From: an uncultured Verrucomicrobiales bacterium
Lineage (GTDB): Bacteria; Verrucomicrobiota; Verrucomicrobiia; Verrucomicrobiales; Akkermansiaceae
DNA length: 64,000 nt
Direction: 5' to 3'
Assembly (NCBI GenBank): GCA_937928545.1
Contig: CALGJQ010000014.1
Span: forward strand, 124,001 to 188,000
Shown here piece after piece: positions 1-64,000 of the stretch; within the stretch, counting starts at the first letter, position 1; every line of letters begins with the position of its first letter. The notes beneath the pieces are model-generated. The model ran no database searches. It was not told the origin of the DNA and saw only the letters and a list, made by a program, of their open reading frames with translations. The translations under genes were made by a program, and so were the position numbers.

Positions 1-642
1 GATGGGGCCGTGGTCGCCTTGGATGAAGTGGTGGTCTTTGGCGGTGAATCCTTTGCGTTGGGCGGAGCGGGTGGGGCCGTTGACGGTGACGTTTTCTTGA
101 ACGAGTTTTCCGTTGAGGTGGACGGAGAGGAATTGGGGTTTTTCGAGGACGGTGCCGTCTTTGGCGAGGCGGGGGGCGCGGAATTTGATGAGGAGTTTTT
201 GCCACTGGCCGGGTGGGTTGGAGGCGTTGGTTTTAGGGGGGTGACCTTGGTAGCCTTTAGGTTTCTTTTTGTCATCCCAGCGGTGGTAGATGGCGCCCAT
301 GTCGCCATCGGTGGGTTTGGCTTTGCCGTGGCTGTCGAGGATTTGCACTTCGTAGCGGCCTTGGAGGTAGATGCCGGAGTTAGAGCCTTTTGGGATGAGG
401 AATTCGGCTTCGACGGTGCAGTCGCCGAATTTTTCGATGGTGGGGAGGTAGCCTGCTTTTTTGGGAGAAGCGGCGTTGGTGAAGAAGAGGGGTTTTCCGT
501 TGAGTTGGATTTTGATGGTTTTTCCATCAGGGTCGGCGGTGGTGGAGCTTTGCCAGCCTTGGGTGGGTTTTAAGGTTTTTTCCCACTCGAGTGCGGGCGC
601 GAATTGGGAGAGGGAGACGAGTAAGATGAGCGACTTTATCAT
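1..642 (-). CDS. DUF1080 (3-keto-disaccharide hydrolase-like) secreted protein, 3' end cut by window edge
   Basis: The frame read leftwards from an ATG at 642 is open to the window edge (214 codons). It starts with a short signal peptide (MIKSLILLVSLSQFAPA, then LEWEK). The body carries DUF1080 hallmarks: a beta-sandwich segment GSNSGIYLQGRYEVQILDS around residues 87-105, then GAIYHRW, then a PPGQWQKLLIKFRAP strand. DUF1080 is a concanavalin-like fold tied to glycan binding or 3-keto-glycoside hydrolysis, and is expanded in Planctomycetes and Verrucomicrobia. The C-terminus and stop lie outside the window. It is probably exported to the periplasm or surface. The family call is firm; the substrate cannot be read from sequence. 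Confidence 0.85.
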   Translation of the reverse strand, partial: MIKSLILLVSLSQFAPALEWEKTLKPTQGWQSSTTADPDGKTIKIQLNGKPLFFTNAASPKKAGYLPTIEKFGDCTVEAEFLIPKGSNSGIYLQGRYEVQILDSHGKAKPTDGDMGAIYHRWDDKKKPKGYQGHPPKTNASNPPGQWQKLLIKFRAPRLAKDGTVLEKPQFLSVHLNGKLVQENVTVNGPTRSAQRKGFTAKDHHFIQGDHGPI

Positions 643-699
643 ATCACCAAGCCATAGCGAGAGGGGGCGATGAAGGCAATCTACGAAATGAGGCTGGGC

Positions 700-1953
700 T
701 TATTCGCTTTGAGCGTGCTCTTTGAGCCAGGATTCGGCTGCTGCTGGATGAGTTTTTTTCCAAGAGTTGATCAGGGGTTTTATGCTGTCATCGCGCAGTT
801 TGGGATTGCTGATCTGAGCTGCCCATTCGAGGGCGGCGGGGGTGTCGAGGTGTGAAGCGGCTCGGGCGTAGCCACGGATTGCCAGATCGCGTTTGGGAGA
901 GTTTTCAAGTGAGTTGATCCAATTTGCCGCAGCCTCTAGGTCGTTGTTTCCCCATGTCATTGCTGCGTGCGAAAGTGCGGAATTTGTTTTGCCGGGATAG
1001 GAAGCCATCCATTCTATGAGCAGCGATGGATCGGCAAATTTGGTGCTGGCACTCTGCTTAAAAATGGGGAGGAGAATCTCGATTTCTAGATCTAGCTTTT
1101 CGGCCATTTCTCGTGCTGCTGAAATGTCTTTGATGAGGGTGGATCCGACGATCGCTGCCCCTACTTGAGGGCGGATATCCGCATTTTCTTCCTCTTGAAT
1201 TTTTTCCCAAAGAAGGGGGATTTGCTCATTTGGGATTTGGGGAACAAAGGCGAGGCCATTCAGGTGATCACCGAATTCTGGAAGGCCGAATTTCCGAATC
1301 GCGATGATGGCTTTGTCGCTATTTTGGAGAAGAAGCTGTCTGATGAGTTCTTCTTGCATGGTCTTTTTATTTTCCCCTGTAAGTTGTGTTTGAGAGACCC
1401 AATCAATGGCCGCTTGGGGGTCTGAGCGGATGAGGGATGAGAAGGCGGTAAGTTGTCTGTTCGAGAAGTGAAAATCACCTTCTTTAAGGTCTAGAAAAGA
1501 TCTGGGATTGAGCTCAGCCGCGAAGCCCTCAAGGGTGATGTTGATGAGCCCGATCATTTCGTCAGGAATGGTTTTATTTTTTTTAAAGAGGATTTCGAGA
1601 GCTTCGAGAAGTTGCCTAATTTCAGAGGAATCGAGATTTTCGACCGCTGTTAGAAAATGCGGGAGAGCTCTGAGCATGGCGGACTGGGCATCGGAGGTGG
1701 GTGGTTGGGTTTGAAGGATTTCGAGGATTTTTTTGGCAGAAGCCTGCACTTTCTCGCCAGCTGCGGAACGCTTTCGTGAAGAGCTTGTTTTGAGATTTCG
1801 ATTGGCTCGGACTTTTGATTCAGTGGCGGTAGGCGCTGCCGTCTTTTCGTCGAGTTCCGCGCGGAGAGTGCTATTTTGATGTCGTTGGAAGGAAAGGAAG
1901 GCCACGCAGGTGAGGAGGGAGATGGAGACGATGAGGAAAAATTGGGAGGTCAT
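700..1953 (-). CDS. Membrane-anchored alpha-helical repeat protein, partner of the upstream sigma factor
   Basis: A 417-residue protein with one N-terminal hydrophobic anchor (about residues 5-22), a basic linker, and a long helical repeat region. Recurrent units carry Trp and Ala-Ala-Trp signatures, for example WVSQTQ, WMASYPGK, AAANWINSL, ALEWAAQIS and AAAESWLKEH. The same type of repeat occupies the C-terminal half of the sigma-factor protein just upstream, and the intergenic gap is only 9 bp, so the two are almost certainly co-transcribed. By position it may act as an anti-sigma or sensor partner in the envelope. That role is inference: no anti-sigma domain is recognisable. Confidence 0.75.
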   Translation of the reverse strand: MTSQFFLIVSISLLTCVAFLSFQRHQNSTLRAELDEKTAAPTATESKVRANRNLKTSSSRKRSAAGEKVQASAKKILEILQTQPPTSDAQSAMLRALPHFLTAVENLDSSEIRQLLEALEILFKKNKTIPDEMIGLINITLEGFAAELNPRSFLDLKEGDFHFSNRQLTAFSSLIRSDPQAAIDWVSQTQLTGENKKTMQEELIRQLLLQNSDKAIIAIRKFGLPEFGDHLNGLAFVPQIPNEQIPLLWEKIQEEENADIRPQVGAAIVGSTLIKDISAAREMAEKLDLEIEILLPIFKQSASTKFADPSLLIEWMASYPGKTNSALSHAAMTWGNNDLEAAANWINSLENSPKRDLAIRGYARAASHLDTPAALEWAAQISNPKLRDDSIKPLINSWKKTHPAAAESWLKEHAQSE

Positions 1954-1962
1954 GGCGAGGGC

Positions 1963-3957
1963 TTATTGGTTCCAAGAAGAGGGGAGGGCATTGGCGGCCT
2001 CGTCAGGGGCGTCTTTTGTCCATAATTTCCCAAGCCATTTGAGTGCTTGGGCCGATTTTTCAGGGTTATCGATTTTTTGAATATGCCGGAGAGCTGATTG
2101 ATAGTCTTTTTTCTCGGTCAGGACTGATGACAGCGAGGCATGTGCTTCATCATGGAGGGCACCTGCAGGGGCATTATTGGCCCAGGTAATGGCTTGATTG
2201 AGAGAAGAGGTGTTTGTTTGTGCGCTTTCTAGTCTGATGATTTTTACCAGTGCGGTGTTGAAGTGATTTTCGCTGAGTTGGTCTTGGAGCCACTGGAAGC
2301 GGCTTTGAAAATCATCATGTCCGAAGAGGCCAATCGAGGTGATGATTTTGTGCTTTTCTGGGTGAGGATCTCCGTGTTGGAGAAGAGTCATGGCGGCATC
2401 TGGGTCTTTGGTAAGTCGCACCAAATTAGGGAATCCATGGGTTGCGAGGAGATTCCTGACCGAGGGGTCTCTTTCTTCAGTCATGAGTTTTCGGAAGAGC
2501 TTGGGGTCTTGAGCTTTCGCGATGGTGGAGGCGAGGCTTGCGACTTCACGACGGAGGTTGGGGTCTTTTTCTTGATGGTAGAGGCTCACCGCGCGCGCAG
2601 GATCGGTGAGTGCGAGGGTGTCGAGGATGAGTTTAAAAAGCGGGCCTTCTTGATTTGTCTTTGCGCCTTTTCCAAGGAGTTCTCCGGTCTTTTTCTTTTC
2701 TGAGAACCATTGGAGAACGGCATCTGGATCAGTTTGAACCCAATCGCTAAACGCTTTGTTGAAATGGTGTGAAGTGGTGTCACCTGCGAGCATGCCATCG
2801 ATCACTAAGGCTGGATTTAGATGAGAATATGAAGCAGAAAGTTGATGAATGATCTGAAGTGCGATCATCTTGCCTCTCGGATTTTCATGAGAATTTTCGA
2901 TTTGAGTAGTGAGTTCGGAAAGTTCTTCCACATTCATGCGAGCGATGGGGAGAAAGGTTCGCGACATCTTGATCATGTCGTAAGTGGAAGAGGCTTGGGA
3001 GACGTCCTGGAGGAAGGAGTCGAGATGGAAGTGAGCACTTTGTGCATTCAGGAGATCCTTAACGGTAGATCGCTTCTGATGAAGCGAGGTGGATCTCGCT
3101 TGTGTTGGGATTTTTGAAGAGGAGGAATCTTGATCCATGAGAGACTTTTTAAGCTGTGAGGTCGTCTCCGCTTGATAGGCGGCAGGGATCGAGGCCGTTA
3201 CGAAGATCAGACAAGCGGCGAGGAGCGATTTTTTCAGAGAAGTCATGGTGAGGATGGTATTTGTGAGGAGGGCTGAGATCCCGAGGGTAGGGGCATTTTT
3301 GAGAGCTGAGACCGCGAGAAGAGAGGATGCCTTGGCTGGAGAGGTCGCGATAAATTGCACGCCAAGTCCGGCCGTGAGGGTCGTCGTGGGGAGGCTTACG
3401 CCTTGTTTTCTGAGTAGTGATGAAAGACGTTCTAGGCCTCGCTTGAGTTGCATCTTACTCGCGCTCACTGAGGTTTTGTTGATTGCGGCAATCTCCCGAT
3501 GTTTTTTGTTCTCAAAAAAATGAAGTAGCAGGACTTCGCGTTCTCTTTCTGGAAGCTGGTCAAGCGCATGATCAAGGTGGGGTCGTGCATCGTCCCAGAT
3601 GGGTGGGTTCATTTCATGAGAGGTGCTTGGGTCTTTACTGAAACGTTGATGTTTCGCGCTCCGGCGAGCTTCGCTGCGCATGGCGTAGATTGATTCCAGA
3701 CGCGTGGTTTGAAAAACCCACCCGCTGAGAGAAGGGTGTCGAATCAGAGCTGAAGCCTTACGGGCTAGAAGACTCAAGACGATTTGAGTGATGTCCTCTG
3801 CGAGCTGTGGATTCCGAGTGCGGCGCAAGGCGCTCGAGTGAATGAGGGGAGAGAAGTATTCCACAAGCTGAAGAAATGCTTCTTCGCGATGGTCGCCTTG
3901 AACAAATTCCTTCAGGAGTTTATTGGGATCGTTTTGAGCAGTGAGAGACCTCGGCAT
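1963..3957 (-). CDS. ECF-type sigma-70 factor fused to a transmembrane segment and a repeat domain
   Basis: The N-terminal 190 residues or so are an ECF sigma factor. Region 2 contains YFSPLIHSSALRRTRNPQLAEDITQIVL and region 4 contains LPEREREVLLLHFFENKKHREIAA with a helix-turn-helix. A transmembrane helix (LKKSLLAACLIFVTASIPAAY) follows near residue 255, then about 390 residues of helical repeats like those of the downstream gene. The ATG at 3957 (MPRSLTAQ) is preferred; a TTG at 4017 in the same frame would add 20 residues. Sigma factors with membrane and extracytoplasmic extensions are known in Planctomycetes and Verrucomicrobia. The layout suggests a membrane-tethered sigma factor that may sense through its own tail or be released by proteolysis (inference). 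Confidence 0.85.
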   Translation of the reverse strand: MPRSLTAQNDPNKLLKEFVQGDHREEAFLQLVEYFSPLIHSSALRRTRNPQLAEDITQIVLSLLARKASALIRHPSLSGWVFQTTRLESIYAMRSEARRSAKHQRFSKDPSTSHEMNPPIWDDARPHLDHALDQLPEREREVLLLHFFENKKHREIAAINKTSVSASKMQLKRGLERLSSLLRKQGVSLPTTTLTAGLGVQFIATSPAKASSLLAVSALKNAPTLGISALLTNTILTMTSLKKSLLAACLIFVTASIPAAYQAETTSQLKKSLMDQDSSSSKIPTQARSTSLHQKRSTVKDLLNAQSAHFHLDSFLQDVSQASSTYDMIKMSRTFLPIARMNVEELSELTTQIENSHENPRGKMIALQIIHQLSASYSHLNPALVIDGMLAGDTTSHHFNKAFSDWVQTDPDAVLQWFSEKKKTGELLGKGAKTNQEGPLFKLILDTLALTDPARAVSLYHQEKDPNLRREVASLASTIAKAQDPKLFRKLMTEERDPSVRNLLATHGFPNLVRLTKDPDAAMTLLQHGDPHPEKHKIITSIGLFGHDDFQSRFQWLQDQLSENHFNTALVKIIRLESAQTNTSSLNQAITWANNAPAGALHDEAHASLSSVLTEKKDYQSALRHIQKIDNPEKSAQALKWLGKLWTKDAPDEAANALPSSWNQ

Positions 3958-4015
3958 GGTGGGGTGGTTGATTAATAACTGCCGTAGGTCTGGTTTGGTC
4001 ACAAGAAAGTGACAC

Positions 4016-4049
4016 AAAAAAAATCACGGCCCGCTTTCGCGGACCGTGA
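4016..4049 (-). terminator. Rho-independent terminator of the PPC-repeat gene
   Basis: Read on the minus strand, an 11-bp stem with one mismatch (TCACGGTCCGC / GCGGGCCGTGA) and a GAAA loop is followed by eight T. It lies 38 bp past the stop of the gene at 4087-6069 and just before the sigma-factor gene, separating the two transcripts. Confidence 0.85.
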
Positions 4050-4086
4050 CAACTCATGAGAAAAATCTCTGGCTTAGCCACTCTCG

Positions 4087-6069
4087 CTAGTTGCGAGTGA
4101 TGCGGTAGAAGCGCTTGTCCGCGCTGGAGTCGTTAAATGTGTATTCGGTTGTTGTTCCGGAAGTGGCCAGAATGGTGGATTGGACAATGGTGCTCCAGTC
4201 CATGAGGTCGGGTGAGGACGTGAGGGAGTAGGTTTGATTTGGCTCAGAAATGAACTCGATGGAAAATTGTCCAGTGGAAGGATTCCGAGTGAACTCCTTG
4301 ATTTCAGGAACGGCAACGGGGACGGGATCGAGATTTGCGAGGTTGAGGGTGAAGGGGCCTCCGCGGTCGAATCCATCGACGGCGATGTGGTAGGTTGTTC
4401 CGGAAGTGGCCATTAGGATGATGGTGTCTTCGTCGGTTGAGGAACCGATTTCATCTCCAGAGATGATTTCAGTGAGGGTATCAATGGTGTTTCCTTGGTG
4501 AATTGCGACGATGTATTCGAAGTCGGAATTGGCAATGGTGACTTCCCAGCGTCCATTGGAGGGGGCGGTCCAAGTGTACCAGAGAGAGGCGCTGGCGTCG
4601 TTGCCAATGAAGTCATCGGCGTGGTCGGGCTCGTCTTCTTCTGCGCTGGCGCAGGTGGAGTCGCCATCGATGGAGATGACGGCGGCAGAGCCGAGGTTGG
4701 TGGAGTCTGCAAAGCGATCGTTTTCTGGGGCAGGGCAGATTTCTAGGTCAAACTCGTCGCTGAACTGAAGTGTGCCATCGTCATAGCCATCAAAGGAGAT
4801 GTAGTAGGTGGTGTTGGCGGTGGCGGTGATTGTGATGCCGGTTCCTCCACGTCCGGCTCTGGCGGCGCTGGCGGCGATGACGGATAAGTTGGCAGGGCTT
4901 CCGGTCATTGCGGAGACGGTGTAAGGAGAGAAGCCAAAGGATTCGGTGATGATGTTGTAGTCTCCGGCGGTGGAGGGGGTCCAGGTGTACCAGACGGTTT
5001 GGGAGGTGATGTTTCCAGAGCTGGTGGTGTCGGCTGGGTCAGTTGATTCGGTATCGGCTCCGACGGTGGTGCCTGTGGTTTGGGCGGTGGAAGATGAGCC
5101 GAGGTTTTCGGCGTTCGCGATGTCATTATTCGAGGGAACGGAGACGGCGTTGGTGAAGGTGATGTCGTATTTTCCGGAGGATGAGAAGGTGTCGAATTCA
5201 GCGACGGCTTCTGTGGCGATGAGGTATTGGGTGCCTGCGGTGAGGAGGACGGTGGTTGTTTCTTCTTCTCCTTCGAAAACGCTGTCTCTTTCTGTGACGA
5301 GTTCGAGGTTGGCGAGAGAAGTGCCGGTGTAGATGGCGATTATGTTATCGGCGAAATCGTTTTCAGGCGTGACCGTGATGGTGACGAAGGAAGTGACGGT
5401 GGGGGTGTAGGAATACCAGAGTGAGCTTGTGAGTTCGTTGAAGGAGATGAAGTTTCCGTGCACGGGCTCGCCGCTTTCTGCGGAGGCTCCTCTGTTATCT
5501 TCACCGCTGATGGTGATGGGGAGGGTGGTGGGAATGACGGTGGGGTTGGCGAAGTCATCATTCGCGGGAATGGGGACTTCGGTGACGCTGAGGTCGAAGG
5601 TTCCAGTGGCTTGGCTTTGTCCATTTTGAGAAGCGGAATCAATGGCGAAGTAGTATTGGGTGCCTGCGGAGAGTTGGGTGACGAGGGTTTCGTTGAAATT
5701 TGCGCCCTCTAGGTTTGTCTCGTTGACGAGGGTGAGCGAGTTGACTGAGGAGCCGGTGTAGAGGCTGATGATGCCATCGAGGCCGGCGCTGGAGTTTTGC
5801 ATTTCGACCGATAGGGCGAGGTCGGTGGTGGGAGTGAAGGTGTACCAGAGGGAGTTGGAGGCGACATTGAAAAAGAATGTTGATTCGCCGTGATCGGGTT
5901 CGTCGCCTTCGGCTGTTGCGGCAGTGTTGTCTACAGCGTTGGCGGTGAAGGGGAGGGTGGTGGGAATGATGGTTGCGTTGGCAAAGTCATCATTCGATTG
6001 GGCGAATGATGTCGCTGTGGAGAGAGCAAGCAGCGATACGATGATTTGAGTTGGGAGTTTGTTTTTCAT
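4087..6069 (-). CDS. Secreted PPC-type repeat protein
   Basis: A 660-residue protein with a signal peptide (MKNKLPTQIIVSLLALSTATSFAQ). Four tandem beta-sandwich units each begin with an NDDFANA-like motif followed by a SLWYTFTP/TVWYTWTP strand and a YYFAIDS/YYISFDG-like strand, spanning roughly residues 25-165, 168-315, 318-450 and 451-590. These resemble bacterial pre-peptidase C-terminal (PPC) domains. The last 65 residues form the short tail common in verrucomicrobial exported proteins (YSLTSSPDLMDWS, ending KRFYRITRN), which may be a sorting or cell-surface module. No catalytic domain is present, so it is probably an adhesin-like or scaffold protein. It has its own terminator. Confidence 0.8.
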   Translation of the reverse strand: MKNKLPTQIIVSLLALSTATSFAQSNDDFANATIIPTTLPFTANAVDNTAATAEGDEPDHGESTFFFNVASNSLWYTFTPTTDLALSVEMQNSSAGLDGIISLYTGSSVNSLTLVNETNLEGANFNETLVTQLSAGTQYYFAIDSASQNGQSQATGTFDLSVTEVPIPANDDFANPTVIPTTLPITISGEDNRGASAESGEPVHGNFISFNELTSSLWYSYTPTVTSFVTITVTPENDFADNIIAIYTGTSLANLELVTERDSVFEGEEETTTVLLTAGTQYLIATEAVAEFDTFSSSGKYDITFTNAVSVPSNNDIANAENLGSSSTAQTTGTTVGADTESTDPADTTSSGNITSQTVWYTWTPSTAGDYNIITESFGFSPYTVSAMTGSPANLSVIAASAARAGRGGTGITITATANTTYYISFDGYDDGTLQFSDEFDLEICPAPENDRFADSTNLGSAAVISIDGDSTCASAEEDEPDHADDFIGNDASASLWYTWTAPSNGRWEVTIANSDFEYIVAIHQGNTIDTLTEIISGDEIGSSTDEDTIILMATSGTTYHIAVDGFDRGGPFTLNLANLDPVPVAVPEIKEFTRNPSTGQFSIEFISEPNQTYSLTSSPDLMDWSTIVQSTILATSGTTTEYTFNDSSADKRFYRITRN

Positions 6070-6114
6070 TTTTTGGGGCAGTTTTATAATGATCTGGAAG
6101 GTGTTAAATTTTGA

Positions 6115-7392
6115 CTAGTTTTGAAGGTAAAGCCAGACGAAGCCGAGTGCTGTTTCTTGAGCGAATTTTTCGTATTCCGCGTCTAGTTGATCCGCTCCAT
6201 CGAGATAGTCTTCCCAGATTTTTTGTTCGGCGGGTGTCCAGTTGTCTTCGTTATCGAAGTCGAGCTTGGAGGCTTTGCTGTTTTTTTCGAAGGCGTCGTA
6301 TTTGACCTGCCATTTGGCGAGTTTTTGGTTTGCGTCTTCGAGGGTGAGGCTTTCGTTTTTGAGGTGAAGGAATTGGCGGTCACCGACGATGAGGTCGAGT
6401 TTGCCGTCGTTGTTAAAGTCGATGATGCTGACTCTCCAGCTGACATTGGGTGCTTTGATATGATCGATGCCGAGGACTCGGGGAGGCATTTTTTCTTCGT
6501 CATCATCCTCTCGAGAGAGGCGGAAGGGGGGGATGAGGTTGAGGGCTTTTTCAAATTGCGGTTCCTTTTTTGTGCCGATGTTTTTAAAGAGGAAGACTCC
6601 GCTGCCGCCTGATCCGCTGATGAGGTCCATGTCACCATCGCGGTCCCAGTCGATGAAGGTTGGGCCGCTATCGCCTGCTTTGGTGCGGAGTTTTTGGCCG
6701 TCTGGGCCTTTGAGCCAGATGGGCTCTGGGTTGAATTTGCCTTTTTCGGTGGCGGGGAAGAAGGCGAAGGTTCCGAAAGAGTTTCCTGAGACGAGGTCGA
6801 GGAGGCCGTCGTCGTTTAAGTCGATGGGGAAGGGGGCGCTTTTGATGCGTTCTTTGGGGTTGGGAGATGGATTATCTTTGGACTGCATGATGAGGGGTTT
6901 GTCATCGGTTCCGCGGATGGTGGTGGGTTTGGAGAATGCGCCATCGGGGGTGCCTAGGAAGATGTGCATGGGGGCGAAATTTGCGGTGGCGTTTCCGTAA
7001 GTTCCGGCTTGATAGGAGCCTGAGATGAGGTCGAGGTTTCCGTCGCCATTAAGATCCGCGAACTGCGGAGTGGTGGAGTGACATCACCAGATGTCTGGGA
7101 CGGTGGCGATGTCTTTCCCGGTCATGAACCAGCGCCCTTTTGCGAGGGTGCCATCGGCTTTGCGGTCGAAGATCTGGACGCGTCCTTGTGCGAATTGGCC
7201 GACGATGAGGTCTTTGCGGCCATCACCATTCACATCAGCCCATGAGGGGGCGGCGTAGCCGGGGTTGGTGACGAGGATGGGCTCTCCAAGGGATTGAAGG
7301 AGAGTGGGTTGTTTGAATTCGACTTTCTCTGCGAGGAGGATCGAGGGGGAGATTATCCCAATGAGGGTAAAGAAAGCAGGGATCCTTTTCAT
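6115..7392 (-). CDS. FG-GAP/VCBS beta-propeller protein, predicted selenoprotein (Sec103-Cys104)
   Basis: Reading from ATG 7392, a signal peptide (MKRIPAFFTLIGIISPSILLA) leads into FG-GAP/VCBS units with calcium-binding DxNxDGxxD loops (DVNGDGRKD, DLNGDGNLD, DLNDDGLLD, DWDRDGDMD, DFNNDGKLD). Codon 103, at 7084-7086, is TGA. The same frame continues for 322 codons to a stop at 6115, and the second FG-GAP loop begins only nine codons after the TGA, so the protein is one unit of 425 residues if TGA is decoded. The next codon is Cys104, the only cysteine in the whole protein, giving a vicinal Sec-Cys pair. A SECIS-like hairpin follows the TGA. The downstream paralogue has TGA at the equivalent place and the same ending (GFVWLYLQN versus GFVWVMYQK). 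A nonsense pseudogene is the alternative. Confidence 0.8.
7055..7086 (-). promoter_or_regulatory. UGA Sec codon plus bSECIS-like hairpin (propeller A)
   Basis: The TGA is at 7084-7086. The 5-bp stem UCCGC/GCGGA with loop AGUUC occupies 7069-7055 on the minus strand. The loop starts 19 nt after the TGA, has G at loop position 2 and is closed by C-G. This fits the general bacterial SECIS rules (short stem, small loop with G in the first two positions, loop about 16-37 nt from the UGA). Confidence 0.7.
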
Positions 7393-7506
7393 GCGTCAGT
7401 TCGGAAAGCGTGCGAATCTCGCGGATTCGTCACAATTATTTCCGAAAAGATCTGAGCGCCCTTTTTGAGGGGCGGGCGATGGTCCTATGACCTCACTTTG
7501 ATGTCC

Positions 7507-8169
7507 TTACTTTGGGGTTTGCGCTTTTTTTAGAGCTTCGCTGAGGGCGTCTTTCACTCGCTGGGAGCTTTTCTTTTTCTTGAAGTTTACTGGTTTGATT
7601 TTCTTGCCATTGATGGTTCCTTCGTCGAGGGGATAGGCTGCGATGGCTTTTCCGTCTTTGTCGATGAGGACCAGTGAGTCGAGCCACTGTGTGAGGGGGG
7701 TGGGTGCTTTTTTGTCGCTGGCTTCTTCAGGGGTGGTTTCGGAATCTGAACCAAACCAGGATTTGATGATGCTATCTTTGTGAGTCCAGAAAGGGGACTG
7801 GAGAACAGGGACGTCAAGTTTGTCCCGAAGAGGGGTGCCATTGCCTTTGTGTTGTTCGGCGGAGGCCCAATCGACGAGGACGAGCTGGATGGGGTTTTCT
7901 TCTGTGCTGAGCTCTTTGACCATTTTTTGAAAAGAATCTAACTGATTCTTCATGAGGACGGGGCCTCAACAATCGCAGTCAAAGGTAATGAGCCAAAGGG
8001 AGGTGGTGCCTTTGAAGTTTTCTACGGAGAGTTTTTTTCCGAAGGTTTTGGAGCTTGGGTTGGTGTCTGGGGCGGACCAAGCGGGGTCAATTTTTACGGG
8101 GAGGGAGGTTTCTTCGGCCTGAAGGAGGGTGAGGGATAGAAGAATGGCGGAGATGGCGGTTTTTATCAT
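7507..8169 (-). CDS. Exported thioredoxin-like protein, predicted selenoprotein (CDCU motif, Sec68)
   Basis: A signal peptide (MIKTAISAILLSLTLLQA) precedes a thioredoxin/AhpC-TSA-like start (LSVENFKG, then SLWLITFDCDC). Codon 68, at 7966-7968, is TGA, and the frame continues GPVLMKNQLDSFQKM and on to a stop at 7507, 220 residues in all. Reading TGA as Sec gives Cys65-Asp-Cys67-Sec68-Gly-Pro, a CxxU redox motif at the expected end of the first core strand. The protein has no other cysteines. The rest has thioredoxin-like strands (IQLVLVDWAS, then LDVPVLQSP, then LDSLVLIDKDGKAIAAYPL). A 7-bp hairpin follows the TGA. It lies between two FG-GAP predicted selenoproteins in one apparent operon, so it may reduce their Sec-Cys pair (inference). 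It is about the size of exported thioredoxin-fold proteins. Confidence 0.8.
7932..7968 (-). promoter_or_regulatory. UGA Sec codon plus bSECIS-like hairpin (thioredoxin-like gene)
   Basis: The TGA is at 7966-7968. A perfect 7-bp stem AAGAAUC/GAUUCUU with loop AGUUA occupies 7950-7932 on the minus strand. The loop starts 22 nt after the TGA, and loop start (AG) and closing pair (C-G) match those of the two propeller genes. The stem can be extended by one G-U pair. Confidence 0.7.
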
Positions 8170-8213
8170 GGTTTTTGTGGGGTGACTAGAAGGTGAGGAT
8201 TAGAGAGGTGGTC

Positions 8214-9410
8214 TTATTTTTGATACATGACCCAGACAAATCCGGTGTATTTTTCTGAGGTTAATTCTGATTTGTTGGCGTAGTTTTTGGTGGATCTTTC
8301 TACGAGGGCTTTCATTTCAGGCGATTTCTTTTTGGCTGCGGCCATGGCTTTACTGATCTCAAGCCGTTCTTTTTGAAAGTGTTCCCAGCCTTTTTTGGCG
8401 ATTTCTTTTTCGGTGCCTTGGCTTGGGGAGACGAGGATGGCCATGTCTCCGAAGATGAGGTCGAGTTTTCCATCTGCGTTGAGATCAGCGACGGAAACGC
8501 GGGTGGCGGCGGCGGGTTTGCGTGGGTCATCGATCCATGAATCTGCTTCGCGTGGGACGGTGGGGAGGAGGGTTGTGATTTTGTGATGGAGTTTGATGGG
8601 GTTCCCTTTTCCGGCGGAATTTTCGACCATGATGATTCCTCCGGCGTCTGAGCCGGTGATGAGATCGAGATCTCCGTCGCCATCGAGGTCTGCGAAAAAA
8701 GGGTCGCTGTGGGAGCCGGTGTTGAGAGCTTTGCCCTCGATTTCGATTCTGGTGGATTGGGGAGAGAATTTTCCGTGGCCTTGGCCTTTGAAGAGGTAAA
8801 AGGTGCCTTCAAAGTTGCCGACGACGAGGTCTAGATTTCCATCGCCGGTGAAGTCAAGGGCAGTTGGGCGAGTGCAAATCCGGGCTTGGTCTTTGTCTTT
8901 GCTGTCTGGGGCTGGGGCGATGATGAGGGGTTTGCCGTCAGTTCCGGTGAGGGTTTCGGGCTTTTTAAAGGTGCCGTCTTCTTGGCCCCAGAGGATGTAG
9001 TAGAGGCCGGCCATTTCTGGGAGCTTACGATCGGCGTAGGAGCCGGAGAGGATGTCGGGGTGTCCGTCGTTGTTGAGATCCACAACCTGTGGAGTGGGTG
9101 AGGTGCATCACCAGATTCCTGGGATTTTGAGGGTTTCACCGCCTGCTTGGAGGGGCTTGCCGGGGCCAAAATTTGATTCGCCGAGGCCTGGGTAGAGGGT
9201 GATTTGTCCTTTTCGGTATTGGCCGACTAGGAGGTCCTTTTTTCCATCTCCATCGAGATCGTGAAGGTAGGGCGAGGCGTAGCCTGGCATGGGGAGGGTG
9301 ATGGTTTTTCCATCTGCGGTGAGGCGGACTGGTTCTTTGAACTCTGCTGCGGGTATGATGCTTGAGCCTAGGGCTAGGATGGTAAGCTGGGTGAGCAGGG
9401 TATTTTGCAT
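8214..9410 (-). CDS. FG-GAP/VCBS beta-propeller protein, predicted selenoprotein (Sec101-Cys102)
   Basis: This is a paralogue of the gene at 6115-7392 and probably the first gene of the operon, 44 bp upstream of the thioredoxin-like gene. A signal peptide (MQNTLLTQLTILALGSSIIPA) is followed by FG-GAP loops DLDGDGKKD, DLNNDGHPD, DFTGDGNLD, DLDGDGDLD and DLNADGKLD. Codon 101, at 9108-9110, is TGA within Gly-Ile-Trp-TGA-Cys-Thr-Ser, and the frame continues to a stop at 8214 (398 residues). The Ile-Trp-TGA-Cys context and the following TPQ-x-x-DLN match the paralogue. Only one other cysteine exists (Cys179). Such propellers are usually calcium-stabilised extracellular binding scaffolds; a vicinal Sec-Cys pair would add a redox function (inference). 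No catalytic domain is seen. Confidence 0.8.
9079..9110 (-). promoter_or_regulatory. UGA Sec codon plus bSECIS-like hairpin (propeller B)
   Basis: The TGA is at 9108-9110. The 5-bp stem UCCAC/GUGGA with loop AGGUU occupies 9093-9079 on the minus strand, at exactly the spacing seen in propeller A. The third pair of the CCNC stem is A-U here and G-C there, a compensatory change. The loop start AGGU also occurs in the well-known E. coli fdhF SECIS loop. Confidence 0.7.
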
Positions 9411-9485
9411 CTCGAAGAAAGAGCGGATGGGACTGCAAAATCCGTGAGTTTTTTTGCTAATTTGGAGAATGGGGGGAGTTCTTGC

Positions 9486-10898
9486 TTAGGAGATGATTTG
9501 TTTGACGACTTCGGCGGGGTTGACGCCGGTGAGTCTCTGGTCGAGGCCTTGGAAGGGGAAGGTGAGGCGGTTGTGGTCGATGCCGAGTTGGTGGAGGATG
9601 GTGGCGTTGAAGTCGCGGACGCGGACTTCGTCTTTGGTGACGTTGTAGGAGTAGTCGTCGGTTTCGCCGTGGGTGATGCCGCCTTTGATGCCTCCGCCGG
9701 CCATCCAGGTGGAGAAGCATTTGGGGTGGTGGTCGCGGCCGTAGTTGTCACGGGCGAGTCTGCCTTGGCAGTAGGTGGTGCGTCCGAATTCTCCGGCGAA
9801 GACGATGAGGGTGTCATCGAGCATGCCGCGTTGTTTGAGGTCGTTGATGAGGCCGGCGCAGGGTTGGTCGACGTCGTAGGCTTGGCCGCGCACTTTATTG
9901 GGGAGGTTGACGTGGTGGTCCCAGCCACGGTGGAAGAGTTGGATGAAGCGGACGCCGCGCTCGGCCATGCGGCGGGCGAGGAGGCAGTTGCGGGCGAAGG
10001 AGCCGGATTTTTTGACTTCGGGGCCGTAGAGTTTTTCGTTGATGGCTTCGTTCTCGCCGGAGAGGTCGGTGAGCTCGGGGACGGAGGCCTGCATGCGGAA
10101 GGCCATTTCTTGTTGGGCGATGGTGGTTTGGATTTCGGGGTCGCCGATTTTGTCGAGTTGTTCGGCGTTGAGCTTGGTGACGAGGTCGAGCATTTTGTGG
10201 CGGTGCTGTCGGGTGACGCCTTTTGGGTTGGAGAGGAAGAGGACGGGGTCGCCGGAGGGTTGGAAGGGGACGCCTTGGTGTTTTGAGGGGAGGAAGCCGG
10301 AGCCCCAGAGGCGGGAGTAGAGGCCTTGGACGTTTTGTTTATCGCCGGACCAGAAGGCGGAGTTGAGGACGATGAAGTCGGGGAGGTTTTGGTTCATGCG
10401 GCCGAGGCCGTAGGAGAGCCAGGCGCCCATGGAGGCTTTGCCGGGGATTTCGGTGCCGGTGCAGAAGAGGGTTTTGCCGGGGTCGTGGTTGATGGCGGTG
10501 GTGGAGGTGGATTTAATGAGGGCGAGGTGGTCGGCAACGGAGCCGAGGTGGGGGAGGACTTCGGAGAGGTGCATGCCGCTTTGGCCATGTGGGTTGAATT
10601 TGAACATGGAGGGGGCGACGAGTTTGTCTTTGCCCTTGGTCATAGCGGTGACGCGTTGGCCTTGGGTGACGGAGTCGGGGAGGGGTTCTTTGAAGCGTTT
10701 GTGGAGGTGGGGTTTGTGGTCGAAGAGGTCGAGCTGGGAGGGGGCGCCGGCCATGAAGAGGAAGATGACGCGTTTGGCTTTGGCTTCTGGGGTGGGCCCG
10801 GCGGAGGCGGCTTGGGCGGTGAGGTTGCCGAGGACGGTGGCGCCGAGGCCCATGGAGGTGGTGTTGAGGAATTGGCGGCGGGTTTGTTGGTCGAACAT
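9486..10898 (-). CDS. DUF1501 protein with Tat-type leader
   Basis: A 470-residue DUF1501 protein (sulfatase/alkaline-phosphatase-like fold). The start at 10898 (MFDQQTRRQFLNTTS) gives a twin-arginine RRQFL leader; the frame is open much further upstream but only through the neighbouring gene. Family motifs include KAKRVIFLFMAGAPSQLDLFDHKP, a VFAGEFGRT block (residues about 370-378), and a C-terminal NYGRDHHPKCFSTWMAGGG followed by GETDDYSYNV. Partner of the PSCyt1/DUF1549/DUF1553 gene immediately upstream, the usual arrangement in Planctomycetes and Verrucomicrobia. Likely exported folded by Tat; the biochemical activity of the family is unresolved, although a role in polysaccharide breakdown is often proposed. 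Confidence 0.92.
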   Translation of the reverse strand: MFDQQTRRQFLNTTSMGLGATVLGNLTAQAASAGPTPEAKAKRVIFLFMAGAPSQLDLFDHKPHLHKRFKEPLPDSVTQGQRVTAMTKGKDKLVAPSMFKFNPHGQSGMHLSEVLPHLGSVADHLALIKSTSTTAINHDPGKTLFCTGTEIPGKASMGAWLSYGLGRMNQNLPDFIVLNSAFWSGDKQNVQGLYSRLWGSGFLPSKHQGVPFQPSGDPVLFLSNPKGVTRQHRHKMLDLVTKLNAEQLDKIGDPEIQTTIAQQEMAFRMQASVPELTDLSGENEAINEKLYGPEVKKSGSFARNCLLARRMAERGVRFIQLFHRGWDHHVNLPNKVRGQAYDVDQPCAGLINDLKQRGMLDDTLIVFAGEFGRTTYCQGRLARDNYGRDHHPKCFSTWMAGGGIKGGITHGETDDYSYNVTKDEVRVRDFNATILHQLGIDHNRLTFPFQGLDQRLTGVNPAEVVKQIIS

Positions 10899-10922
10899 AG
10901 AAAATGGAGGTTTGAAGAGGGG

Positions 10923-11012
10923 TTTGAACCGCGAAGAAGCAAAGACGCGAAGTTTTTTAAGGCTTGGTTGGGGGGCTTTGGTTGTGAAGCGGGCAGGAAT
11001 GTCCACGCTCCT
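10923..11012. repeat. Dispersed 3'-end repeat, copy 1 (GAACCGC element plus hairpin)
   Basis: Contains a TTTGAACCGCGAAG start, an ACGCGAAGTTTTTTAAGGCTTGGTT core and a terminal imperfect hairpin GGGCAGGAATGTCC. It lies directly after the stop codon of the PSCyt1 gene at 11012. Related copies are at 14798, 46651, 50249 and, as hairpin only, 51743. Confidence 0.75.
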
Positions 11013-13348
11013 TATTGTTTGTTTTTGAAGGTGTCTTGGTTGAGGAGGGTGTGGACGATCATGGTCCAGGCGAAGTGGTCGTCTTGGTCTTCGCGGAAGG
11101 TTGTTAGGGCTTCTTTGAGGAGGTTGAGGGTTTGTTGAGTTGGGGGGTGGGCGGTGATGGTTTCGTGGAGGTGGGTGAGTTTTTGCTCTTCGGTGCCTTC
11201 TTGGGAGAGGAGTTGGGTGGCTTTGTGTTGGGCGGCTTTGAAGTACTCGGGCTCGTTCATGAGTAGGAGTGCTTGGAGGGGGGTGTTGGTGCGCTCGCGG
11301 CGGGCGATGCAGGCGTCGCGGCTGGGTGCGTCGAAGATGGTCATTTGGGGTGGGGCGAGGCCGCGTTTCCAAAAGGTGTAGATGGAGCGGCGTTTGTCAG
11401 CGGGGGTGGGGTCGGCTTTGAATGATTTGGGGAAGGAGTCGGGGAGGGTGACCATTTTCCAGATGCCGGTGGGTTGTGGGGTTTTGATGGAGCGGCCGCC
11501 CATTTCTGGGTTGAGAAGGCCGGTGACGTGGAGGAGTTGGTCGCGGATGATTTCTGAGTCGAGGCGGGTGCGGGAGCCGCGGGCGAGGAGGCGGTTTTCG
11601 GGGTCGGTGTCGAAGTCGACGGAGGTGCCGGAGGAGGATTGTTGGTAGGTTTGGGTGAGGACGATTTCTTTGATGAGGGCTTTGATGTCCCAGCCGGATT
11701 CGATGAATTTGAGGGTGAGGTGGTCGAGGAGTTTGGGGTGGGAGGGCCACATGCCTTGGGCGCCGAAGTCTTCGGATGTTTTGACGAGGCCGGTGCCGAA
11801 GAGTTGCTGCCAGAAGCGGTTGACGGCGACGCGGGCGGTGAGGGGGTTTTCTTTTTCGGTGAGCCAGTTGGCGAGGTCCATGCGGGAGGCGATGTCTCCG
11901 GATTTTTTGAGGGGCGGGAGGAAGTGGGGGGTGTCACGGGTGACGAGGTCGCCGAGTTGGTCGTAGTTTCCACGGACGCGGATGTGGGTGGGTTTTACTT
12001 CGTTGCGCTCACGCATGACCATGGCTCCTCGGACTTGGTGGAGGTAGGTTTCGCGTTGTTTTTGGAGAGTCTTGATGGCGCCGGAAAGTTGTTTGAGTTT
12101 TGCGTCCCAAGCGTCGTCTTTGACGGGGATTGATTTGAAGGTGGCAAGAGCGGTTTGTTCGTCTTTGATCTTGGTGTCAAAGTCGGCAAGTTTTGCGTTT
12201 TGTTCTTCGGTTGGGAGGTCGAGGTAGGGTTTTTGGAGGCCTCGGTAGAAGTCGGGGCCGCTGCGTTTTCCGGTTTCGGGTTTGCCGTCGAAGTTGTTGA
12301 AGAAGGCGTACATTTGGAAGAAGTCCTTCTGGGTGATGGGGTCGTATTTGTGGTCGTGACAGACGGCGCATTGGAGGGTGAGGCCCATGAAGGCGGTGCC
12401 GACGGCGGAGACGCGGTCGACGACGTTTTTGAAGTGGGATTCTTCGGGGAGGGCGGTGCCGGCATCGATAATGAGGTGGAGGCGGTTGAAGCCGGAGGCG
12501 ATGAGTTGTTCTTGGGTGGGTGATTCGTAGAGGTCTCCGGCGATTTGGTATTTGGTGAAGTCGTCGTAGGGGAGGTTTTGGTTGAAGGCGGAGATGACCC
12601 AGTCGCGGTAGGGGGAGTGGTCGCGGAAGTGGTCGTGGTGGTTGCCGTTGGTGTCGGCGACGCGGACGAGGTCGAGCCAGTATTTGGCCATGTGCTCGCC
12701 GTAAGCGGGGGTGGCGATGAGGCGGTCGACGAGGGTTTCGGTGGCTTGGGGGGAGGGGTCGTGGAGGTAGGTTTTGATCTCGGCGGGAGTGGGTGGGAGG
12801 CCGGTGAGGTCGAGGGAGAGACGGCGGATGAGGGTGCGTTTGTCGGCTTTTTCTTTGGGTGATTTTTGCTTGGCTTCGATTTGGGCGAGGACGAATTGAT
12901 CGATGTCGGAGAGAGGCCAAGCGGTGTCAGCGACGGTAGGTGGGGTTTGTTCTTTGGCGGGGACGAAGGCCCAGAAGTCTTGGTATTCTGCGCCTTGTTC
13001 GATCCATTGTTTGAGGAGGGATTTTTCGTCTGAGGTGAGGGCTTTGGAGTGGCCGTCCTCTGGTGGCATGGGGTCGTCTTTGTCGATGATGCGTTGCCAG
13101 GCGAGGGATTTTTCGAGGGAGTTTGGGGTGATGGCGGCGAGGCCGTCGTCGTTTTCAGCGTAGGCTCCTTCTGGGGTGTCGAGGCGGAGGCCAGCTTTGC
13201 GGCTGGGTTTTCCTTTGGCGTCGACGCCGTCATCTGGGCCGTGGCAGGCGATGCACTTGGCGGAGAGGATGGGACGGATGTCCTGATTAAAGGAGAGTTC
13301 TGCTCGGGAGGGAGCGATAAGTGCGAGAAGGAGTAAAAGTCGCTTCAT
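11012..13348 (-). CDS. PSCyt1/DUF1549/DUF1553 planctomycete-type cytochrome protein
   Basis: A 778-residue protein with a signal peptide ending near PSRA. It has an N-terminal PSCyt1 haem-c motif (Cys32-x-x-Cys35-His36, CIACHG), a DUF1549 domain (LIRRLSLDLTGLPPTPAEI, KYWLDLVRVADTNG) with a second CxxCH (CAVCHDHKYDPI), and a C-terminal DUF1553 domain (NPLTARVAVNRFWQQLFGTGLV, RRSIYTFWKR). Ends KNKQ-stop, where the family normally stops. It is paired with the DUF1501 gene downstream. These pairs are thought to act in the periplasm on polysaccharides or in electron transfer, but the reaction is unproven. It is a paralogue of the gene at 14573-17623. Confidence 0.93.
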   Translation of the reverse strand: MKRLLLLLALIAPSRAELSFNQDIRPILSAKCIACHGPDDGVDAKGKPSRKAGLRLDTPEGAYAENDDGLAAITPNSLEKSLAWQRIIDKDDPMPPEDGHSKALTSDEKSLLKQWIEQGAEYQDFWAFVPAKEQTPPTVADTAWPLSDIDQFVLAQIEAKQKSPKEKADKRTLIRRLSLDLTGLPPTPAEIKTYLHDPSPQATETLVDRLIATPAYGEHMAKYWLDLVRVADTNGNHHDHFRDHSPYRDWVISAFNQNLPYDDFTKYQIAGDLYESPTQEQLIASGFNRLHLIIDAGTALPEESHFKNVVDRVSAVGTAFMGLTLQCAVCHDHKYDPITQKDFFQMYAFFNNFDGKPETGKRSGPDFYRGLQKPYLDLPTEEQNAKLADFDTKIKDEQTALATFKSIPVKDDAWDAKLKQLSGAIKTLQKQRETYLHQVRGAMVMRERNEVKPTHIRVRGNYDQLGDLVTRDTPHFLPPLKKSGDIASRMDLANWLTEKENPLTARVAVNRFWQQLFGTGLVKTSEDFGAQGMWPSHPKLLDHLTLKFIESGWDIKALIKEIVLTQTYQQSSSGTSVDFDTDPENRLLARGSRTRLDSEIIRDQLLHVTGLLNPEMGGRSIKTPQPTGIWKMVTLPDSFPKSFKADPTPADKRRSIYTFWKRGLAPPQMTIFDAPSRDACIARRERTNTPLQALLLMNEPEYFKAAQHKATQLLSQEGTEEQKLTHLHETITAHPPTQQTLNLLKEALTTFREDQDDHFAWTMIVHTLLNQDTFKNKQ

Positions 13349-13380
13349 GGGTGTGCGGCGAATTGTAAGACAGATTTTGA

Positions 13381-14781
13381 TTATGCCAATAGGTCTTTCA
13401 TGATTTGGCCGTGGACGTCGGTGAGGCGGAAGTCGCGGCCGGCGTGGTGGTAGGTGAGGCGCTCGTGATCGAAGCCGAGGAGGTGAAGGATGGTGGCTTG
13501 GAGGTCATGGACGTGGACTTTGTCCTTGGTGATGTGGAAGCCGAAGTCATCGGTCTCGCCGTAGGTGCCGGGCTTGGTGCCGCCGCCGGCCATGAGGGTG
13601 GTGAAGGCTTGGGGGTGGTGGTCGCGGCCCGCTTTGCGGCCGAGGGCGGGGTTGGTTTCGACCATGGGGGTGCGGCCGAATTCTCCACCCCAGACGACGA
13701 GAGTTTCGTCGAGGAGGCCGTGTCGTTTTAAGTCTTGGATGAGGGCGGCGGTGGCTTGGGCGGTGGTGCCGCAGTTGTTTTCGGTGGAGCCTTTGACATC
13801 GGAGTGGGCGTCCCAGCCGCTGTGGTAGATGTTGATGAAGCGGACGCCGCGTTGGACCATGCGGCGTGCGAGGAGGCAGGCGCGGGCGAAGGAGTGCTGG
13901 TCGCGGTCGCAGCCGTAGAGCTTGATTGTTTCGTCGGACTCGGCTTTGAGGTCCATGAGTTCGGGGGCGGAACTTTGGAGGCGGGCGGCCATTTCGTAGG
14001 AGGCCATGCGGGTGGCGATTTCCTGATCGTTGATGGTGGCGAGGCGCTCGGCGTTGAGTTTGTTGACGAGGTTGAAGGTGTCGGATTGGAGTTCGGGCGA
14101 GAAGCCTTCGGGGGTGGAGACGTTGAGGATTGGGTCTTTTCCTTTTCGGAATTGGACGCCGGTGTAGGTGGTGGGGAGGAAGCCGGAGGACCAGAGGGAT
14201 GAACCGCCGGAGAGTCCTGCGCCGGTGGACATGACGACGAAGGCGGGGAGGTTATCGGTTTCGGAACCCAAGCCATACAAGGTCCATGAGCCGAGGGAGG
14301 GGCGGCCGGGTTGGGAGAAGCCGGAGTTGAGAAAGATCTGGGCGGGGGCGTGGTTGAATTGATCGGTGGTGCAGGATTTGACGATGCAGAGGTCATCGGC
14401 GACTGTGCCGAGTGGGGCGAGGGGGGAGCCGAGGGTGGCTTGGGTTTCGCCGTATTTTTTGAACTCGAATTGCGGGCCGAGGACGGCGGCGTCGGGTTGA
14501 ATGAAGGCGTATCGTTGGTCGCCGATGATGGATTTTGGGAGGGGGGAGCCTTCGAGTTTGGTAAGGTGGGGTTTAGGGTCGAAGAGTTCGAGTTGGGAGG
14601 GGGCGCCAGCCATGAAGAGGTGGATGACGGCTTTGGCTTTTGCTTTGATGGGGGGAGCTTGGGGGGCAAGGGAGCGGCCTTGAAGGGAGTTGGTGAGGAG
14701 GGAGGCGGCGGCGATTTTTCCGAGGCCGATGCCGCATTCGTTTAGGAAGTAGCGGCGGGAGAGATTGGTGGAGTGGGGCAT
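13381..14781 (-). CDS. DUF1501 protein, second copy, Tat-type leader
   Basis: A 466-residue DUF1501 protein paralogous to the one at 9486. Twin-arginine leader LSRRYFLNEC; family blocks KAKAVIHLFMAGAPSQLELFDPKP, VVWGGEFGRTPMVE, GRDHHPQAFTTLMAGGG and GETDDFGFHI; ends with DRDQHSFARA-type middle region and LTYHHAGRDFRLTDVHG. Its start overlaps the over-long 3' end of the upstream PSCyt1 gene by 209 bp, an overlap created by the loss of that gene's normal stop. It is still expected to be translated from its own ATG at 14781. The function of the family is not established. Confidence 0.92.
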   Translation of the reverse strand: MPHSTNLSRRYFLNECGIGLGKIAAASLLTNSLQGRSLAPQAPPIKAKAKAVIHLFMAGAPSQLELFDPKPHLTKLEGSPLPKSIIGDQRYAFIQPDAAVLGPQFEFKKYGETQATLGSPLAPLGTVADDLCIVKSCTTDQFNHAPAQIFLNSGFSQPGRPSLGSWTLYGLGSETDNLPAFVVMSTGAGLSGGSSLWSSGFLPTTYTGVQFRKGKDPILNVSTPEGFSPELQSDTFNLVNKLNAERLATINDQEIATRMASYEMAARLQSSAPELMDLKAESDETIKLYGCDRDQHSFARACLLARRMVQRGVRFINIYHSGWDAHSDVKGSTENNCGTTAQATAALIQDLKRHGLLDETLVVWGGEFGRTPMVETNPALGRKAGRDHHPQAFTTLMAGGGTKPGTYGETDDFGFHITKDKVHVHDLQATILHLLGFDHERLTYHHAGRDFRLTDVHGQIMKDLLA

Positions 14782-17623
14782 GGTTGATGGTTTTTTTTGA
14801 ACCGCTAAGACGCGGAGGCGCGAAGTTTTTTAAGGCTGGGTTGGGTGGCTTGGTTGGGGGGACTCGGACTGAAGTCCAAGCTCCGTAGAATTTTTTGTTT
14901 TTGGTGAGGGATTCGTCTAGGGAGAGGAGGGCTCTGGTTAGGGCGGGCCAGTTGTTGTGGGTTTGGTGGAAGGTGGTGAGGTGGTGGAGTTCGGATGCGG
15001 TGGGCGGTCTGGTGAGTAGGAGACGGAAGGCTTGGGTGATTTTTTGTTCGGGGGTGCCGTTTTGGTTTTCGATTTTTTGGCCGAAGTTTTTTGCGATCTC
15101 GATGAACATGGGATCGTTCATGAGGGTGAGGGCTTGGAGGGGGGTGTTGGAGCGGCCGCGTTGGGCGAGGCAGGCTTCGCCGGAGGTGGCGTCGAAGGTG
15201 GTGAGGAAGGCGAAGGGGGCGGTGCGTTTTTGGTAGATGTAGATGGAGCGGCGGAAGCGGTCGGGGCCTTTGGAGGGGTTCCATTTGGGGTTGCGGTAGG
15301 CGACTTCGGAGACGCCTTGGGGTTGAGGGGGGCGGACGGGTGGGCCGAACATTTTTTCGCTGAGGAGGCTGGAGGCGGCGAGGGCGGAGTCGCGGATGAT
15401 TTCGGCTTCGAGACGTTGGCGAGGGAAGGTGTCGGATTGGTAGGCGTGGGAGGTGACGATGAGGCGGTGGAGTTTTTTGAGGGACCAGCCGGATTCGATA
15501 AAGGTGAGGGCGAGGTGATCGAGGAGGGGCTGGTTGGTGGGGAGTTTGCCTTGCATGCCGAAGTCATCGAGAGTGGGGACGATGCCGGTGCCGAAGAAGG
15601 CGGCCCAGTGGCGATTGACGATGACGCGGGCGGTGAGGGGGTTTTCTTTTGAGACGAGCCATTTTGCGAAGGCGAGGCGGTCGGTGGGGAAGTTGTTTTG
15701 GTCGGGGTAGATGGCGGAGGGGAGGCGGGGTCTGACTTGCTCCTTGGGCTGGGTGAATTCGCCGCGATGATGGAGGTGAGTGGGGCGGGTGTGGGCGGTG
15801 GGGCGCTCGCGCATGATGAGGGTGGGGGTTCCTTTGAGGGGTTTTTGGAGAGTAAGGATTTTGTCGGCGTGTTCTTTGAGGTCGGGGGATTGAAGGAGGA
15901 AGTCGCTGAGGGTGCCGGTGTGGGCGAGAGCTTTGATGTCGGGTTGTGGGGTGGCGGAGAGGCGGAACTTTCCGAGAGGGACGGGGTAGTGGCGAGAGAA
16001 GGTGAGGGTGATGGTGAAGGAGGTATTGGCGGGGATGGCTTTGCTGAGGTTGAAGACGGCGAAGTGCGCGATGCCGGTGTCGTTGCCGGGTTTCCAGCCG
16101 GTTTGGATGTCGCCATCGTGTGAGAGTTTGATGGAGTTGGCTCCTTTGGCTCCGTGTTGTTGGGCTTGGGAGGAGGTTTTGATGGGGTGTTTTTTGTCGG
16201 AGATGATGGTGATTTCGGAGAGGAAGAAGTCGCCTTTTCGACCTTCGAAGTAGGTCATGCCGGGGCCGCGTCCGGGGAGGCGCTCGTCGGGGATGGCTTC
16301 GAGGCGGAGGGAGGAGAGGGGTTGGGATTGAGGGGGGAATTCGAGGGTGTAGGTGTCGAGTTTTTGGACGTCTCCGGCGGCGAAGATGATGTCGTTTTCT
16401 TCGAGGGTGAGGTAGGGGGTGGTGGAGTGAAGTTTGCTGGGGCGGAGGTTTTGCCAGTCGATGAGGTTTGGTTTTTGGGTGGCGAGCCAGGCTGGGTAGT
16501 CGGCTTCGAGGTCTTTATGGGCTGGGTAGTGGGAGGGGAGTTCGGTGAGGAGTTTTTTGGCTTGAGCGAAGTTGGCTTTTTGGCGGTCCTGGAGGGATGG
16601 GTTGGGGAGGTGGTAGTCGGGTTCGAGGGTGTTGTTGAGGTAGGCGAAGAGGCCGAAGTAGTCGTGGTGGGTGATGGGGTCGTATTTGTGGGTGTGGCAT
16701 TGGGCGCAGCCGGTGGTGAGGCCAAGCCAGGTGGTGCCGGTGGTGGCGACGCGGTCGGCCATGGCGTGGTAGCGGAATTCGAGGGGGTCGATGCCGCCTT
16801 CTTCGTTGAGCATGGTGTTGCGGTGGAAGCCGGTGGCGATGAGTTGGTCGGGGGTGGGGTTGTCAAGCATGTCTCCGGCGAGTTGCTCGATGGTGAATTG
16901 GTCGAAGGGCTTGTCGGCGTTGAGGGAGCGGATGACGTAGTCGCGGTAGGGCCAGATGGAGCGGTCGCGGTCTTTTTCGTAGCCATTGGTGTCAGCGTAG
17001 CGGGCGAGGTCGAGCCAGCGGCGGGCCCATCGTTCGCCGTAGCGAGGGGACTTTAGGAGAGAGTCTACGATGGTGGCGTAGGCTTCGGGGGTGGGGTCGG
17101 TGGCGAATTGGTCGGCGAGTTCGATGGAGGGAGGGAGGCCGATGAGGTCGAGGTGGAGACGGCGGATGAGAGTGAGTGGATCGGCCTTTTGAGTGGAGGT
17201 TTTTTTTGAGAGGTGGTCGATGGGGTGGGTTGAGTCGGGGACTGAGGATTTTTTTGGTGGAATGAAACTCCAGTGTTTTTCGTACTTTGAGCCTTGGTCG
17301 ATCCACTTTTGAAGGAGGGTGATTTCTGCGGGTTTGAGGGTTTTGTTGGCCTCGGGGGGAGGCATGATGTCATCGGGGTTAGTGGAGGTGATGCGGGCGA
17401 TGACTTCTTGCCAGTCTTGGGAGTCTGAGATGTCTAGGCGGAGGCCTTCTTCGCGGGTTTGATCATCGCGGCCGTGGCACTTGAAGCAGTTGGCGGAGAG
17501 GATGGGGCGGATGTGCTTTGAGAAGGAAATTTCTTCTGGGTTGTCGGCAGCAAAAACGCTCCCGATGCTGCCAAGAGAGGCGGCAAGAAAGAGCGTGGTG
17601 GCTTTTTGGAGGAAGAGGCTCAT
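14573..17623 (-). CDS. PSCyt1/DUF1549/DUF1553 protein with a read-through C-terminus
   Basis: Start at 17623 (MSLFLQKATTLFLAAS) gives a signal peptide. PSCyt1 haem motif Cys46-x-x-Cys49-His50 (CFKCHG), DUF1549 (LIRRLHLDLIGLPPS, RWLDLARYADTNGYEKD) with CAQCHTHKYDPI, a middle jelly-roll-like insert, then DUF1553 (NPLTARVIVNRHWAAFFGTGIV, RRSIYIYQKR). Homology to the family ends at about 14890 (LLSLDESLTKNKKF). The frame then runs through a dispersed repeat and, out of frame, into the downstream DUF1501 gene until 14573, adding roughly 104 low-complexity Pro/Arg/His-rich residues. The tail looks accidental. The paralogue at 11012 stops at the matching point. Total 1016 residues. Confidence 0.88.
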   Translation of the reverse strand: MSLFLQKATTLFLAASLGSIGSVFAADNPEEISFSKHIRPILSANCFKCHGRDDQTREEGLRLDISDSQDWQEVIARITSTNPDDIMPPPEANKTLKPAEITLLQKWIDQGSKYEKHWSFIPPKKSSVPDSTHPIDHLSKKTSTQKADPLTLIRRLHLDLIGLPPSIELADQFATDPTPEAYATIVDSLLKSPRYGERWARRWLDLARYADTNGYEKDRDRSIWPYRDYVIRSLNADKPFDQFTIEQLAGDMLDNPTPDQLIATGFHRNTMLNEEGGIDPLEFRYHAMADRVATTGTTWLGLTTGCAQCHTHKYDPITHHDYFGLFAYLNNTLEPDYHLPNPSLQDRQKANFAQAKKLLTELPSHYPAHKDLEADYPAWLATQKPNLIDWQNLRPSKLHSTTPYLTLEENDIIFAAGDVQKLDTYTLEFPPQSQPLSSLRLEAIPDERLPGRGPGMTYFEGRKGDFFLSEITIISDKKHPIKTSSQAQQHGAKGANSIKLSHDGDIQTGWKPGNDTGIAHFAVFNLSKAIPANTSFTITLTFSRHYPVPLGKFRLSATPQPDIKALAHTGTLSDFLLQSPDLKEHADKILTLQKPLKGTPTLIMRERPTAHTRPTHLHHRGEFTQPKEQVRPRLPSAIYPDQNNFPTDRLAFAKWLVSKENPLTARVIVNRHWAAFFGTGIVPTLDDFGMQGKLPTNQPLLDHLALTFIESGWSLKKLHRLIVTSHAYQSDTFPRQRLEAEIIRDSALAASSLLSEKMFGPPVRPPQPQGVSEVAYRNPKWNPSKGPDRFRRSIYIYQKRTAPFAFLTTFDATSGEACLAQRGRSNTPLQALTLMNDPMFIEIAKNFGQKIENQNGTPEQKITQAFRLLLTRPPTASELHHLTTFHQTHNNWPALTRALLSLDESLTKNKKFYGAWTSVRVPPTKPPNPALKNFAPPRLSGSKKTINHAPLHQSLPPLLPKRMRHRPRKNRRRLPPHQLPSRPLPCPPSSPHQSKSQSRHPPLHGWRPLPTRTLRP
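14798..14887. repeat. Dispersed 3'-end repeat, copy 2, inserted at the end of a coding gene
   Basis: TGAACCGCTAAGACGCGGAG start, CGCGAAGTTTTTTAAGGCT core and a terminal GGACTGAAGTCC hairpin. It lies where the upstream gene at 17623 should stop and is read in frame as part of it. Confidence 0.75.
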
Positions 17624-17660
17624 CGCGAAGGTTTTGAATACGCGCTGAGGGTGTTCTTTC

Positions 17661-18422
17661 TTACTCCTTGAGAGGGAGGAGTTCGATGGATTTGAATTGG
17701 ATAGGGGCGGTTTCGGCTTGGATTGAAATGTAGCCGGAGGTGAGGGGAGTGCCGTCGTCGAGTTGGGTTTTGTCGTATTCGCAGACGACTTGGCCTTTGG
17801 CGAGGTGTTTGAATTTATCGCCGCGGACTTCGACTTCGACGGTGACCCATTCGTCGCCATGAGTGGTGGGGCCGCCGGTGTTGATGACGTGCTTTTTGGT
17901 GAGTTTACCGTCCCAATGGAGATGTGTGCCGGGGGTGCAGATGTTTAGGGTGCCGCGCTCGCCCTTGCCTAGGCCACCGAGGAATTGGACTTCGATCGAG
18001 TTGGGGAAGTCTTGGTCCTTCGTGATGGTTTTGGGATCCTGGCAATGGAGCATGAAGCCGTTGTTCCGTTTGGCCCAGCCGGGGCCGCCATTGACCTGCT
18101 TGCCGATGAAGCGGTAGGTGGCGCGGATTTTGTAGTGGGAATAGGGGGTTTTGTAGAAGAGGTGGCCGAACTCGCCGTTGAATTTTTCCCACTTCGAGTA
18201 GTCGATGGTGAGGAGGCCGTCTTTGACGACAAAGGTGTCCTTGTAGTTCACGCCGAGGTCTGAGCCGGCGAATTTTGGGGTCCAGTGGGTGAGGTCTTTA
18301 CCGTTGAAGAGGGGGATCCATTTTTCTTCTTGGGTTTTTGGGGCTTCCTTTTTTTCGCCGTGGTGGTCGGCGTGAAGGAGAGGGGTGGAGATGAGGAGAG
18401 AGAGGGCGATTGTTTTAAACAT
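17661..18422 (-). CDS. DUF1080 (3-keto-disaccharide hydrolase-like) secreted protein
   Basis: A 253-residue protein from ATG 18422, with a signal peptide (MFKTIALSLLISTPLLHA) followed by a His/Lys-rich linker. DUF1080 core: WIPLFNGKDLTHWTPK, then FVVKDGLLTIDYS, then HYKIRATYRFIG, NNGFMLHCQDPKT, SIEVQFLGG, DEWVTVEVEV and the closing SGYISIQAETAPIQFKSIEL. The family is a concanavalin-like sandwich linked to disaccharide or glycan processing. It is complete, unlike the family member at the left edge. It precedes the PSCyt1/DUF1501 pair by 38 bp, consistent with one exported saccharide-processing operon. Confidence 0.93.
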   Translation of the reverse strand: MFKTIALSLLISTPLLHADHHGEKKEAPKTQEEKWIPLFNGKDLTHWTPKFAGSDLGVNYKDTFVVKDGLLTIDYSKWEKFNGEFGHLFYKTPYSHYKIRATYRFIGKQVNGGPGWAKRNNGFMLHCQDPKTITKDQDFPNSIEVQFLGGLGKGERGTLNICTPGTHLHWDGKLTKKHVINTGGPTTHGDEWVTVEVEVRGDKFKHLAKGQVVCEYDKTQLDDGTPLTSGYISIQAETAPIQFKSIELLPLKE

Positions 18423-18453
18423 TAGGAGGAGGGTAGCGGAAGAGGGGGGCGAT

Positions 18454-19311
18454 TCAAGAAAGGATGAACTTTCGTCGGACGAGAGGGTAGGCGCAGATGG
18501 AGGCGATGATGATGCCAGCGCCGAGGTAGAATCCTTGATTGAGATCGCGGTAGTCTTGGAAGATGAGGGCGGCGAGAACGATGCCGTAGATCGGTTCGAG
18601 GTTGTTGGCAAAGTTGATGGTGAAGACGCTCATGCGTTTGAGGAGTTCGACGTATTGTGAAAAGGCGACGACGGTGCAGAGAGTGGCGAGGATGGGGAGC
18701 CAGAGCCAATCCCAAGGGGCCCAGATGAGGGTGGCTTCTGGGGTGAAGATGAAGAGGTAGGCGGCGGTGCAAAGGGCAGCGCCGAACATCTCGTAGCAAG
18801 TGATGACGTGGTGGCTGGCTTTTGAAACGTGGAAGCTGTTAATGACGGAGAAGATGGCGGCGAAAATTGCGGAGACGATGGCGATGAGGAAGCCTTTGCC
18901 GAATTGGAATTCGCTTTGGAAGATGACGGCGACGCCAATTGCGACGACGAGACCGAAGGCGAGATCGATGGGTCGGAATTTGCGCTCCTTGACGATGAGG
19001 GGTTCTAGGATGGCGGTCCAAAGCGAGAGGGTGGCCATGCCGGCCATGCAGATGGAGACGTTGGCGACTTTGACGGCTTCGAAGAAGGTGATCCAGTGAA
19101 AGCCAATGAGGAAACCGGTGAGGGTGAAGTCGATTTTGTCACGGCGGGGGACATTGACTCGGCGGCCTTGCCAGATGAGGAGGATGAGGGCGGCGAGGCC
19201 GGTGCGGTAGAGAACAAGGCTGGCGGCTGAGAGGGAAATGAGCTCACCGAGAACGGCGGTGAAGCCCCAAAGGAGGATGACGATCTGGAGCTTGAGGTGA
19301 TCGCGGGGCAT
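18454..19311 (-). CDS. EamA/DMT-family transporter
   Basis: A 285-residue inner-membrane protein with about ten hydrophobic helices arranged as two EamA halves. The first half opens QIVILLWGFTAVLGELISLSAASLVLYRTGLAA; the second contains LCTVVAFSQYVELLKRMSVFTINFANNLEPIYGIVLAALIFQD, the conserved Pro and Leu-Glu-Pro pattern of drug/metabolite exporters. The substrate cannot be predicted. It ends in a TGA, which shows that TGA is a normal stop here. It follows the decarboxylase gene with a 12-bp gap and may share its transcript. Confidence 0.9.
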   Translation of the reverse strand: MPRDHLKLQIVILLWGFTAVLGELISLSAASLVLYRTGLAALILLIWQGRRVNVPRRDKIDFTLTGFLIGFHWITFFEAVKVANVSICMAGMATLSLWTAILEPLIVKERKFRPIDLAFGLVVAIGVAVIFQSEFQFGKGFLIAIVSAIFAAIFSVINSFHVSKASHHVITCYEMFGAALCTAAYLFIFTPEATLIWAPWDWLWLPILATLCTVVAFSQYVELLKRMSVFTINFANNLEPIYGIVLAALIFQDYRDLNQGFYLGAGIIIASICAYPLVRRKFILS

Positions 19312-19323
19312 GCCTAGGAGCCT

Positions 19324-20217
19324 TTATTCTCCGGCCGGGGTTCCGATTTTGGCGTAGAGTTCCATGACCTTTGCGCTGCTTTCGAGAAGGTCGGAGGAAA
19401 GAGTGACGGTGCCGGGTTCGAAAAGGAGGAGGGTGGAGGAGCCGCCGAAGGCAAAGTAGCCTTTTTCATCTCCTTTTTGGACCGCTTGGCCGGGGGTGAA
19501 GGTTTGGTGAATGGAGCCGACGCAGGTTGCGCCGATTTCCATGCAGATGACGGTGCCGTGATTTTCGGTGACGAGTTCGGTGATGGTGCGCTTGTTTTCC
19601 CAGAGGTAGGAGAGTCGCTGGCGGAGGGCGAGGGGGGAGACAGAGAAAAGGGGGCCGTTGACGAGGCGGGTTTCGCTCGGGGTGCCACTGCAGGGGAAGT
19701 GGAAGCGGTGGTAGTCGACGGGGCAGAGGCGGGAGAGGAGGAGGGGGCCGTCTTGGTATTTCTTGGCGAGTTCTGAGTCGCCGAGGAGGCCGGCGACGTC
19801 GAATTTCTGGCCTTTCACAAAGACGGATTCGATCTCGGAGGCTTTCGCGAAGCCGAGGTGGCGTCCGTCAGCAGGGAGGACGATGGGGGAATCGGCGAGG
19901 GGGCGGGCCTCGGGTTTGAGCTTTCGGTAGAAGAAATCGTTGAATGAGGTGAATTCATCCGGTTTTTTTTCGAAGTCGTCTTCGGAGAGGCCGTAGGTCT
20001 CCAAAAAAGGGGCGATTTTTTCGGTGGTTTTGGGCTGATTCATGCGTTTGCCATACCACTTCGAGAAGAAGGGACGCTTGACGAAGCTATGCAGGGCCAG
20101 CTTTCCCAAAGGGTTGCCGTAAGCCCAGCGGAGGAAGCCCTCGCCGTAGACTTGCTCGGTTTCGATTTTTCCGGACTCGCGATTGAGATACTTGATCGGC
20201 TCCACGGGGGAGACCAT
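19324..20217 (-). CDS. psd: Phosphatidylserine decarboxylase
   Basis: A 297-residue enzyme converting phosphatidylserine to phosphatidylethanolamine at the inner membrane. The call rests on FTSFNDFFYRKLKPEARP, PADGRHLGF, SRLCPVDYHRFHFPCSG and the maturation site GGSS in YFAFGGSSTLLLF near the C-terminus, where cleavage would generate the pyruvoyl group on Ser. The GGSS variant and the length fit the larger PSD type II group. The start at 20217 (MVSPVEPIKYLN) is preferred over 20253, which lies inside an inverted repeat shared with the divergent gene. Divergent from the lipoprotein gene at 20280. Confidence 0.92.
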   Translation of the reverse strand: MVSPVEPIKYLNRESGKIETEQVYGEGFLRWAYGNPLGKLALHSFVKRPFFSKWYGKRMNQPKTTEKIAPFLETYGLSEDDFEKKPDEFTSFNDFFYRKLKPEARPLADSPIVLPADGRHLGFAKASEIESVFVKGQKFDVAGLLGDSELAKKYQDGPLLLSRLCPVDYHRFHFPCSGTPSETRLVNGPLFSVSPLALRQRLSYLWENKRTITELVTENHGTVICMEIGATCVGSIHQTFTPGQAVQKGDEKGYFAFGGSSTLLLFEPGTVTLSSDLLESSAKVMELYAKIGTPAGE

Positions 20218-20235
20218 GGCTACGAATCTGGAAAA

Positions 20236-20252
20236 TGAAATTTGAAATTTCA
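20236..20252. promoter_or_regulatory. 8-bp inverted repeat between divergent genes
   Basis: A perfect inverted repeat TGAAATTT-G-AAATTTCA lies in the 62-bp gap between the divergent decarboxylase (start 20217) and lipoprotein (start 20280) genes. It could be an operator or part of overlapping promoters. No -35/-10 pair could be assigned with confidence. Confidence 0.35.
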
Positions 20253-20279
20253 CCGCCTGCCGCTACGTCTAGTTCAGAC

Positions 20280-20849
20280 ATGCGACACCTCGTCCTTCTA
20301 GCGATTGCTGCCACCCTTTTTGTGGGGTGTGGTCGGCCTGAAAAATCTATTCATGTGACGGAGACTCGGGAGCTGACGCTGCACGATCGAAGTTATCCCG
20401 GAAACCTGCAAGATAAGCCGCCACTAAGCTGGCGCCGTCTTCCGGGGACGCAATTTCGCCTGATTAATTACGTCACGGGGAGAGATGATTCGGTCGAAAT
20501 CGTGGTGGGCGAGTCTCAGGGGGCAGTTTTGGAGAATGCAAATCGCTGGTTGGGGCAATTTGGCCTTACTCCGCTGCAGTCGCTCGATTTTCTGGGAAAG
20601 ACGGAGATGCTCGGCAAAGAGGCCTACATCGTCGAAGGCGAGGGGACTTACACTCCAGGAATGGGGAAGGGAGTTCAGGAGGATTTTGGAATGATCGGGG
20701 TGATCCGCCAATCAGGTTCGAATATCATCACTCTTAAAATGACGGGGCCAGCCGAGGAGATTGAGAAGGCTCGTGACGGGTTCTTTGAATACATGCGGAG
20801 CTACGTTGTCATCGAAGATCATTTCATCACCTCACCCAGCGGATCCTAG
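20280..20849 (+). CDS. Lipoprotein upstream of the cytochrome c assembly gene
   Basis: A 189-residue protein with a lipoprotein signal (MRHLVLLAIAATLFVGC), so probably acylated at Cys17 and anchored to a membrane. The mature part shows a beta-rich domain (FRLINYVTGRDDSVEIVVGES, EAYIVEGEGTYTPGMG, IGVIRQSGSNIITLKMTGP), resembling small lipoproteins that often precede ResB/CcsA genes in Verrucomicrobia. The next start follows its TAG by only 3 bp, so a role in cytochrome c maturation is likely by association. No enzyme motif is seen. Confidence 0.8.
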   Translation: MRHLVLLAIAATLFVGCGRPEKSIHVTETRELTLHDRSYPGNLQDKPPLSWRRLPGTQFRLINYVTGRDDSVEIVVGESQGAVLENANRWLGQFGLTPLQSLDFLGKTEMLGKEAYIVEGEGTYTPGMGKGVQEDFGMIGVIRQSGSNIITLKMTGPAEEIEKARDGFFEYMRSYVVIEDHFITSPSGS

Positions 20850-20852
20850 ACC

Positions 20853-23800
20853 ATGAGCGATTCAACACCTAAACCACGTTCCTCACTCGGTGCGCGTATT
20901 TTCCGGATCCTTGCGGGTTATGAAATCGCGGTGATCTGTCTGAGCCTTCTTTTCTTGCTGACCTTCTTCGGGACTATCGAGCAAAAATGGTTCGGGCTGT
21001 GGGCGACGATTCACAAATATTTCGACATTAGTTCCTTCATCGTTCTTCCGACTCTCGGAGATGGGAAGGCGATTTTCTTGCCCCTTCCGGGGGCTTATTG
21101 GGTGATCGTTGTTTTGGGGATTAATATGCTCTGCGGCGCCATCATCCGGGCACGAAAGGGCTGGAAGAAATTTGGGGTTTTGCTGAGTCATTGCTCGATT
21201 CTTTTTATGCTGATCGCGGGGGCGGTTTCGAGTGTCTCGAAAGAAGAAGGCCACATGCGGGTTCTGCAGGGTGAAAAATCCGACTACGCTCAGAAGCTCT
21301 TTAAGCACGACATTGAGGTCTTTAAATACGATGAAAAAGGCGACCGCGAGCCGCCCGCAATTGTGCGCTCGGAGTTCATTAAGCCGCTTGGCGAAGACGA
21401 TAAGCTGGAAGCCACTTTTGAGAAATTCGACTTCACGCTTGAGGTTGATAAGTATCTTCCTGTTTCGCTTCTCGCGCTCGAGTCATTGAGTAATCCCGCG
21501 CCCAATGGGGTTGAGGTGGTTGATGGTTTTTTTATCACGGAAACTGAAAAGAACATTAAGCAAGAGGAGGCGAACATGCCTGGTTGCTATGTTTCGGTGA
21601 AAGACAAGGACGGGAACTTGATCCAACGTCTCGTCCTCTGGGCTGGTAATCCTTATCCGGTGAGTTTCACGCATGAGGGGAATCGCTACGGCGTCACTTA
21701 CCTCATGGAGGTTTGGCCAATGCCCTTCGTGGTCGATCTTCATAAAACGCTCGGTGAGTATCATCCCGGGACAAGCATCCCGAGTTGGTTTCAAAGCAAC
21801 ATTACGAAAGTCGATGGCTCCTCGCGTGAGGATTATGAGATCGTGATGAATGAGCCTGCGCGTCATGACGGTTATACTCTTTATCAGGCGGGATATACCG
21901 CGGCGGCCGAGGGGGAGACTCCTTCCTCGACCTTTGCGATTGTCAATAATCCATCTGACAAGTGGCCGGAGTATGCTCTCTATGCTTCGACGATTGGATT
22001 GCTGATTCACTTCCTTTTGATGCTCGGTCGCTTTTCAGGAAGCAGTCGTTCTAAGAAATCTAAGAAAGCTCCAGCTAGTGACGTAAGTCCAGTTTCTGCC
22101 TCTCCAGCGCCAAGTTACCGTGGTCTCCGTTGGGGCTTGGTGATTGTCTTTCTCCTCGCTCTTTTTTGCGTGATTGGCTTCGGGATTCGAGGAATTCTCC
22201 CTGAGACGGAGGTTCGTGAAGTGGATGCTTATTCTCCGTGGAGCGAAGAAGTGGTCGAGGTTGCTTCAGCAATCCCAGTTCAGGACGGTGGACGGGTGAA
22301 GCCACTTGCGACTTATGCTCGTTTTAAAATGCTGAGCTTTCACGGAGCTCTCACCATGAAGGTGAAGTCCGGCGGAGTGGTGCACAAAATTGGTCCGGTA
22401 GAATGGTTCTTGGATTGTATGTTCCGTCCAGAGCTTGCCGATGATCTCCCGATCTTCCGTTTGGATGACACTGATATTTTGAAGCCTTTTAATATCGAGA
22501 CGAAGAAGCGTCGAGCCCGTCTCAGTTATAATGAAATTCAGGCAGGTGGAACTGCGGACGAGGATGGTTTCCTGCAGTTGATCAATCGTGGGCGAGAACT
22601 TCTCGCAAAGCAAAGTGATGAGAAACAAAAAGCCGAAGAAGAAGGGAGAAAGGAAAAGCCTCTGAGTGCGAATGAGCAGAAAACGGTGGATTTTGCTCAA
22701 CTTGTCTTGGGTTATTCTGCGGTGAGAGAGTCATTCGATATTATCCGCGCCGGTCTTCCTGAAATTGATTCAAATCAACTTGCTTACGTCGATCAAGAGA
22801 CCGTTGAGATGCTTAATCAGGTGAGTGATCCTTCCCGTTTTTTCTACTGGCTGCCAATTTTAGATCGCGTCATGAATTCAATTAGTCGTCTAGAATCGCC
22901 GGAGGTTCGGGGATTTGAAAGTAAGCTTAATCGGCAAGTTTACATGGCAACATTTGGGGCTTCTCTTCTTCCGCCGCAGTCTGCGGAAGACGATGAATGG
23001 GTGAATTTGGGTAAAGGAGTGGAGCAATTTTTGGGAGGGAAGTTAGCGGATCCGACTCTCTTCTTCAAAGACTTCCGCGCGCTCTCTGATATTGGAGACG
23101 CGGCGAAGAAACCAAACTCGGCTGAATTTCTTCAGAAGCTCACGGCATGGAAAAAGGACTTCAATTACCGGGCTGAAGTGCGTGATGAGGGAGAGAAGAT
23201 CGACAGTGAGGTGACTTACTACAATCGAAGCTACTTTATGAACGGACTTGCTTGGTTCATTTTTGCCTTCCTCGTTTCAGCGCTGGGTTGGATCGTGCGA
23301 GATGGCAAAGGTGGTCGAGTCATTCAGTGGATCACGGCGGTGGTTTTCTCCGTGGGTGTGCTTTATGTTTTGGCAGGGATTGTTCATCGCTTCGTGATCA
23401 CAGGCCGCCCTCCGGTTTCGAATCTTTACGATACCATTCCCTTCATTACTGCTGGTGCGGTGATCGTTTTGGGGATTGCGGAGTTTTTGACGAGGCGTCG
23501 TATTTTACTTTCGATCGGCGCGGCGATTGGGGTGATAGGTTTGTTCTTTGCCTTCCGTTTCGAGCTGGGAGATGCCAAGGATAATATGGATCCACTTCGG
23601 GCGGTTTTGGATTCAAACTACTGGCTCGCGACTCACGTGGTAACGATCACGATTGGTTATAGCGGTGGCTTGATCGCTTGTTTCCTTTCGATGACTTACG
23701 TCTTCATGGCCTTGGCTGGAGTGATCAAAGATTCGAAAGCCTTCCACCGATTCATGACGCGCACGGTTTATGGAATCACCTGTTTCACACTCTTGTTCTC

Positions 23801-24182
23801 TTTGGTGGGAACGGTTCTTGGAGGAATCTGGGCGAATGATTCTTGGGGGCGTTTTTGGGGATGGGATCCGAAAGAGAATGGAGCTCTTCTTATTGTGCTT
23901 TGGACCTTGATCATCCTGCACAGTCGCTTAGCAGGCTGGATGAGTGGTTGGGGGATTCACTTGATGAGTATCTTGGGCGGGTCGATCGTGGTCTTCTCTT
24001 GGTGGGGTGTGAATATGCTCGAAGTCGGTCTGCACTCTTACGGATTTATCGAAGGAGCGAGCACGGTTTACTACTTTTATGGAGCGACTTTGGTTGCCTT
24101 CCTCGTGGGAGTGGTGGCTTGGGCTATTGAGAAGGCGCAGAAGTCGGCAGGGAAAATGCCATCTCCAATTCCAAAGACTTAG
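20853..24182 (+). CDS. Cytochrome c biogenesis fusion protein (ResB-CcsA/ResC)
   Basis: A 1109-residue membrane protein. The N-terminal third is ResB-like (helices at LAGYEIAVICLSLLFLLTFFGTIEQ and GAYWVIVVLGINML, then KKFGVLLSHCSILFMLIAGAV, and a large periplasmic segment). The middle is a long periplasmic linker (residues about 450-790). The C-terminal third is CcsA/ResC with the haem-handling motif WGRFWGWDPKE and periplasmic His residues in LAGIVHRFVITGRPPVSNLYDT and HVVTITIGYSGG. System II ligates haem to CxxCH apocytochromes in the periplasm, which suits the many CxxCH proteins in this window. ResB-CcsA fusions are known in several phyla. It is co-transcribed with the lipoprotein. Confidence 0.93.
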   Translation: MSDSTPKPRSSLGARIFRILAGYEIAVICLSLLFLLTFFGTIEQKWFGLWATIHKYFDISSFIVLPTLGDGKAIFLPLPGAYWVIVVLGINMLCGAIIRARKGWKKFGVLLSHCSILFMLIAGAVSSVSKEEGHMRVLQGEKSDYAQKLFKHDIEVFKYDEKGDREPPAIVRSEFIKPLGEDDKLEATFEKFDFTLEVDKYLPVSLLALESLSNPAPNGVEVVDGFFITETEKNIKQEEANMPGCYVSVKDKDGNLIQRLVLWAGNPYPVSFTHEGNRYGVTYLMEVWPMPFVVDLHKTLGEYHPGTSIPSWFQSNITKVDGSSREDYEIVMNEPARHDGYTLYQAGYTAAAEGETPSSTFAIVNNPSDKWPEYALYASTIGLLIHFLLMLGRFSGSSRSKKSKKAPASDVSPVSASPAPSYRGLRWGLVIVFLLALFCVIGFGIRGILPETEVREVDAYSPWSEEVVEVASAIPVQDGGRVKPLATYARFKMLSFHGALTMKVKSGGVVHKIGPVEWFLDCMFRPELADDLPIFRLDDTDILKPFNIETKKRRARLSYNEIQAGGTADEDGFLQLINRGRELLAKQSDEKQKAEEEGRKEKPLSANEQKTVDFAQLVLGYSAVRESFDIIRAGLPEIDSNQLAYVDQETVEMLNQVSDPSRFFYWLPILDRVMNSISRLESPEVRGFESKLNRQVYMATFGASLLPPQSAEDDEWVNLGKGVEQFLGGKLADPTLFFKDFRALSDIGDAAKKPNSAEFLQKLTAWKKDFNYRAEVRDEGEKIDSEVTYYNRSYFMNGLAWFIFAFLVSALGWIVRDGKGGRVIQWITAVVFSVGVLYVLAGIVHRFVITGRPPVSNLYDTIPFITAGAVIVLGIAEFLTRRRILLSIGAAIGVIGLFFAFRFELGDAKDNMDPLRAVLDSNYWLATHVVTITIGYSGGLIACFLSMTYVFMALAGVIKDSKAFHRFMTRTVYGITCFTLLFSLVGTVLGGIWANDSWGRFWGWDPKENGALLIVLWTLIILHSRLAGWMSGWGIHLMSILGGSIVVFSWWGVNMLEVGLHSYGFIEGASTVYYFYGATLVAFLVGVVAWAIEKAQKSAGKMPSPIPKT

Positions 24183-24189
24183 GGCTGAC

Positions 24190-26142
24190 CTAAAGTTGAT
24201 CGAGGTCGATCTCGGAGGGATGTTCGCCATCCCTTGTGAGATTCTGGGGGATGATGGTGGCTTCGACTTCGCGACTGTTTTGGTCGGAGTTCCAGAAGTT
24301 CTGCCATTGATCGAGTGATCGCAAGTCGGTCTCGCTTCGCTGCGGATTGCGGCGGCGGTTGAGCGAGGTCGAGAGCCAGCCGCGCGTGGTGGCGAAGCGA
24401 TTATGGTCGCCTGTCCATTGCACGGTTTGCTCGAGGTTTTCGGAGGTGGCTCCGGGCACCCAGAGGAAGACGTGATTGACCTCGATGAGGGAAGAGTTGA
24501 CGGAGAATCGGGTGGGCTCGCCTTGTGGCGGGGCCAAGATGAGGTTGAGGCAAACGGCGCGGACCTGGTCCATCGTGACTTGGTGTCCGCCAGATTCGTC
24601 CGCTCGGAGAAGGGCCGGAACGAGAGCTAGCGAGTTTTTGAGGGTGAGCTTTGCAGGGTGAGTGCTTTGGAGGAATGGGGTGCGGAAGGCAATGAGATTG
24701 GAATTCTCTAAAGTGAGGTGGAGTGGTTTTTGGGCGGAGATGAAACAGGGCTGGGTGAGCGGGGTGGCTTCGCGGCCGACTTGCTCGAGGCGACAGTTTT
24801 GGAAGTTTAAAATGTCTCCCGAAGTGAGGATGAGAGGGCGGGCTTCTTCTTCGTTCGAGAGGTCATCTCGGAGAGTGAGGTTCTTGAAAGTGAGGCTCGC
24901 GGAAGTGGTGATGGGAGTGCTTGGCGAGGTGAAGCGGAGGATCGTTCCGGGTTCTGAGGCGACAATTTTGAGAGGACGATTTAGGCTGAGCGGGTCGAGG
25001 TGGTAGATGCCTGCTTTTGGAATGATGATCGTCTCAGAGGGAGACTGGAGAGCTTCGGAGAGAGAGAAGGTGGCAATTTTTTGCCGTTGTTGATGGGAGG
25101 CGAAGAGGTCGATGGCGATGACGAGCAGCGCGAGCACTCCGCAAAGGAGGAGGACTTTTTTGAAGCCTGATGATGATTTTTTTGAGAGCGATTGGTTCGT
25201 GAGATGGGAGAGAACTTGAGTCGCTGAAGAAGGGCGGTCGCTTGGTTTTTTAGCGAGGAGATTTTGGATGAGTTGGTTGAGCCACGTAGGACGATCTTTG
25301 AGAGGAGCGGGTTGGGCGGTGGCGACTTTTTTGAGAAGCCCGGTTAAAGAGTGACCCGAAAAGGGAGGTTGGCCGGTGGCGAGCGAGTAAAGAGTGGCAC
25401 CCAGGCCGTAGAGGTCGGTGGTGGGGGTGAGGTTTGGCTCGTCGTCGATCTGCTCGGGGGCGAGGAATTCTGGAGTGCCGGCGATGGTTCCGGAGAGGGT
25501 GAGGTCGGAAGGTTGATGCAGAGAACGGGCGAGCCCAAAGTCCATGACGATCGCTCTTTGAGAAGCGGTTTCGAAGAAGATATTGGACGGCTTGAGGTCG
25601 CGATGGAGGATGTTTTGTTGATGAGCGGCCTGGAGGGCGGTGGTGATTTGGCGAGCCACCTCAATCAGTAATTGGTCGGAGAAAGGGCCGTCGCGATCGA
25701 GTTTTTGTTGGAGAGTTTCACCCTCGAGCAGGGGCATGGTGAGAGAAGGAAAGGGGGTGTCTTGATGAACTGCAAAGACGGGCATCAAGTTCTCATGCTG
25801 CAGGCTGGCGGCGGCTTGGGCTTCGCGGAGAAAACGTTCTCGGGATTCTGGAAGGAGGGCGAGTTCAGGAGAGAGAATCTTAACCGCGATTTGTCGATTG
25901 AGCTCAGGATCGTGCGCTTGGTAAACGGTTCCGGAGGCTCCGCGTCCGAGGATTTTTTCGAGGGAGTAGGGGCCAAATGGTCTGGGGAGATCTTCTTCGG
26001 GGACGGGGGAGCTGGCTGGTCCGAGTCCATTTTGACGTGAGGCAATCAGGCGGGAGGTCAGGTAGTCAGGTGGGGATTCATCCTCTGCCGTGGCACGGCC
26101 CGCTTCGAGGAAGGGGGCGAGATCGGCGAGGGGATCGGACAT
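24190..26142 (-). CDS. Receptor-like serine/threonine protein kinase
   Basis: A 650-residue protein. Kinase domain from about residue 57 with glycine loop GRGASGTVYQ (66-75), catalytic Lys88 in IAVKIL, HRDLKPSN (His180-Asp182) and DFG (201-203), followed by the APE-equivalent PEFLAPEQ. A transmembrane helix (VLLLCGVLALLVIAIDLF, about residue 330-347) precedes a 300-residue extracytoplasmic part with parallel beta-helix-like repeats (SLTFKNLTLRDD, LHLTLENSNLI, AKLTLKNSLA). This is a PknB-like architecture with an unusual sensor. The substrate is unknown. It is transcribed just after the FG-GAP gene at 26184, with a 41-bp gap, so the two may be an operon. Confidence 0.9.
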   Translation of the reverse strand: MSDPLADLAPFLEAGRATAEDESPPDYLTSRLIASRQNGLGPASSPVPEEDLPRPFGPYSLEKILGRGASGTVYQAHDPELNRQIAVKILSPELALLPESRERFLREAQAAASLQHENLMPVFAVHQDTPFPSLTMPLLEGETLQQKLDRDGPFSDQLLIEVARQITTALQAAHQQNILHRDLKPSNIFFETASQRAIVMDFGLARSLHQPSDLTLSGTIAGTPEFLAPEQIDDEPNLTPTTDLYGLGATLYSLATGQPPFSGHSLTGLLKKVATAQPAPLKDRPTWLNQLIQNLLAKKPSDRPSSATQVLSHLTNQSLSKKSSSGFKKVLLLCGVLALLVIAIDLFASHQQRQKIATFSLSEALQSPSETIIIPKAGIYHLDPLSLNRPLKIVASEPGTILRFTSPSTPITTSASLTFKNLTLRDDLSNEEEARPLILTSGDILNFQNCRLEQVGREATPLTQPCFISAQKPLHLTLENSNLIAFRTPFLQSTHPAKLTLKNSLALVPALLRADESGGHQVTMDQVRAVCLNLILAPPQGEPTRFSVNSSLIEVNHVFLWVPGATSENLEQTVQWTGDHNRFATTRGWLSTSLNRRRNPQRSETDLRSLDQWQNFWNSDQNSREVEATIIPQNLTRDGEHPSEIDLDQL

Positions 26143-26183
26143 GGAGTGAATGTTGACTGTTGAGTGGGGATTGGTGAATGATT

Positions 26184-27818
26184 TTATTCGGGGAGCGTGA
26201 TGCGGAAGAGATGCTTGGGATTGAGTCGGGCATCGAGTTCGAAGCTGGCTCGGTAGCGGCCCGCGGAGACCTCGGTGAAGGTGGTGATGTTGGTGTAGTC
26301 TTTTCTGAAGGTGAGGTGAGGGTCGCCATGGAGTTGCCAGCCCTTGAGTCCGGGCTCGGCGAGGAAGATGATGGCGTGATTGTTTCTGGCGGAGTTGAAG
26401 GAGATGACTTCGAGAGGCCGCGTGAAATTGAAGGTGTAGGCTGCGCCAAAATTGGCATTTGTGTTGTCGAAGACCTCAGGGTTGACGCCGATGTTGACGC
26501 CATCTTCGCGGGGGGCTCCGACGATGGCGCGGAAGCCGTCGATGGCGACGGCGTCTCCGAAGAAGTCGCCTGCTTGGGGATTAGAGGGGTGGATCTCGGT
26601 GAGATGATTCCAGCTGTTCGTGGGGTCACGGCGGAAGAGATCGGCGCGGCCGGCATCACCCGCGTGGCCGAGGACGCCGATGAGGAGGTTGTCGTCCGAG
26701 AGGGAAACGGAGTAGCCGAATTTTTGATCAGCGTCGTTGTTCTCGGGAGTGAGAATGGCTTTGCCGATCCAGTTTGGTCCTGAGCGTTCGAAGATATAGG
26801 TGCGTCCTTGATCGACTTCGTAGGGGGCACCGACGGCGATCGTTTCTCCCTCGATGGAGACGGAGATTCCGAAGAGGCCGAAGTCTTGAGGCGCGGCTGA
26901 TTTGAGATGAGCTCGGAAGGTCCAGGTGGTGCCGCTTCGGGAAAAGATGTAGGCGGCTCCGGCGGTTTGGTGGTCGGGTGAGTCGGAAGGGTCAGCTGGA
27001 TTCACGCCGGGGTTTGCGGAGTCTTCAGAGGAGGCGCCGATGACGACGATGTCTCCATCGATATCGACAGAGGTGCCAAAGTCATCGCTCTCGGTGGTGT
27101 TGGAGGCTTTGAGGTAGGCTTGTTGGGACCAAGTGCCGGAGTTGTCTCGCGTGAAAATGTAGGCTGCTCCGGCGCGGAAGAGGCTGGCGTCGCTTTGGTC
27201 GCCGTTGACGCCGGTGGTGTTGCTTTTTTCGCCTTTGGCTCCGACGATGATGGTGTCGCCACTGATGGCGACGGCGCTGCCGAAGAGCGCTCCGGAACTT
27301 CCTGCAATGGTTGTTCCCTCTTGGGTGTTGGATGCTTTGAGGTAGGCTTGTTGGGACCAGTTGTCAGAAGTGTCTCGGGTGAAGACGTAAACGGCACCGG
27401 CTTGGATGAGGCTGGTGTCAGTCTGATCTCCGTTAACGCCGGTGGCATTGCTCTTCTCGTTGTCGGCGCCGATGACGATGGTGTCACCTTCGATTGCGAC
27501 GGAGGTTCCAAAGCTGACAGAGGGGTTGGATGCTTTCAGGTAGGTGTGCTGGGTCCATTGGGAGCCATCGTGGAAGTAAACGTAAGCAGCACCGGCTCCG
27601 AAGTCGTTTTCGTTGTGCGGGTCGCCATTGATTCCGGTGGCATCGGAGTCCTCGTTGGGAGCTCCGACAACGGCCCAAGGGTAGGAGATGGCGACGGCTT
27701 CGCCGAAGTTTTCGTCAAGGCAGGGGCAGTGCGAGGCGCTTTTGATGTAGGCTTCTTGGAGAGCTTCGATCTGGGCAAAGAGGGGAGAAATGAGGGCGAG
27801 GAAGAAGAGAGATTTCAT
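26184..27818 (-). CDS. Secreted FG-GAP (integrin-alpha-like) repeat protein
   Basis: A 544-residue protein with a signal peptide (MKSLFFLALISPLFAQ). Seven or so FG-GAP units repeat a pattern of FGxSVAIxGDTIVIGA followed by AGAAYVFTRD and WSQQAYLKAS. They probably form a beta-propeller binding scaffold on the surface. A CPC pair lies near residues 31-33 (HCPCLDENFG), the only noticeable cysteines. The C-terminal 100 residues are the tail domain common in exported verrucomicrobial proteins (HAIIFLAEPGLKGWQLHGDPH, ending KHLFRITLPE). It is unrelated at sequence level to the two propeller selenoproteins, and has no TGA interruption. Located 41 bp upstream of the kinase gene. Confidence 0.85.
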   Translation of the reverse strand: MKSLFFLALISPLFAQIEALQEAYIKSASHCPCLDENFGEAVAISYPWAVVGAPNEDSDATGINGDPHNENDFGAGAAYVYFHDGSQWTQHTYLKASNPSVSFGTSVAIEGDTIVIGADNEKSNATGVNGDQTDTSLIQAGAVYVFTRDTSDNWSQQAYLKASNTQEGTTIAGSSGALFGSAVAISGDTIIVGAKGEKSNTTGVNGDQSDASLFRAGAAYIFTRDNSGTWSQQAYLKASNTTESDDFGTSVDIDGDIVVIGASSEDSANPGVNPADPSDSPDHQTAGAAYIFSRSGTTWTFRAHLKSAAPQDFGLFGISVSIEGETIAVGAPYEVDQGRTYIFERSGPNWIGKAILTPENNDADQKFGYSVSLSDDNLLIGVLGHAGDAGRADLFRRDPTNSWNHLTEIHPSNPQAGDFFGDAVAIDGFRAIVGAPREDGVNIGVNPEVFDNTNANFGAAYTFNFTRPLEVISFNSARNNHAIIFLAEPGLKGWQLHGDPHLTFRKDYTNITTFTEVSAGRYRASFELDARLNPKHLFRITLPE

Positions 27819-28022
27819 TTGTGAGCTTGGTTGTTATGAGGGACTACCAAGCGGGAGAGTGAATCTGACACGGGAGGTGATTTATTTTAGATCAGGCCGG
27901 AGACGAGACCGTTGGTTTGGGTCTTGCGGCATTTGAAAGGATGGAGATTGTGATCTTCTTTTTAAGATGCCACCTTTTCTTCGACGATGTTTCGTTTCAG
28001 AGAATTTGATGAGAGTGTGCCG

Positions 28023-28877
28023 ATGAAGAGGAGAATGAAAGTTCCGGTCTTGCTTGTGTTGGCGCTCTTTTTATCGTCGTGCCGCGAGAAGCAGGTGATC
28101 CCGTCTGAGGCGGTGGTTTCTCTTTTGTGGGAGGTCGCACCCGGAGATGAGTGGGTTTATGAGGTGGAGGCATCCTATCCTAAAGGTAGTCAGCCACGTC
28201 TTTTAGAGGGGGAGCTGCGAAGGGAACGAGAGGGAAGGATTCTCGTAGAGTTTGAGCGTCGCAAGATTGCGCAAGGCCGGAGGGAGGTGAAAAAAGGGAA
28301 GGGTCATTGGGAGGTGATCCGAGTCATGCGGGGGAGTGAAGTGGAGGAGTATGAGTATTTGGAAATCACTCCCGAGGCGGTGTCATATCGAGGCAGCAAA
28401 AAGGAAGGACTGGACCCTGGTCCGGTGAAGAGTCTCAGTATTCCGCTCGATCTGGTGAGGAGAGATATGGAGGGAGGAGAAAGTTGGGAGTATGAGCTTG
28501 GATCGGGAGTGGGCAATGTTCGCCGCTTTCGAGTTGCGGGCACTCATCAAGTGGTGGTGGCTGCTGGGACTTTTGAGGCCTCTAAGATCATGGTGGAAGG
28601 CCGGAGTCGGAATCTGGATGTCAAGGAGGTGTATTGGTTCAATTCTCGAGTTGGTTTTGTGAAAATCGAGAAGAGTTTTTACGCGCTTGACGGACTCTTG
28701 AAGCGTGAGGTGATGGAGCTTAAAAAGGGTCCTTTGTGTAGCTCGACATTTCCTAAGATTTCCGTATATTATGGAAATGAAAAGTATTTCTCTGTTTTCC
28801 ATTTCCTATTTGTCTCTTGGGTTCTCGGTGCAACTAACAGGTCAGACTTTGGTTGTAGTGGACACTTCGCTTGGTGA
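28023..28877 (+). CDS. Lipoprotein of unknown function
   Basis: A 284-residue protein; the ATG at 28023 (MKRRMKVPVLLVLALFLSSC) gives a clean lipobox at Cys20, better than the upstream in-frame start at 27987. The mature part is rich in beta-strands and charge (WEVAPGDEWVYEVEAS, GRILVEFERRKIAQG, SWEYELGSGVGNVRRFRVAGTH, VKEVYWFNSRVGFVKIEKSF). No known domain was recognised. The last 35 residues (after about GLLKREVMELKKG) overlap the next gene by 107 bp in another frame and look non-native, suggesting a lost stop. Confidence 0.7.
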   Translation: MKRRMKVPVLLVLALFLSSCREKQVIPSEAVVSLLWEVAPGDEWVYEVEASYPKGSQPRLLEGELRREREGRILVEFERRKIAQGRREVKKGKGHWEVIRVMRGSEVEEYEYLEITPEAVSYRGSKKEGLDPGPVKSLSIPLDLVRRDMEGGESWEYELGSGVGNVRRFRVAGTHQVVVAAGTFEASKIMVEGRSRNLDVKEVYWFNSRVGFVKIEKSFYALDGLLKREVMELKKGPLCSSTFPKISVYYGNEKYFSVFHFLFVSWVLGATNRSDFGCSGHFAW

Positions 28878-29448
28878 GATTCCGATCACTCTTTTTGATA
28901 CAGAGGCTCCTGAGACGGTGGCTAATTTTTTGGGCTACCTAGAACGAGGGGCTTACGATCATTCCATTTTTCATCGTTTGGTTGATGGTTTTGTTCTGCA
29001 GGCTGGTGGCTTTTCGCTCGCAGATCCAAGTGAGTCATATTTGGTGAACTCGATTGAAACGGGTGAGTCGATCGCGAATGAACCGGGTATTTCTAATACA
29101 CGTGGGACCGTGGCGATGGCGAAGCAGGGGAATGATCCTGATTCAGCAACGAGCCAGTGGTTTGTAAATCTGGATGATAACTCGAGTAATCTTGATCTTC
29201 AGAATGGCGGATTTACGGTTTTTGGTGAAGTGACAGATATGACCGTAATCGATGAAATTGCGGCCCGGCCAGTCGTGAATGCGGAGAGTCCTTTTGAGGC
29301 CCTTCCTCTCATTCAGTATGATCCCGCGGTTAGGTTGACGAGAGATGATTTGATCGTGATTCGAGGAGTCACGGTGATCCCAGAGCCATCGACGACTGGC
29401 TTGATGGGGGTGATTGCGGTATTTGGTCTGATGCGTCGGAAACGTTGA
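28771..29448 (+). CDS. Cyclophilin-type peptidylprolyl isomerase with PEP-CTERM tail
   Basis: A 225-residue exported protein: signal (MEMKSISLFSISYLSLGFSVQLTGQ), then a cyclophilin domain (LGEIPITLFDTEAPETVANFLGYLERGAYDHSIFHRLVDGFVLQAGGF, then GTVAMAK, SQWFVNL and FTVFGEVTDM). The FHR Arg and QxGGF/SQWFVN active-site features of cyclophilins are kept. It ends with PEP-CTERM (VIPEPSTTGLMGVIAVFGLMRRKR), a sorting signal normally processed by exosortase. Likely a surface prolyl isomerase. Its start overlaps the lipoprotein gene by 107 bp, so translational coupling is possible. An internal start at 28777 is equally plausible. Confidence 0.9.
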   Translation: MEMKSISLFSISYLSLGFSVQLTGQTLVVVDTSLGEIPITLFDTEAPETVANFLGYLERGAYDHSIFHRLVDGFVLQAGGFSLADPSESYLVNSIETGESIANEPGISNTRGTVAMAKQGNDPDSATSQWFVNLDDNSSNLDLQNGGFTVFGEVTDMTVIDEIAARPVVNAESPFEALPLIQYDPAVRLTRDDLIVIRGVTVIPEPSTTGLMGVIAVFGLMRRKR

Positions 29449-29481
29449 GTTTTTGGTTTGGTGAGGACAAGCTTTGGTGTC

Positions 29482-30330
29482 TTAGAAGCGCCAGACGAGG
29501 AGGCTTTGGAAGGTGGTGTTTGGGGAGGCGTCGGTGAGGCCGGTGGCGGCACCGAGGGTGAGAGTGAGGTGATGGCTGAGGAAGATGGTGGAGGTGAGAT
29601 AGGCGAGGTGCTCGCCTTGGGAATTGAAGTCGCCGATGAGTTCGAGTCCGAGGGAGAATTGCTCGGTGAATTGGTGGCGATAGGCGAGGGCGTAGCCGCT
29701 TTGGATGGAGTCGTTTTCAGGGAAGACGGCGATGAGGTTGGCGGCGAGGCGGTCTTTGGGCGTTGGCGAAATTTCGCCGATGAGGCGGAGGAAGCCGTGG
29801 CTCTGGCCATGGCGATGGATGCCGGAGTGGGAATGCCCGCTGTCGTCATGAGTGTGATTTTGAGCGCTGGCATTGGCCTGTTGGCAGGCGGCGTAGAGGG
29901 AGGGGATGGCGAGGAGGGAGCTGCAGTCTTGAGCGGGAATTTTATCTCCATGAAGGTGACCGGAAGAGGTCTCGATGGGGATCTCCCATCCGGCGGCGAT
30001 GGCGAGGTGGAGGGTGAAGTCGAGTGAGGGGAGTTCGATGGATGGGGCGGTCCATTGAAGGGAGGGTGTGATTGAAAAATCATCCCAGCCGCCGGAGCCT
30101 TCGTCGGCGAGGCGGAAGGTGGTGGCGAAGGAAAGGTCGTTTGGGAGGCCTAGGATGAAGGTCTGGGTGGCGGAGAGTTCCTCGGATGATTGATAGCGGG
30201 TGTGCTCAAATCCGGTGCCTGAGAGGGCTTGCCATGGGGCAAGAGGCTTGGCGTCGAGCGTCACCAAGAAGTCCTGCCCGTGGTGGGCAAGGCTGGCTTG
30301 CGTGAGGAGGAGGGGGAGGAGCTTTTTCAT
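29482..30330 (-). CDS. Outer-membrane beta-barrel-like protein with His-rich loop
   Basis: A 282-residue protein with a signal peptide (MKKLLPLLLTQASLAH). The body is made of alternating amphipathic strands ending in an aromatic residue (ending SLLVWRF), typical of an outer-membrane barrel. A histidine-rich stretch lies around residues 158-178 (NHTHDDSGHSHSG, then RHGQSHG), suggesting metal binding in a loop. A further His-Gly pair follows the signal (HHGQDFLVTL). It is downstream of a PEP-CTERM gene, with a 6-bp gap. No known family was recognised; a divalent-metal or copper-related role is only a guess. Confidence 0.65.
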   Translation of the reverse strand: MKKLLPLLLTQASLAHHGQDFLVTLDAKPLAPWQALSGTGFEHTRYQSSEELSATQTFILGLPNDLSFATTFRLADEGSGGWDDFSITPSLQWTAPSIELPSLDFTLHLAIAAGWEIPIETSSGHLHGDKIPAQDCSSLLAIPSLYAACQQANASAQNHTHDDSGHSHSGIHRHGQSHGFLRLIGEISPTPKDRLAANLIAVFPENDSIQSGYALAYRHQFTEQFSLGLELIGDFNSQGEHLAYLTSTIFLSHHLTLTLGAATGLTDASPNTTFQSLLVWRF

Positions 30331-30336
30331 GGAAGC

Positions 30337-30978
30337 TTAGCGCTTACGGCGGGCAAGCAAGGAGAGTCCGGCTAAGAGGCTGAGAGCGACGGAGGAGGGT
30401 TCGGGGACCGGGGCTGCAGTGAGTGAGGCGCGGTAGTTCACGTTGACGCTGCTGGTTTGTGAGGTGGAGTTGCCACCAAGGACGAGAGTGTAGTCACCTG
30501 CGGGGAGATCTAGGGTCATGGAGCCGCTGTTCAAGGTGCTGTTGGCAAGGTGACCGTGGTGAAGAAGGGCCGGATCCCAGCTGAGGTCGCGGTCGTTTTC
30601 GTAGAAGTGCTTGTCGGTGATGCTGGTGAAGCTTTCGTAGATGGTGAAGGAGGGGAAGAGGGCGAGGTTAGAGCTGGCATCGAAGCGTTCCATCTTAATG
30701 CTGAGGCGAGTGGCATTGGTGAGGCTGACGGCGATCCAGTCTGATTGGTGACGCCAGCCGATGTTGTTGTTTCCGCCGAGGGAGGGGTCTTCGTTGAGGT
30801 CTTTGTCTTCCCATGACCAGGAGCCGACGCTGCCGACGAAGGTGGTGTTGTCATCGTTGGCTGAGTCGAGAGCGATGTTCCAGGTGTAGCCTGCGGTGTC
30901 GCTGGGGCTGCCGGAATTGGCGGTGATGAGGGCTGCAGAGAGCGGGCTGATCGAAGTTAGCAATAGGAGTGTTTTCAT
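30337..30978 (-). CDS. PEP-CTERM surface protein
   Basis: A 213-residue protein with a signal peptide (MKTLLLLTSISPLSAA), a beta-rich body with a putative carbohydrate-binding-like end (SMTLDLPAGDYTLVLGGN), and a PEP-CTERM sorting tail (VPEPSSVALSLLAGLSLLARRKR). PEP-CTERM proteins are exported and cleaved by exosortase; the exosortase is not in this window. No catalytic motif. It probably forms an operon with the barrel protein, which follows on the same strand. Confidence 0.85.
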   Translation of the reverse strand: MKTLLLLTSISPLSAALITANSGSPSDTAGYTWNIALDSANDDNTTFVGSVGSWSWEDKDLNEDPSLGGNNNIGWRHQSDWIAVSLTNATRLSIKMERFDASSNLALFPSFTIYESFTSITDKHFYENDRDLSWDPALLHHGHLANSTLNSGSMTLDLPAGDYTLVLGGNSTSQTSSVNVNYRASLTAAPVPEPSSVALSLLAGLSLLARRKR

Positions 30979-31012
30979 GGTTGTTGGGTTAATAGGTTAC
31001 TTGGTTACTTGG

Positions 31013-33583
31013 TTATTTGGTGCGGCGGAGGCGGTAGAAAGTGCGTGGTGAGGTGGTGGGGGCTGAAAGTTGGAAGAGGTTGTTTTGCTTTTCGGCGGGG
31101 CGGAGGAGGGGGGTCCATTGGTGGAGGTTGTTTGAGCTTTCGGGGTACCAGTCGGGGCGATTTGAGGGCCAGGTGAGGAGGCGGTTTTGATCGAGGGTGA
31201 GGTCGGGCGGGGAGAGTGAGTCATCGGAAGTGCCATCACGGTTTCGGTCGGTGGAGTAGTGGGAGGTCGCGTTGAAGGGGACGCCGGTGAAGGTGAGGGA
31301 GTCGCCGGGAAGGAGGGAGTCGATGAGTTGGGTGGCGCTGAGTGTTTGGCCGGCGAGGTAGCTGCTGGAGTCTGGGTTGTATTGGAATGCGCGAGACTGG
31401 CCTTGATAGATGCCTCGGACGATGAGGCCGACTCCGCTGAGTTCTTTGAGCGTGGCTTGGGCTTCTAGGGTGAAGATTTCGGCGAGGAGATCGCGGGTGG
31501 CGGTTTGGCCGGCTTTGATGGTGATGCTGTGTCCGATGGCGGGGGCGGTGCCGGTATCGAAGGCGAGGATGAAGGCGGTGAGGTCGCGTTTTTCTTTTTC
31601 TCTAAGGGCGAGAGGGCGGCTGATGTCGTCTAAGATATGAAGTGAGTATGGATGGGAAATGGGGAGTTCATGATGGGAGCCGTCTGAGCCGAGACCGAAT
31701 CCGGTGAGGGAGGATTCTCCCGCGATGGGATTGAAAAAATTCCGGTGATAGGTGGTGCGGAGGGGGGCGTCTTTGAGTGCTTGGAAGGAGCCGACGGTGG
31801 AGGGGATATCGAGGTTGTTGCTGGTGCCGGAGGGGAGGGTGTGACAGGCGGAGCAGTGGTTGTCGAAGAGGGTGAAGACGGCGATGCCATCGGTGGGGTT
31901 ACCGCCTTTGATTTCGGCAGGGAGGTTTCGGTCGAGTTGAAGGTGGGGGTTAGGGTGATGGCGGAGGTTGAGGAGATAGGTGGCGACTTGGTCCATGTCC
32001 TCCGAGGGGAGCGGAGGGGCGGCGAGGAGATTTGGGAAGGTGGAGTTGAAGGACTGAATGCTGGGTTTGTCGCCGCGCCAGTGGAGTTTGGTTTGCTCCG
32101 AGAGGCCGATGAGAGTTTGCGTGATCATGGGGCCTTTCATGGGGTGAATGTCACGGTCGATGATGGAGTTTGGCGAATGCAGGGAGAGGAGTGCGCCGGG
32201 GATGGTGAGCATGGATCCGCTGGGGTCGCCGAGGTCCCAAGCCATGCCATCGCGCTCGAGGTCGATGTGGCAGGAGGCGCAGGAGACGGTGCCGTTTCCG
32301 GAGAGGCGGGCATCGAAGAGGAAGCCGCGGGCACGTTTGAGTGAGGGGGTGAGATCTTGGTGAGAGGAGAGGGATGTTTCGGAGAGGAGGGTGAAGTTTT
32401 CGGAGTCGATGGTGGTTAGGGTGTGAGAGAGGCGGTTGAGAACGAAGAGGCGTGGGAGGGTTGGGTGAGCGGCGAGTCCGCGTGGGCCGCGGACGGTGTC
32501 ATTGTCTTGACGGAGGTCGATGAGGTGGGTGACTTGGTTGGTGTTTAAGTCGAAGCGGGCGAGGCGGTCGGTGCCGAAGGAGGCGAGCCAAGCGTGAGAA
32601 TTTGTGTCAGGGAGGATGGCGAAGATCTGGGAAAGGGCGGAGGAGTTTGGCGTGATGGTGGGGAAGGTGAGATCGGGGTCGGGATTGAGATTTGTGTGAG
32701 TGATATTGCCTACCGAAAGGCGGGCGAGACGGGTGAGGGCGAAGCGGGCGCGGAGCTGGGGTTCGAGCGCGATGAGGTTGCGTGACTCGGTGTTGCCGAT
32801 GAGGAGTTCGCCATTTGGAAGGGTGGCGAGGCTGAGGAGATTGGTGCCGAGGTCTCCTTGGTAGTTGGTCACGGAGTGGGTTCGGGCATCGATGGTGGCG
32901 AGGTCGTGGTCGAGGACGGTGTAGTCGATGGCATCGTGATCAGTGGGGACGATCATGCCGACCTGTGGAGGTGCGGGGAGGGCGGGGTTGAAGGTGTCGG
33001 GGATGTTTTGAGGTGGGGCTTGGTTGCGCGGGAGGATGGTGGTGCCGTTGCTGGTGTGGAGGAAGATGGTGTGGAGGGAGAGGCCATCGGGCGAGGCGAT
33101 GATGCTGCGTGGGGAGATGCCTTGGAGGGCGATGGTGTCGATCTTGAGACGGGTGAGGGGATCGAAGACTTCGATGGCGTTATCGCGAGAGCAGGTGACG
33201 AAGGCTTTGCCTCCAGCGAAGGCGACGTCGGCGGGTTCGTCACCGGTTTGGATGGTGGCGAGGGTGAGGCCTTGGGAAAGCGAGACGATGGAGATGGAGT
33301 CGGAGAGTTCGTTGATGACCCAGACTTCATCGGCGGTTCTCAGGCGGACGGAGACGGGAAGGAGCCCAACGGGGATCTCAGAAGTGAGGACGGGGCGGTC
33401 GTCGGCTTGGTCGCCGATGGTGAAGACGGAGAGGAGGCCCTCGGCGGAGTTGACGGCGAGGAGGCGCGAGGCATCGGGCGTCACAGTCAGAGGATGCACG
33501 TGACGGGCAAAGAAATGCTCTTCACTCCCGAAAAGAGATTGGGAGAGGAGAATGAGGATGTAGATTTTTTTAAGAGAAGACAT
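31013..33583 (-). CDS. YVTN-type propeller protein with two haem-c motifs
   Basis: An 856-residue exported protein with a signal peptide (MSSLKKIYILILLSQSLFG). The first half is a YVTN/NHL-like beta-propeller (VTPDASRLLAVNSAEG, ADEVWVINELSDSISIVSL, GGKAFVTCSRDNAIEVFDPLT). The second half is a cytochrome c peroxidase-like di-haem part with two CxxCH sites, VSCASCHIDLERDG and NHCSACHTLPSG, the first with DGMAWDLGDPSG and MKGPMITQTLIGL. The C-terminus ends in the same RTFYRLRRTK tail as other exported proteins here. It probably carries electrons in the periplasm or at the surface; the donor and acceptor are unknown. Confidence 0.85.
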   Translation of the reverse strand: MSSLKKIYILILLSQSLFGSEEHFFARHVHPLTVTPDASRLLAVNSAEGLLSVFTIGDQADDRPVLTSEIPVGLLPVSVRLRTADEVWVINELSDSISIVSLSQGLTLATIQTGDEPADVAFAGGKAFVTCSRDNAIEVFDPLTRLKIDTIALQGISPRSIIASPDGLSLHTIFLHTSNGTTILPRNQAPPQNIPDTFNPALPAPPQVGMIVPTDHDAIDYTVLDHDLATIDARTHSVTNYQGDLGTNLLSLATLPNGELLIGNTESRNLIALEPQLRARFALTRLARLSVGNITHTNLNPDPDLTFPTITPNSSALSQIFAILPDTNSHAWLASFGTDRLARFDLNTNQVTHLIDLRQDNDTVRGPRGLAAHPTLPRLFVLNRLSHTLTTIDSENFTLLSETSLSSHQDLTPSLKRARGFLFDARLSGNGTVSCASCHIDLERDGMAWDLGDPSGSMLTIPGALLSLHSPNSIIDRDIHPMKGPMITQTLIGLSEQTKLHWRGDKPSIQSFNSTFPNLLAAPPLPSEDMDQVATYLLNLRHHPNPHLQLDRNLPAEIKGGNPTDGIAVFTLFDNHCSACHTLPSGTSNNLDIPSTVGSFQALKDAPLRTTYHRNFFNPIAGESSLTGFGLGSDGSHHELPISHPYSLHILDDISRPLALREKEKRDLTAFILAFDTGTAPAIGHSITIKAGQTATRDLLAEIFTLEAQATLKELSGVGLIVRGIYQGQSRAFQYNPDSSSYLAGQTLSATQLIDSLLPGDSLTFTGVPFNATSHYSTDRNRDGTSDDSLSPPDLTLDQNRLLTWPSNRPDWYPESSNNLHQWTPLLRPAEKQNNLFQLSAPTTSPRTFYRLRRTK

Positions 33584-33705
33584 GGCTCTCGTCGGAGAAG
33601 AAAAGATGAGCCTAGAAGGTGCTCAGCGAGTGGGGTGAAGACGATGGCGCGAAGCTGATCGAGTTCAGGGGCAAGGGGATCCTGCGATCTAGCAGGAGGA
33701 GTTGC

Positions 33706-34119
33706 TTAGGCGGCGACGAGATGCCGGGGCGGAGGAGTGGGAACGGAGTCCTCAACGCGGGAAATTTTTAACAAGGACTGCCCAGCGCGAGGGCTGGCGA
33801 GAGACTGCCGCCAATGTTTGATGGTGGGGAGATCAGTGGTGGCGAGCGGTTGGAATTCGGGGCGAAGATTTTGGCGTTCTTCGGTAGGGAGCGGGGCTTT
33901 TTGAGAGTCCTGCTCTTCAGATTTTGCGGCAGCGATGGAGAGGCACATTTCGCAGGGGTGATCTCCGCTGAAGGTCATGGCGGCGGCTTCTTCGAGAGTG
34001 CGGTCGCCAGAGTATTCGTGAATCATGTTCGCCCAAGCAAAGATCTGCATGCAGTTCAGCGAACCGACAGCGATGTGTAGGCAAGCGAGAAGCAGAAAGA
34101 TGGAGCGAAGGAGCTTCAC
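33706..34119 (-). CDS. Small exported/membrane protein of unknown function
   Basis: A 137-residue protein if GTG 34119 is used (VKLLRSIFLLLACLHIAVGS), which gives a signal or anchor helix; longer in-frame starts up to 34245 add non-hydrophobic sequence. The next block, MQIFAWANMIHEYSGDRTLEEAAAMTFSGDHPCEMCLSIA, with paired Cys residues (CEMC), resembles a small verrucomicrobial family found near metal and cytochrome genes. The C-terminal half is low complexity. It sits upstream of the YVTN/di-haem gene, which suggests a link to metal or redox metabolism. The function is unknown. Confidence 0.6.
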   Translation of the reverse strand: MKLLRSIFLLLACLHIAVGSLNCMQIFAWANMIHEYSGDRTLEEAAAMTFSGDHPCEMCLSIAAAKSEEQDSQKAPLPTEERQNLRPEFQPLATTDLPTIKHWRQSLASPRAGQSLLKISRVEDSVPTPPPRHLVAA

Positions 34120-34287
34120 TAGGTTGGGGTTAATTAGGAGCAGCTTGTGAAATGCGCAATGTTTAATTGGGCGGGAGGGCGATAGTCGACTAGACTTTAT
34201 AGGGGAGGTCCGAGAAGATTGGAGATGACAGTGCTTTTTAACCAATGAGGGGGATTAGGATGAGGCGTAGAAGATGAGGGGGTCGGG

Positions 34288-35739
34288 TTAGGGGGTGATT
34301 CCGGTCCCGGATTTTTTTACGAGTTCGGCTAGCTTTTTAAGGGTGTCTTTATGGGCGGGGTTGGCGGCGACGTTTTCGTGTGGGTTGCCTTGGAAGTCGA
34401 TGAGAGTGATGTCTTCGAGTTTTCCAGTGTGGTCCTTTTTACGCCACTCGGTGTAGCGGAAGCGGTGGGTGCGGAGGCTGGTTCCTAGGACTTTCCCTGC
34501 GCCTTTTTTGTTTTTGAAATACTGGCTGAAAGCTCCTGCTCGCCATTCTGTTGTGGGGTCTTTGAGGAGGGGCTTGAGGGAGAGGCCGTGGAGTTTTTTT
34601 GGGGTGGGGTTTCCGCTGACGTCGCAGATGGTGGGGAAGAGGTCGACGAGTTCGGTGAGGGCTTTGGTGCGCTGGCCGCCTTTGAGTTGCGGGGAGGCGA
34701 TGATGAGGGGGACTTGGGCGGCGACTTCGTAGGTGGTGTGCTTACACCATTCGCCGTAGTCGCCGAGGTAGTAGCCGTGGTCGCCCCAGAGGATGATGAT
34801 GGTGTTCTTGCCGAGGCCGGTTTCATCGAGTGCTTTGATGACGCGGCCGACTTGGGCGTCCATGTAGCTGACGGAGGCGCGGTAGCCGTGGATGAGTTCA
34901 CGGGTTTTGGCGTCGTCGAGGACTTTGATGTCTTTTGAGATGTCGGAGTAGTTTTTGAGTTCACCCCAGGTGGAGCGATCGTAGGGGAGGCCGTTGATGA
35001 CTTTGTCGCGTGAGGGGACTTTGATTTTTTCGCGGTCGTAGAGGTCCCAATATTTGGCGGGGGCGTTGAAGGGGAGGTGCGGTTTGGAGAAGCCGACGGC
35101 GAGGAAGAAGGGCTTTTCATCTTTGGCGAGTTTTTGCAAACGCTCGACGGCGGCCTTGGCGACTCCACCGTCGTTGTAGATGTCATCGCTCATGTCACCA
35201 CCGTTTTCGATAGAGGGGCCGTTGCTGCGGACGCCGGTTTCTTTTTGGATGCGGGTGGCTTTTTTGTGAGCCGCGATGCCGGCGGGTGAGGCGTATTGTT
35301 GGCCGAGGCCGCGGAGGGGTTTTTCGGACCAGCCTTGTGGGAAGTCGTCGTTATGGGCGTGGTAGATTTTTCCGATGGAGAGGGCGTGGTAGCCTTGGGC
35401 TTTGAAGTGTTGGGGGAGGGAGAGGGCATCGGGATTTTTTTCACGCATGGGAGTTTTGTAGTTCCAGCAGCGGGTGGTTTGGGGGCGGAGGCCGGTCATG
35501 AGGCTGGCGCGGGAGGCTCCGCAGACGGCGACTTGGCAGTAGGTGCGCTCGAAGAGGGTGCCGCGAGCGGCGAGGGCATCGATATGGGGGGAGTGGATTT
35601 CTTTGTTGCCGTAGCAGTTAAGCTCAGGGCGGAGGTCATCGACGGCGATGAAGAGGACGTTCATCCGCTGCGCGGAGAATCCTAAATTCGAAAGTATGAG
35701 AAATCCTAAACAGGGGAGGAATTTTTTGAGAGAAGTCAT
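34288..35739 (-). CDS. Sulfatase, iduronate-2-sulfatase-like
   Basis: A 483-residue exported sulfatase with a signal peptide (MTSLKKFLPCLGFLILSNLGFSA). Metal ligands Asp34-Asp35 lie in NVLFIAVDDLRPE. The formylglycine site is Cys73-Gly-Ala-Ser-Arg77 (CGASR), the CxAxR variant of the usual CxPxR. HGYYLGDYGEWCKHTTYEVA carries the second half of the metal and substrate site. The pattern resembles iduronate-2-sulfatase-type enzymes (family S1). It overlaps the alginate-lyase-like gene by 4 bp and probably shares an operon, which points to degradation of a sulfated, uronate-containing polysaccharide such as an algal glycan (inference). Confidence 0.93.
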   Translation of the reverse strand: MTSLKKFLPCLGFLILSNLGFSAQRMNVLFIAVDDLRPELNCYGNKEIHSPHIDALAARGTLFERTYCQVAVCGASRASLMTGLRPQTTRCWNYKTPMREKNPDALSLPQHFKAQGYHALSIGKIYHAHNDDFPQGWSEKPLRGLGQQYASPAGIAAHKKATRIQKETGVRSNGPSIENGGDMSDDIYNDGGVAKAAVERLQKLAKDEKPFFLAVGFSKPHLPFNAPAKYWDLYDREKIKVPSRDKVINGLPYDRSTWGELKNYSDISKDIKVLDDAKTRELIHGYRASVSYMDAQVGRVIKALDETGLGKNTIIILWGDHGYYLGDYGEWCKHTTYEVAAQVPLIIASPQLKGGQRTKALTELVDLFPTICDVSGNPTPKKLHGLSLKPLLKDPTTEWRAGAFSQYFKNKKGAGKVLGTSLRTHRFRYTEWRKKDHTGKLEDITLIDFQGNPHENVAANPAHKDTLKKLAELVKKSGTGITP

Positions 35740-36860
35740 TTTTTTGAAGGTTGTGGGTGTGGCTGCTGGTAGAACATGAGGGTAGTCCAGGGGACGAAGC
35801 AGTGGCGGCGAGATTCGGGGCGATTTTTTTCGGCGGCTTTTTGGGTGAAGGGGGCGTCGAGACCTTGGCGGAAGTGGTAGTGGTTGAAGACTTTCTCGTA
35901 GATGTTGTGGAGGCGACGAGCTTTACTGGAGAGGGATTTGTAGTGGTAGCGGCCCTCGAAGCTGCGGTAGGGCTCGTAGGGGACCTCGTAGCCGAGGTTG
36001 TATTTGGCAGTGTATTCGAAGCCTTTGAGGAGGCGGTTGTCGAGGGCGCTGTAGAAATCGACTCCTTGGATCCAAGCGGTCTCGGCGGTGTTGGCGAGGA
36101 ATTCGAGGCCCATTTGGGCGTGGGCTTGGTCGCGGCCGCTTTCTTGGCATTGGCCGCTTTCTTTGAAATACATTCCGATAGCTCCGTTTCCTTGTCCTTT
36201 GAGGAAGTAGTTTTTGGCGCGGTCGAAGATGGTTTGGTCGTCAAGGAAGACGCCGATGGAGATCATGGTTTGGAGCATGGCGGCATCCCAGTTGCCATTG
36301 GCGGTGGGGTGAAAGGGTTTGATGATGGGATACCAAACGTTGCGAAGCATTATTTCGAATTGCTCTTGTTGATCCTGAGTCCAGCCCTTCCATCCTCCTT
36401 GGTAGTGGCGGAGAAGTTCAGCGGCGATGATATAGGGTTGCCCGCTCATTCCGACCAGAAGGCGGGCGTCGTGATCGGTGACGGCCTTCAGAGTGCTCGA
36501 CCAAGCGTTGAGAATTTCGGCTGACTTTTTGGCGGAGGCTTCTTCGCCAGCGAGGACCCAGCGAAGGGCGTGGGTGTAGGAGGCGCGGCCATCATCGGTG
36601 AATTCGGAGGAGCCGACGTCAGGGTCGTTGTAAGGGCCGCGTTCGACTTTCGGAAAGGCTTTTGGTTTCCATTGAGGGCTGGCGTAGCGGGAGTCTTTGA
36701 GTTCCTTCCACGCTTTTAGCCAAGGTTCTTCTTTGGCAATGAGTTTTGCTTTAACGAAGTCGATGCCTTCTTGGCTGTGGATGACGCCGGGGTGAACAAA
36801 GTCGGCTTTTACCTGGGTGAAGAGGTAGGTGAGGAGGAGTGCGCGTAAAAAAAGAGCCAT
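35736..36860 (-). CDS. Alginate lyase family protein
   Basis: A 374-residue protein with a signal peptide (MALFLRALLLTYLFTQVKA). It has the alginate-lyase (PF05426-like) alpha/alpha toroid: HPGVIHSQEGIDFVKAKL, GRASYTHALRWVLAG, GQPYIIAAELLRHY, NGNWDAAMLQTMISIGVF and the ESGRDQAHAQMGLEFLANTAE block, which contains the typical RD-x-x-H motif. The catalytic His/Tyr set is plausible but cannot be proven by eye. It overlaps the sulfatase start (ATGA). A polyuronate lyase role with the sulfatase is likely. Confidence 0.88.
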   Translation of the reverse strand: MALFLRALLLTYLFTQVKADFVHPGVIHSQEGIDFVKAKLIAKEEPWLKAWKELKDSRYASPQWKPKAFPKVERGPYNDPDVGSSEFTDDGRASYTHALRWVLAGEEASAKKSAEILNAWSSTLKAVTDHDARLLVGMSGQPYIIAAELLRHYQGGWKGWTQDQQEQFEIMLRNVWYPIIKPFHPTANGNWDAAMLQTMISIGVFLDDQTIFDRAKNYFLKGQGNGAIGMYFKESGQCQESGRDQAHAQMGLEFLANTAETAWIQGVDFYSALDNRLLKGFEYTAKYNLGYEVPYEPYRSFEGRYHYKSLSSKARRLHNIYEKVFNHYHFRQGLDAPFTQKAAEKNRPESRRHCFVPWTTLMFYQQPHPQPSKK

Positions 36861-37006
36861 TGCTGGCTCTCTTTTACGGGGAGAGAGGGCTCTAACTTTC
36901 GGGTTTACTTGATGGTGAATCCGAAGCGTCCTTGTGGTGGTCTCGGTCTGAGAGGATTTTTTTCTTTAGTAGGCTGCGAAGAATCCATTAGAACTTTGGC
37001 AATCTT

Positions 37007-38623
37007 ATGATCCGTATTTTCCTCATTCTCTTCTCAATGATTCTTAGTTCACTTGGGCATGGTCATCACCATAAGGCGCGTACTTGGACTTCTAAGGAGG
37101 GGATTCAGCTCACTGCGATTCTGGCGGAGATCGGGGAAGAGCAGGTTGTTCTTAAGGACCGGAATGGGAAGGAATATCGATTTTCGCCCGCTGATCTCAT
37201 TGAGGCGGATCAAGAATTTGTGGAGAAATGTCGGAAGGAACTCGAGGAGTTGGAGAAAAGTTTTCAGGCTCCAGGAAAGCGTAAGTTGCCGGAAGAATTG
37301 CCACTTCGTCTCTGCCGTTTGGCGATCGATATCAGTTCTACGTGTTTAAATACGACCTTCGATGGCTCCGAGAAGAAGGCGCGGGCTGCGGCTGATCGTA
37401 TCCTGGCGGAGTTGAATCGGGTGTGGATCCCGGAGGTGGGGATTCAGTATGAGATCGGGAATCTGGAAATCCGGACGGACAAGGAAACGGATCCTTATCT
37501 GGAGACGCGGGAGCCTGGGGCATTGATGGGAATTTCTCGTCGCGTGAACAAGAAGCATGATTGTGATGTGATCATTGCTCTGTGTGCGAATGCCGCTCAT
37601 GGCGGTGGTCTCGGGGGAGGTCGAGCGGTGTGGATTGCTTGGGGAGGGGATGCATGGGATCTCCTTCATCATGAATGTTCTCACGCTTTTGGAACAGGTC
37701 ATGGGCATGGATGGCCTTTGGAACATGGGACGATGAATATTGCGTCGCAAGGGTCGCGCTATCCCCGTGAGCGACGTCATAAGCTGAACTACAAGGAGGT
37801 TGAGATCATTCGCGAGAACTCCAAGAATCTTGAGGAGATTTCCTACCCGGAAGAGAATGTGAAACCCTATGCGAGGCTCGATAAATTTGAAATTCCACCT
37901 CTTAAGCAAACTTCAGGTCTGAAGGCGAATACCACTTATGATCTCTTTCTTGATCCTCTGGCCAATGACTATGATCTCAATCGCGATCAAATCTCTCTGA
38001 CTGAGGTTGATAAGAAATCCCAGCGAGGGGCGAAGGTTTCTATTTTGAAAGATAACCGTGTGAGGTATCGGCTTGAGAATCCTTTTAGCCAGTATCTCGA
38101 TTATGATTTTTTTCATTACACCATTTCTGATGACAAGGGGCTGGAAAGTAAGGGGGCGGTGTTGCTGAAATTTCCAAAGAGTACGCTGTTGGTGGAGAAT
38201 GGCGACTTTGCAAAGGGGAAGCGGCGGTGGAAGTTTTCGGATGCGGAGATCGTGGAAAACGGCGAGGCTCCGACGAGTATTAAAGTGGACCAGCGAGCTC
38301 TTTTGCAGCCGGGGGGAAGCATCATGCAGGAGGTCGAGCTGAGCGATGGTCTTTCGGAGAAGTATGTTCTTGAGGCGGTGGTGTATTGTGGCCCTGAGCG
38401 TAACGAGAAGGGGCAGGTGGTGAGTCCTGAGTCTGATCCGAAACTTACGATTGGTTTGTTCAGTGACCGACAGGAGATGAAGCGTCGGGTGACTGAGAAG
38501 GATACGACGTTCTCAATGCCGTTCCGGCTTCAGCGTTCTTCTGATACCTTCGAGTTACGCATTACGAATGATGGGAAAGTCCCGGTGAGGGTCGGACACA
38601 TTGTTCTTTTGCCCGTTGATTGA
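37007..38623 (+). CDS. Exported metzincin-like protein with N-terminal SHD1 domain
   Basis: A 538-residue protein. After a signal peptide (residues 1-18) and a GHGHHHK His cluster, an SHD1-like domain (RTWTSKEGIQLTAILAEIGE, VVLKDRNGKEYRFSPADLIEAD) occupies residues 25-72. A putative metalloprotease domain follows, with HExxHxxGxxH at His222-Glu223-His226-Gly229-His232 (HHECSHAFGTGHGHG) and a downstream Met243 (HGTMN) in the position of the metzincin Met-turn. The C-terminal part has a Cadherin-like/Ig-like segment and a carbohydrate-binding-like jelly roll (residues about 390-535). It ends in TGA. The substrate is unknown; an exported zinc protease is the best guess. Confidence 0.75.
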   Translation: MIRIFLILFSMILSSLGHGHHHKARTWTSKEGIQLTAILAEIGEEQVVLKDRNGKEYRFSPADLIEADQEFVEKCRKELEELEKSFQAPGKRKLPEELPLRLCRLAIDISSTCLNTTFDGSEKKARAAADRILAELNRVWIPEVGIQYEIGNLEIRTDKETDPYLETREPGALMGISRRVNKKHDCDVIIALCANAAHGGGLGGGRAVWIAWGGDAWDLLHHECSHAFGTGHGHGWPLEHGTMNIASQGSRYPRERRHKLNYKEVEIIRENSKNLEEISYPEENVKPYARLDKFEIPPLKQTSGLKANTTYDLFLDPLANDYDLNRDQISLTEVDKKSQRGAKVSILKDNRVRYRLENPFSQYLDYDFFHYTISDDKGLESKGAVLLKFPKSTLLVENGDFAKGKRRWKFSDAEIVENGEAPTSIKVDQRALLQPGGSIMQEVELSDGLSEKYVLEAVVYCGPERNEKGQVVSPESDPKLTIGLFSDRQEMKRRVTEKDTTFSMPFRLQRSSDTFELRITNDGKVPVRVGHIVLLPVD

Positions 38624-38627
38624 GGGA

Positions 38628-40403
38628 TCACTTGATCGTGATTTCGTCGAGGTAGAAGGCGAGGGGTTTGCCGTTTGCGCTGGTGGTGAAGTAGAGGGCG
38701 GATTTGATTCGAGTGAGATTTTTTTCGGTGAGGTCGATCTCGAATTGCTGCCACTCGGTGGTGAGGGTGAGTTCTTTTTTGCCGGTGAAGGTGTCGTGGT
38801 AAACTTTGGGCGGGGCGATGTTGCCGATGCCGAGGGTGACTTTTTCGCCGCCTTCATTTCCGCGGGCCCAGAAGGTGAGTTTGGTGGCTCCGGTGAGGTC
38901 GAAGCCGCCGGGTGCGTCTCCCCAGTCGCCGGCGGGGTGTTGCCAGACGACGCCGGCCCATCCGGAGTCGCTGGCGAAGGTGACTTTGGTGCATTCTTTT
39001 CCGACCTTGGGGTTTTCGGTGGAGTCTTCGTCCATTTTGAGTTTTTCGGTGTTGCCCATCCATCCGCTGGCGGTCCAGGGGCCGTTGGTGGCGGCTCCGG
39101 TGATGACGACGGGGGTGGCGAGTTCTTCGGCGGGGACAGGTCTATGCTCGCCTTTAATTTTGATGGAGATGTTGCCCGTGGCAGCGCCGCCTTGGCCATC
39201 GCGGATGAAGGCGTAGATGCGGTAGGTGCCTCCGCTTTTTGGGAGTTTGATATTGGCGGTTTCGTTGCTGGAGTCAGGGAGGATGGCTTCGGGGAATTGG
39301 GGTGGCGCGGCGCGATGGTCTCCGCCTTCGGCGACTTCTTTCCAGTCCTCGGTGAGGATCCACTGAACTTTTAGCGGGTCATTTTCGGGGTCGCTGACTT
39401 TGAGGTTTACTTTGATGGTAGCACCGGGGTCGAGTTCTTCATTGGGCTGGACGAGGGTGATGGACTCGATGACGGGGCAGAAGTTTTCGGGGTCGTTACC
39501 GGTCCAGAGTTTGGTGAGGACATCGACGGCGGCGGTTTTTTCTCCGGTGGAGAGAAGCATGCCGAACCAGGTGGCGGAGGCTTCCTGCTTGGTTCCCCAC
39601 ATGAAGGCGAAGCTGCCGAGGCAGAGGGGATCGGCTGCGAAGGCTTCATAGGATTTTTTGTAGTCGGAAGCTTTTGCGGTGCTGGTGGCTTCGTCTGGCA
39701 TGCCCCATTTGTTGGCGGGACGTTCCCAGGTGCCGGCGGGGCCGAACTCGGTGATGAGGTAGGGTTTGATCCCCCCTCCTGCTTTGTAGCGTTCAGGAAT
39801 GGAGGGGCCGCCGCCGTAGGAGTTGATGCCGTGAATATCGATGGAGGGGCAGAAGCGGTTGAGGCCTTCGATTTGTTTTTTACCGATCTCGGCGGTGACG
39901 GTCATGATGGGGTGTTCGGGGTCGAGCTGTTTGACGGTGCGAGCGAGGTATTCGATCTGGGTGTAGATTGCGGGGTTTGAGGATTCCTTGAAGCCTTCCA
40001 TTTCATTGCCGAGGGCCCAGAGGAGGAGGGCGGGATGGTCTTTGTATTTTTTGACGGCGGCGAAGAGGTTTTCGGCTTGGGTGATGTTGGAATCCCAGTC
40101 GGTGTATGAGAAGCCGTGGCGCTCGTGGCCGAGCCAGAATCCGAGAGCGACTTTGAGGCCCTTGGCATGGGCGTCGTCGAGGATGGCTTGGGTGTTGTCA
40201 TCGATGCCCCAGGTGCGGATGGCGTTGCCGCCTTGTTTTTTGAGAAGTTCAAGGCTACCTTCACCGCCGACTCCGTGGACTTTGTAGGGCTGTCCATCGA
40301 CGAGCAAGGTGGCTTTGCGGCCTTCTTGCTGAAGGGTGACCTTCCCAGCGAAAACGGGACCGGAGAGAAGGAAGGCGAGTGTGAGGAGGAGAATGGTTTT
40401 CAT
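38628..40403 (-). CDS. Exported glycoside hydrolase (GH2/GH5-type TIM barrel) with C-terminal modules
   Basis: A 591-residue protein from ATG 40403 with a signal peptide (MKTILLLTLAFLLSGPVFA). TIM-barrel motifs include KVHGVGGEGSLELLKKQGGNAIRTWG, LALGFWLGHERH-like strand VALGFWLGHERHGF, WALGNEMEG with the acid/base Glu in NEM, and YLITEFGPAGTW with the nucleophile Glu in TEF. Two accessory modules follow, an Ig-like domain (VNLKVSDPENDPLKVQWIL) and a carbohydrate-binding jelly roll (GFDLTGATKLTFWARGNEGG, ending AFYLDEITIK). The enzyme class resembles beta-mannanase or beta-glucan hydrolases, but the linkage cannot be read. Convergent with the metzincin gene, with stops 4 bp apart. Confidence 0.85.
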   Translation of the reverse strand: MKTILLLTLAFLLSGPVFAGKVTLQQEGRKATLLVDGQPYKVHGVGGEGSLELLKKQGGNAIRTWGIDDNTQAILDDAHAKGLKVALGFWLGHERHGFSYTDWDSNITQAENLFAAVKKYKDHPALLLWALGNEMEGFKESSNPAIYTQIEYLARTVKQLDPEHPIMTVTAEIGKKQIEGLNRFCPSIDIHGINSYGGGPSIPERYKAGGGIKPYLITEFGPAGTWERPANKWGMPDEATSTAKASDYKKSYEAFAADPLCLGSFAFMWGTKQEASATWFGMLLSTGEKTAAVDVLTKLWTGNDPENFCPVIESITLVQPNEELDPGATIKVNLKVSDPENDPLKVQWILTEDWKEVAEGGDHRAAPPQFPEAILPDSSNETANIKLPKSGGTYRIYAFIRDGQGGAATGNISIKIKGEHRPVPAEELATPVVITGAATNGPWTASGWMGNTEKLKMDEDSTENPKVGKECTKVTFASDSGWAGVVWQHPAGDWGDAPGGFDLTGATKLTFWARGNEGGEKVTLGIGNIAPPKVYHDTFTGKKELTLTTEWQQFEIDLTEKNLTRIKSALYFTTSANGKPLAFYLDEITIK

Positions 40404-40803
40404 GAGATCGGCTAGGTGGTGTGCATTAAATTGCACGTAAGGATCGGGGAGTCAATCGATTGTGTGGTCCTGTTTTGAGATTGTTTAAAATAGAGGGAAG
40501 CTTTGATTGGGGCAGACTTAGAAGAAAGGCTCCTTTTCTCGTGAAAACTTACAACCACTTTTTAGGATGTTTTTGAGATTTCAAGCAATCGCGTCTCGGT
40601 TGATTCGAGTTATTTTTTTCGGCTTTTAGCCATTGCTGATGACTTTAGCTTGATCGGGTTGCGGGACTGTTTTTTCGCGTGGATTTTACCGGATCGTTTT
40701 TCTGACGAACGGAACGCGAGAGTGACTCTAAGGTCTCCGAGATAACTATTGATGGCATGGCATCTTTTATCGTGTTTTATTAGAGCCAACTCCCCCCTAA
40801 TTC
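40404..40803. other. 400-bp intergenic region between divergent glycosidase and LpxR-like genes
   Basis: No open frame of substance was found. The region is more AT-rich than its surroundings and must hold both promoters. A GTGCA-N6-TGCAC inverted repeat (40421-40436) lies 17 bp upstream of the glycosidase start. The 60 bp before the LpxR-like start contain a T-rich tract (CTTTTATCGTGTTTTATTAG), but no clear promoter pair could be set. No RNA structure was recognised. Confidence 0.5.
40421..40436. promoter_or_regulatory. Candidate operator at the glycosidase 5' end
   Basis: Inverted repeat GTGCA-TTAAAT-TGCAC, perfect 5-bp arms with a 6-bp spacer, centred about 25 bp upstream of the glycosidase start codon. 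The position would suit a repressor of polysaccharide-utilisation genes. No regulator gene is adjacent, so this is only suggestive. Confidence 0.3.
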
Positions 40804-41877
40804 ATGTTCTTGAAAACAATCTCTCTCTCAACAGCCTCTCTTCTTTCGCTCCTGTGTTTTGGCTCAGCGCACGCAGAAGATAAGAGGAGCTTAAGGCTAA
40901 CTTGGGAAAACGACACCTATCTCAACAGCCTCTTCAATGGCCGCTATACGGATCGACATTACACGCAAGGACTCTGGTTCGACTATATGCACCGTGATGA
41001 TCTCGCCAATGAGCACTCAAAGGGCGGCTTTCTCTATGCCTCTACCATCATGAGATCCATTTGGAATTTTGGGATGGAGATTGAGAGAACACGAGGCGGC
41101 TTTTCCTTTGGGCAAACTTTTTCCACTCCTGAAAATATCGGGGATGCGAATTTTTACTCGGGGGTGGGCACTTCTTTCGACGCTCACCTTCTGCAAGAGG
41201 ATGACCGGCCCTATGCGGGATACGCCTTTCTTGAACCGAAATGGGAGAGGCGAGGTCGCTCTGGTCTATTTTCTTTGCGTTCTGTTCCGACCAAAGACCG
41301 CTTCAGTATTGCCCTTGGTATTGTCGGACCTTCGGCAGGAGCCGAAGCGGTCCAAACCAAATGGCATGATTTTTTTGAAAATGGTTTAGAGCCTGTCGGG
41401 TGGCGTCATCAGTTGAGCGACGAATTCATTTTTAATCTGCACGCCGACCGCACCTGGCTTTTCACGACAGACACAAACACGGGCGGACCGCAGATCGATT
41501 TCATGCCTACGCTTGGAATTGATCTAGGGAATCTTTCGACCCGACTCACCGCACGAGCGGAGCTAAGGTTTGGAATCGGTGATATCCATGACTTTTCACT
41601 GCCATCCTTAGAGAGCTCAGATAGCGATTACGGAATTTTTGCTTTTGCCTCGGTGGAGGGCTGGGCAGTCGGCCATAACATTTTTCTCGATGGGAATACC
41701 TTCAGTAACAGTCATAGCGTTTCGAAAGAAAACTGGGTGGGAGAGGTGAGCCTCGGTGTCGGATTGAAACTCGCGCAACTTGAAGCTCAGATGGCTTGGG
41801 TCCGGAGATCTGTGGAGTTCAATTTGCAAGACGTTCCAAATTCTTACCTCTCGGCTGAGGTGACTTGGAAGTTCTGA
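40804..41877 (+). CDS. LpxR-family (DUF2219) outer-membrane lipid A deacylase-like protein
   Basis: A 357-residue protein with a signal peptide (MFLKTISLSTASLLSLLCFGSAHA). It has LpxR family motifs: LTWENDTYLNSLFNGRYTDRHYTQG (calcium and active-site region), DDRPYAGYAFLEP and the QTKWHDFFENG block, with terminal aromatic strands (EVTWKF) as in an outer-membrane barrel. LpxR removes the 3'-acyloxyacyl chain of lipid A with calcium. Some DUF2219 members lack proven activity. It ends in TGA and is followed by a short terminator. Confidence 0.9.
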   Translation: MFLKTISLSTASLLSLLCFGSAHAEDKRSLRLTWENDTYLNSLFNGRYTDRHYTQGLWFDYMHRDDLANEHSKGGFLYASTIMRSIWNFGMEIERTRGGFSFGQTFSTPENIGDANFYSGVGTSFDAHLLQEDDRPYAGYAFLEPKWERRGRSGLFSLRSVPTKDRFSIALGIVGPSAGAEAVQTKWHDFFENGLEPVGWRHQLSDEFIFNLHADRTWLFTTDTNTGGPQIDFMPTLGIDLGNLSTRLTARAELRFGIGDIHDFSLPSLESSDSDYGIFAFASVEGWAVGHNIFLDGNTFSNSHSVSKENWVGEVSLGVGLKLAQLEAQMAWVRRSVEFNLQDVPNSYLSAEVTWKF

Positions 41878-41903
41878 TTTCTCTAGGGGGCTATTTGCAT
41901 GTT

Positions 41904-41920
41904 GCTCCTGCGGAGCTTTT
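41904..41920 (+). terminator. Probable terminator of the LpxR-like gene
   Basis: GCTCC-TGC-GGAGC hairpin followed by TTTT, 27 bp past the stop. The stem is short (5 bp) but GC-rich; the T-run is also short. Confidence 0.5.
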
Positions 41921-41936
41921 GAAAGGGTTTCGTGGT

Positions 41937-42207
41937 TTACAGTAAAGTGACTTTAACGCGGAAGAAGCGCTTTGGAACTGAGGTGGGGAAATTGGCGTTG
42001 GTGGCGGAGCCGGCTTCTTCGAAGACGAGGTAGACATCGTAGGTTCCGGCGGTGTTGGTGAGGCTGGCTTCGATGGTTTCCCAGTCTTGCCAGTCGGTTG
42101 TTTCTGGGACGTTGATTGTGTCGACGAGGGTTCCGGTGGGGCTGCCGAGGCGAACTTGGATTTGTAATTGAGGGGTGCCGGGCTCGAAGTGATGAGGAAC
42201 AGACTCG
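41937..42207 (-). pseudogene. Remnant: 3' end of a CBM6-containing exported protein
   Basis: The minus frame ending in TAA at 41937-41939 reads a typical CBM6 C-terminus: IQVRLGSPTGTLVDTINVP, then TDWQDWETIEASLTNTAGTYDVYLVFEEAG, then the tail KRFFRVKVTLL. A stop lies upstream near 42210, and the sequence before it, in another frame, resumes with plausible coding (VIQFTSKNPSLFLIT), suggesting a frameshift. No start or catalytic domain is present. It is a decayed or 5'-truncated gene, once carrying a family-6 carbohydrate-binding module. Confidence 0.6.
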
Positions 42208-42224
42208 GGTTCTTAGAAGTGAAT

Positions 42225-42532
42225 TGGATGACGCTGTTAGTGTTGAAGACTTTCGAGCGGCGATAGATCGCCTAAGATTTCGAGCAGATAAGACGGAGGA
42301 AAATCTCCGTCACGATATTTTGCGTGTCTCTCGAGTTTTTGAGGGCTGGGCTTTTGAAAATCCGATTAAGGTACGACGTCTACTAGATGAAGTTCTGGAT
42401 CGTCGACAGAACGATCCTGCTACGCGACCACCTTTTCTCGATGGAGTTGACCCGCCGGAGGAATTTGGGGCCTATCTTGAAAGTCGGCCTAATTTGCCCC
42501 GTGCCCTTTATGATTTTGGGCGGTCGTTTTAG
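42225..42532 (+). pseudogene. Possible 5'-truncated gene of unknown function
   Basis: An open frame on the plus strand reading EDFRAAIDRLRFRADKTEENLRHDILRVSRVFEGWAF and on to DPPEEFGAYLESRP and RALYDFGRSF. Composition is protein-like (charged, helical), but no credible start exists because the left end is joined to the CBM6 remnant on the opposite strand. It may be the 3' piece of a gene left by a deletion. No family was recognised; it could also be a spurious frame. Confidence 0.35.
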
Positions 42533-42547
42533 GCCCTTTGAGAAAGG

Positions 42548-42793
42548 CTAAGCTTCTTTTTCTTTCTCGGCCTTTTCGGCTTCCTCTTCTTTGAGGAGGG
42601 TTTCGAACTCTTGCTCTTCGGGAGTGAGGGCGTCCCAGCGGGCTTTTTCGGTAGCTTCTTCTTCAGCGATTCGGGCGGCTTCGGCGTCAGCAGCTCTCTT
42701 TTCTTCGCGAGCAGCTTCGCGGGCCATGCGTTTTTCGAGCTTTTTCTGTTCACGCTCGCGGCGCTTGTGATCTTTGCTTGGTGTAAATGCCAT
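42548..42793 (-). CDS. Small charged coiled-coil protein
   Basis: An 81-residue protein composed almost entirely of Lys, Glu, Arg and Ala (MAFTPSKDHKRREREQKKLEK to the end KEEEAEKAEKEKEA), predicted as one long helix with heptad character. There is no signal peptide or enzymatic motif. Such small charged proteins are common and poorly described; DNA or ribosome association is only a guess. The low-complexity sequence makes the start uncertain. Confidence 0.6.
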   Translation of the reverse strand: MAFTPSKDHKRREREQKKLEKRMAREAAREEKRAADAEAARIAEEEATEKARWDALTPEEQEFETLLKEEEAEKAEKEKEA

Positions 42794-42980
42794 GGGTCAG
42801 TCCTTTCTCTGATGGGTTGAACGGGTGGGCGATTGTCTCGCTCTCAACGTGGGAAGGGTGTGGCCATACAATGCGAAGGGGATCTGAGCCAATAGAAATA
42901 TTTTGTAAATTTCACTTTGATCCCAATTTTCGAAAATCTTCGCGTGGTCAAGTTGGCTGATTTGCGTCATTTTCGGTACC

Positions 42981-43454
42981 GTGAACAAAAAATATCTACT
43001 TTGGGCTATTCTTTATGGCTCGATGATGGGGTTCGTGATGTTCCGGGCAATCGAGCCTCGTGAAGAGAGTTTTGTTTTGAGTCCTGATTCAGAGGGGCAG
43101 TATTCGAGAGTCATTGATGAGGATGATTTTCGGGTGGAGATTGCGGATTTTGGAAACGGGCGGCTGGACGTCTCGTTTGAACCGGCGACCGGATTTGGTC
43201 ACTATCTGATTTGGCTGGTCGTTGCCTTTCTCGTGGGGGCGCAACATTACCGAAGCCTAAAGCAGCCGACGGTGGAGGTTGAAGTGGAAGATGAAGGCTT
43301 CGCTCTAAAGTCGAATGAGCCTCGGAACGAGGATCCGCTGTATGAGAATTTTTTGCAGGAGGATGTAAATCGGCGACTTTTTCCAAGACCTCTGATGGAA
43401 GATGAATTTGAGGCGTGGCAGACAAATCGTGGCGGGTCTGAAGATTCGGAATGA
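42981..43454 (+). CDS. Two-helix membrane protein of unknown function
   Basis: A 157-residue protein starting at GTG 42981 (MNKKYLLWAILYGSMMGFVMF), with a second hydrophobic helix at YLIWLVVAFLVGAQHY (residues about 75-90) and a soluble acidic C-terminal tail (EVEVEDEGFALKSNEP, NRGGSEDSE). The loop between helices is acidic. No family was recognised. It ends in TGA and is divergent from the small coiled-coil gene. Possibly an inner-membrane accessory protein. Confidence 0.65.
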   Translation: MNKKYLLWAILYGSMMGFVMFRAIEPREESFVLSPDSEGQYSRVIDEDDFRVEIADFGNGRLDVSFEPATGFGHYLIWLVVAFLVGAQHYRSLKQPTVEVEVEDEGFALKSNEPRNEDPLYENFLQEDVNRRLFPRPLMEDEFEAWQTNRGGSEDSE

Positions 43455-43646
43455 GGACCTTTTTTTTCAAAGAAGCCCTCTGAAAAATGCCCAACGGGTG
43501 TTTTAGATTTATGGTCAAATTGGTGCTGGTCGAGACGATCGGAGAGGAGTTTTTGTTAACACAGATTTTCCTGATCTAGCTGACACGTTTTGATTGAAGA
43601 GGATTGCACGGATTTTTCTTCAGGAATTTTGGATGGATGACGGCGT
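43455..43646. other. Intergenic spacer with a fragment of a dispersed repeat
   Basis: No open frame. The stretch about 43556-43620 (AACACAGATTTTCCTGATCTAG, then GGATTGCACGGATTTTT) resembles the ATCCGCAGATTAATAAGATTAGCGC repeat seen at 44677, a family of short repeats common between genes in this phylum. The bases also serve the SDR terminator to the right. Confidence 0.4.
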
Positions 43647-43679
43647 AAAAAAAGCCCCGCGCTCGGGGTGAGCGGGGGC
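43647..43679 (-). terminator. Rho-independent terminator of the SDR gene
   Basis: On the minus strand, a GC-rich hairpin (GAGC/GCTC inner stem with flanking CCCC/GGGG) is followed by a seven-T run. It lies about 27 bp past the SDR stop at 43707 and ends the sugar-phosphate cluster. Confidence 0.8.
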
Positions 43680-43706
43680 GATTTGAGAAGGGGTGGTTGT
43701 TGCCGC

Positions 43707-44468
43707 TCAGATCACGCGGTCGTTGCCGCCGTCGATGGGGATTTGGGCGCCGGTGGTGGCGCTGAAGACGGGGCCCGCGACGGTGGAGACCATGGCGGCG
43801 ACGCCGGGGGAGGTGATCTCGGTGCTGAGGAGGTTTTTGGTTTTGTATTCCTCGACGGTCATGTTGTAGCGCTTGGCTGATTTTTCGAGCGCTTCTTGGG
43901 ACCAGATTTCGGTGTCGAAGACGGCATCGGGGTGGATGATGTTGACGCGGACGCCGTGGGGGGCGAGCTCGAGAGCAGCCACTCTTGCGAGTTGGGTGAC
44001 GCCGGCTTTGGTGACGGAGTAGGCGGAGGCGCCGGGTCCGGGGGCGGCGAAGTTTCGCGAGCCGATGATGATGATGCTGGCGGAGAGCTTGCTCTCTTTG
44101 AGGTAGGGGATGGAGAATTTGAGGAAGCGCTGGGTGGCGGTGAGGTTGATCTTGAGGTGGAGGTCCCAGGAGTCTTGGGGGGCGTCGATGTATTCGCCGG
44201 ATTTGAAGATGCCGGCGTTGGCCACGATGAGGTCGAGGCTGCCGTGTTTAGCGGCGGTGTCATTGATGATTTTTTTCAGGGCGGCGTCATCGGTGATGTC
44301 GCAGACTATGCCGGTGAGGCGCTCGCCAGTGAGGTTTGTGACGACGTCGGGGTTGATGTCGAGACCGACGACGGTGGCTCCGTCGTTGCGGAGGCGTTCG
44401 GCAGTAGCGCGACCGATTCCACCGCAGGCTCCGGTGACAATGGCTACTTTATTGGCGTGGATGGGCAT
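43707..44468 (-). CDS. Short-chain dehydrogenase/reductase
   Basis: A 253-residue SDR. Cofactor motif TGACGGIG (residues 12-19), NAG (about residue 85), Tyr-x-x-x-Lys (YSVTK) with an upstream Ser (IIIIGSRNFAAPG), and LGRP-like end AQIPIDGGNDRVI. The Gly-rich motif with VVGLDINPDV, Asp at the end of beta-2, favours NAD(H). It is the fourth gene of the Tm-1-like/LsrF/epimerase cluster and is likely to oxidise or reduce a sugar or polyol intermediate. The substrate is unknown. It ends in TGA with a strong terminator after it. Confidence 0.9.
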   Translation of the reverse strand: MPIHANKVAIVTGACGGIGRATAERLRNDGATVVGLDINPDVVTNLTGERLTGIVCDITDDAALKKIINDTAAKHGSLDLIVANAGIFKSGEYIDAPQDSWDLHLKINLTATQRFLKFSIPYLKESKLSASIIIIGSRNFAAPGPGASAYSVTKAGVTQLARVAALELAPHGVRVNIIHPDAVFDTEIWSQEALEKSAKRYNMTVEEYKTKNLLSTEITSPGVAAMVSTVAGPVFSATTGAQIPIDGGNDRVI

Positions 44469-44550
44469 GTTATTGGGTGATTGGGTTAAGAGGTTATTTG
44501 GGGGCTTGGTTGAGGGGGTGGCTCACGCAGAGGCTTTGTAGTTGGGTGAT

Positions 44551-44638
44551 TGAGGAGGTTTTGACCACAGAGTGAGCGGAAGGGAGCTGAAGCTTGGTTG
44601 AGGGGAGGTCTCACGCAGAGCAGCGGAGCAGCAGAGGC
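44551..44638. repeat. Dispersed repeat, CACGCAGAGCAGC family, copy 1
   Basis: Starts TGAGGAGGTTTTGACCACAG and continues AGGGAGCTGAAGCTTGGTTG, then CTCACGCAGAGCAGCGGAGC. A second copy is at 44711, with a few substitutions. A part of the same repeat occurs at 53161. Confidence 0.75.
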
Positions 44639-44710
44639 TTGGTTGTTAGGAAGAGTGAGCTTGGTTGAGGAAGTTTTGATCCGCAGATTAATAAGATTAG
44701 CGCAGATTAG

Positions 44711-44790
44711 TTGAGGAGGTTTTGACCACAGAATGAGTGGAAGGGAGCTGAAGCTTGGTTGAGGGGATGGCTCACGCAGAGCAGCAGAGG
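44711..44790. repeat. Dispersed repeat, CACGCAGAGCAGC family, copy 2
   Basis: Near-identical to copy 1 (TGAGGAGGTTTTGACCACAG, AGGGAGCTGAAGCTTGGTTG, GCTCACGCAGAGCAGCAGAG), differing by a few point changes and a short indel. It sits 30 bp from the end of the epimerase gene. Confidence 0.75.
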
Positions 44791-44819
44791 CTTTGGTTTA
44801 GGGTTTCTTGATTTAGAGA

Positions 44820-45503
44820 TTAGGATTTCACCCCAATGGTTTTGTTGAAGAAGGTGAGGTTTTCGGCGGGGTCTTCGTTGTTGAAGATGGCGGAGCCGGA
44901 GACGACGAAGTGGGGGTTCATGGCGGCGATTTGGGCGATGGTGTTTTTGTTGACGCCGCCATCGATGCAGATGAGGAGCTCGGGCTTCCACTCGAGGAGC
45001 TCTTTGATCTTGGCGGGAATGTCTTCGAGGAAGGTTTCTTTGCCAGAGTAGGGGCCGACTCCGAGGAGGAGGACGTAATCGATTTGATCGAGGTATTGCT
45101 TGATGAAGCTGGGGGAGGTGCCGGGGTTGAGGGAGACGCCGCGGACGATGTCTTGGTGGGAGGAGATGCGGGCGAGGGTGTCGTCGATGTGAGCGGTGTA
45201 TTCGACGGAGAATGAGATGAGGTCAGCTCCGGCGGCGGCGAAGGAGTCGATGTGTTGCTTTGGTTTGTTGATGAGGAGGTGGACGTCCTTCAAGAGGCTG
45301 GTTTTGAGCCCGGCGACGAAGGGAGAGCCTACGGTGATGTTTGGCCAGATGTTGCCGTCCATGACATCGAAGTGGAGGAGGTTGACGTCGTTTTCCAAAA
45401 GGGTTTGGAGGGCGGCGTCTTGATTGCCCATGTCGGCACTGAGGGTGGCGACGGAGAGTTGGGGGCGAGAGCGGATGAGGTCGATTTTTTCGGCGCGTGT
45501 CAT
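44820..45503 (-). CDS. Ribulose-phosphate 3-epimerase family protein, LsrE-like
   Basis: A 227-residue TIM barrel of the pentulose-phosphate 3-epimerase family. Metal-binding residues appear conserved: His and Asp in LLHFDVMDG, His in DVHLLI, and Asp in CIDGGVN. The SLNPGTSPSF and LLLGVGPYSGKETF loops bind phosphate. It differs from the housekeeping enzyme (SFSVEYTAHIDD replaces the usual TFHxEA). It is next to an LsrF-like aldolase; in enteric lsr operons an epimerase-like LsrE also accompanies LsrF. It may therefore act on an LsrF-pathway or pentulose intermediate (inference). Confidence 0.85.
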   Translation of the reverse strand: MTRAEKIDLIRSRPQLSVATLSADMGNQDAALQTLLENDVNLLHFDVMDGNIWPNITVGSPFVAGLKTSLLKDVHLLINKPKQHIDSFAAAGADLISFSVEYTAHIDDTLARISSHQDIVRGVSLNPGTSPSFIKQYLDQIDYVLLLGVGPYSGKETFLEDIPAKIKELLEWKPELLICIDGGVNKNTIAQIAAMNPHFVVSGSAIFNNEDPAENLTFFNKTIGVKS

Positions 45504-45545
45504 GATGGTTGGTCGTTGGGATTGGAGAATAATTAGAATTAGATC

Positions 45546-45625
45546 GCCCTTTCAGGGCTTGGATTTTCTGAGGACGTGAATCCTAGGGCGATGCCCTAGG
45601 CTACGTTAGTGTGCCCCGTTGGGGC
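45546..45625. repeat. Triple-hairpin REP-like element
   Basis: Three consecutive hairpins with 3-nt loops: GCCCT-TTC-AGGGC (45546-45558), CCTAGGGC-GAT-GCCCTAGG (45582-45600, perfect 8 bp) and GCCCC-GTT-GGGGC (45613-45625). It lies between the aldolase and epimerase genes. Similar CCTAGGGCGATGCCCTAGG-type repeats are widespread in Planctomycetes and Verrucomicrobia genomes and resemble REP elements moved by RAYT-type transposases. Confidence 0.7.
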
Positions 45626-45633
45626 TGGGAATG

Positions 45634-45673
45634 AAAAACCCCGGGACTCTTTTTGGGAGGCCCCGGGGTTTTT
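45634..45673. terminator. Bidirectional-type terminator after the LsrF-like gene
   Basis: An inverted repeat AAAAACCCCGGG ... CCCGGGGTTTTT: 12-bp arms enclosing a 15-bp spacer. GC stem with A-run on one side and T-run on the other works on either strand. It lies about 41 bp past the aldolase stop at 45714. Confidence 0.85.
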
Positions 45674-45713
45674 GAAGGTTGAGAAGTGACCGGGGCGGTC
45701 ACGCCACGAGTTG

Positions 45714-46580
45714 TTAGCCAGCGTTGTAGATTTCGATGGCTTCGGCGGGTTTGGCGCCGTTGTGGACGACTTCTTTGACGGCGCGCATCATGGCGAGGGG
45801 TTTGTCGGATTGGAAGACGTTGCGGCCCATGTCGACTCCGGAAGCGCCACATTGGATGGCGTTGTAGCAGAGTTCGAGTGCCTCGAGCTCGGGGAGCTTT
45901 TTTCCTCCGGCGATGACGACGGGGACGGGGCAGGCGGCGACGACGTTTTCGAAGCCTTCGGTGTAGTAAGTTTTGACGATGGAGGCGCCGTTTTCAGCAC
46001 AAACGCGGGAGGCGAGGCCGAAGTAGCGGGAGTCGCGAGCCATGTCCTTTCCGACAGCGGTGACACCCATGACGGGGATGCTGTATTTGTTGCCGATGTC
46101 GACGAGCTTGGAGAAGTTGGCGATGGTGGAGGCCTCGGTGTCGGCGTCACCGATGGCGAGCATGGCTGCCATGGCGGAGACGTTCATGCCGATGGCATCG
46201 ATCTCGGAGATGAGCACGTTGTGGTTCATCTCGGTGAGGATGGTGGTGCCTGAGTCGGTGCGGAGGCAGATGGGCTTGGTGTTTTCCGCAGGGATGCTGG
46301 TGCGAATCATGCCGCGGCAACCCATGAGGCAGTCGGCTTCTTCGGCAAGGGGGGCGATGTTGAGGTCGATGCGCTCGAGACCGGAGGTGGGGCCCATGAG
46401 GAAGCCGTGGTCGAAGGCAAGCATGACGGTACGTCCGGACTTGCGGTTAAAGATGCGGGACATGCGGTTTTTAATTCCCCATGAGGCGCTGTTCATGCCT
46501 TTGAGGTAGAATGAGGAGGTGTCTGCGGGTGTGTTGAGACCGAAGTTGTCTCCGTCTCTGATGTCGTCTAGGTCAGCCAT
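45714..46580 (-). CDS. lsrF: LsrF-like class I aldolase/thiolase
   Basis: A 288-residue TIM barrel very like LsrF of AI-2 catabolism: it opens MADLDDIRDGDNFG, has FNRKSGRTVMLAFDHGFLMGP, PLAEEADCLM, the Schiff-base Lys in ASIVKTYYTEGF, PVPVVIAGGKKLPELEALE and GASGVDMGRNVFQSDKPLAMM. LsrF acts on a 3-hydroxy-5-phosphonooxypentane-2,4-dione to give acetyl-CoA and dihydroxyacetone phosphate. No lsrK, lsrR or lsrACDB genes are nearby, so the substrate here may differ. It forms a cluster with an epimerase, an SDR and a Tm-1-like protein, which suggests catabolism of a C5-type sugar phosphate. The symbol is by homology only. Confidence 0.85.
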   Translation of the reverse strand: MADLDDIRDGDNFGLNTPADTSSFYLKGMNSASWGIKNRMSRIFNRKSGRTVMLAFDHGFLMGPTSGLERIDLNIAPLAEEADCLMGCRGMIRTSIPAENTKPICLRTDSGTTILTEMNHNVLISEIDAIGMNVSAMAAMLAIGDADTEASTIANFSKLVDIGNKYSIPVMGVTAVGKDMARDSRYFGLASRVCAENGASIVKTYYTEGFENVVAACPVPVVIAGGKKLPELEALELCYNAIQCGASGVDMGRNVFQSDKPLAMMRAVKEVVHNGAKPAEAIEIYNAG

Positions 46581-46650
46581 GGTATTAGTAGTTTAGTAGG
46601 TTGGGTTGTTTTGAGAAAATTTGAGGTGGTTTTTTGATTGAGGTGGTTTT

Positions 46651-46742
46651 TTGAACCGCTAAGTCGCTAAGACGCGAAGTTTTTTGAGGCTTGGTTGGGG
46701 GGCTTGGTTGGGGGGGAGCGGGCAGGATGCCCACTCTCCATA
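46651..46742. repeat. Dispersed 3'-end repeat, copy 3
   Basis: TTGAACCGCTAAGTCGCTAA start, GACGCGAAGTTTTTTGAGGC core, double GGCTTGGTTGGGG, then a GGGCA-GGA-TGCCC hairpin. It ends 7 bp past the stop of the Tm-1-like gene and separates it from the LsrF-like gene. Confidence 0.75.
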
Positions 46743-46749
46743 TTTTTTT

Positions 46750-48003
46750 TTAGGCTTCGAGTTTGTTGATGAGGTAGGTGACGGCGCGCTCGACGAAGGC
46801 GGGGTCTTGGGCGGTGAGGTTCATTGATTCGACTTCGATGGTGCTTGGGAGGTGTTTTTGGAGGGACTTCCAGTAGGCGGCGTCGAGGTCTGGGTTGTAG
46901 AGTTCACCTCCTTCGGCGGAGTAGGAGGAGACGCCTTTGAGGGGCATGAGGAAGAGGGTGTCTTTGGTGGAGTGGGTGAGTTTTTCGCCGATGACTTTGG
47001 CGACGCGGTCTTGTTCTTCGGCGTTGAGGCGAGGGACGAAGACGTAGGGGGAGTGCCAGGTGATTTGGTGGTCTTCGTATCCGGCGGGAACTTTGGAGGG
47101 CTCGTTGACGAGGATGCCGAGGTGCTCGGAGCCACCGGGGACGATGACTTGGGGGAGGCCAAGTTGCCCGGCGACGGTGAGGCGGTCGGGGCCACCTGCG
47201 CGGAGGACGCCGAAGACGCCGTCGGCGATTTCGCCAAGGCCGTAGTCGAAGACGGCGTTGATGATTCCTTCTTTCATCATTTGTTCCATGGCGTCACCAC
47301 CGGCGCCGATGGCGTGGAAGGTGATGACCTCGTAGCCGGCTTTTTCAAAGAGTTCGATGGCGTGCATGGCGCCCTGAGTGAGGACGCCGAGGTTGGACAT
47401 GCCGATGACGCCCTTGGGGCCTTTGAGCTTGCACTCGCTCTCGCTCGTCCGCATGGATTTTGCGATGCTTTCTTGTGTGGATTGGGCCATGCCCCAGGCG
47501 GCGGCGGCGGCGTTTGCGAGGATTTTGCGGGAGAAGACGTTGAGGCCGAGGATGTCGGAGACGGCGAACATCATGGTGATGTCCTTGATGCCGACGAAGG
47601 GGGAGGTGTCGCCGGAGGCGGCGGTGGAAAGCATGACTTTGGGGAAGCCGTAGGGGAGGGCTTGGAGGATGGGGGCGCAGGTGGAGGTTCCTTGGGTGCC
47701 ACCGAGGGTGACGACGGCGTGGATTTTTTTGGACTCTTGGAGGTCGAGCAGGAGCTTGGTGGCTCCGGCGACGATGAAGGGGTTGGATTGTTCGCGGTTG
47801 GGTTTGACGAGGAGTTCGTGGAGGTTGCCGCCGCCAGCGGAGATGACTTCTTGTTTGGTGACGTCTGCTTTGAGGTCGGAGTCGCCGACGAGGGAGAGGT
47901 CGATGAGGAGGGCTTGGCCGCCGAGGGTCTCGATTTCGGTGCGCATGAAGTTGGCTTCATCGGCTTTGGTGTCGAGAGTTGCTAGGATGGCGACGGTTTT
48001 CAT
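46750..48003 (-). CDS. Tm-1-like ATP-binding domain protein (UPF0261)
   Basis: A 417-residue soluble protein; the start at 48003 (MKTVAILATLDTKADEANFM) is the family start. Family motifs: LATLDTKADEANF, VVTLGGTQGTSTCAPILQALPYG, STAASGDTSPFVGIKDITMMFAV, a middle GVIGMSNLGVLT, ITFHAIGAGGDAMEQMM and VPGGSEHLGILVNEPSKVPAGY. The family is related to the tomato Tm-1 N-terminal domain, which binds ATP; bacterial members often sit with PEP mutase/aldolase-type TIM-barrel genes. It leads the LsrF-like/epimerase/SDR cluster and may be an ATP-using enzyme of that pathway (inference). Confidence 0.9.
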   Translation of the reverse strand: MKTVAILATLDTKADEANFMRTEIETLGGQALLIDLSLVGDSDLKADVTKQEVISAGGGNLHELLVKPNREQSNPFIVAGATKLLLDLQESKKIHAVVTLGGTQGTSTCAPILQALPYGFPKVMLSTAASGDTSPFVGIKDITMMFAVSDILGLNVFSRKILANAAAAAWGMAQSTQESIAKSMRTSESECKLKGPKGVIGMSNLGVLTQGAMHAIELFEKAGYEVITFHAIGAGGDAMEQMMKEGIINAVFDYGLGEIADGVFGVLRAGGPDRLTVAGQLGLPQVIVPGGSEHLGILVNEPSKVPAGYEDHQITWHSPYVFVPRLNAEEQDRVAKVIGEKLTHSTKDTLFLMPLKGVSSYSAEGGELYNPDLDAAYWKSLQKHLPSTIEVESMNLTAQDPAFVERAVTYLINKLEA

Positions 48004-48150
48004 TGGTCTATGGATACAAGAAGGCGGGAGAAGTGTCTTGAAGAAAACGGGGTGTTTTTTGAATGAAATCGTCAAAGAGCTTCTTGGGTGAGATGGATCT
48101 TGAGGCCTTTAGGATTGCCGGAAGAGGGGGGCGGGGGTTTAAGTGGGTTT

Positions 48151-49419
48151 ATGAAAGAATTGAAAATTCTTTTTTTGTATGTGTTTTGCGGAATGTCGCC
48201 ATTGTGGGGGCAGGATGGTCCGCGCTTGTTTTGGACTGATAAGGATGCCAGTACTGTGGAGTCATGGGATCTAGATGGTGGGAATCGGGAGACGATTGCG
48301 AACGGTCAGGCTGATCCGCGGGGGATCGTGGTGGATCGGGAATTTGATCTTCTTTTTTGGGTGACGAGGGGGGATGGGTCGATTCGGACTTCGAATCTTA
48401 ATGGATCGGGGCAGGCTGTTTTTTTGAATGGTTTAAATTCTCCGGCTGATCTCGCGATGGATCGAGTTGGACGGGTGCTCTACTGGGTGGAAGAGGATGC
48501 GGGGAGGATTCGTCGGAAGACGGTGGATGGAGATGAGACGCCGACGGATGTGATCAGCGGATTGAATGATCCCTACTATCTCGCGGTTGATGGTGGATTT
48601 ATCTACTGGAGTGAGTTCGACAATACTGTGATTCGTCGCTGCACTTTGGACGGGCTGAATCAAGAAGTGGTGGTGTCTGGTTTGTTTCAGGTGCGGGATG
48701 TGGAAGTGGCGGATGGGGTGATCTATTGGTGTGACCGAGATAGTAGTGATGTGAGGAGTCGGGCGGTGGATGGAATGGAGAGTGGAGAGGTCTTGTTTTC
48801 AGGAGGGGGAATGGAACGTCCTCATGGTTTGGTTTTGGATCCGGAAGAGGGACAATTGTATTGGACGGATACGAGGGCGAAACGGGTGAGCTCAGGAGCA
48901 ATGGATGGATCGGGAGGTGAGACGATTATTGTTTCGAGGGTGCTGGATGGAGATTGGGTGAATGGGCCTTGGGCGATCGATTTTTGGAGAGCTCCGGTTG
49001 ATGTTTTTCAGGAATGGCGGGAAGAGAATTTTACGAGTGAGGAGCTGGCGGATGCGGGATTGGAAATGAGTGTGTGGGGGAACTCGGCGGACCCGGATGG
49101 GGATGGGCGGGAGAATTTGATGGAGTATGCTCAGGGGACTGATCCAAAGGTGAGCGGGGGAATGCTGATCGAGACAGCTGCGAGTGAGGGGAAGTTTCAG
49201 GTGAAGGTCCGGATGCGGAAGAATGATGGAGCGCTGCAGTATGCGGTGGAGTCATCGCCGGATTTATCGGCTGCAGTCTGGCAGACTGATGAGCTGATGG
49301 AAGTGTTGCCACGAGAGGTTGATGAAGATGATCCTTCCTTCGAGTATGTCACGGTCGAGGTGCCCTTTACTGATGTTAATGGGGCACGGCTATTTGCGAG
49401 ACTTCGGGTGGAACGCTAG
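48151..49419 (+). CDS. Exported YWTD/LDL-receptor-like propeller protein
   Basis: A 422-residue protein from ATG 48151 with a signal peptide (MKELKILFLYVFCGMSPLWG). It has five or six YWTD-type repeats (LFWTDKDASTVESWDLDGGN, LFWVTRGDGSIRTSNLNG, LYWVEEDAGRIRRKTVDG, IYWSEFDNTVIRRCTLDG, LYWTDTRAKRVSSGAMDG), which fold as a six-bladed propeller. A short calcium-type loop (NSADPDGDGRENLMEYAQGTDP) and the common C-terminal exported-protein tail (ARLFARLRVER) follow. It probably binds a ligand at the surface; no enzyme site. Its stop overlaps that of the convergent AraC gene by 3 bp. Confidence 0.85.
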   Translation: MKELKILFLYVFCGMSPLWGQDGPRLFWTDKDASTVESWDLDGGNRETIANGQADPRGIVVDREFDLLFWVTRGDGSIRTSNLNGSGQAVFLNGLNSPADLAMDRVGRVLYWVEEDAGRIRRKTVDGDETPTDVISGLNDPYYLAVDGGFIYWSEFDNTVIRRCTLDGLNQEVVVSGLFQVRDVEVADGVIYWCDRDSSDVRSRAVDGMESGEVLFSGGGMERPHGLVLDPEEGQLYWTDTRAKRVSSGAMDGSGGETIIVSRVLDGDWVNGPWAIDFWRAPVDVFQEWREENFTSEELADAGLEMSVWGNSADPDGDGRENLMEYAQGTDPKVSGGMLIETAASEGKFQVKVRMRKNDGALQYAVESSPDLSAAVWQTDELMEVLPREVDEDDPSFEYVTVEVPFTDVNGARLFARLRVER

Positions 49420-50138
49420 ATCCGGTAGCGGGCGCGGTAGGCGGAGGGTGGTTCCTTGAGGATGCGGGAGAATTCGCGGGAGAAATGGGCTTGGTCGGAG
49501 AAGCCGCAGTGGTGGCTGATTTCAGCGAAGGTCTGGGTGGTGCGGACGATGAGGTGGGAGGCTTCTTGGACACGGAGGTGGCGGAGGTATTCCTTGGGCG
49601 TCATGTTGAAGGTGGACTTAAATTTGCGGAGTAGGCTGGAGAGGGAGAGGTTGGCAGTTTTTGCGAGTTCGGTGATGGGGATGTTGTCGCGGTAGTGTTG
49701 GTGAAGGAGCTGGAGGGCGGGGCCGAGTTCTTCGTTTTTTGAGAGGGAGGTGGTGCCTTGGTCGAAGGGCCTGGTGATTCCGATGATGCCACAGATGTCT
49801 CCTTTTTGATTGAAGAGGGGCTTTTTGGTGGTGGTGGACCAGTCGACGAATCCGCTGCCGCGGGGGACGAGTTCGACGCGGTTGATGATCGATTCTCCGG
49901 TGTCGAGGATGCGGAGGTCATCCTTGCGGATGTCTTTTAGGATATGGGCGGGGATGAAGTCGTCGTCTTTTTTACCGAGGATATCGTCTGACTCGAAGAT
50001 ATCGCAGAGGCGTTGGTTGTAGGCGACGTAGCGGAGGTCGCGGTCTTTGACGAAGTAGATGAAGCCGGGGAGGTCATCGAAGATGTTGGCGAGGTGGTTC
50101 TCGACGTGGTTCTTTTGAAAGAATTGGTCATCCTGCAC
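49416..50138 (-). CDS. PAS-domain AraC-family transcriptional regulator
   Basis: A 240-residue regulator, using GTG 50138 as start, because upstream in-frame sequence is repeat-derived. An N-terminal PAS domain (about residues 12-120: FDDLPGFIYFVKDRDLRYVAYNQRLCDIF, then FVDWSTTTKKPLFNQKGDICGIIGI) senses an unknown signal. The C-terminal AraC DNA-binding domain carries two helix-turn-helix motifs (ITELAKTANLSLSSLLRKFKSTF, then FAEISHHCGFSDQAHFSREFSRILKEPPSAYR). PAS-AraC regulators like this are common in Verrucomicrobia and often control nearby carbohydrate genes; the PhoD-like and PQQ-propeller genes upstream are candidates (inference). Confidence 0.88.
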   Translation of the reverse strand: MQDDQFFQKNHVENHLANIFDDLPGFIYFVKDRDLRYVAYNQRLCDIFESDDILGKKDDDFIPAHILKDIRKDDLRILDTGESIINRVELVPRGSGFVDWSTTTKKPLFNQKGDICGIIGITRPFDQGTTSLSKNEELGPALQLLHQHYRDNIPITELAKTANLSLSSLLRKFKSTFNMTPKEYLRHLRVQEASHLIVRTTQTFAEISHHCGFSDQAHFSREFSRILKEPPSAYRARYRI

Positions 50139-50248
50139 GGAGGAATGGTGAGTGGTGAAGGGTGACTTGTGAAGTCTGGGGTTTTGAATGGTGACTTGTG
50201 AGTGGTGAGTGGTGGATTCTGGGGTTGAGGGGCTTTGGTTGAGGAGGT

Positions 50249-50300
50249 TTGAACCGCTAAGACGCGGAGGCGCGAAGTTTTTTGAGACTTGGTTGGTGGC
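50249..50300. repeat. Dispersed 3'-end repeat, copy 4 (without hairpin)
   Basis: TTTGAACCGCTAAGACGCGG start, then AGGCGCGAAGTTTTTTGAGA and a GGTTGGTGGC end. It abuts the stop of the PhoD-like gene. The flanking 50139-50248 holds short GTGAGTGGTGA-type tandem repeats. Confidence 0.7.
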
Positions 50301-51721
50301 TATTTGGAGGGGGTTAGGTCTTGGAGGGTGGTGCTGAATTTTAGGTGGTCGGGGGAGGTGCCTTTTTCGGTGACGCAGCGGTAGGTGACGGAGGGGTTGG
50401 CGGAGGTGAAGTCGAAATCTAGGAGGCCGAAGAAGTTGCCCTCGTTGTGGGAGAAGAAGGAGTGAGGGTTGGCTTTGTGGGTATGGATGTTGGTGACCTT
50501 GGCGGAGTTGAATTCGTAGAGGGGGTAGCCGAGGTCGAAGCCGAGCTTGAACATTTCGTGGCGGTGTCGGTCGCCGGAGAGGAGGAAGACGCCGGAGATT
50601 TTTTGGTCTCGGATGAGGGAGAAGATTTCGTCTCGTTCGTGGGCGTAGCCTTGCCAAGAGTCTTTGCCGCCTTTGTCGGCGTGCTCGGTCCAGAGGGTGC
50701 CGGAGCAGAGGACTTTGAATTTTGATTTTGAGTTAGCGAGGGTTTCTTTGAGCCAGTTTTTTTGGAAGTCGCCGAGGAGGGATTTTCCTTTGCGGTGGCG
50801 GTAGTAACGGCCATCGGTCATGATGAAGTGGACGTCGCCGATGGTGAAGTCGAAGAAGGTGCCGGGGTGGTCTGAGCCACCGGCGTAGGGTGGGTTATTC
50901 CAGTTTTGAGCGAAGACTTCGAAGTTTTTGACCTTCCAAGCGGGTTTGAAGATTTCGGGGCCGCCTTCGTCATCGTTTGCGGCGAAATCGTGGTCATCCC
51001 AGATGGAGTAGATGGGAGTGGTGGCGGTGAGGGTGCGGTAGGCGGGGTGGAATTGGCGGCGGTAGTAATGGACGCGTTGCTTTTGTTGGTCTTCGGGGAG
51101 GTCGATGTAGAGGTTGTCGCCGAGGGTGAGGTAGGCGATGGGGTTTTGGGCTGCGACCACCTTCCAAATGTCTTCGAGCTGGGGGACGTAGCGGGAGCAG
51201 GCGCCGAAGGCGATGGAGAATTTGCCATTAAAGTTGGCTTGCGGTGCGGTGCGGAAGCTGAGGTTTTTGGGGAGGGGAGAGGCTGGTTTGTCGTCGATGA
51301 GGAGTTGGTAGGCGTATGAGGTGTTTGGTTTAAGTCCGGTGAGGGTGATGCGGCCGGTGAGGTCGCTGGCGAAGGTGGTTTGCGTGGGGCCAAATTTTGT
51401 GCCGTCAGGGAGGATGACGGTGACTTCGGCGGGTTGGGCGGTGCGGAACCAGATGGAGGTCGAGGTGGGGCTGAGTTGTCCGAGAGCGGGGCCGCCGAGG
51501 AGGGTGAGTTTGTGTTTTTTAAGGAGGGCGAGGTAGGCCGGGTTCTTGGCGATGGTGGCGAGGGAGGCTTCGCGATCGTTTGAGTCGTAGATTTCTCGTA
51601 CTAAGAGAGGTTCGAGTTCGCCGAGGATGGGGAAGTCTTTTGGGGTTGGGAGGAGGGGCTTGGCTAGGGATGTGGAGATTAAGAGAAGGGCAAAGATGGA
51701 CTTTAGAGAATGGGTGAGCAT
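50300..51721 (-). CDS. PhoD-like (alkaline phosphatase D family) phosphohydrolase
   Basis: A 473-residue exported protein (signal MLTHSLKSIFALLLISTSLA). An N-terminal Ig/fibronectin-like domain (SPTSTSIWFRTAQPAEVTVIL, GLKPNTSYAYQLLID) precedes the metallophosphatase core: FGACSRYVPQ, LTLGDNLYIDLP, IWDDHDFAANDDEG and LLSGDRHRHEMFK. The metal ligands Asp, Asn, His and Tyr expected of PhoD enzymes are apparent. It probably hydrolyses phosphodiesters or monoesters in the periplasm using calcium and iron. It lies next to the PQQ-propeller gene on the same strand. Confidence 0.88.
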   Translation of the reverse strand: MLTHSLKSIFALLLISTSLAKPLLPTPKDFPILGELEPLLVREIYDSNDREASLATIAKNPAYLALLKKHKLTLLGGPALGQLSPTSTSIWFRTAQPAEVTVILPDGTKFGPTQTTFASDLTGRITLTGLKPNTSYAYQLLIDDKPASPLPKNLSFRTAPQANFNGKFSIAFGACSRYVPQLEDIWKVVAAQNPIAYLTLGDNLYIDLPEDQQKQRVHYYRRQFHPAYRTLTATTPIYSIWDDHDFAANDDEGGPEIFKPAWKVKNFEVFAQNWNNPPYAGGSDHPGTFFDFTIGDVHFIMTDGRYYRHRKGKSLLGDFQKNWLKETLANSKSKFKVLCSGTLWTEHADKGGKDSWQGYAHERDEIFSLIRDQKISGVFLLSGDRHRHEMFKLGFDLGYPLYEFNSAKVTNIHTHKANPHSFFSHNEGNFFGLLDFDFTSANPSVTYRCVTEKGTSPDHLKFSTTLQDLTPSK

Positions 51722-51742
51722 TGAATGATGGGATGGGGCCCG

Positions 51743-51785
51743 AGCTTGGTTGGGGGCGGGGAGGACACTTTCCAAAGTGTCCTTC
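51743..51785. repeat. Hairpin-type 3'-end repeat, copy 5
   Basis: A GCTTGGTTGGGGGCGGGGA lead, then the perfect 9-bp hairpin GGACACTTT-CC-AAAGTGTCC, 10 bp past the stop of the PQQ-propeller gene. The arm sequence differs from the other copies, while the position relative to the gene is the same. Confidence 0.65.
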
Positions 51786-51794
51786 CGTTTCGGG

Positions 51795-53033
51795 CTAGAG
51801 CTCGTAGCACATGAGGTGGTTTTGCTCACGGAGGTAGAGCTTGCCATCGGAGACGACGGGGTGGGCCCAGGATTCTTTTTCTTGGTGGGCAGGCATGAAG
51901 GAGCCTTTTTCTTCGTATCCTTGCGGGGTGGCTTTGACGAGGACGACGTGTCCACTTTGGTAGCGGTAGATGAGGTGATTATCGACATAAGTGACACAGG
52001 CTGAGCCGTGGCCGATTCCTTTTTCGGGTCCCCATTTGACTTCGCCAGTTTCTAGTTCGACGCAGATGGGGTCTCCGCCGTTGTGCTTGTGACCGCAGTA
52101 GATGTGGCCATCGATGAGGACCATGCCGCCGTGGTGGTTTTGGAGGGTTTTGGGTTTGAGGAAGTAGACTTCTTCGGCGGATTTGCCATCGAGCTTCAGG
52201 AGGGCGGATCCGGTGCCGTATCCGGTGGAGCCGAAGACGTGGTCGCCGCTGACAATGGGGGTGGGAATGTTCGCAGTGGAGTTGGCGACTTTGTTGTAGT
52301 TCCAGAGGAATTTTCCGTCTTTGGCGCGAATGCCTATGAGGCCGCGACCGGTCATTTGGACATATTGTTTTACGCCTCCGGCATTTGAGATGACGATGGA
52401 GCTGTAGCCGGCGCCGTCTTTTCCTTTTTTACCGACTTCGCCGAGTTTGGTTTTCCATTTGGTGGCTCCGGTTTTTTTGTCGAGGGAGACGATGAATGCT
52501 TTGTCTGAGCCGGGGGTGCAGACGACGCGGTCGCCATCGACGAGGGGAGATTCGGAGAAGCCCCAGCCGGACATCATTTTGCCGTCCCATTCTTCTTTGA
52601 AATCTTTGGACCAGAGGACTTTTCCTTTGGTGGAGAGGCAAGCGATGAGTCCGTTTGAGGCGGTGACGTAGAGGCGGTCGCCATCGATGGTGGGGACGCA
52701 GCGTGCTCCGTCATAGCCGTGTTTTGGAACTTCGTCGGTGACGGGGGTTTGCCAGAGGAGTTTGCCGTCTTTTTGTGAGATGGCGGAGACGCCTTGGCCG
52801 TTTTCGAAATTTCCGGTGGTGTAGATGACGCCGTCTGCAATGGAGACGGAGGAGAACCCTTTTCCGGTGCCTTCGACATTCCAGAGGAGTTTGGGAGGTG
52901 ACTTTTTCCAGTCCTTGATGATTCCTGTTTCGGTAGAAAGTCCGGTGCGATCAGGACCGCGCCACTGGGGCCAGTCTTTGGCTTGCAGGAGGGGGGAGGT
53001 GAGGATGAGGGCGGTCAGGGCAATTTTTTGCAT
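51795..53033 (-). CDS. PQQ-like beta-propeller outer-membrane or periplasmic protein
   Basis: A 412-residue protein; ATG 53033 (MQKIALTALILTSPLLQA) gives a signal peptide. The body is a PQQ-type propeller (KDWPQWRGPDRTGLSTETG, FENGQGVSAISQKDGKLLWQTPV, LYVTASNGLIACLSTKGKVLW, DKKTGATKWKTKLGE, IRAKDGKFLWNYNKVANSTA). No PQQ-binding dehydrogenase residues were identified, so it is a scaffold-type propeller as in BamB-like or planctomycete PQQ-repeat proteins. It is followed by the PhoD-like gene, with a 73-bp gap. Confidence 0.9.
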   Translation of the reverse strand: MQKIALTALILTSPLLQAKDWPQWRGPDRTGLSTETGIIKDWKKSPPKLLWNVEGTGKGFSSVSIADGVIYTTGNFENGQGVSAISQKDGKLLWQTPVTDEVPKHGYDGARCVPTIDGDRLYVTASNGLIACLSTKGKVLWSKDFKEEWDGKMMSGWGFSESPLVDGDRVVCTPGSDKAFIVSLDKKTGATKWKTKLGEVGKKGKDGAGYSSIVISNAGGVKQYVQMTGRGLIGIRAKDGKFLWNYNKVANSTANIPTPIVSGDHVFGSTGYGTGSALLKLDGKSAEEVYFLKPKTLQNHHGGMVLIDGHIYCGHKHNGGDPICVELETGEVKWGPEKGIGHGSACVTYVDNHLIYRYQSGHVVLVKATPQGYEEKGSFMPAHQEKESWAHPVVSDGKLYLREQNHLMCYEL

Positions 53034-53190
53034 GTCCTGTATTACGCCTACTTTCATCGGATTCTACGATGAAAATTTTCCTGTTATTTGAATTTGGATT
53101 TTTCCCAAGTGCGGTTGGTGAGACGGGGTGGGAGTGGTGAATGGTGGAGGCTTGGATGAGGGGGATCTCACGCAGAGCAGCGGAGCAGCA
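53034..53190. other. Intergenic region with a CACGCAGAGCAGC repeat
   Basis: Runs from the PQQ-propeller start to the G-rich tract. Contains a copy of the CTCACGCAGAGCAGCGGAGC repeat at 53167-53190. No promoter was assigned with confidence. Confidence 0.5.
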
Positions 53191-53452
53191 GAGGGGGGGA
53201 GGTAGGGGAGGTAGGGGAGGTAGGGGAGGTTGGTGTGCTCTTTGTTTTGTTCCTTTTTGGGCAGAGTGGGCTGGAGAGTGGCTGGGGCTGTTGATCCTTT
53301 CTTCATTCTTTGCGGTGCATATTGCTTTTGTCACTTGTGAAGCGGGCTTGGGTTATGAGCTGAAATATCGGAATTGGACGATGGGCTTGGTTTGGGGGAC
53401 GATTGTGGGGTTCCCAGTTTTGGCTTTCGTTTTTGGGGTCTTGTCAGGCTGA
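53141..53452 (+). CDS. Possible small membrane protein, N-terminus disrupted by repeats
   Basis: The frame encodes up to 103 residues, but the first half (MVEAWMRG to GRGGRGGRGGW) is made from dispersed and G-rich repeats. The second half (EWLGLLILSSFFAVHIAFVTCE, then NWTMGLVWGTIVGFPVLAFVFGVLSG) reads as two transmembrane helices joined by a short loop. This looks like a real two-helix protein whose start has been altered by repeat insertion, or an unannotated smaller gene with a start after the repeats. No family was recognised. Confidence 0.4.
   Translation: MVEAWMRGISRRAAEQQRGGGRGGRGGRGGWCALCFVPFWAEWAGEWLGLLILSSFFAVHIAFVTCEAGLGYELKYRNWTMGLVWGTIVGFPVLAFVFGVLSG
53192..53233. repeat. G-rich tandem repeat with quadruplex potential
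   Basis: A 9-bp unit GGTAGGGGA repeated three times with a degenerate leading copy and a partial trailing one. It gives four GGGG runs separated by AGGTA, a strong G-quadruplex pattern on the plus strand. The unit length is a multiple of three, so it would encode Gly-Arg-Gly repeats in the frame of the following ORF. Confidence 0.75.
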
Positions 53453-53476
53453 CTCTCATTGATCATCCTTTGCGCC

Positions 53477-54232
53477 ATGACTAAGGCTTTAGGAATAATG
53501 TTTGCGATGATCGGATTGGTGGTGGCAGAGTCGATTGAAGAGATGAAAGGAGAGGTTCATGAGAAGGATGGGAAGTCTTTGCCGTTTCGGTGGGCGAAGG
53601 TGGGTGAGTCTGAGAAGCCTGCTTTGGTTCTCTTTTTACATGGGGCTGGAGAGCGAGGATCAGACAATAAGGCGCAGTTGAAGCATGGCGTTTCCGATTT
53701 GTTGAAGTGGATTTCTGCGAACGATGAGAGTGCGGTGGTGATCGCTCCCCAATGTAATACTGGGGTGTGGTGGGCTGATCTGCGTGGTTCTTATAAGTCG
53801 CCGAAGGGCGGGAAGTTAGCGGAGAAACAATCGGCGATGATGACGATGGTTTTTGAGGTGGTGGATCGATTGGCGAAGGAGCAGAAAGTTGACCCGAGTC
53901 GGATTTATGTCACGGGGCTTTCGATGGGAGGCTTTGGGAGCTTTGCGGCGGTGGCGCGGCGTCCTGATTTTTTTGCGGCCGCGATGCCGGTTTGTGGAGG
54001 GGGTGATCCCTCGACAGCTGCTCAGATGAAGGAGGTCCCTTTCTGGGTTTTTCATGGAGATGCTGATAAGGTGGTGCCCTTACATGCTTCACAAGTAATG
54101 GTTGAGGCGCTCAAAAAGGAGAAAGCGGCGGTGAAATTGCAGGTTTATCCCGGGGTGAGCCATGATTCTTGGACCGCGACTTACCAAAATCCCGAGGTTT
54201 GGAAGTGGCTTTTTGGTCACAAGAAAAAGTAG
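53477..54232 (+). CDS. Exported alpha/beta-hydrolase esterase
   Basis: A 251-residue protein from ATG 53477 (MTKALGIMFAMIGLVVAE), with a likely signal peptide. It has the PHB-depolymerase/carboxylesterase-like fold: ALVLFLHGAGERGSDN (oxyanion region), the nucleophile elbow GLSMGGFGS, an acid in HGDADKVVPLH and a catalytic His in GVSHDSW. The substrate may be a plant- or algal-type acyl ester, but that is inference. It lies upstream of the NrnA/TruB/LspA group with a 70-bp gap. Confidence 0.88.
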   Translation: MTKALGIMFAMIGLVVAESIEEMKGEVHEKDGKSLPFRWAKVGESEKPALVLFLHGAGERGSDNKAQLKHGVSDLLKWISANDESAVVIAPQCNTGVWWADLRGSYKSPKGGKLAEKQSAMMTMVFEVVDRLAKEQKVDPSRIYVTGLSMGGFGSFAAVARRPDFFAAAMPVCGGGDPSTAAQMKEVPFWVFHGDADKVVPLHASQVMVEALKKEKAAVKLQVYPGVSHDSWTATYQNPEVWKWLFGHKKK

Positions 54233-54302
54233 GAGTTGCTCGCTTTCTTTCGATCAGCACTTGATCACGGCTCCTAGGTGGGGAAACCTCTTATTCTCTT
54301 TT

Positions 54303-55298
54303 ATGTCAGAAAACTCCACGTTCGCCGAAATTGGTGAGGCTTTCAAAGCTCACAATTCATTTGCTGTTGTCAGTCACGTTCGTCCAGATGGTGACGCTAT
54401 CGGCTCGATCTTAGCTTTGGGCCATGCGCTGGAGCAGATGGGGAAGTCGGTTCGCTATCTCAATAACGATGGCTGCCCCGAGAGTTTGGCCTTTCTTCCC
54501 GGGTCGGAGAAGGTGGAAGTGTCTTCAGAGGCGAAGGATGTCGATGTCGAGGTTGCCATCACTTTGGACACCGCTGCTCATTCTCGAGTGGGTGAAGGGA
54601 GTCTCGAAGCGATTAAGGACGCCAAGTTGATCATCAATATTGATCACCATGTTTCCAACCCTGGCTATGGTGACTTGAACTACATCGACTCGAATAGTCC
54701 AGCGACGGGGCAGATTATTTATGACCTTCTCATGGCTTTGGATCTGCCGATTTCCGAGATCACGCGTGACTCAATTTACGTGGCAGTTTCGACCGATACG
54801 GGTTCCTTCCAGTATTCGGGAACCACACAAAGGACTTATGAAATGGCGGCGGACCTCGTGGCTCGTGGCTTGGACGTGGGGAAGATCAATGAATTGACCT
54901 ATGACAGTCAGCCCTATCGAAAGGTCGAGCTGATGAGAGCTCTCCTGAATACGCTGGACCGGAGTGATGAAGGGAAATTGGTTTGGTGGGATCTGAGTCT
55001 TGAGACTAAGAATGAACTTGGTTTGGTCGATGATGACACTGAGGGAATGATCGACTTCATCCGCGCGGTGCAAGGGGTTTTGGTGGCGGTCTTCTTTGAA
55101 GATCTCGATGGAGGTAAGGTGCGAGTTTCGATGCGTTCCAAGGATCGTCGTTTGAATGCGAGTGAGATCTGCGGCGTCTTTGGCGGCGGTGGTCACGCAC
55201 TTGCGGCGGGGATCCGGATGTCGGGGCCGATTTCGGATGCGCGCGAGAAGGTTCTCGCTGAGATTCGCGGGAGAATGAAGAGCGAGGGTCTTTCTTAA
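54303..55298 (+). CDS. nrnA: DHH-family phosphoesterase, NrnA-like (oligoribonuclease / pAp phosphatase)
   Basis: A 331-residue cytoplasmic enzyme. DHH motifs: VVSHVRPDGDAIGS, ITLDTAAHSRV, NIDHHVSNPGYGD and VSTDTGSFQYS; the C-terminal DHHA1 domain ends in GVFGGGGHALAAGIRM. NrnA-type enzymes use manganese to degrade nanoRNA and dephosphorylate pAp. The ATG at 54303 is preferred over the frame's upstream extension into the esterase 3' end. It is followed by truB (12-bp gap), as in many bacteria where both lie downstream of infB/rbfA. Confidence 0.93.
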   Translation: MSENSTFAEIGEAFKAHNSFAVVSHVRPDGDAIGSILALGHALEQMGKSVRYLNNDGCPESLAFLPGSEKVEVSSEAKDVDVEVAITLDTAAHSRVGEGSLEAIKDAKLIINIDHHVSNPGYGDLNYIDSNSPATGQIIYDLLMALDLPISEITRDSIYVAVSTDTGSFQYSGTTQRTYEMAADLVARGLDVGKINELTYDSQPYRKVELMRALLNTLDRSDEGKLVWWDLSLETKNELGLVDDDTEGMIDFIRAVQGVLVAVFFEDLDGGKVRVSMRSKDRRLNASEICGVFGGGGHALAAGIRMSGPISDAREKVLAEIRGRMKSEGLS

Positions 55299-55310
55299 TC
55301 AATTTATACA

Positions 55311-56045
55311 ATGCAAAATCCACAGAATTCAGAGGACCTGCCAAGCGGGGTTCTCTTGATTGATAAGGCTTCTGGCATGACATCTCATGATGTTGTGGCG
55401 ATTGCTCGCCGCCAGCTAAACATGAAGAAGATTGGCCACTGCGGGACGCTTGATCCGATGGCGACTGGTTTGTTGATGTTGGTGATCAACCGGGCCACTA
55501 AGATTCAGGACCTTTTGATGAGTGAGGATAAAACCTACACGGGCACGATCACGCTTGGCGCTACCACGAGCACGCAGGACAAAGAGGGAGAGATTGAAGA
55601 GGAAAAGGAAGTTCCTGATGTGAGCAAAGGCGATATTGAAACGGTCTTTGATGAATTCATGGGCGACTTTGAGCAAATCCCGCCGATGGTTTCGGCGATT
55701 AAGAAGGATGGGGTTCCTCTCTATAAGTTGGCGCGTAAGGGACAAGTGGTGGAGCGGAAGCCTCGTGCGATTTACGTGAAGAAATACGAGGTTTCTCGAG
55801 TGGAACTTCCTGAGATTGATTTCACGGTCGATTGTTCGAAGGGTTTTTACGTCCGCACTTATGCTCATGACATTGGTCAAAAGCTGGGTTGCGGGGCTCA
55901 CCTTAGCGCTTTGCGTAGGACCCGCTCTGGGAAGTTTAATTTGGAACGTGCGGTGCCAGTCGATGCTCTGAAGGTGGCAAGCCGCGAGGAATTGGTGGGT
56001 TCGTTCATCAGCCTTGCTGAGATTTCGTTGATGCGAGGAGCCTAG
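55311..56045 (+). CDS. truB: tRNA pseudouridine(55) synthase
   Basis: A 244-residue TruB. Catalytic Asp48 lies in GHCGTLDPMATGLL; other blocks are GVLLIDKASGMTSHDVV, DKTYTGTITLGATTSTQD, IPPMVSAIKKDG and KGFYVRTYAHDIG. It converts U55 of the T-loop in tRNAs to pseudouridine. The sequence is complete and typical in length. It lies between nrnA and lspA on the plus strand, with short gaps that suggest a single operon. Confidence 0.97.
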   Translation: MQNPQNSEDLPSGVLLIDKASGMTSHDVVAIARRQLNMKKIGHCGTLDPMATGLLMLVINRATKIQDLLMSEDKTYTGTITLGATTSTQDKEGEIEEEKEVPDVSKGDIETVFDEFMGDFEQIPPMVSAIKKDGVPLYKLARKGQVVERKPRAIYVKKYEVSRVELPEIDFTVDCSKGFYVRTYAHDIGQKLGCGAHLSALRRTRSGKFNLERAVPVDALKVASREELVGSFISLAEISLMRGA

Positions 56046-56070
56046 TTTTTAAATTTCATCACCATCCAGT

Positions 56071-56673
56071 ATGAATCGTATTCCGAAGCTCTTTTTGATT
56101 CTCTCGCTGCCACTCTATGTGCTCGATCAGGTGACGAAGTGGTGGGTGGTCTTTAAGTTTCATGAGCCCATCGGAGGCGATTTTGCGACGCCGGATCCTC
56201 CTGTTCCCGTGATTGACGGTTTCTTGTGGTGGTGGCGGGTTCACAACCAAGGCGTGGCTTTTGGCCTCGGCAATGGGACCACTTGGGCTCCCTTGGTCTT
56301 CACCTGCATCTTGATTTTGGCTTTGGTCATCATTACCGTTTTTTGGAGGAAAGGAGCTTTCATGAATCAGTCAGCTCGATTGGCAGCGGTGCTTTTGGTG
56401 GCGGGAGTCTGTGGAAATCTCACGGACCGATTGCTTCAGGGATTTTGGTTAGAGCAGCATGAAGAGAAGTCCTTTGTGACTCGGCTCTCGAAGGGATATG
56501 TGGTCGATTTCATCCGAGTGAAGCTGCCTTGGTATGACAAGATCGTGCCAAAGAGTGGGGGCTTCTTCCCGACCTTCAATGTCGCTGATTCCTGTATTTC
56601 AGTCGCGGCGGCGCTTTTGTTTATTTCAGCCTTTCGTCCGGAAGACGAGAAGGATGAGGGTGTTCGCGAGTGA
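56071..56673 (+). CDS. lspA: Signal peptidase II (lipoprotein signal peptidase)
   Basis: A 200-residue membrane aspartyl peptidase that removes signal peptides from prolipoproteins. Motifs: an N-terminal helix with LDQVTKWW, WWRVHNQGVAFGL (the NxGxAFG motif), catalytic Asp in GVCGNLTDRL and catalytic Asp in FPTFNVADSCI. It is about 30 residues longer than the E. coli enzyme because of a loop after DRLLQGFW. It ends in TGA. It serves the lipoproteins at 20280 and 28023. Convergent with the DUF2062 gene, the stops sharing a short palindrome. Confidence 0.96.
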   Translation: MNRIPKLFLILSLPLYVLDQVTKWWVVFKFHEPIGGDFATPDPPVPVIDGFLWWWRVHNQGVAFGLGNGTTWAPLVFTCILILALVIITVFWRKGAFMNQSARLAAVLLVAGVCGNLTDRLLQGFWLEQHEEKSFVTRLSKGYVVDFIRVKLPWYDKIVPKSGGFFPTFNVADSCISVAAALLFISAFRPEDEKDEGVRE

Positions 56674-56675
56674 AC

Positions 56676-57290
56676 TCACTCTTTTGCCGCTTGCGCTTCT
56701 TCCTTCTTTTGCCGGGCGATGACCTTGGCTCGGGCTCGCTGATAGCGGGTCTTTGGGAGGAGGCGGGGCATGAGTGCGGAGAGGAGATAGACGATAGGAA
56801 AGGCTAAGATGAAGAGGAGGAAGCCGAGGGAAAGGAAGCCGAGGATGAAGCTTCCTCCATTGAGAGACTCGCCTTCCATGCCTGGGATGAATCCGAGAGG
56901 GACTTGAATTTTTTCTAAAATGGGATGAATCGGAATGTGGAGGCTTTCGCGGAGAAAGTCGCCAAAGCTCTCTTGAAAGAGCATCATCGGAAGCTGGGTG
57001 AGTGGATTGGTGACCCAGCAAGCGGCAAGTGCGATGGGGATATTGGCGCGGAAGAAGACGGACCAAATTCCCGCGAGAATCATTTGTCCCGGCATGGGCA
57101 ACTGGGAAACGAAGAGGCCGATGGCAACGCCGGTGGCGACGGAGTCTCGGCAAGGATGCCAGAACTCTCGTTCAAACATCGGGGCGATGGTTCGCTGAAG
57201 CCATGCTCGTCGTTTAAGGCTTGGGCTGCGCAGGAAGCGATAGACCTTTCGGACTACGCGGAGATAGCGACGTTTAAATTCTGCGGCCAT
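56676..57290 (-). CDS. DUF2062 membrane protein
   Basis: A 204-residue protein with the DUF2062 pattern: a basic N-terminus, then SVATGVAIGLFVSQLPMPGQMILAGIWSVFFRANIPIALAACWVTNPLTQLPMM, and one or two C-terminal helices (ILGFLSLGFLLFILAFPIVYLLSALM). DUF2062 proteins are small inner-membrane proteins, often fused to or near glycosyltransferases; their role is unknown. The basic C-terminal tail (ARAKVIARQKKEEA) may face the cytoplasm. Confidence 0.9.
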   Translation of the reverse strand: MAAEFKRRYLRVVRKVYRFLRSPSLKRRAWLQRTIAPMFEREFWHPCRDSVATGVAIGLFVSQLPMPGQMILAGIWSVFFRANIPIALAACWVTNPLTQLPMMLFQESFGDFLRESLHIPIHPILEKIQVPLGFIPGMEGESLNGGSFILGFLSLGFLLFILAFPIVYLLSALMPRLLPKTRYQRARAKVIARQKKEEAQAAKE

Positions 57291-57339
57291 GGAGGGTTTC
57301 TGATGAATAGCTACGACTGGACCTCGATTTTTTCAAGAC

Positions 57340-58305
57340 TTACCAGAGAGCGTCAAACTCACAACTGTCTGAGATTAAACGGATCTGAGCGAGCCGCTCT
57401 GTCACTTGATCGGTCCAAGGATGAAATTCTGGGGGAATGGGGGCTTCATTTTGGAGCCACTCGTCAGACTTAGGATGCTTCACGCCGAGACGCCAAGCGT
57501 GGAGCATGAGGCGGGTGGCATTGCCAGGCTGGCGAGTGGGCTTGGCGTAGATGGGGTCGCCGAGGAGCGGGTGGCCAAGAAAGCGATTGTGAACGCGGAT
57601 TTGATGGGTGCGACCGGTGTGAAGGGCGCAGAGAATGAGCGAAGTGCCATCGTCGCGGGTGTGGAGAAGGTGGAGATCGGTGATGGCGGGTTTCCCCGAG
57701 CCGGGGTTGCAGACATCCATTCGTTGCCGGTGGACGGGGTGGCGGGCGATGTTGTTGAAAACGGTTTGGTGGGTTTGTGTTGGGGGCGATTGCGTGACGG
57801 CGAGGTAGAGTTTGGCAGTCTTGCGATCGGCAAATTGTCCGACAAGGTGCTTGAGCGAAGCATTGGTCTTTGCGGCGACGAGGCAGCCCGAGGTGTCTTT
57901 ATCGAGGCGGTGGACGATGCCGGGGCGTCCTTCGCCACCTTCGCTGGCGAGTTCTCCTTTGCAGTGGTGGAGGAGGGCGTTGACGAGAGTGCCATTAGGG
58001 TTTCCCGCAGCTGGGTGGACGACCATGCCGGGGGCTTTGTTGATAACGATGACCTCTGAGTCTTCGTGGAGAACCGAGAGGGGAATGTCTTCAGCCTCGG
58101 GTTCGAGCGGCTGTTCTTCGGGGACCTCGATCGTGATGACATCTCCCACCTTTAAGGCGGCGCGTGCTTTGACCTTGGAGTCATTGAGAAGGATGTGGCC
58201 CTCTTTGATGAGGGCTTGAATTTTAGAGCGCGAGAGCTCTGGAAGCTGGCCAGCGAGGAAGGCATCGAGCCGCTGACTAGATTCGTCTGAAACAGTGAGG
58301 GTCAT
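57340..58305 (-). CDS. rluD: RluA-family 23S rRNA pseudouridine synthase
   Basis: A 321-residue synthase. An N-terminal S4 domain (SQRLDAFLAGQLPELSRSKIQALIKEGHILLND) precedes the catalytic domain with VINKAPGMVVHPAAGN and the signature HRLDKDTSGCLVAAKT, whose Asp is catalytic. ALHTGRTHQIRVHNRFLGHPLLGD completes the active site. S4 plus this layout fits RluD, which modifies helix 69 of 23S rRNA, but RluC-type specificity cannot be excluded. Its ATG abuts the stop of the DUF2238 gene upstream. Confidence 0.92.
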   Translation of the reverse strand: MTLTVSDESSQRLDAFLAGQLPELSRSKIQALIKEGHILLNDSKVKARAALKVGDVITIEVPEEQPLEPEAEDIPLSVLHEDSEVIVINKAPGMVVHPAAGNPNGTLVNALLHHCKGELASEGGEGRPGIVHRLDKDTSGCLVAAKTNASLKHLVGQFADRKTAKLYLAVTQSPPTQTHQTVFNNIARHPVHRQRMDVCNPGSGKPAITDLHLLHTRDDGTSLILCALHTGRTHQIRVHNRFLGHPLLGDPIYAKPTRQPGNATRLMLHAWRLGVKHPKSDEWLQNEAPIPPEFHPWTDQVTERLAQIRLISDSCEFDALW

Positions 58306-58898
58306 TAACCGCGGAAAAGAATCAAGACTCCTACAAAGAGGCAGCCGATCAGATTAGCGAAGAGGTCCCAGCAGGTATTTGCGTAACCATTGACTCCAAT
58401 GTTGGCCATGAATTCGACGATTTCATTCATGGCCCCAATGCCCATCGCCGCAAAAATACAAAGGAAGATCATCCCCATGGAGGGATAGAGCTTACGGCCG
58501 AGACGTGATTGAATGCTGGCTCGGAGTGATTCCCAAATGAGCCAAGTGCAGGTTCCGAAGCCGAAGGCGTGAATGAGGTGATCATACTTCAGCCAAGTGC
58601 CGAGAACATACCAAGAGTAGAGAACTTGCTTCTCACCTTTAAAGTCCCAATCGTCCGGGATTAAGACAAGCGCGCCGGCGAGGTGTAAGGCGCCCCAGAG
58701 GGTGAGTGACCAAAGAAGGGCTGAGGAGAAATTGACGCGCCGGTGGATGAGGGAAATGAGAGCGGCGATGGCGATGAAGAAGGGGATATAGATCTTCAAA
58801 AACTGCCAGTTTTGAAGGGTCACCGCAGCACTTATGGCAGCGACAAGATAAAGAACCGTAACGAGGATGACGGTACGAGGTAGGCGGACTTTCTTCAT
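58305..58898 (-). CDS. DUF2238-like (YjdF family) membrane protein
   Basis: A 197-residue protein with about six transmembrane helices and conserved intramembrane residues in WLKYDHLIHAFGFGTCTWLIWE, MGIGAMNEIVEFMAN and GYANTCWDLFANLIGC, a pattern typical of DUF2238. The family is an uncharacterised inner-membrane group. Its stop overlaps the start of the pseudouridine synthase, so both may be translated from one message. No enzyme can be named. Confidence 0.8.
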   Translation of the reverse strand: MKKVRLPRTVILVTVLYLVAAISAAVTLQNWQFLKIYIPFFIAIAALISLIHRRVNFSSALLWSLTLWGALHLAGALVLIPDDWDFKGEKQVLYSWYVLGTWLKYDHLIHAFGFGTCTWLIWESLRASIQSRLGRKLYPSMGMIFLCIFAAMGIGAMNEIVEFMANIGVNGYANTCWDLFANLIGCLFVGVLILFRG

Positions 58899-58922
58899 AT
58901 CTCAGGTAAAATCTAGGGTGAA

Positions 58923-59729
58923 TTATCGCTGAGGGCGAGATGAAAGCGATTCTCTCTGAGTGAGTTTTATCAAGTGATAGGAGAGATCGCCGCGCTGGTA
59001 GGCAAGGCGGAGGAGGGGGAAGGTCCAAAGAAGGGCGGGGCGTTTGAGGATGGATAAGAATAAGGTGGGAATGAGCTTTGGGCTTTTGAAGGGGAGAAAG
59101 AGGGCCTTTTTGAGGAGAGAAGTCCAAGTTTGGGCCACTTTTTGGGAGAGATCGTCGGTAAAAGAGACTTCGAATCCCTGACGTCGGGCGAGAGAGAGGA
59201 AGGAATCGAGGCTACGCCACGGTGGGAGGTCTCCGGTTTTGGCGAGGTGCGCAAGGAGGGGGCTTCCTCCGTGGTCGGAAAACCAATCGCAGATAATCCA
59301 CGGGGCTCCGGGTTTGAGGGCTTGATGGTTTTTTTCTAGGAGCGCTTCAAAATCCGCAAAGTGTGAGATGCTTTCGAGGGCGATTGCTGCGTCGAAGCTT
59401 TGTGGAGTGAACTTTTGGTCAAGCCAGTGGCCGCTGAGGATGGTGAGGTTTTCGGAGGGTGAGATGGCTTCAGCTTGGACTTGAGATGAGGTGCAGGCCG
59501 TGACGAGGCAGTTGAAGTTGCGGATCAAGCGATGGGCGAGGGTTCCATAGCCGCAGCCGATGTCTGCGATGTGGCCGTGGAACTGTCCGTGTTTGAGGAT
59601 CTCTTGGATGAGGTTTTCTTTTGCTTCCTCAGTGCCTTCGTTCCCTGTGATCCAGAAGCCATGGTGGAGCGATTCCCCCCAGATGGCTCGATACATGGGG
59701 TCGAGGTCGTCGTAAATTTGGCCGGGCAT
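58923..59729 (-). CDS. SAM-dependent methyltransferase, class I
   Basis: A 268-residue protein with a Rossmann methyltransferase domain: ADIGCGYGTLAHRLI (motif I), TACTSSQVQAEAI, and an acceptor-side segment FDAAIALESISHFADF. The N-terminal YDDLDPMYRAIWGESLHHGFWI resembles the start of gamma-tocopherol/sterol methyltransferase-type enzymes. The C-terminal 90 residues are amphipathic and may bind a lipid substrate at the membrane. The exact substrate is not known. It lies beside an FMN-binding redox gene, but no functional link is obvious. Confidence 0.82.
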   Translation of the reverse strand: MPGQIYDDLDPMYRAIWGESLHHGFWITGNEGTEEAKENLIQEILKHGQFHGHIADIGCGYGTLAHRLIRNFNCLVTACTSSQVQAEAISPSENLTILSGHWLDQKFTPQSFDAAIALESISHFADFEALLEKNHQALKPGAPWIICDWFSDHGGSPLLAHLAKTGDLPPWRSLDSFLSLARRQGFEVSFTDDLSQKVAQTWTSLLKKALFLPFKSPKLIPTLFLSILKRPALLWTFPLLRLAYQRGDLSYHLIKLTQRESLSSRPQR

Positions 59730-59732
59730 TTT

Positions 59733-61319
59733 TTAGAAGAAGGCGAGGAGGCAAAGGGCTCCTGCGATGGCGTCACGGAGGCTGAAGCGATTTGAGCCAG
59801 CCGATTTCCGGAGGAAGTTGAAGAGGGCTCCGGTGGGACAGCCGTATTTGCAGTAGGCGAGGGGGACGAAGAGTGAGGCGAGGAGGCCGAGGATCGCGAT
59901 GAGGAGGGTGGCGAGACCGGCGGAGCGCCATAGCCAGGCGTCGAAGCCTTCCCAGTCGGCGAGGTTCCAAGTGCTGCCGAGAAGCATGGAGGCGACGAGG
60001 ATGACTAAAAGGAGGGAGGGGAGATGTTTGAGGATGCGATGCAGAGCGGGCGGGACTTTGATCGGTTTTAGGGGGAGTTTGCCGAGCCAACGCTGGAGGA
60101 ATCCGTGAGGGCAGAGTTGGTGGCAGTAGAGTTGGTGGCCGGTGGACCAAGGGATGATGAGTGCAGCACTGGCGAGGAAGATGAGTCCCCAGGAATCGGC
60201 GAAGGGGAGGCCGTGACGGGCCCAGCCGAGGAGGAGGGCTTGGGAGAGGAGGTCACCGAGGAGGAGGCCGAGAAGGAGGACGGCGGTGATTTGCCAAAGG
60301 ACGCGGGCGATGGGGTTGCCTCGGAGTTTGGTGAAGGAGAAAATTGCGGCTCCGAGAGTGAGGGCAATGAGGGCGATGTTTCGCCAAGGGGTTTTTGTGG
60401 GAACGGGGGTGATGTCGGATTGGAAGCGGGCGAGCCGGCGGGCCACGCTTTCGGCGATGGCCCAGGAGGTGTGGGTGGCTCCGCTGACGCCTTCGATTTT
60501 GGACTGATCGACTTGGAGGACTTCGTCGATGGTCATGCCGTTGTAGAGTTCTAGGAAGCCGGGTTGGTCTAGGATACGCTCGTAGTATTCTTCGTTATCG
60601 TAGCTTTTGCGGAAGCGGAGGCGGGTGACTCTGGTGGCGGTGGGGTCGAGGACGATGAGGACATCGGTGGGGCCTTGGTAGCCGTGGAGGTATTCTTGGG
60701 AGGGGGCGGTGCGGAGGGCGTGGCCGATCAAAGTGCGGGATTCATCGTACATTGATTGCACGCCGGGCCAGCTTGGATGGGGTTCGATGGACGAGGCTTC
60801 AGGGAGTTCGGCGAGGAGAATTTCAGTGGGGAAGAGGCGGGAGGTGGTGAGTCCGCCGAGTCGCTCGATGATGCTGCGGGTGATGGCGCTGCTAGTGAGG
60901 GTGGAGCCTGAGACGGCATCGATCTCGGGGTTGCCGGGGGATCCGAGAGCGAGGCCGAGGTGGGCTATCCAGAAGGCCTCATCTTCGATGACGGAGCGGA
61001 GGTGATCCGGGGTGTCTGCTGAGTGGATGACTTTGGCGGCGGTGATTTTGCCGGTGCGGTTTAGGGCTAGGGCTACGTTGGTGGGACCGGAATAGCCTTT
61101 GAGGTGATCGCTGCTGGGGGAGGTGGTGAGGAAGTAGCCGAGGGGTTTGTCCTCGGAGTCGAAGACTTGCTCGTTCTCGATGCGGGCTCCGTCGGGGAAG
61201 AGAAGGCGGAAGTCACCTTTTGGTGGGGTGACTTCCGCTCGCTGAAAGATGAGCCAGGCGATGGCGACGATGATCGCGAGGCGATAGAGCCGAACCCAGA
61301 GGTGTCTCAGTTTCGGCAT
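59733..61319 (-). CDS. NosR/NapH-like membrane redox protein with two FMN-binding domains
   Basis: A 528-residue inner-membrane protein. The N-terminus has one helix and two tandem FMN-binding domains: the first has VSGSTLTSSAI (SGSTxT, FMN-attached Thr), the second VSGATHTSWAI. Several helices follow, with two ferredoxin-like cysteine clusters, YCHQLCPHGFLQRW and YCKYGCPTGALFNF. The layout matches NosR/RnfG-NapH-type electron-transfer proteins, which pass electrons from quinol or ferredoxin to periplasmic acceptors. The clusters hold only two Cys each, so [4Fe-4S] binding may need partners or be partly lost. No nos genes are near. Role inferred. Confidence 0.85.
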   Translation of the reverse strand: MPKLRHLWVRLYRLAIIVAIAWLIFQRAEVTPPKGDFRLLFPDGARIENEQVFDSEDKPLGYFLTTSPSSDHLKGYSGPTNVALALNRTGKITAAKVIHSADTPDHLRSVIEDEAFWIAHLGLALGSPGNPEIDAVSGSTLTSSAITRSIIERLGGLTTSRLFPTEILLAELPEASSIEPHPSWPGVQSMYDESRTLIGHALRTAPSQEYLHGYQGPTDVLIVLDPTATRVTRLRFRKSYDNEEYYERILDQPGFLELYNGMTIDEVLQVDQSKIEGVSGATHTSWAIAESVARRLARFQSDITPVPTKTPWRNIALIALTLGAAIFSFTKLRGNPIARVLWQITAVLLLGLLLGDLLSQALLLGWARHGLPFADSWGLIFLASAALIIPWSTGHQLYCHQLCPHGFLQRWLGKLPLKPIKVPPALHRILKHLPSLLLVILVASMLLGSTWNLADWEGFDAWLWRSAGLATLLIAILGLLASLFVPLAYCKYGCPTGALFNFLRKSAGSNRFSLRDAIAGALCLLAFF

Positions 61320-61326
61320 GGTTGGC

Positions 61327-63579
61327 TTATTCGGCTTTTAGGAGCTGGACCGCGTCGATGTGGAGATTGCCGGCGGCTTTCGCAGAGACGGAGAGGCTGG
61401 CAGGGAGGACATCGACGAACTCGAAGGTGCCGAGTGAGGTGTAAGTTTTTTGTGCGGGTGCTTTGGTTTGATCGATCGTGATCGTTTCCTTTCCCTTGGC
61501 GTGAGTGAGGGTGATCTCGGCAGCGGTGGTGCGGTTTTCGTGATTCACCCAGTGGTAGCGGACTTCGTATTTTCCGGAGTTCTTAATACGAATTGGGAAG
61601 GTGGCGTTGGAGGGGGCTGGCGCGTATTGGTAGCCTCGTCCGTGGTTCGGTTTGAGGTTGTCGCTGGCGGACCATTTGCCGCTGAGTTTCGCTTTGCTGT
61701 CATCGACGACGATGCCTTTGAGCTTGATGGCTCTGATTTTTGGTCCTGCAATTCTTAATCCAGCTTCTGGGATGGGAGGGACGGTGAGTGGGGCATCGAT
61801 CGAGGCGCGGCGAGCGCGGCCGGGTTGCTTCATGAGGTCGATGAGGACGGGCAGGTAGTTTTGGTAGACGCCACGCGGGGTGGTTTTCTGGGTGGTGGCG
61901 ATCCAAGCGGCTTTGCCGACGACTTCGCCCATCATGCCACAGGTGCGCATGACGCGGGTGGTGCCGAGGGCGCGGCGGTCGACAGAGATGCAGCGTCCGG
62001 CCATGAAGAGGTTTTCGATATTTTTGGAGTAGAGAGTGCGGTAGGGAATGTTGTAGCCGACTTTGCGGTCGATTTTTCGGTCATGCACTGCGATCGAGAT
62101 GAAGGGGTTCTCTTTGGCGACGCCCTTCATGTATTCCTTTTTTGGATAGTGAAGGTCGATGGACCAAGTGGTGGGGACGGAGGCATCAGGGAATTCTCTC
62201 CCAGCGCCGATGTCGTCTCCGGTGAGGATGACATCACCTTCGAGGCGGCGGGACTCGCGGTTTCCTCCGATGAAGGCCATCCACATGAGTTGGGTGTTGG
62301 GTTCGGATTTTTTGATGTCGGTGAAGGCTCCGAAGTTGGCGCGGAGGTTCCAGTCGCGGATTTCTTCGAGGTCATCGATGGGGTGCTTGTCGTAGCCGCC
62401 TTCCCAAAACCATTCGGCTTTTTTGAAGGTGGCGTAGGGGCCACGAGATTTGTGGAGGGCGGGGTAGTCGGTTTTTCCGAGGGGGAGAGCCCAAGGGGTT
62501 TCTGGCCAATCGACTTTTTTACCAGCGTCCTTGGCTGACCACATGTTGGACATGCCCATGTGTCCTTTTTCGGCCATCATGAATTTTGCTCCGGCTTGGG
62601 CGCCGATCGTGCCGTGGCCGGTGGCGTCGCAGAAGAGGCTTCCGGCGATGCGGACAAAGCTTCCGGTGGTGGTGTCTACGGCATCGACGGATGAGATTTT
62701 ATTTTCTTGGGCGTTGGTGCGGAAGGCGAAGTGGTTGAGGTAGAGGTCGAGGTTGTCTTCGGCTTTCGCGACCTTGGTTTTGAGGTCATCGACGAATTCT
62801 TCGATGAGGCCGGGGGAGTCACGGGAGAAGTCGGAGAACTCGTTGACGATTTCGCCGAGGCGGGGGAATTTTCCGAGTTGGGTTCCACCCATCGCCCAGA
62901 CTTGGACTTCGGAGGAGCCATTGCCACCGAGGACGGCGCGGTCGTGGATGAGGGCGACTTTGAGTCCGTGACGAGCAGCCGAGATGGCCGCGGCAAGTCC
63001 GGAGTAGCCACCGCCAACCACGACGAGGTCGTAGCCGTCTTTGATGGGAGGGATAGCGGGGAGATTGAGTTTTTGACGGCGGAAGTCGAAGAGGGCTTGT
63101 CCGTCATTGGGGGGGATGTCCGTGGCGTCTTTGGTGAAGTAAAGGGCGTCACAGCGGCCATTGAAACCGGTGAGGTCTTGGAGCTTGAGGGTGGTTTTAG
63201 GCGAGGTGATTTCGACGGTGCCGCCATTTTGCCAGTGCCAGTCGGCTCCTACGGTTCCGAAGGTGGTGGTAGTGGAATTGTCTCCGATGCTGACCTTAAA
63301 TTTTCCGGGAGCTCCGGGAGCCTCCCACTTGGCGACCCAGTCCTTAGTGCGGACATGGAGATGGTAGGTGCCGGTGGAGGGGAAGGTGACCTCGGTGCTG
63401 GCATTGGCAACGGGAGTGCCAAGCCCGTGGGCCATGAGGTAAGCGGATCCCATGGTGAGGATGAATTGAGAGTCGGTGGCCCAGCCTCCACGATCCTGGA
63501 AGGCTTCTGCTTCTACGAAAAGGGAATGGGAGGCCTGAAGTGAGGAGATGAGAAGAAGAGGCAGGCAAATACGCTTCAT
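61327..63579 (-). CDS. Exported FAD-dependent oxidoreductase with carbohydrate-binding-like ends
   Basis: A 750-residue protein from ATG 63579 (MKRICLPLLLISSLQA, signal peptide). The central FAD-dependent (FAD_oxidored-type) part begins at YDLVVVGGGYSGLAAAISAARHG with a GxGxxG dinucleotide motif and ends around the FMAGRCISVDRRALGTTRVMRTCGMMGEVVG block. An N-terminal jelly-roll-like domain (TGTYHLHVRTKDW) and a C-terminal one (SGKYEVRYHWVNHENRTTAAEITLTHAKGKETITI) flank it. Such proteins in Planctomycetes and Verrucomicrobia are linked to sugar or polysaccharide oxidation. The flavin probably acts with a periplasmic electron acceptor. Confidence 0.88.
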   Translation of the reverse strand: MKRICLPLLLISSLQASHSLFVEAEAFQDRGGWATDSQFILTMGSAYLMAHGLGTPVANASTEVTFPSTGTYHLHVRTKDWVAKWEAPGAPGKFKVSIGDNSTTTTFGTVGADWHWQNGGTVEITSPKTTLKLQDLTGFNGRCDALYFTKDATDIPPNDGQALFDFRRQKLNLPAIPPIKDGYDLVVVGGGYSGLAAAISAARHGLKVALIHDRAVLGGNGSSEVQVWAMGGTQLGKFPRLGEIVNEFSDFSRDSPGLIEEFVDDLKTKVAKAEDNLDLYLNHFAFRTNAQENKISSVDAVDTTTGSFVRIAGSLFCDATGHGTIGAQAGAKFMMAEKGHMGMSNMWSAKDAGKKVDWPETPWALPLGKTDYPALHKSRGPYATFKKAEWFWEGGYDKHPIDDLEEIRDWNLRANFGAFTDIKKSEPNTQLMWMAFIGGNRESRRLEGDVILTGDDIGAGREFPDASVPTTWSIDLHYPKKEYMKGVAKENPFISIAVHDRKIDRKVGYNIPYRTLYSKNIENLFMAGRCISVDRRALGTTRVMRTCGMMGEVVGKAAWIATTQKTTPRGVYQNYLPVLIDLMKQPGRARRASIDAPLTVPPIPEAGLRIAGPKIRAIKLKGIVVDDSKAKLSGKWSASDNLKPNHGRGYQYAPAPSNATFPIRIKNSGKYEVRYHWVNHENRTTAAEITLTHAKGKETITIDQTKAPAQKTYTSLGTFEFVDVLPASLSVSAKAAGNLHIDAVQLLKAE

Positions 63580-63671
63580 GAATAAATAGATACGAGGGTA
63601 GTCTGACAAATTTTACGGCAAAGTGGAGGGATTTCAGTGACAAGTTAGTGAGGGGATAGAATGATTCGACC

Positions 63672-64000
63672 ATGAGCTGGGAACTATCGACGTTTGGAAA
63701 GAACCTTTGTGAAGGGAGTGGGATTGGGGAGCTGATGGATGATCTTGGCGAAGCTCTAGCTGGCGGAGGTGAGGTGAAGATGTTGGGGGGTGGTCAGCCG
63801 GCGCATGTTCCAGAGATGGATGCGGTTTGGCGTAGGCGGATGGAGGAGATCATGGCCGAGCCGGGAGGGATGGAGAAGATGTTGGGGAACTATGACGTGC
63901 CGGCGGGGAATGAGGCTTTTCGGATGGCGCTGGCGGATTTGTTTCGGAAGGAATTTGGCTGGGAGGTGACGCACGAGAATTTTGCGGTGACGATGGGAGG
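63672..64000 (+). CDS. avtA: Valine-pyruvate aminotransferase-like protein, 3' end cut by window edge
   Basis: The frame from ATG 63672 runs to the edge (110 codons): MSWELSTFGKNLCEGSGIGELMDDLGEAL, then KMLGGGQPAHVPEMDAVWRRRM, then YDVPAGNEAFRMALADLFRKEFGWEVTHENFAVTMGG. This resembles the N-terminus of AvtA (fold-type I PLP aminotransferases), where LGGGxPA and NxAxTxGG motifs shape the cofactor site. The Lys that binds PLP would lie outside the window. It would interconvert valine and pyruvate-type partners. Only the first quarter of the expected length is visible. Confidence 0.8.
   Translation, partial: MSWELSTFGKNLCEGSGIGELMDDLGEALAGGGEVKMLGGGQPAHVPEMDAVWRRRMEEIMAEPGGMEKMLGNYDVPAGNEAFRMALADLFRKEFGWEVTHENFAVTMG

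What the first reader, a model, noticed from the sequence alone, without database searches (positions are those of the whole stretch)
6115..9410. Operon of three predicted exported selenoproteins
Seen: three adjacent minus-strand genes each hold exactly one in-frame TGA and no other defect, and the protein domains continue seamlessly beyond it. In two paralogous propellers the TGA is at the same site (Ile-Trp-TGA-Cys ... Thr-Pro-Gln-x-x-Asp-Leu-Asn). In the third it completes Cys-Asp-Cys-TGA-Gly-Pro in a thioredoxin-like fold. All three start with signal peptides. TGA is an ordinary stop in several neighbours. Known: bacteria decode UGA as Sec when a hairpin follows closely. Inference: an exported redox trio, with the thioredoxin-like member perhaps reducing the Sec-Cys pair of the propellers. 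I know of no described FG-GAP/VCBS selenoprotein family.
Basis: partly seen in the sequence, partly recalled or inferred. Interest (0 to 1): 0.95.

Follow-up and report, generated by a model that had tools for sequence, protein, structure and literature searches.

The report
Secreted propeller selenoproteins with Sec-Cys pair
Three adjacent bacterial genes each carry one in-frame UGA stop codon that is predicted to be read as selenocysteine; two of them belong to a family of likely secreted proteins with a predicted propeller shape that keeps this codon at the same place in 17 genomes of its order and that was not found among published selenoprotein families.

Summary
Three minus-strand genes (8214-9410, 7507-8169, 6115-7392) each contain exactly one in-frame TGA. 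The genome carries tRNA-Sec, selA, selB and selD; its selD also has an in-frame TGA. In 288 genomes of the order, the 25 best propeller matches all carry one TGA, at the same codon, in 17 genomes. All 17 have selA, against 75 of 271 others. The 4 full-length proteins among 120 listed database hits have Cys at the site. Codon choice is unusually uniform in the codons just after the TGA, where a hairpin with an AG(G/U)(U/C) loop sits. The same loop type follows the TGA of unrelated selenogenes. No FG-GAP/VCBS entry was found in a 2026 inventory of 119 prokaryotic selenoprotein families. The propeller is modelled as five-bladed with a vicinal Sec-Cys pair before blade 2. At 3 of 28 loci a thioredoxin-fold gene with its own in-frame TGA adjoins the propeller gene. 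I infer, but have not shown, an exported redox relay in which thioredoxin-fold selenoproteins serve the Sec-Cys pair; a soft-metal site is the main rival. Operon status, export and chemistry are untested.

The parts
8214..9410 (-). VCBS1: FG-GAP propeller gene, 398 aa, Sec predicted at residue 101 (IW-U-C-TSPTPQ)
   Evidence: frame; PF13517 106.1 bits (cut-off 26.9); homologues; model pLDDT 93.5
9108..9110 (-). in-frame TGA of VCBS1, predicted Sec codon
   Evidence: same column in 25 of 25 homologues
9079..9093 (-). SECIS-like hairpin of VCBS1: UCCAC-AGGUU-GUGGA, loop starts 19 nt after the UGA
   Evidence: codon-choice conservation
7507..8169 (-). thioredoxin-fold gene, 220 aa, Sec predicted at residue 68 (CDC-U-GP)
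   Evidence: homologue in G039 at 63% identity, also with one TGA; weak NF053656 match; model and fold matches
7966..7968 (-). in-frame TGA of the thioredoxin-fold gene, predicted Sec codon
7931..7951 (-). SECIS-like hairpin of the thioredoxin-fold gene: GAAGAAUC-AGUUA-GAUUCUUU
6115..7392 (-). VCBS2: FG-GAP propeller gene, 425 aa, Sec predicted at residue 103 (IW-U-C-HSTTPQ)
   Evidence: PF13517 88 bits
7084..7086 (-). in-frame TGA of VCBS2, predicted Sec codon
7055..7069 (-). SECIS-like hairpin of VCBS2: UCCGC-AGUUC-GCGGA (A-U pair of VCBS1 replaced by G-C)

Best explanation
Three adjacent genes each hold one in-frame UGA that is predicted to be decoded as selenocysteine, and two of them are paralogues of an FG-GAP family, predicted to fold as propellers, in which this codon is followed by a Cys codon in 24 of 25 genes and then by a hairpin. 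How it would work: SelB would bring Sec-tRNA to the UGA by binding the AG(G/U)(U/C) loop 16-32 nt downstream. The full-length products would be exported. The propellers, modelled as five-bladed, would carry a vicinal Sec-Cys pair in the loop that leads into the inner strand of blade 2. That pair would cycle between a selenenylsulfide and the reduced form while acting on an extracytoplasmic substrate, and an exported thioredoxin-fold selenoprotein, here CDCUGP, would reduce it again. Shown: the single TGAs, their conservation, the Cys replacements, the hairpins (as sequence and predicted fold), the sel genes and the co-occurrence. Inferred: decoding as Sec in the cell (about 0.95), export (about 0.9), redox role of the pair (about 0.6), thioredoxin-fold partner (about 0.45).
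For: Machinery: tRNA-Sec 59.2 bits over the cut-off of 47, confirmed by ARAGORN with anticodon TCA; selA 479.8 bits; selB 319.4; selD 380.8 with one TGA of its own. Conservation: the 25 matches with E of 2.9e-19 or better among 288 genomes of the order all carry exactly one TGA, at the same column. Co-occurrence: selA in 17 of 17 genomes with the gene and 75 of 271 without (Fisher 1.3e-9). Cys replacement: the 4 full-length proteins among the 120 listed of 1712 database hits all have Cys at the site; in 31 aligned full-length members the site is U in 27 and C in 4, the next residue Cys in 30. On a tree with the site masked the Cys forms do not form one clade (weak to moderate support). Hairpin: same-codon excess 0.36 over codons +1 to +13 against 0.02 (sd 0.07) elsewhere in 22 genes; AG(G/U)(U/C) hairpin after 30 of 36 selenogene TGAs, and after 29 of 765 TGAs that end open stretches of 100 codons or more, 27 of these 29 being selenogenes, one of them counted twice as L069 and L096 (the rule was set after seeing the hairpins). 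Partner: TGA-containing thioredoxin-fold genes adjoin the propeller gene at this locus, in G167 and in G039; the three show no significant BLASTP similarity to one another.
Against: No protein-level proof. Covariation in the hairpin is slight: one pair with a double change, in 2 of 25 genes; 79 of 500 shuffles reach that pair count, though 1 of 500 reaches the covariation score. selB was not found at E of 1e-60 or better in 3 of 16 other genomes with the gene (G104, G039, G152, 80-92% complete), although all 16 have selA. The strict hairpin rule missed 6 of 36. G152 has a frameshifted copy, and G081 keeps only an N-terminal remnant whose homology ends before the Sec site. A phylum-wide draw of 387 genomes found the family only in the window's own genome, so it is patchy. 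25 of 28 propeller loci have no thioredoxin-fold TGA neighbour by the scan used (several contigs end close to the gene), and the CDCU protein itself was found in only two genomes. The redox function rests on residue identity and neighbourhood alone.
Confidence: 0.85

Rival explanations
1. The genes are selenoproteins, but the vicinal Sec-Cys pair of the propeller would be a soft-metal or metalloid ligand (copper, mercury, arsenic) rather than a redox cycle, and the thioredoxin-fold genes would be metallochaperone-like.
For: Adjacent Cys-Sec (CU) motifs are listed for organometallic and metal-binding selenoproteins such as HgcA, SaoL and MbdU. The model of the third protein matches Sco copper chaperones as well as ResA and TlpA.
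Against: No metal-transport or resistance family was hit among the propeller neighbours scanned (6, 10; most neighbours were not scanned). The order here is UC, not CU. Two of the adjoining TGA genes carry redox-type motifs, WUGVC and WUAGC.
Confidence: 0.25
2. Selenoprotein decoding is right, but the three genes are not a functional unit: the thioredoxin-fold neighbour is coincidental.
For: Only 3 of 28 distinct propeller loci have such a neighbour by the scan. Other propeller genes have unrelated neighbours such as MlaE, E1 dehydrogenase, PALP or CrtO. In G039 the CDCU gene lies on another contig than the propeller.
Against: The neighbours are three dissimilar thioredoxin-fold genes, lie 44, 18 and 21 nt from the propeller gene, and all carry an in-frame TGA; independent recurrence is unlikely by chance (argument, no test run).
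Confidence: 0.35
3. UGA is read as another residue (code reassignment or suppression), not as Sec.
For: A readthrough product would look the same at the frame level.
Against: TGA ends 10 of 43 large ORFs in the window and ends the propeller gene of G118a itself. The site alternates with Cys only. A hairpin with a loop shared by selD and other selenogenes follows. All four sel genes are present.
Confidence: 0.02
4. The genes are decaying pseudogenes or carry sequencing errors.
For: Each gene is split by a stop; the copy in G152 is also frameshifted, and G081 holds a remnant.
Against: The same single TGA occurs in 25 of 25 homologues, 24 of them with no second lesion, and codon choice is constrained just downstream.
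Confidence: 0.01

Closest known systems
Inventory of 119 prokaryotic selenoprotein families (PMC13188914, 2026)
   Same: Same decoding logic: UGA, hairpin just downstream, Cys homologues.
   Different: The words FG-GAP, VCBS, PF13517 and PF01839 do not occur in its text; it says that the majority of characterised selenoproteins have a thioredoxin-like fold, whereas this is a predicted beta-propeller with a UC pair.
NCBIfam NF053656 redoxin_TUGYCR, thioredoxin-fold (seleno)protein
   Same: The G104 homologue passes it with 168.1 bits; the window protein hits it weakly.
   Different: The window protein scores 32.7, below the cut-off of 100, and reads CDCUGP instead of TUGYCR.
Pfam FG-GAP_3 (PF13517) / VCBS-repeat proteins
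   Same: Five DxDGDGxxD-type repeats seen in the sequence; both proteins pass the cut-off.
   Different: The weaker FG-GAP hits listed for the order cover mostly query residues 150-350 and lack the UC segment.
Five-bladed propellers of GH43/GH62 enzymes (5b6s, 3qef, 3k1u; blade number recalled)
   Different: Sequence identity 8-14% for these three; Foldseek itself ranked the PVL-type lectins first at TM 0.32-0.36. A shared fold shows no shared function.
ResA/TlpA-like thiol-disulfide oxidoreductases, including NF041054 WAxxUGC
   Same: The G039 gene upstream of the propeller is ResA/TlpA-like, with WUAGC.
   Different: All its NCBIfam scores are below the cut-offs.

Membership tests
Bacterial selenoprotein (SelB-dependent) | in-frame UGA in an otherwise intact, conserved frame | tested here: met
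Bacterial selenoprotein (SelB-dependent) | SECIS-type hairpin just 3' of the UGA with G in a small apical loop (feature as stated in PMC1088965) | tested here: met
   covariation itself is weak
Bacterial selenoprotein (SelB-dependent) | selA, selB, selC, selD in the genome | tested here: met
Bacterial selenoprotein (SelB-dependent) | Cys-containing homologues at the Sec site | tested here: met
   propellers: P0002-P0005; none was found for the CDCU protein
Bacterial selenoprotein (SelB-dependent) | selenium in the protein | not testable with these tools
   needs 75Se labelling or mass spectrometry
FG-GAP_3 repeat proteins (PF13517) | score over Pfam's gathering cut-off | tested here: met
   88 and 106.1 bits against 26.9
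Five-bladed beta-propeller | five-bladed fold | tested here: inconclusive
NF053656 redoxin_TUGYCR | score of 100 bits or more | tested here: not met
   32.7 bits
NF053656 redoxin_TUGYCR | TUGYCR motif | tested here: not met
   CDCUGP in the window protein and in the G039 homologue
Thioredoxin fold | thioredoxin-like topology around the motif | tested here: inconclusive
   low-confidence model (pLDDT 63.4), but 271 PDB chains match at E of 0.001 or better; the 50 listed are ResA-like, Sco, peroxiredoxin and related folds; no Pfam hit

The most novel reading that the evidence does not exclude
A previously unlisted and widespread selenoprotein family of secreted five-bladed propellers uses a vicinal Sec-Cys pair as an extracytoplasmic redox centre and is served by exported thioredoxin-fold selenoproteins, so that selenium flows through an all-selenoprotein relay outside the cytoplasm of Verrucomicrobiota and Planctomycetota. 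Gene callers hide the family by restarting inside the SECIS hairpin.
Probability: 0.4. Interest if true: 0.85.

Novelty: new variant of a known kind. Interest (0 to 1): 0.75.

Why it matters
It adds what looks like a selenoprotein family on a fold outside the thioredoxin-like majority of the 2026 inventory, in lineages that this review does not name (Verrucomicrob and Planctomycet do not occur in the main text of PMC13188914). Of the 120 database hits listed, 116 start after the Sec site, 115 of them at the aligned (V)V-D motif that the 3' side of the hairpin encodes, so public annotation probably loses the N-terminal part with the reactive pair. The family would give a direct test of whether selenium is used for redox chemistry outside the cytoplasm in these bacteria, and of how a vicinal Sec-Cys pair behaves.

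Tried and rejected
Weak Pfam and NCBIfam matches of the propellers (PliI, TcdB_toxin_midN, BBS2_Mid, XAC2610, FusH and others) are below cut-off and most likely reflect shared repeats; rejected. Rfam on the whole window at gathering score: 0 matches. Promoter/terminator scan of 5900-9700: 1 promoter-like site against 1.1 by chance, 4 terminator-like against 7.5, all on the + strand; it says nothing about the operon. A conserved gene neighbourhood as a guide to function: none general; a shared neighbourhood (MlaE, E1 dehydrogenase) appears only at 5 loci of the genus. PSD1/DUF1501 genes lie near the propeller gene at 3 loci (this one, own C19, G167), which I did not weigh. The phylum draw found no further genome.

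In one search L095 entered as a long untrimmed frame with 26 TGAs; only its aligned columns were used. Of the 80 loci only L095-L099, L104 and L107 were looked at one by one; L099 and L104 are not members. The hairpin rule missed 6 of 36: from the sequences, L098, L107 and G039trx have an AGUU loop but more than one G-U pair, G152 and G104b have four-pair stems, and L097 has a longer stem with another loop. Two weaker hits that reach beyond the repeats were read: G081 is an N-terminal remnant that ends before the Sec site; G150 is a general FG-GAP protein without the UC segment.

Papers: PMC13188914 seen as passages and part 1 of 3 of its family section, not the whole table in order; PMC12013277, PMC9312934, PMC1088965 and PMC4807772 seen as passages. 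Haft and Tolstoy 2025 was not held and not read, so an earlier mention there is possible. The supplementary selenoprotein list of PMC4807772 (Planctomycetes) was not read. Literature searches, of which only listings were seen otherwise.
Full report
WHAT IS THERE. Read with TGA as a residue, three adjacent minus-strand frames run without any other defect: VCBS1 8214-9410 (398 aa, TGA 9108-9110), a thioredoxin-fold gene 7507-8169 (220 aa, TGA 7966-7968) and VCBS2 6115-7392 (425 aa, TGA 7084-7086). Gaps between them are 44 and 114 nt. VCBS1 and VCBS2 pass Pfam FG-GAP_3 (106.1 and 88 bits, cut-off 26.9); the middle protein has no Pfam hit. TGA is the stop of 10 of 43 ORFs of 200 aa or more in the window.

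MACHINERY. The window lies in a 3.98-Mb assembly of 75 contigs, 91.75% complete. It has tRNA-Sec over the Rfam cut-off (ARAGORN agrees), selA, selB and selD, each over its cut-off. selD is itself split by one TGA at the GGU motif.

CONSERVATION. VCBS1 against 288 genomes of the same order: the 25 matches with E of 2.9e-19 or better, in 17 genomes, all carry one TGA; four of these genes are in the window's own genome. The TGA falls in one alignment column in all 25, followed by a Cys codon in 24. selA is present in 17 of 17 genomes with the gene and 75 of 271 without it. selB passes in the own genome and in 13 of the 16 others. A phylum-wide draw of 387 genomes gave only the own genome. In a named collection, L095 (Planctomycetales) and L096 (Verrucomicrobiales) carry the TGA with the same motif, and three divergent Planctomycetota loci (L097, L098, L107) read GUCVGFGP, WUCIGMGP and WUCIGMGS.

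CYS FORMS. Of 1712 database hits the best 120 were listed. Four are full-length, and all four read WCC where the others have WUC. 116 start beyond the site, 115 of them at the aligned (V)V-D motif, as the standard-code ORF at 8214-9083 does here, whose GTG start lies in the hairpin. A second search with the four Cys forms listed 120 of 4612 hits and gave no further full-length one. That the database truncations are caused by TGA was not checked on their DNA. In 31 aligned full-length members (27 TGA, 4 Cys) no third residue occurs at the site, and the next residue is Cys in 30. With the site masked, P0004 (Cys) groups with L095 (TGA) at support 0.815 and P0003 (Cys) falls elsewhere (0.78), which suggests at least two exchanges of Sec and Cys.

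HAIRPIN. Across 22 genes codon choice is about as uniform as expected (excess 0.02, sd 0.07, 153 columns) except in codons +1 to +13 after the TGA (0.36, 13 columns), with ACT-CCA-CAG-N-GTG-GAT nearly fixed. Two columns elsewhere also stand out (-86 at 0.43, +95 at 0.29). The DNA would form UCCAC-AG(G/U)UN-GUGGA; 95.3% of cells pair for the six-pair version, with one A-U to G-C double change in 2 of 25 genes, so covariation alone is weak. The same loop type follows the TGA of unrelated genes: the thioredoxin-fold gene here, selD, and thioredoxin-, TlpA- and peroxiredoxin-like genes of relatives. By a strict rule, set after seeing these hairpins, 30 of 36 selenogene TGAs have it; of 765 TGAs that end open stretches of 100 codons or more 29 have it, 27 of them selenogenes (one gene counted twice).

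PARTNERS. At 3 of 28 distinct propeller loci the adjoining gene is a thioredoxin-fold gene with its own in-frame TGA: CDCUGP here; WUGVC (Thioredoxin_8) 18 nt upstream in G167; WUAGC (AhpC-TSA/Redoxin, ResA-like) 21 nt upstream in G039. BLASTP finds no significant similarity between any two of the three. G104 has a redoxin_TUGYCR (168.1 bits) and a WUPFC peroxiredoxin-like gene on one contig. For the CDCU protein the database search gave two hits, the truncated entries of this genome and of a contig with the length of G039's (genomes). A DsbD-type transmembrane electron carrier exists in the own genome, as a relay would need.

INTERPRETATION. Decoding as Sec follows from four lines: conserved UGA, Cys alternation, a recoding hairpin, and sel genes with co-occurrence. 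Function is inference: likely exported proteins with a vicinal Sec-Cys pair, sometimes next to thioredoxin-fold selenogenes, suggest an extracytoplasmic redox relay; a soft-metal site is the main rival.

NOVELTY. A 2026 review lists 119 families; FG-GAP, VCBS, PF13517 and PF01839 do not occur in its text. Searches for selenoprotein with FG-GAP or with VCBS gave 2 and 1 papers, none relevant by title and abstract start. NCBIfam release 20 gave the propellers no hit over a cut-off (best XAC2610_fam, 24.2 bits against 35). Unread sources that could contain the family: Haft and Tolstoy 2025 (not held) and the supplementary lists of PMC4807772. The decoding mechanism is known; the family, fold and UC motif appear new.

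Noticed in passing
L090 (G000:C13:22000-34000), selD at 5351-6400 -: selD of the window's genome is itself split by a TGA at its GGU motif, with an AGUCU-loop hairpin downstream.
   Followed up: partly
G000:C5:11411-11764: A 126-codon frame matching late parts of the selA profile lies about 1.5 kb from the intact selA, perhaps a partial duplicate.
   Followed up: no
L089 9447-9929 - (G104): Peroxiredoxin-like frame with in-frame TGA in a WUPFC motif and an AGUUG-loop hairpin, about 3 kb from a redoxin_TUGYCR selenogene.
   Followed up: partly
window 9486-17860: Two tandem pairs of PSCyt/PSD1 and DUF1501 genes directly upstream of VCBS1; similar pairs lie near the propeller gene in own contig C19 and in G167.
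   Followed up: partly
window 1963-4017 -: 684-aa frame with sigma-70 regions 2 and 4 in its first 200 residues and a long C-terminal part without a Pfam hit.
   Followed up: no
window 20853-24182 +: 1109-aa frame with ResB-like and cytochrome c assembly domains: a cytochrome c maturation system in the same window.
   Followed up: no
window 26184-27818 -: Another FG-GAP protein (PF14312 FG-GAP_2) in an ordinary open frame.
   Followed up: no
window 4087-6069 -: 660-aa likely exported protein with a visible internal repeat (NDDFANxT..PTTLP) and no Pfam hit, 45 nt downstream of VCBS2.
   Followed up: no
L083 (G152) 5842 onward; L181 (G081): Damaged copies of the propeller gene: G152 keeps the TGA but is frameshifted; G081 keeps only the part before the Sec site.
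   Followed up: partly
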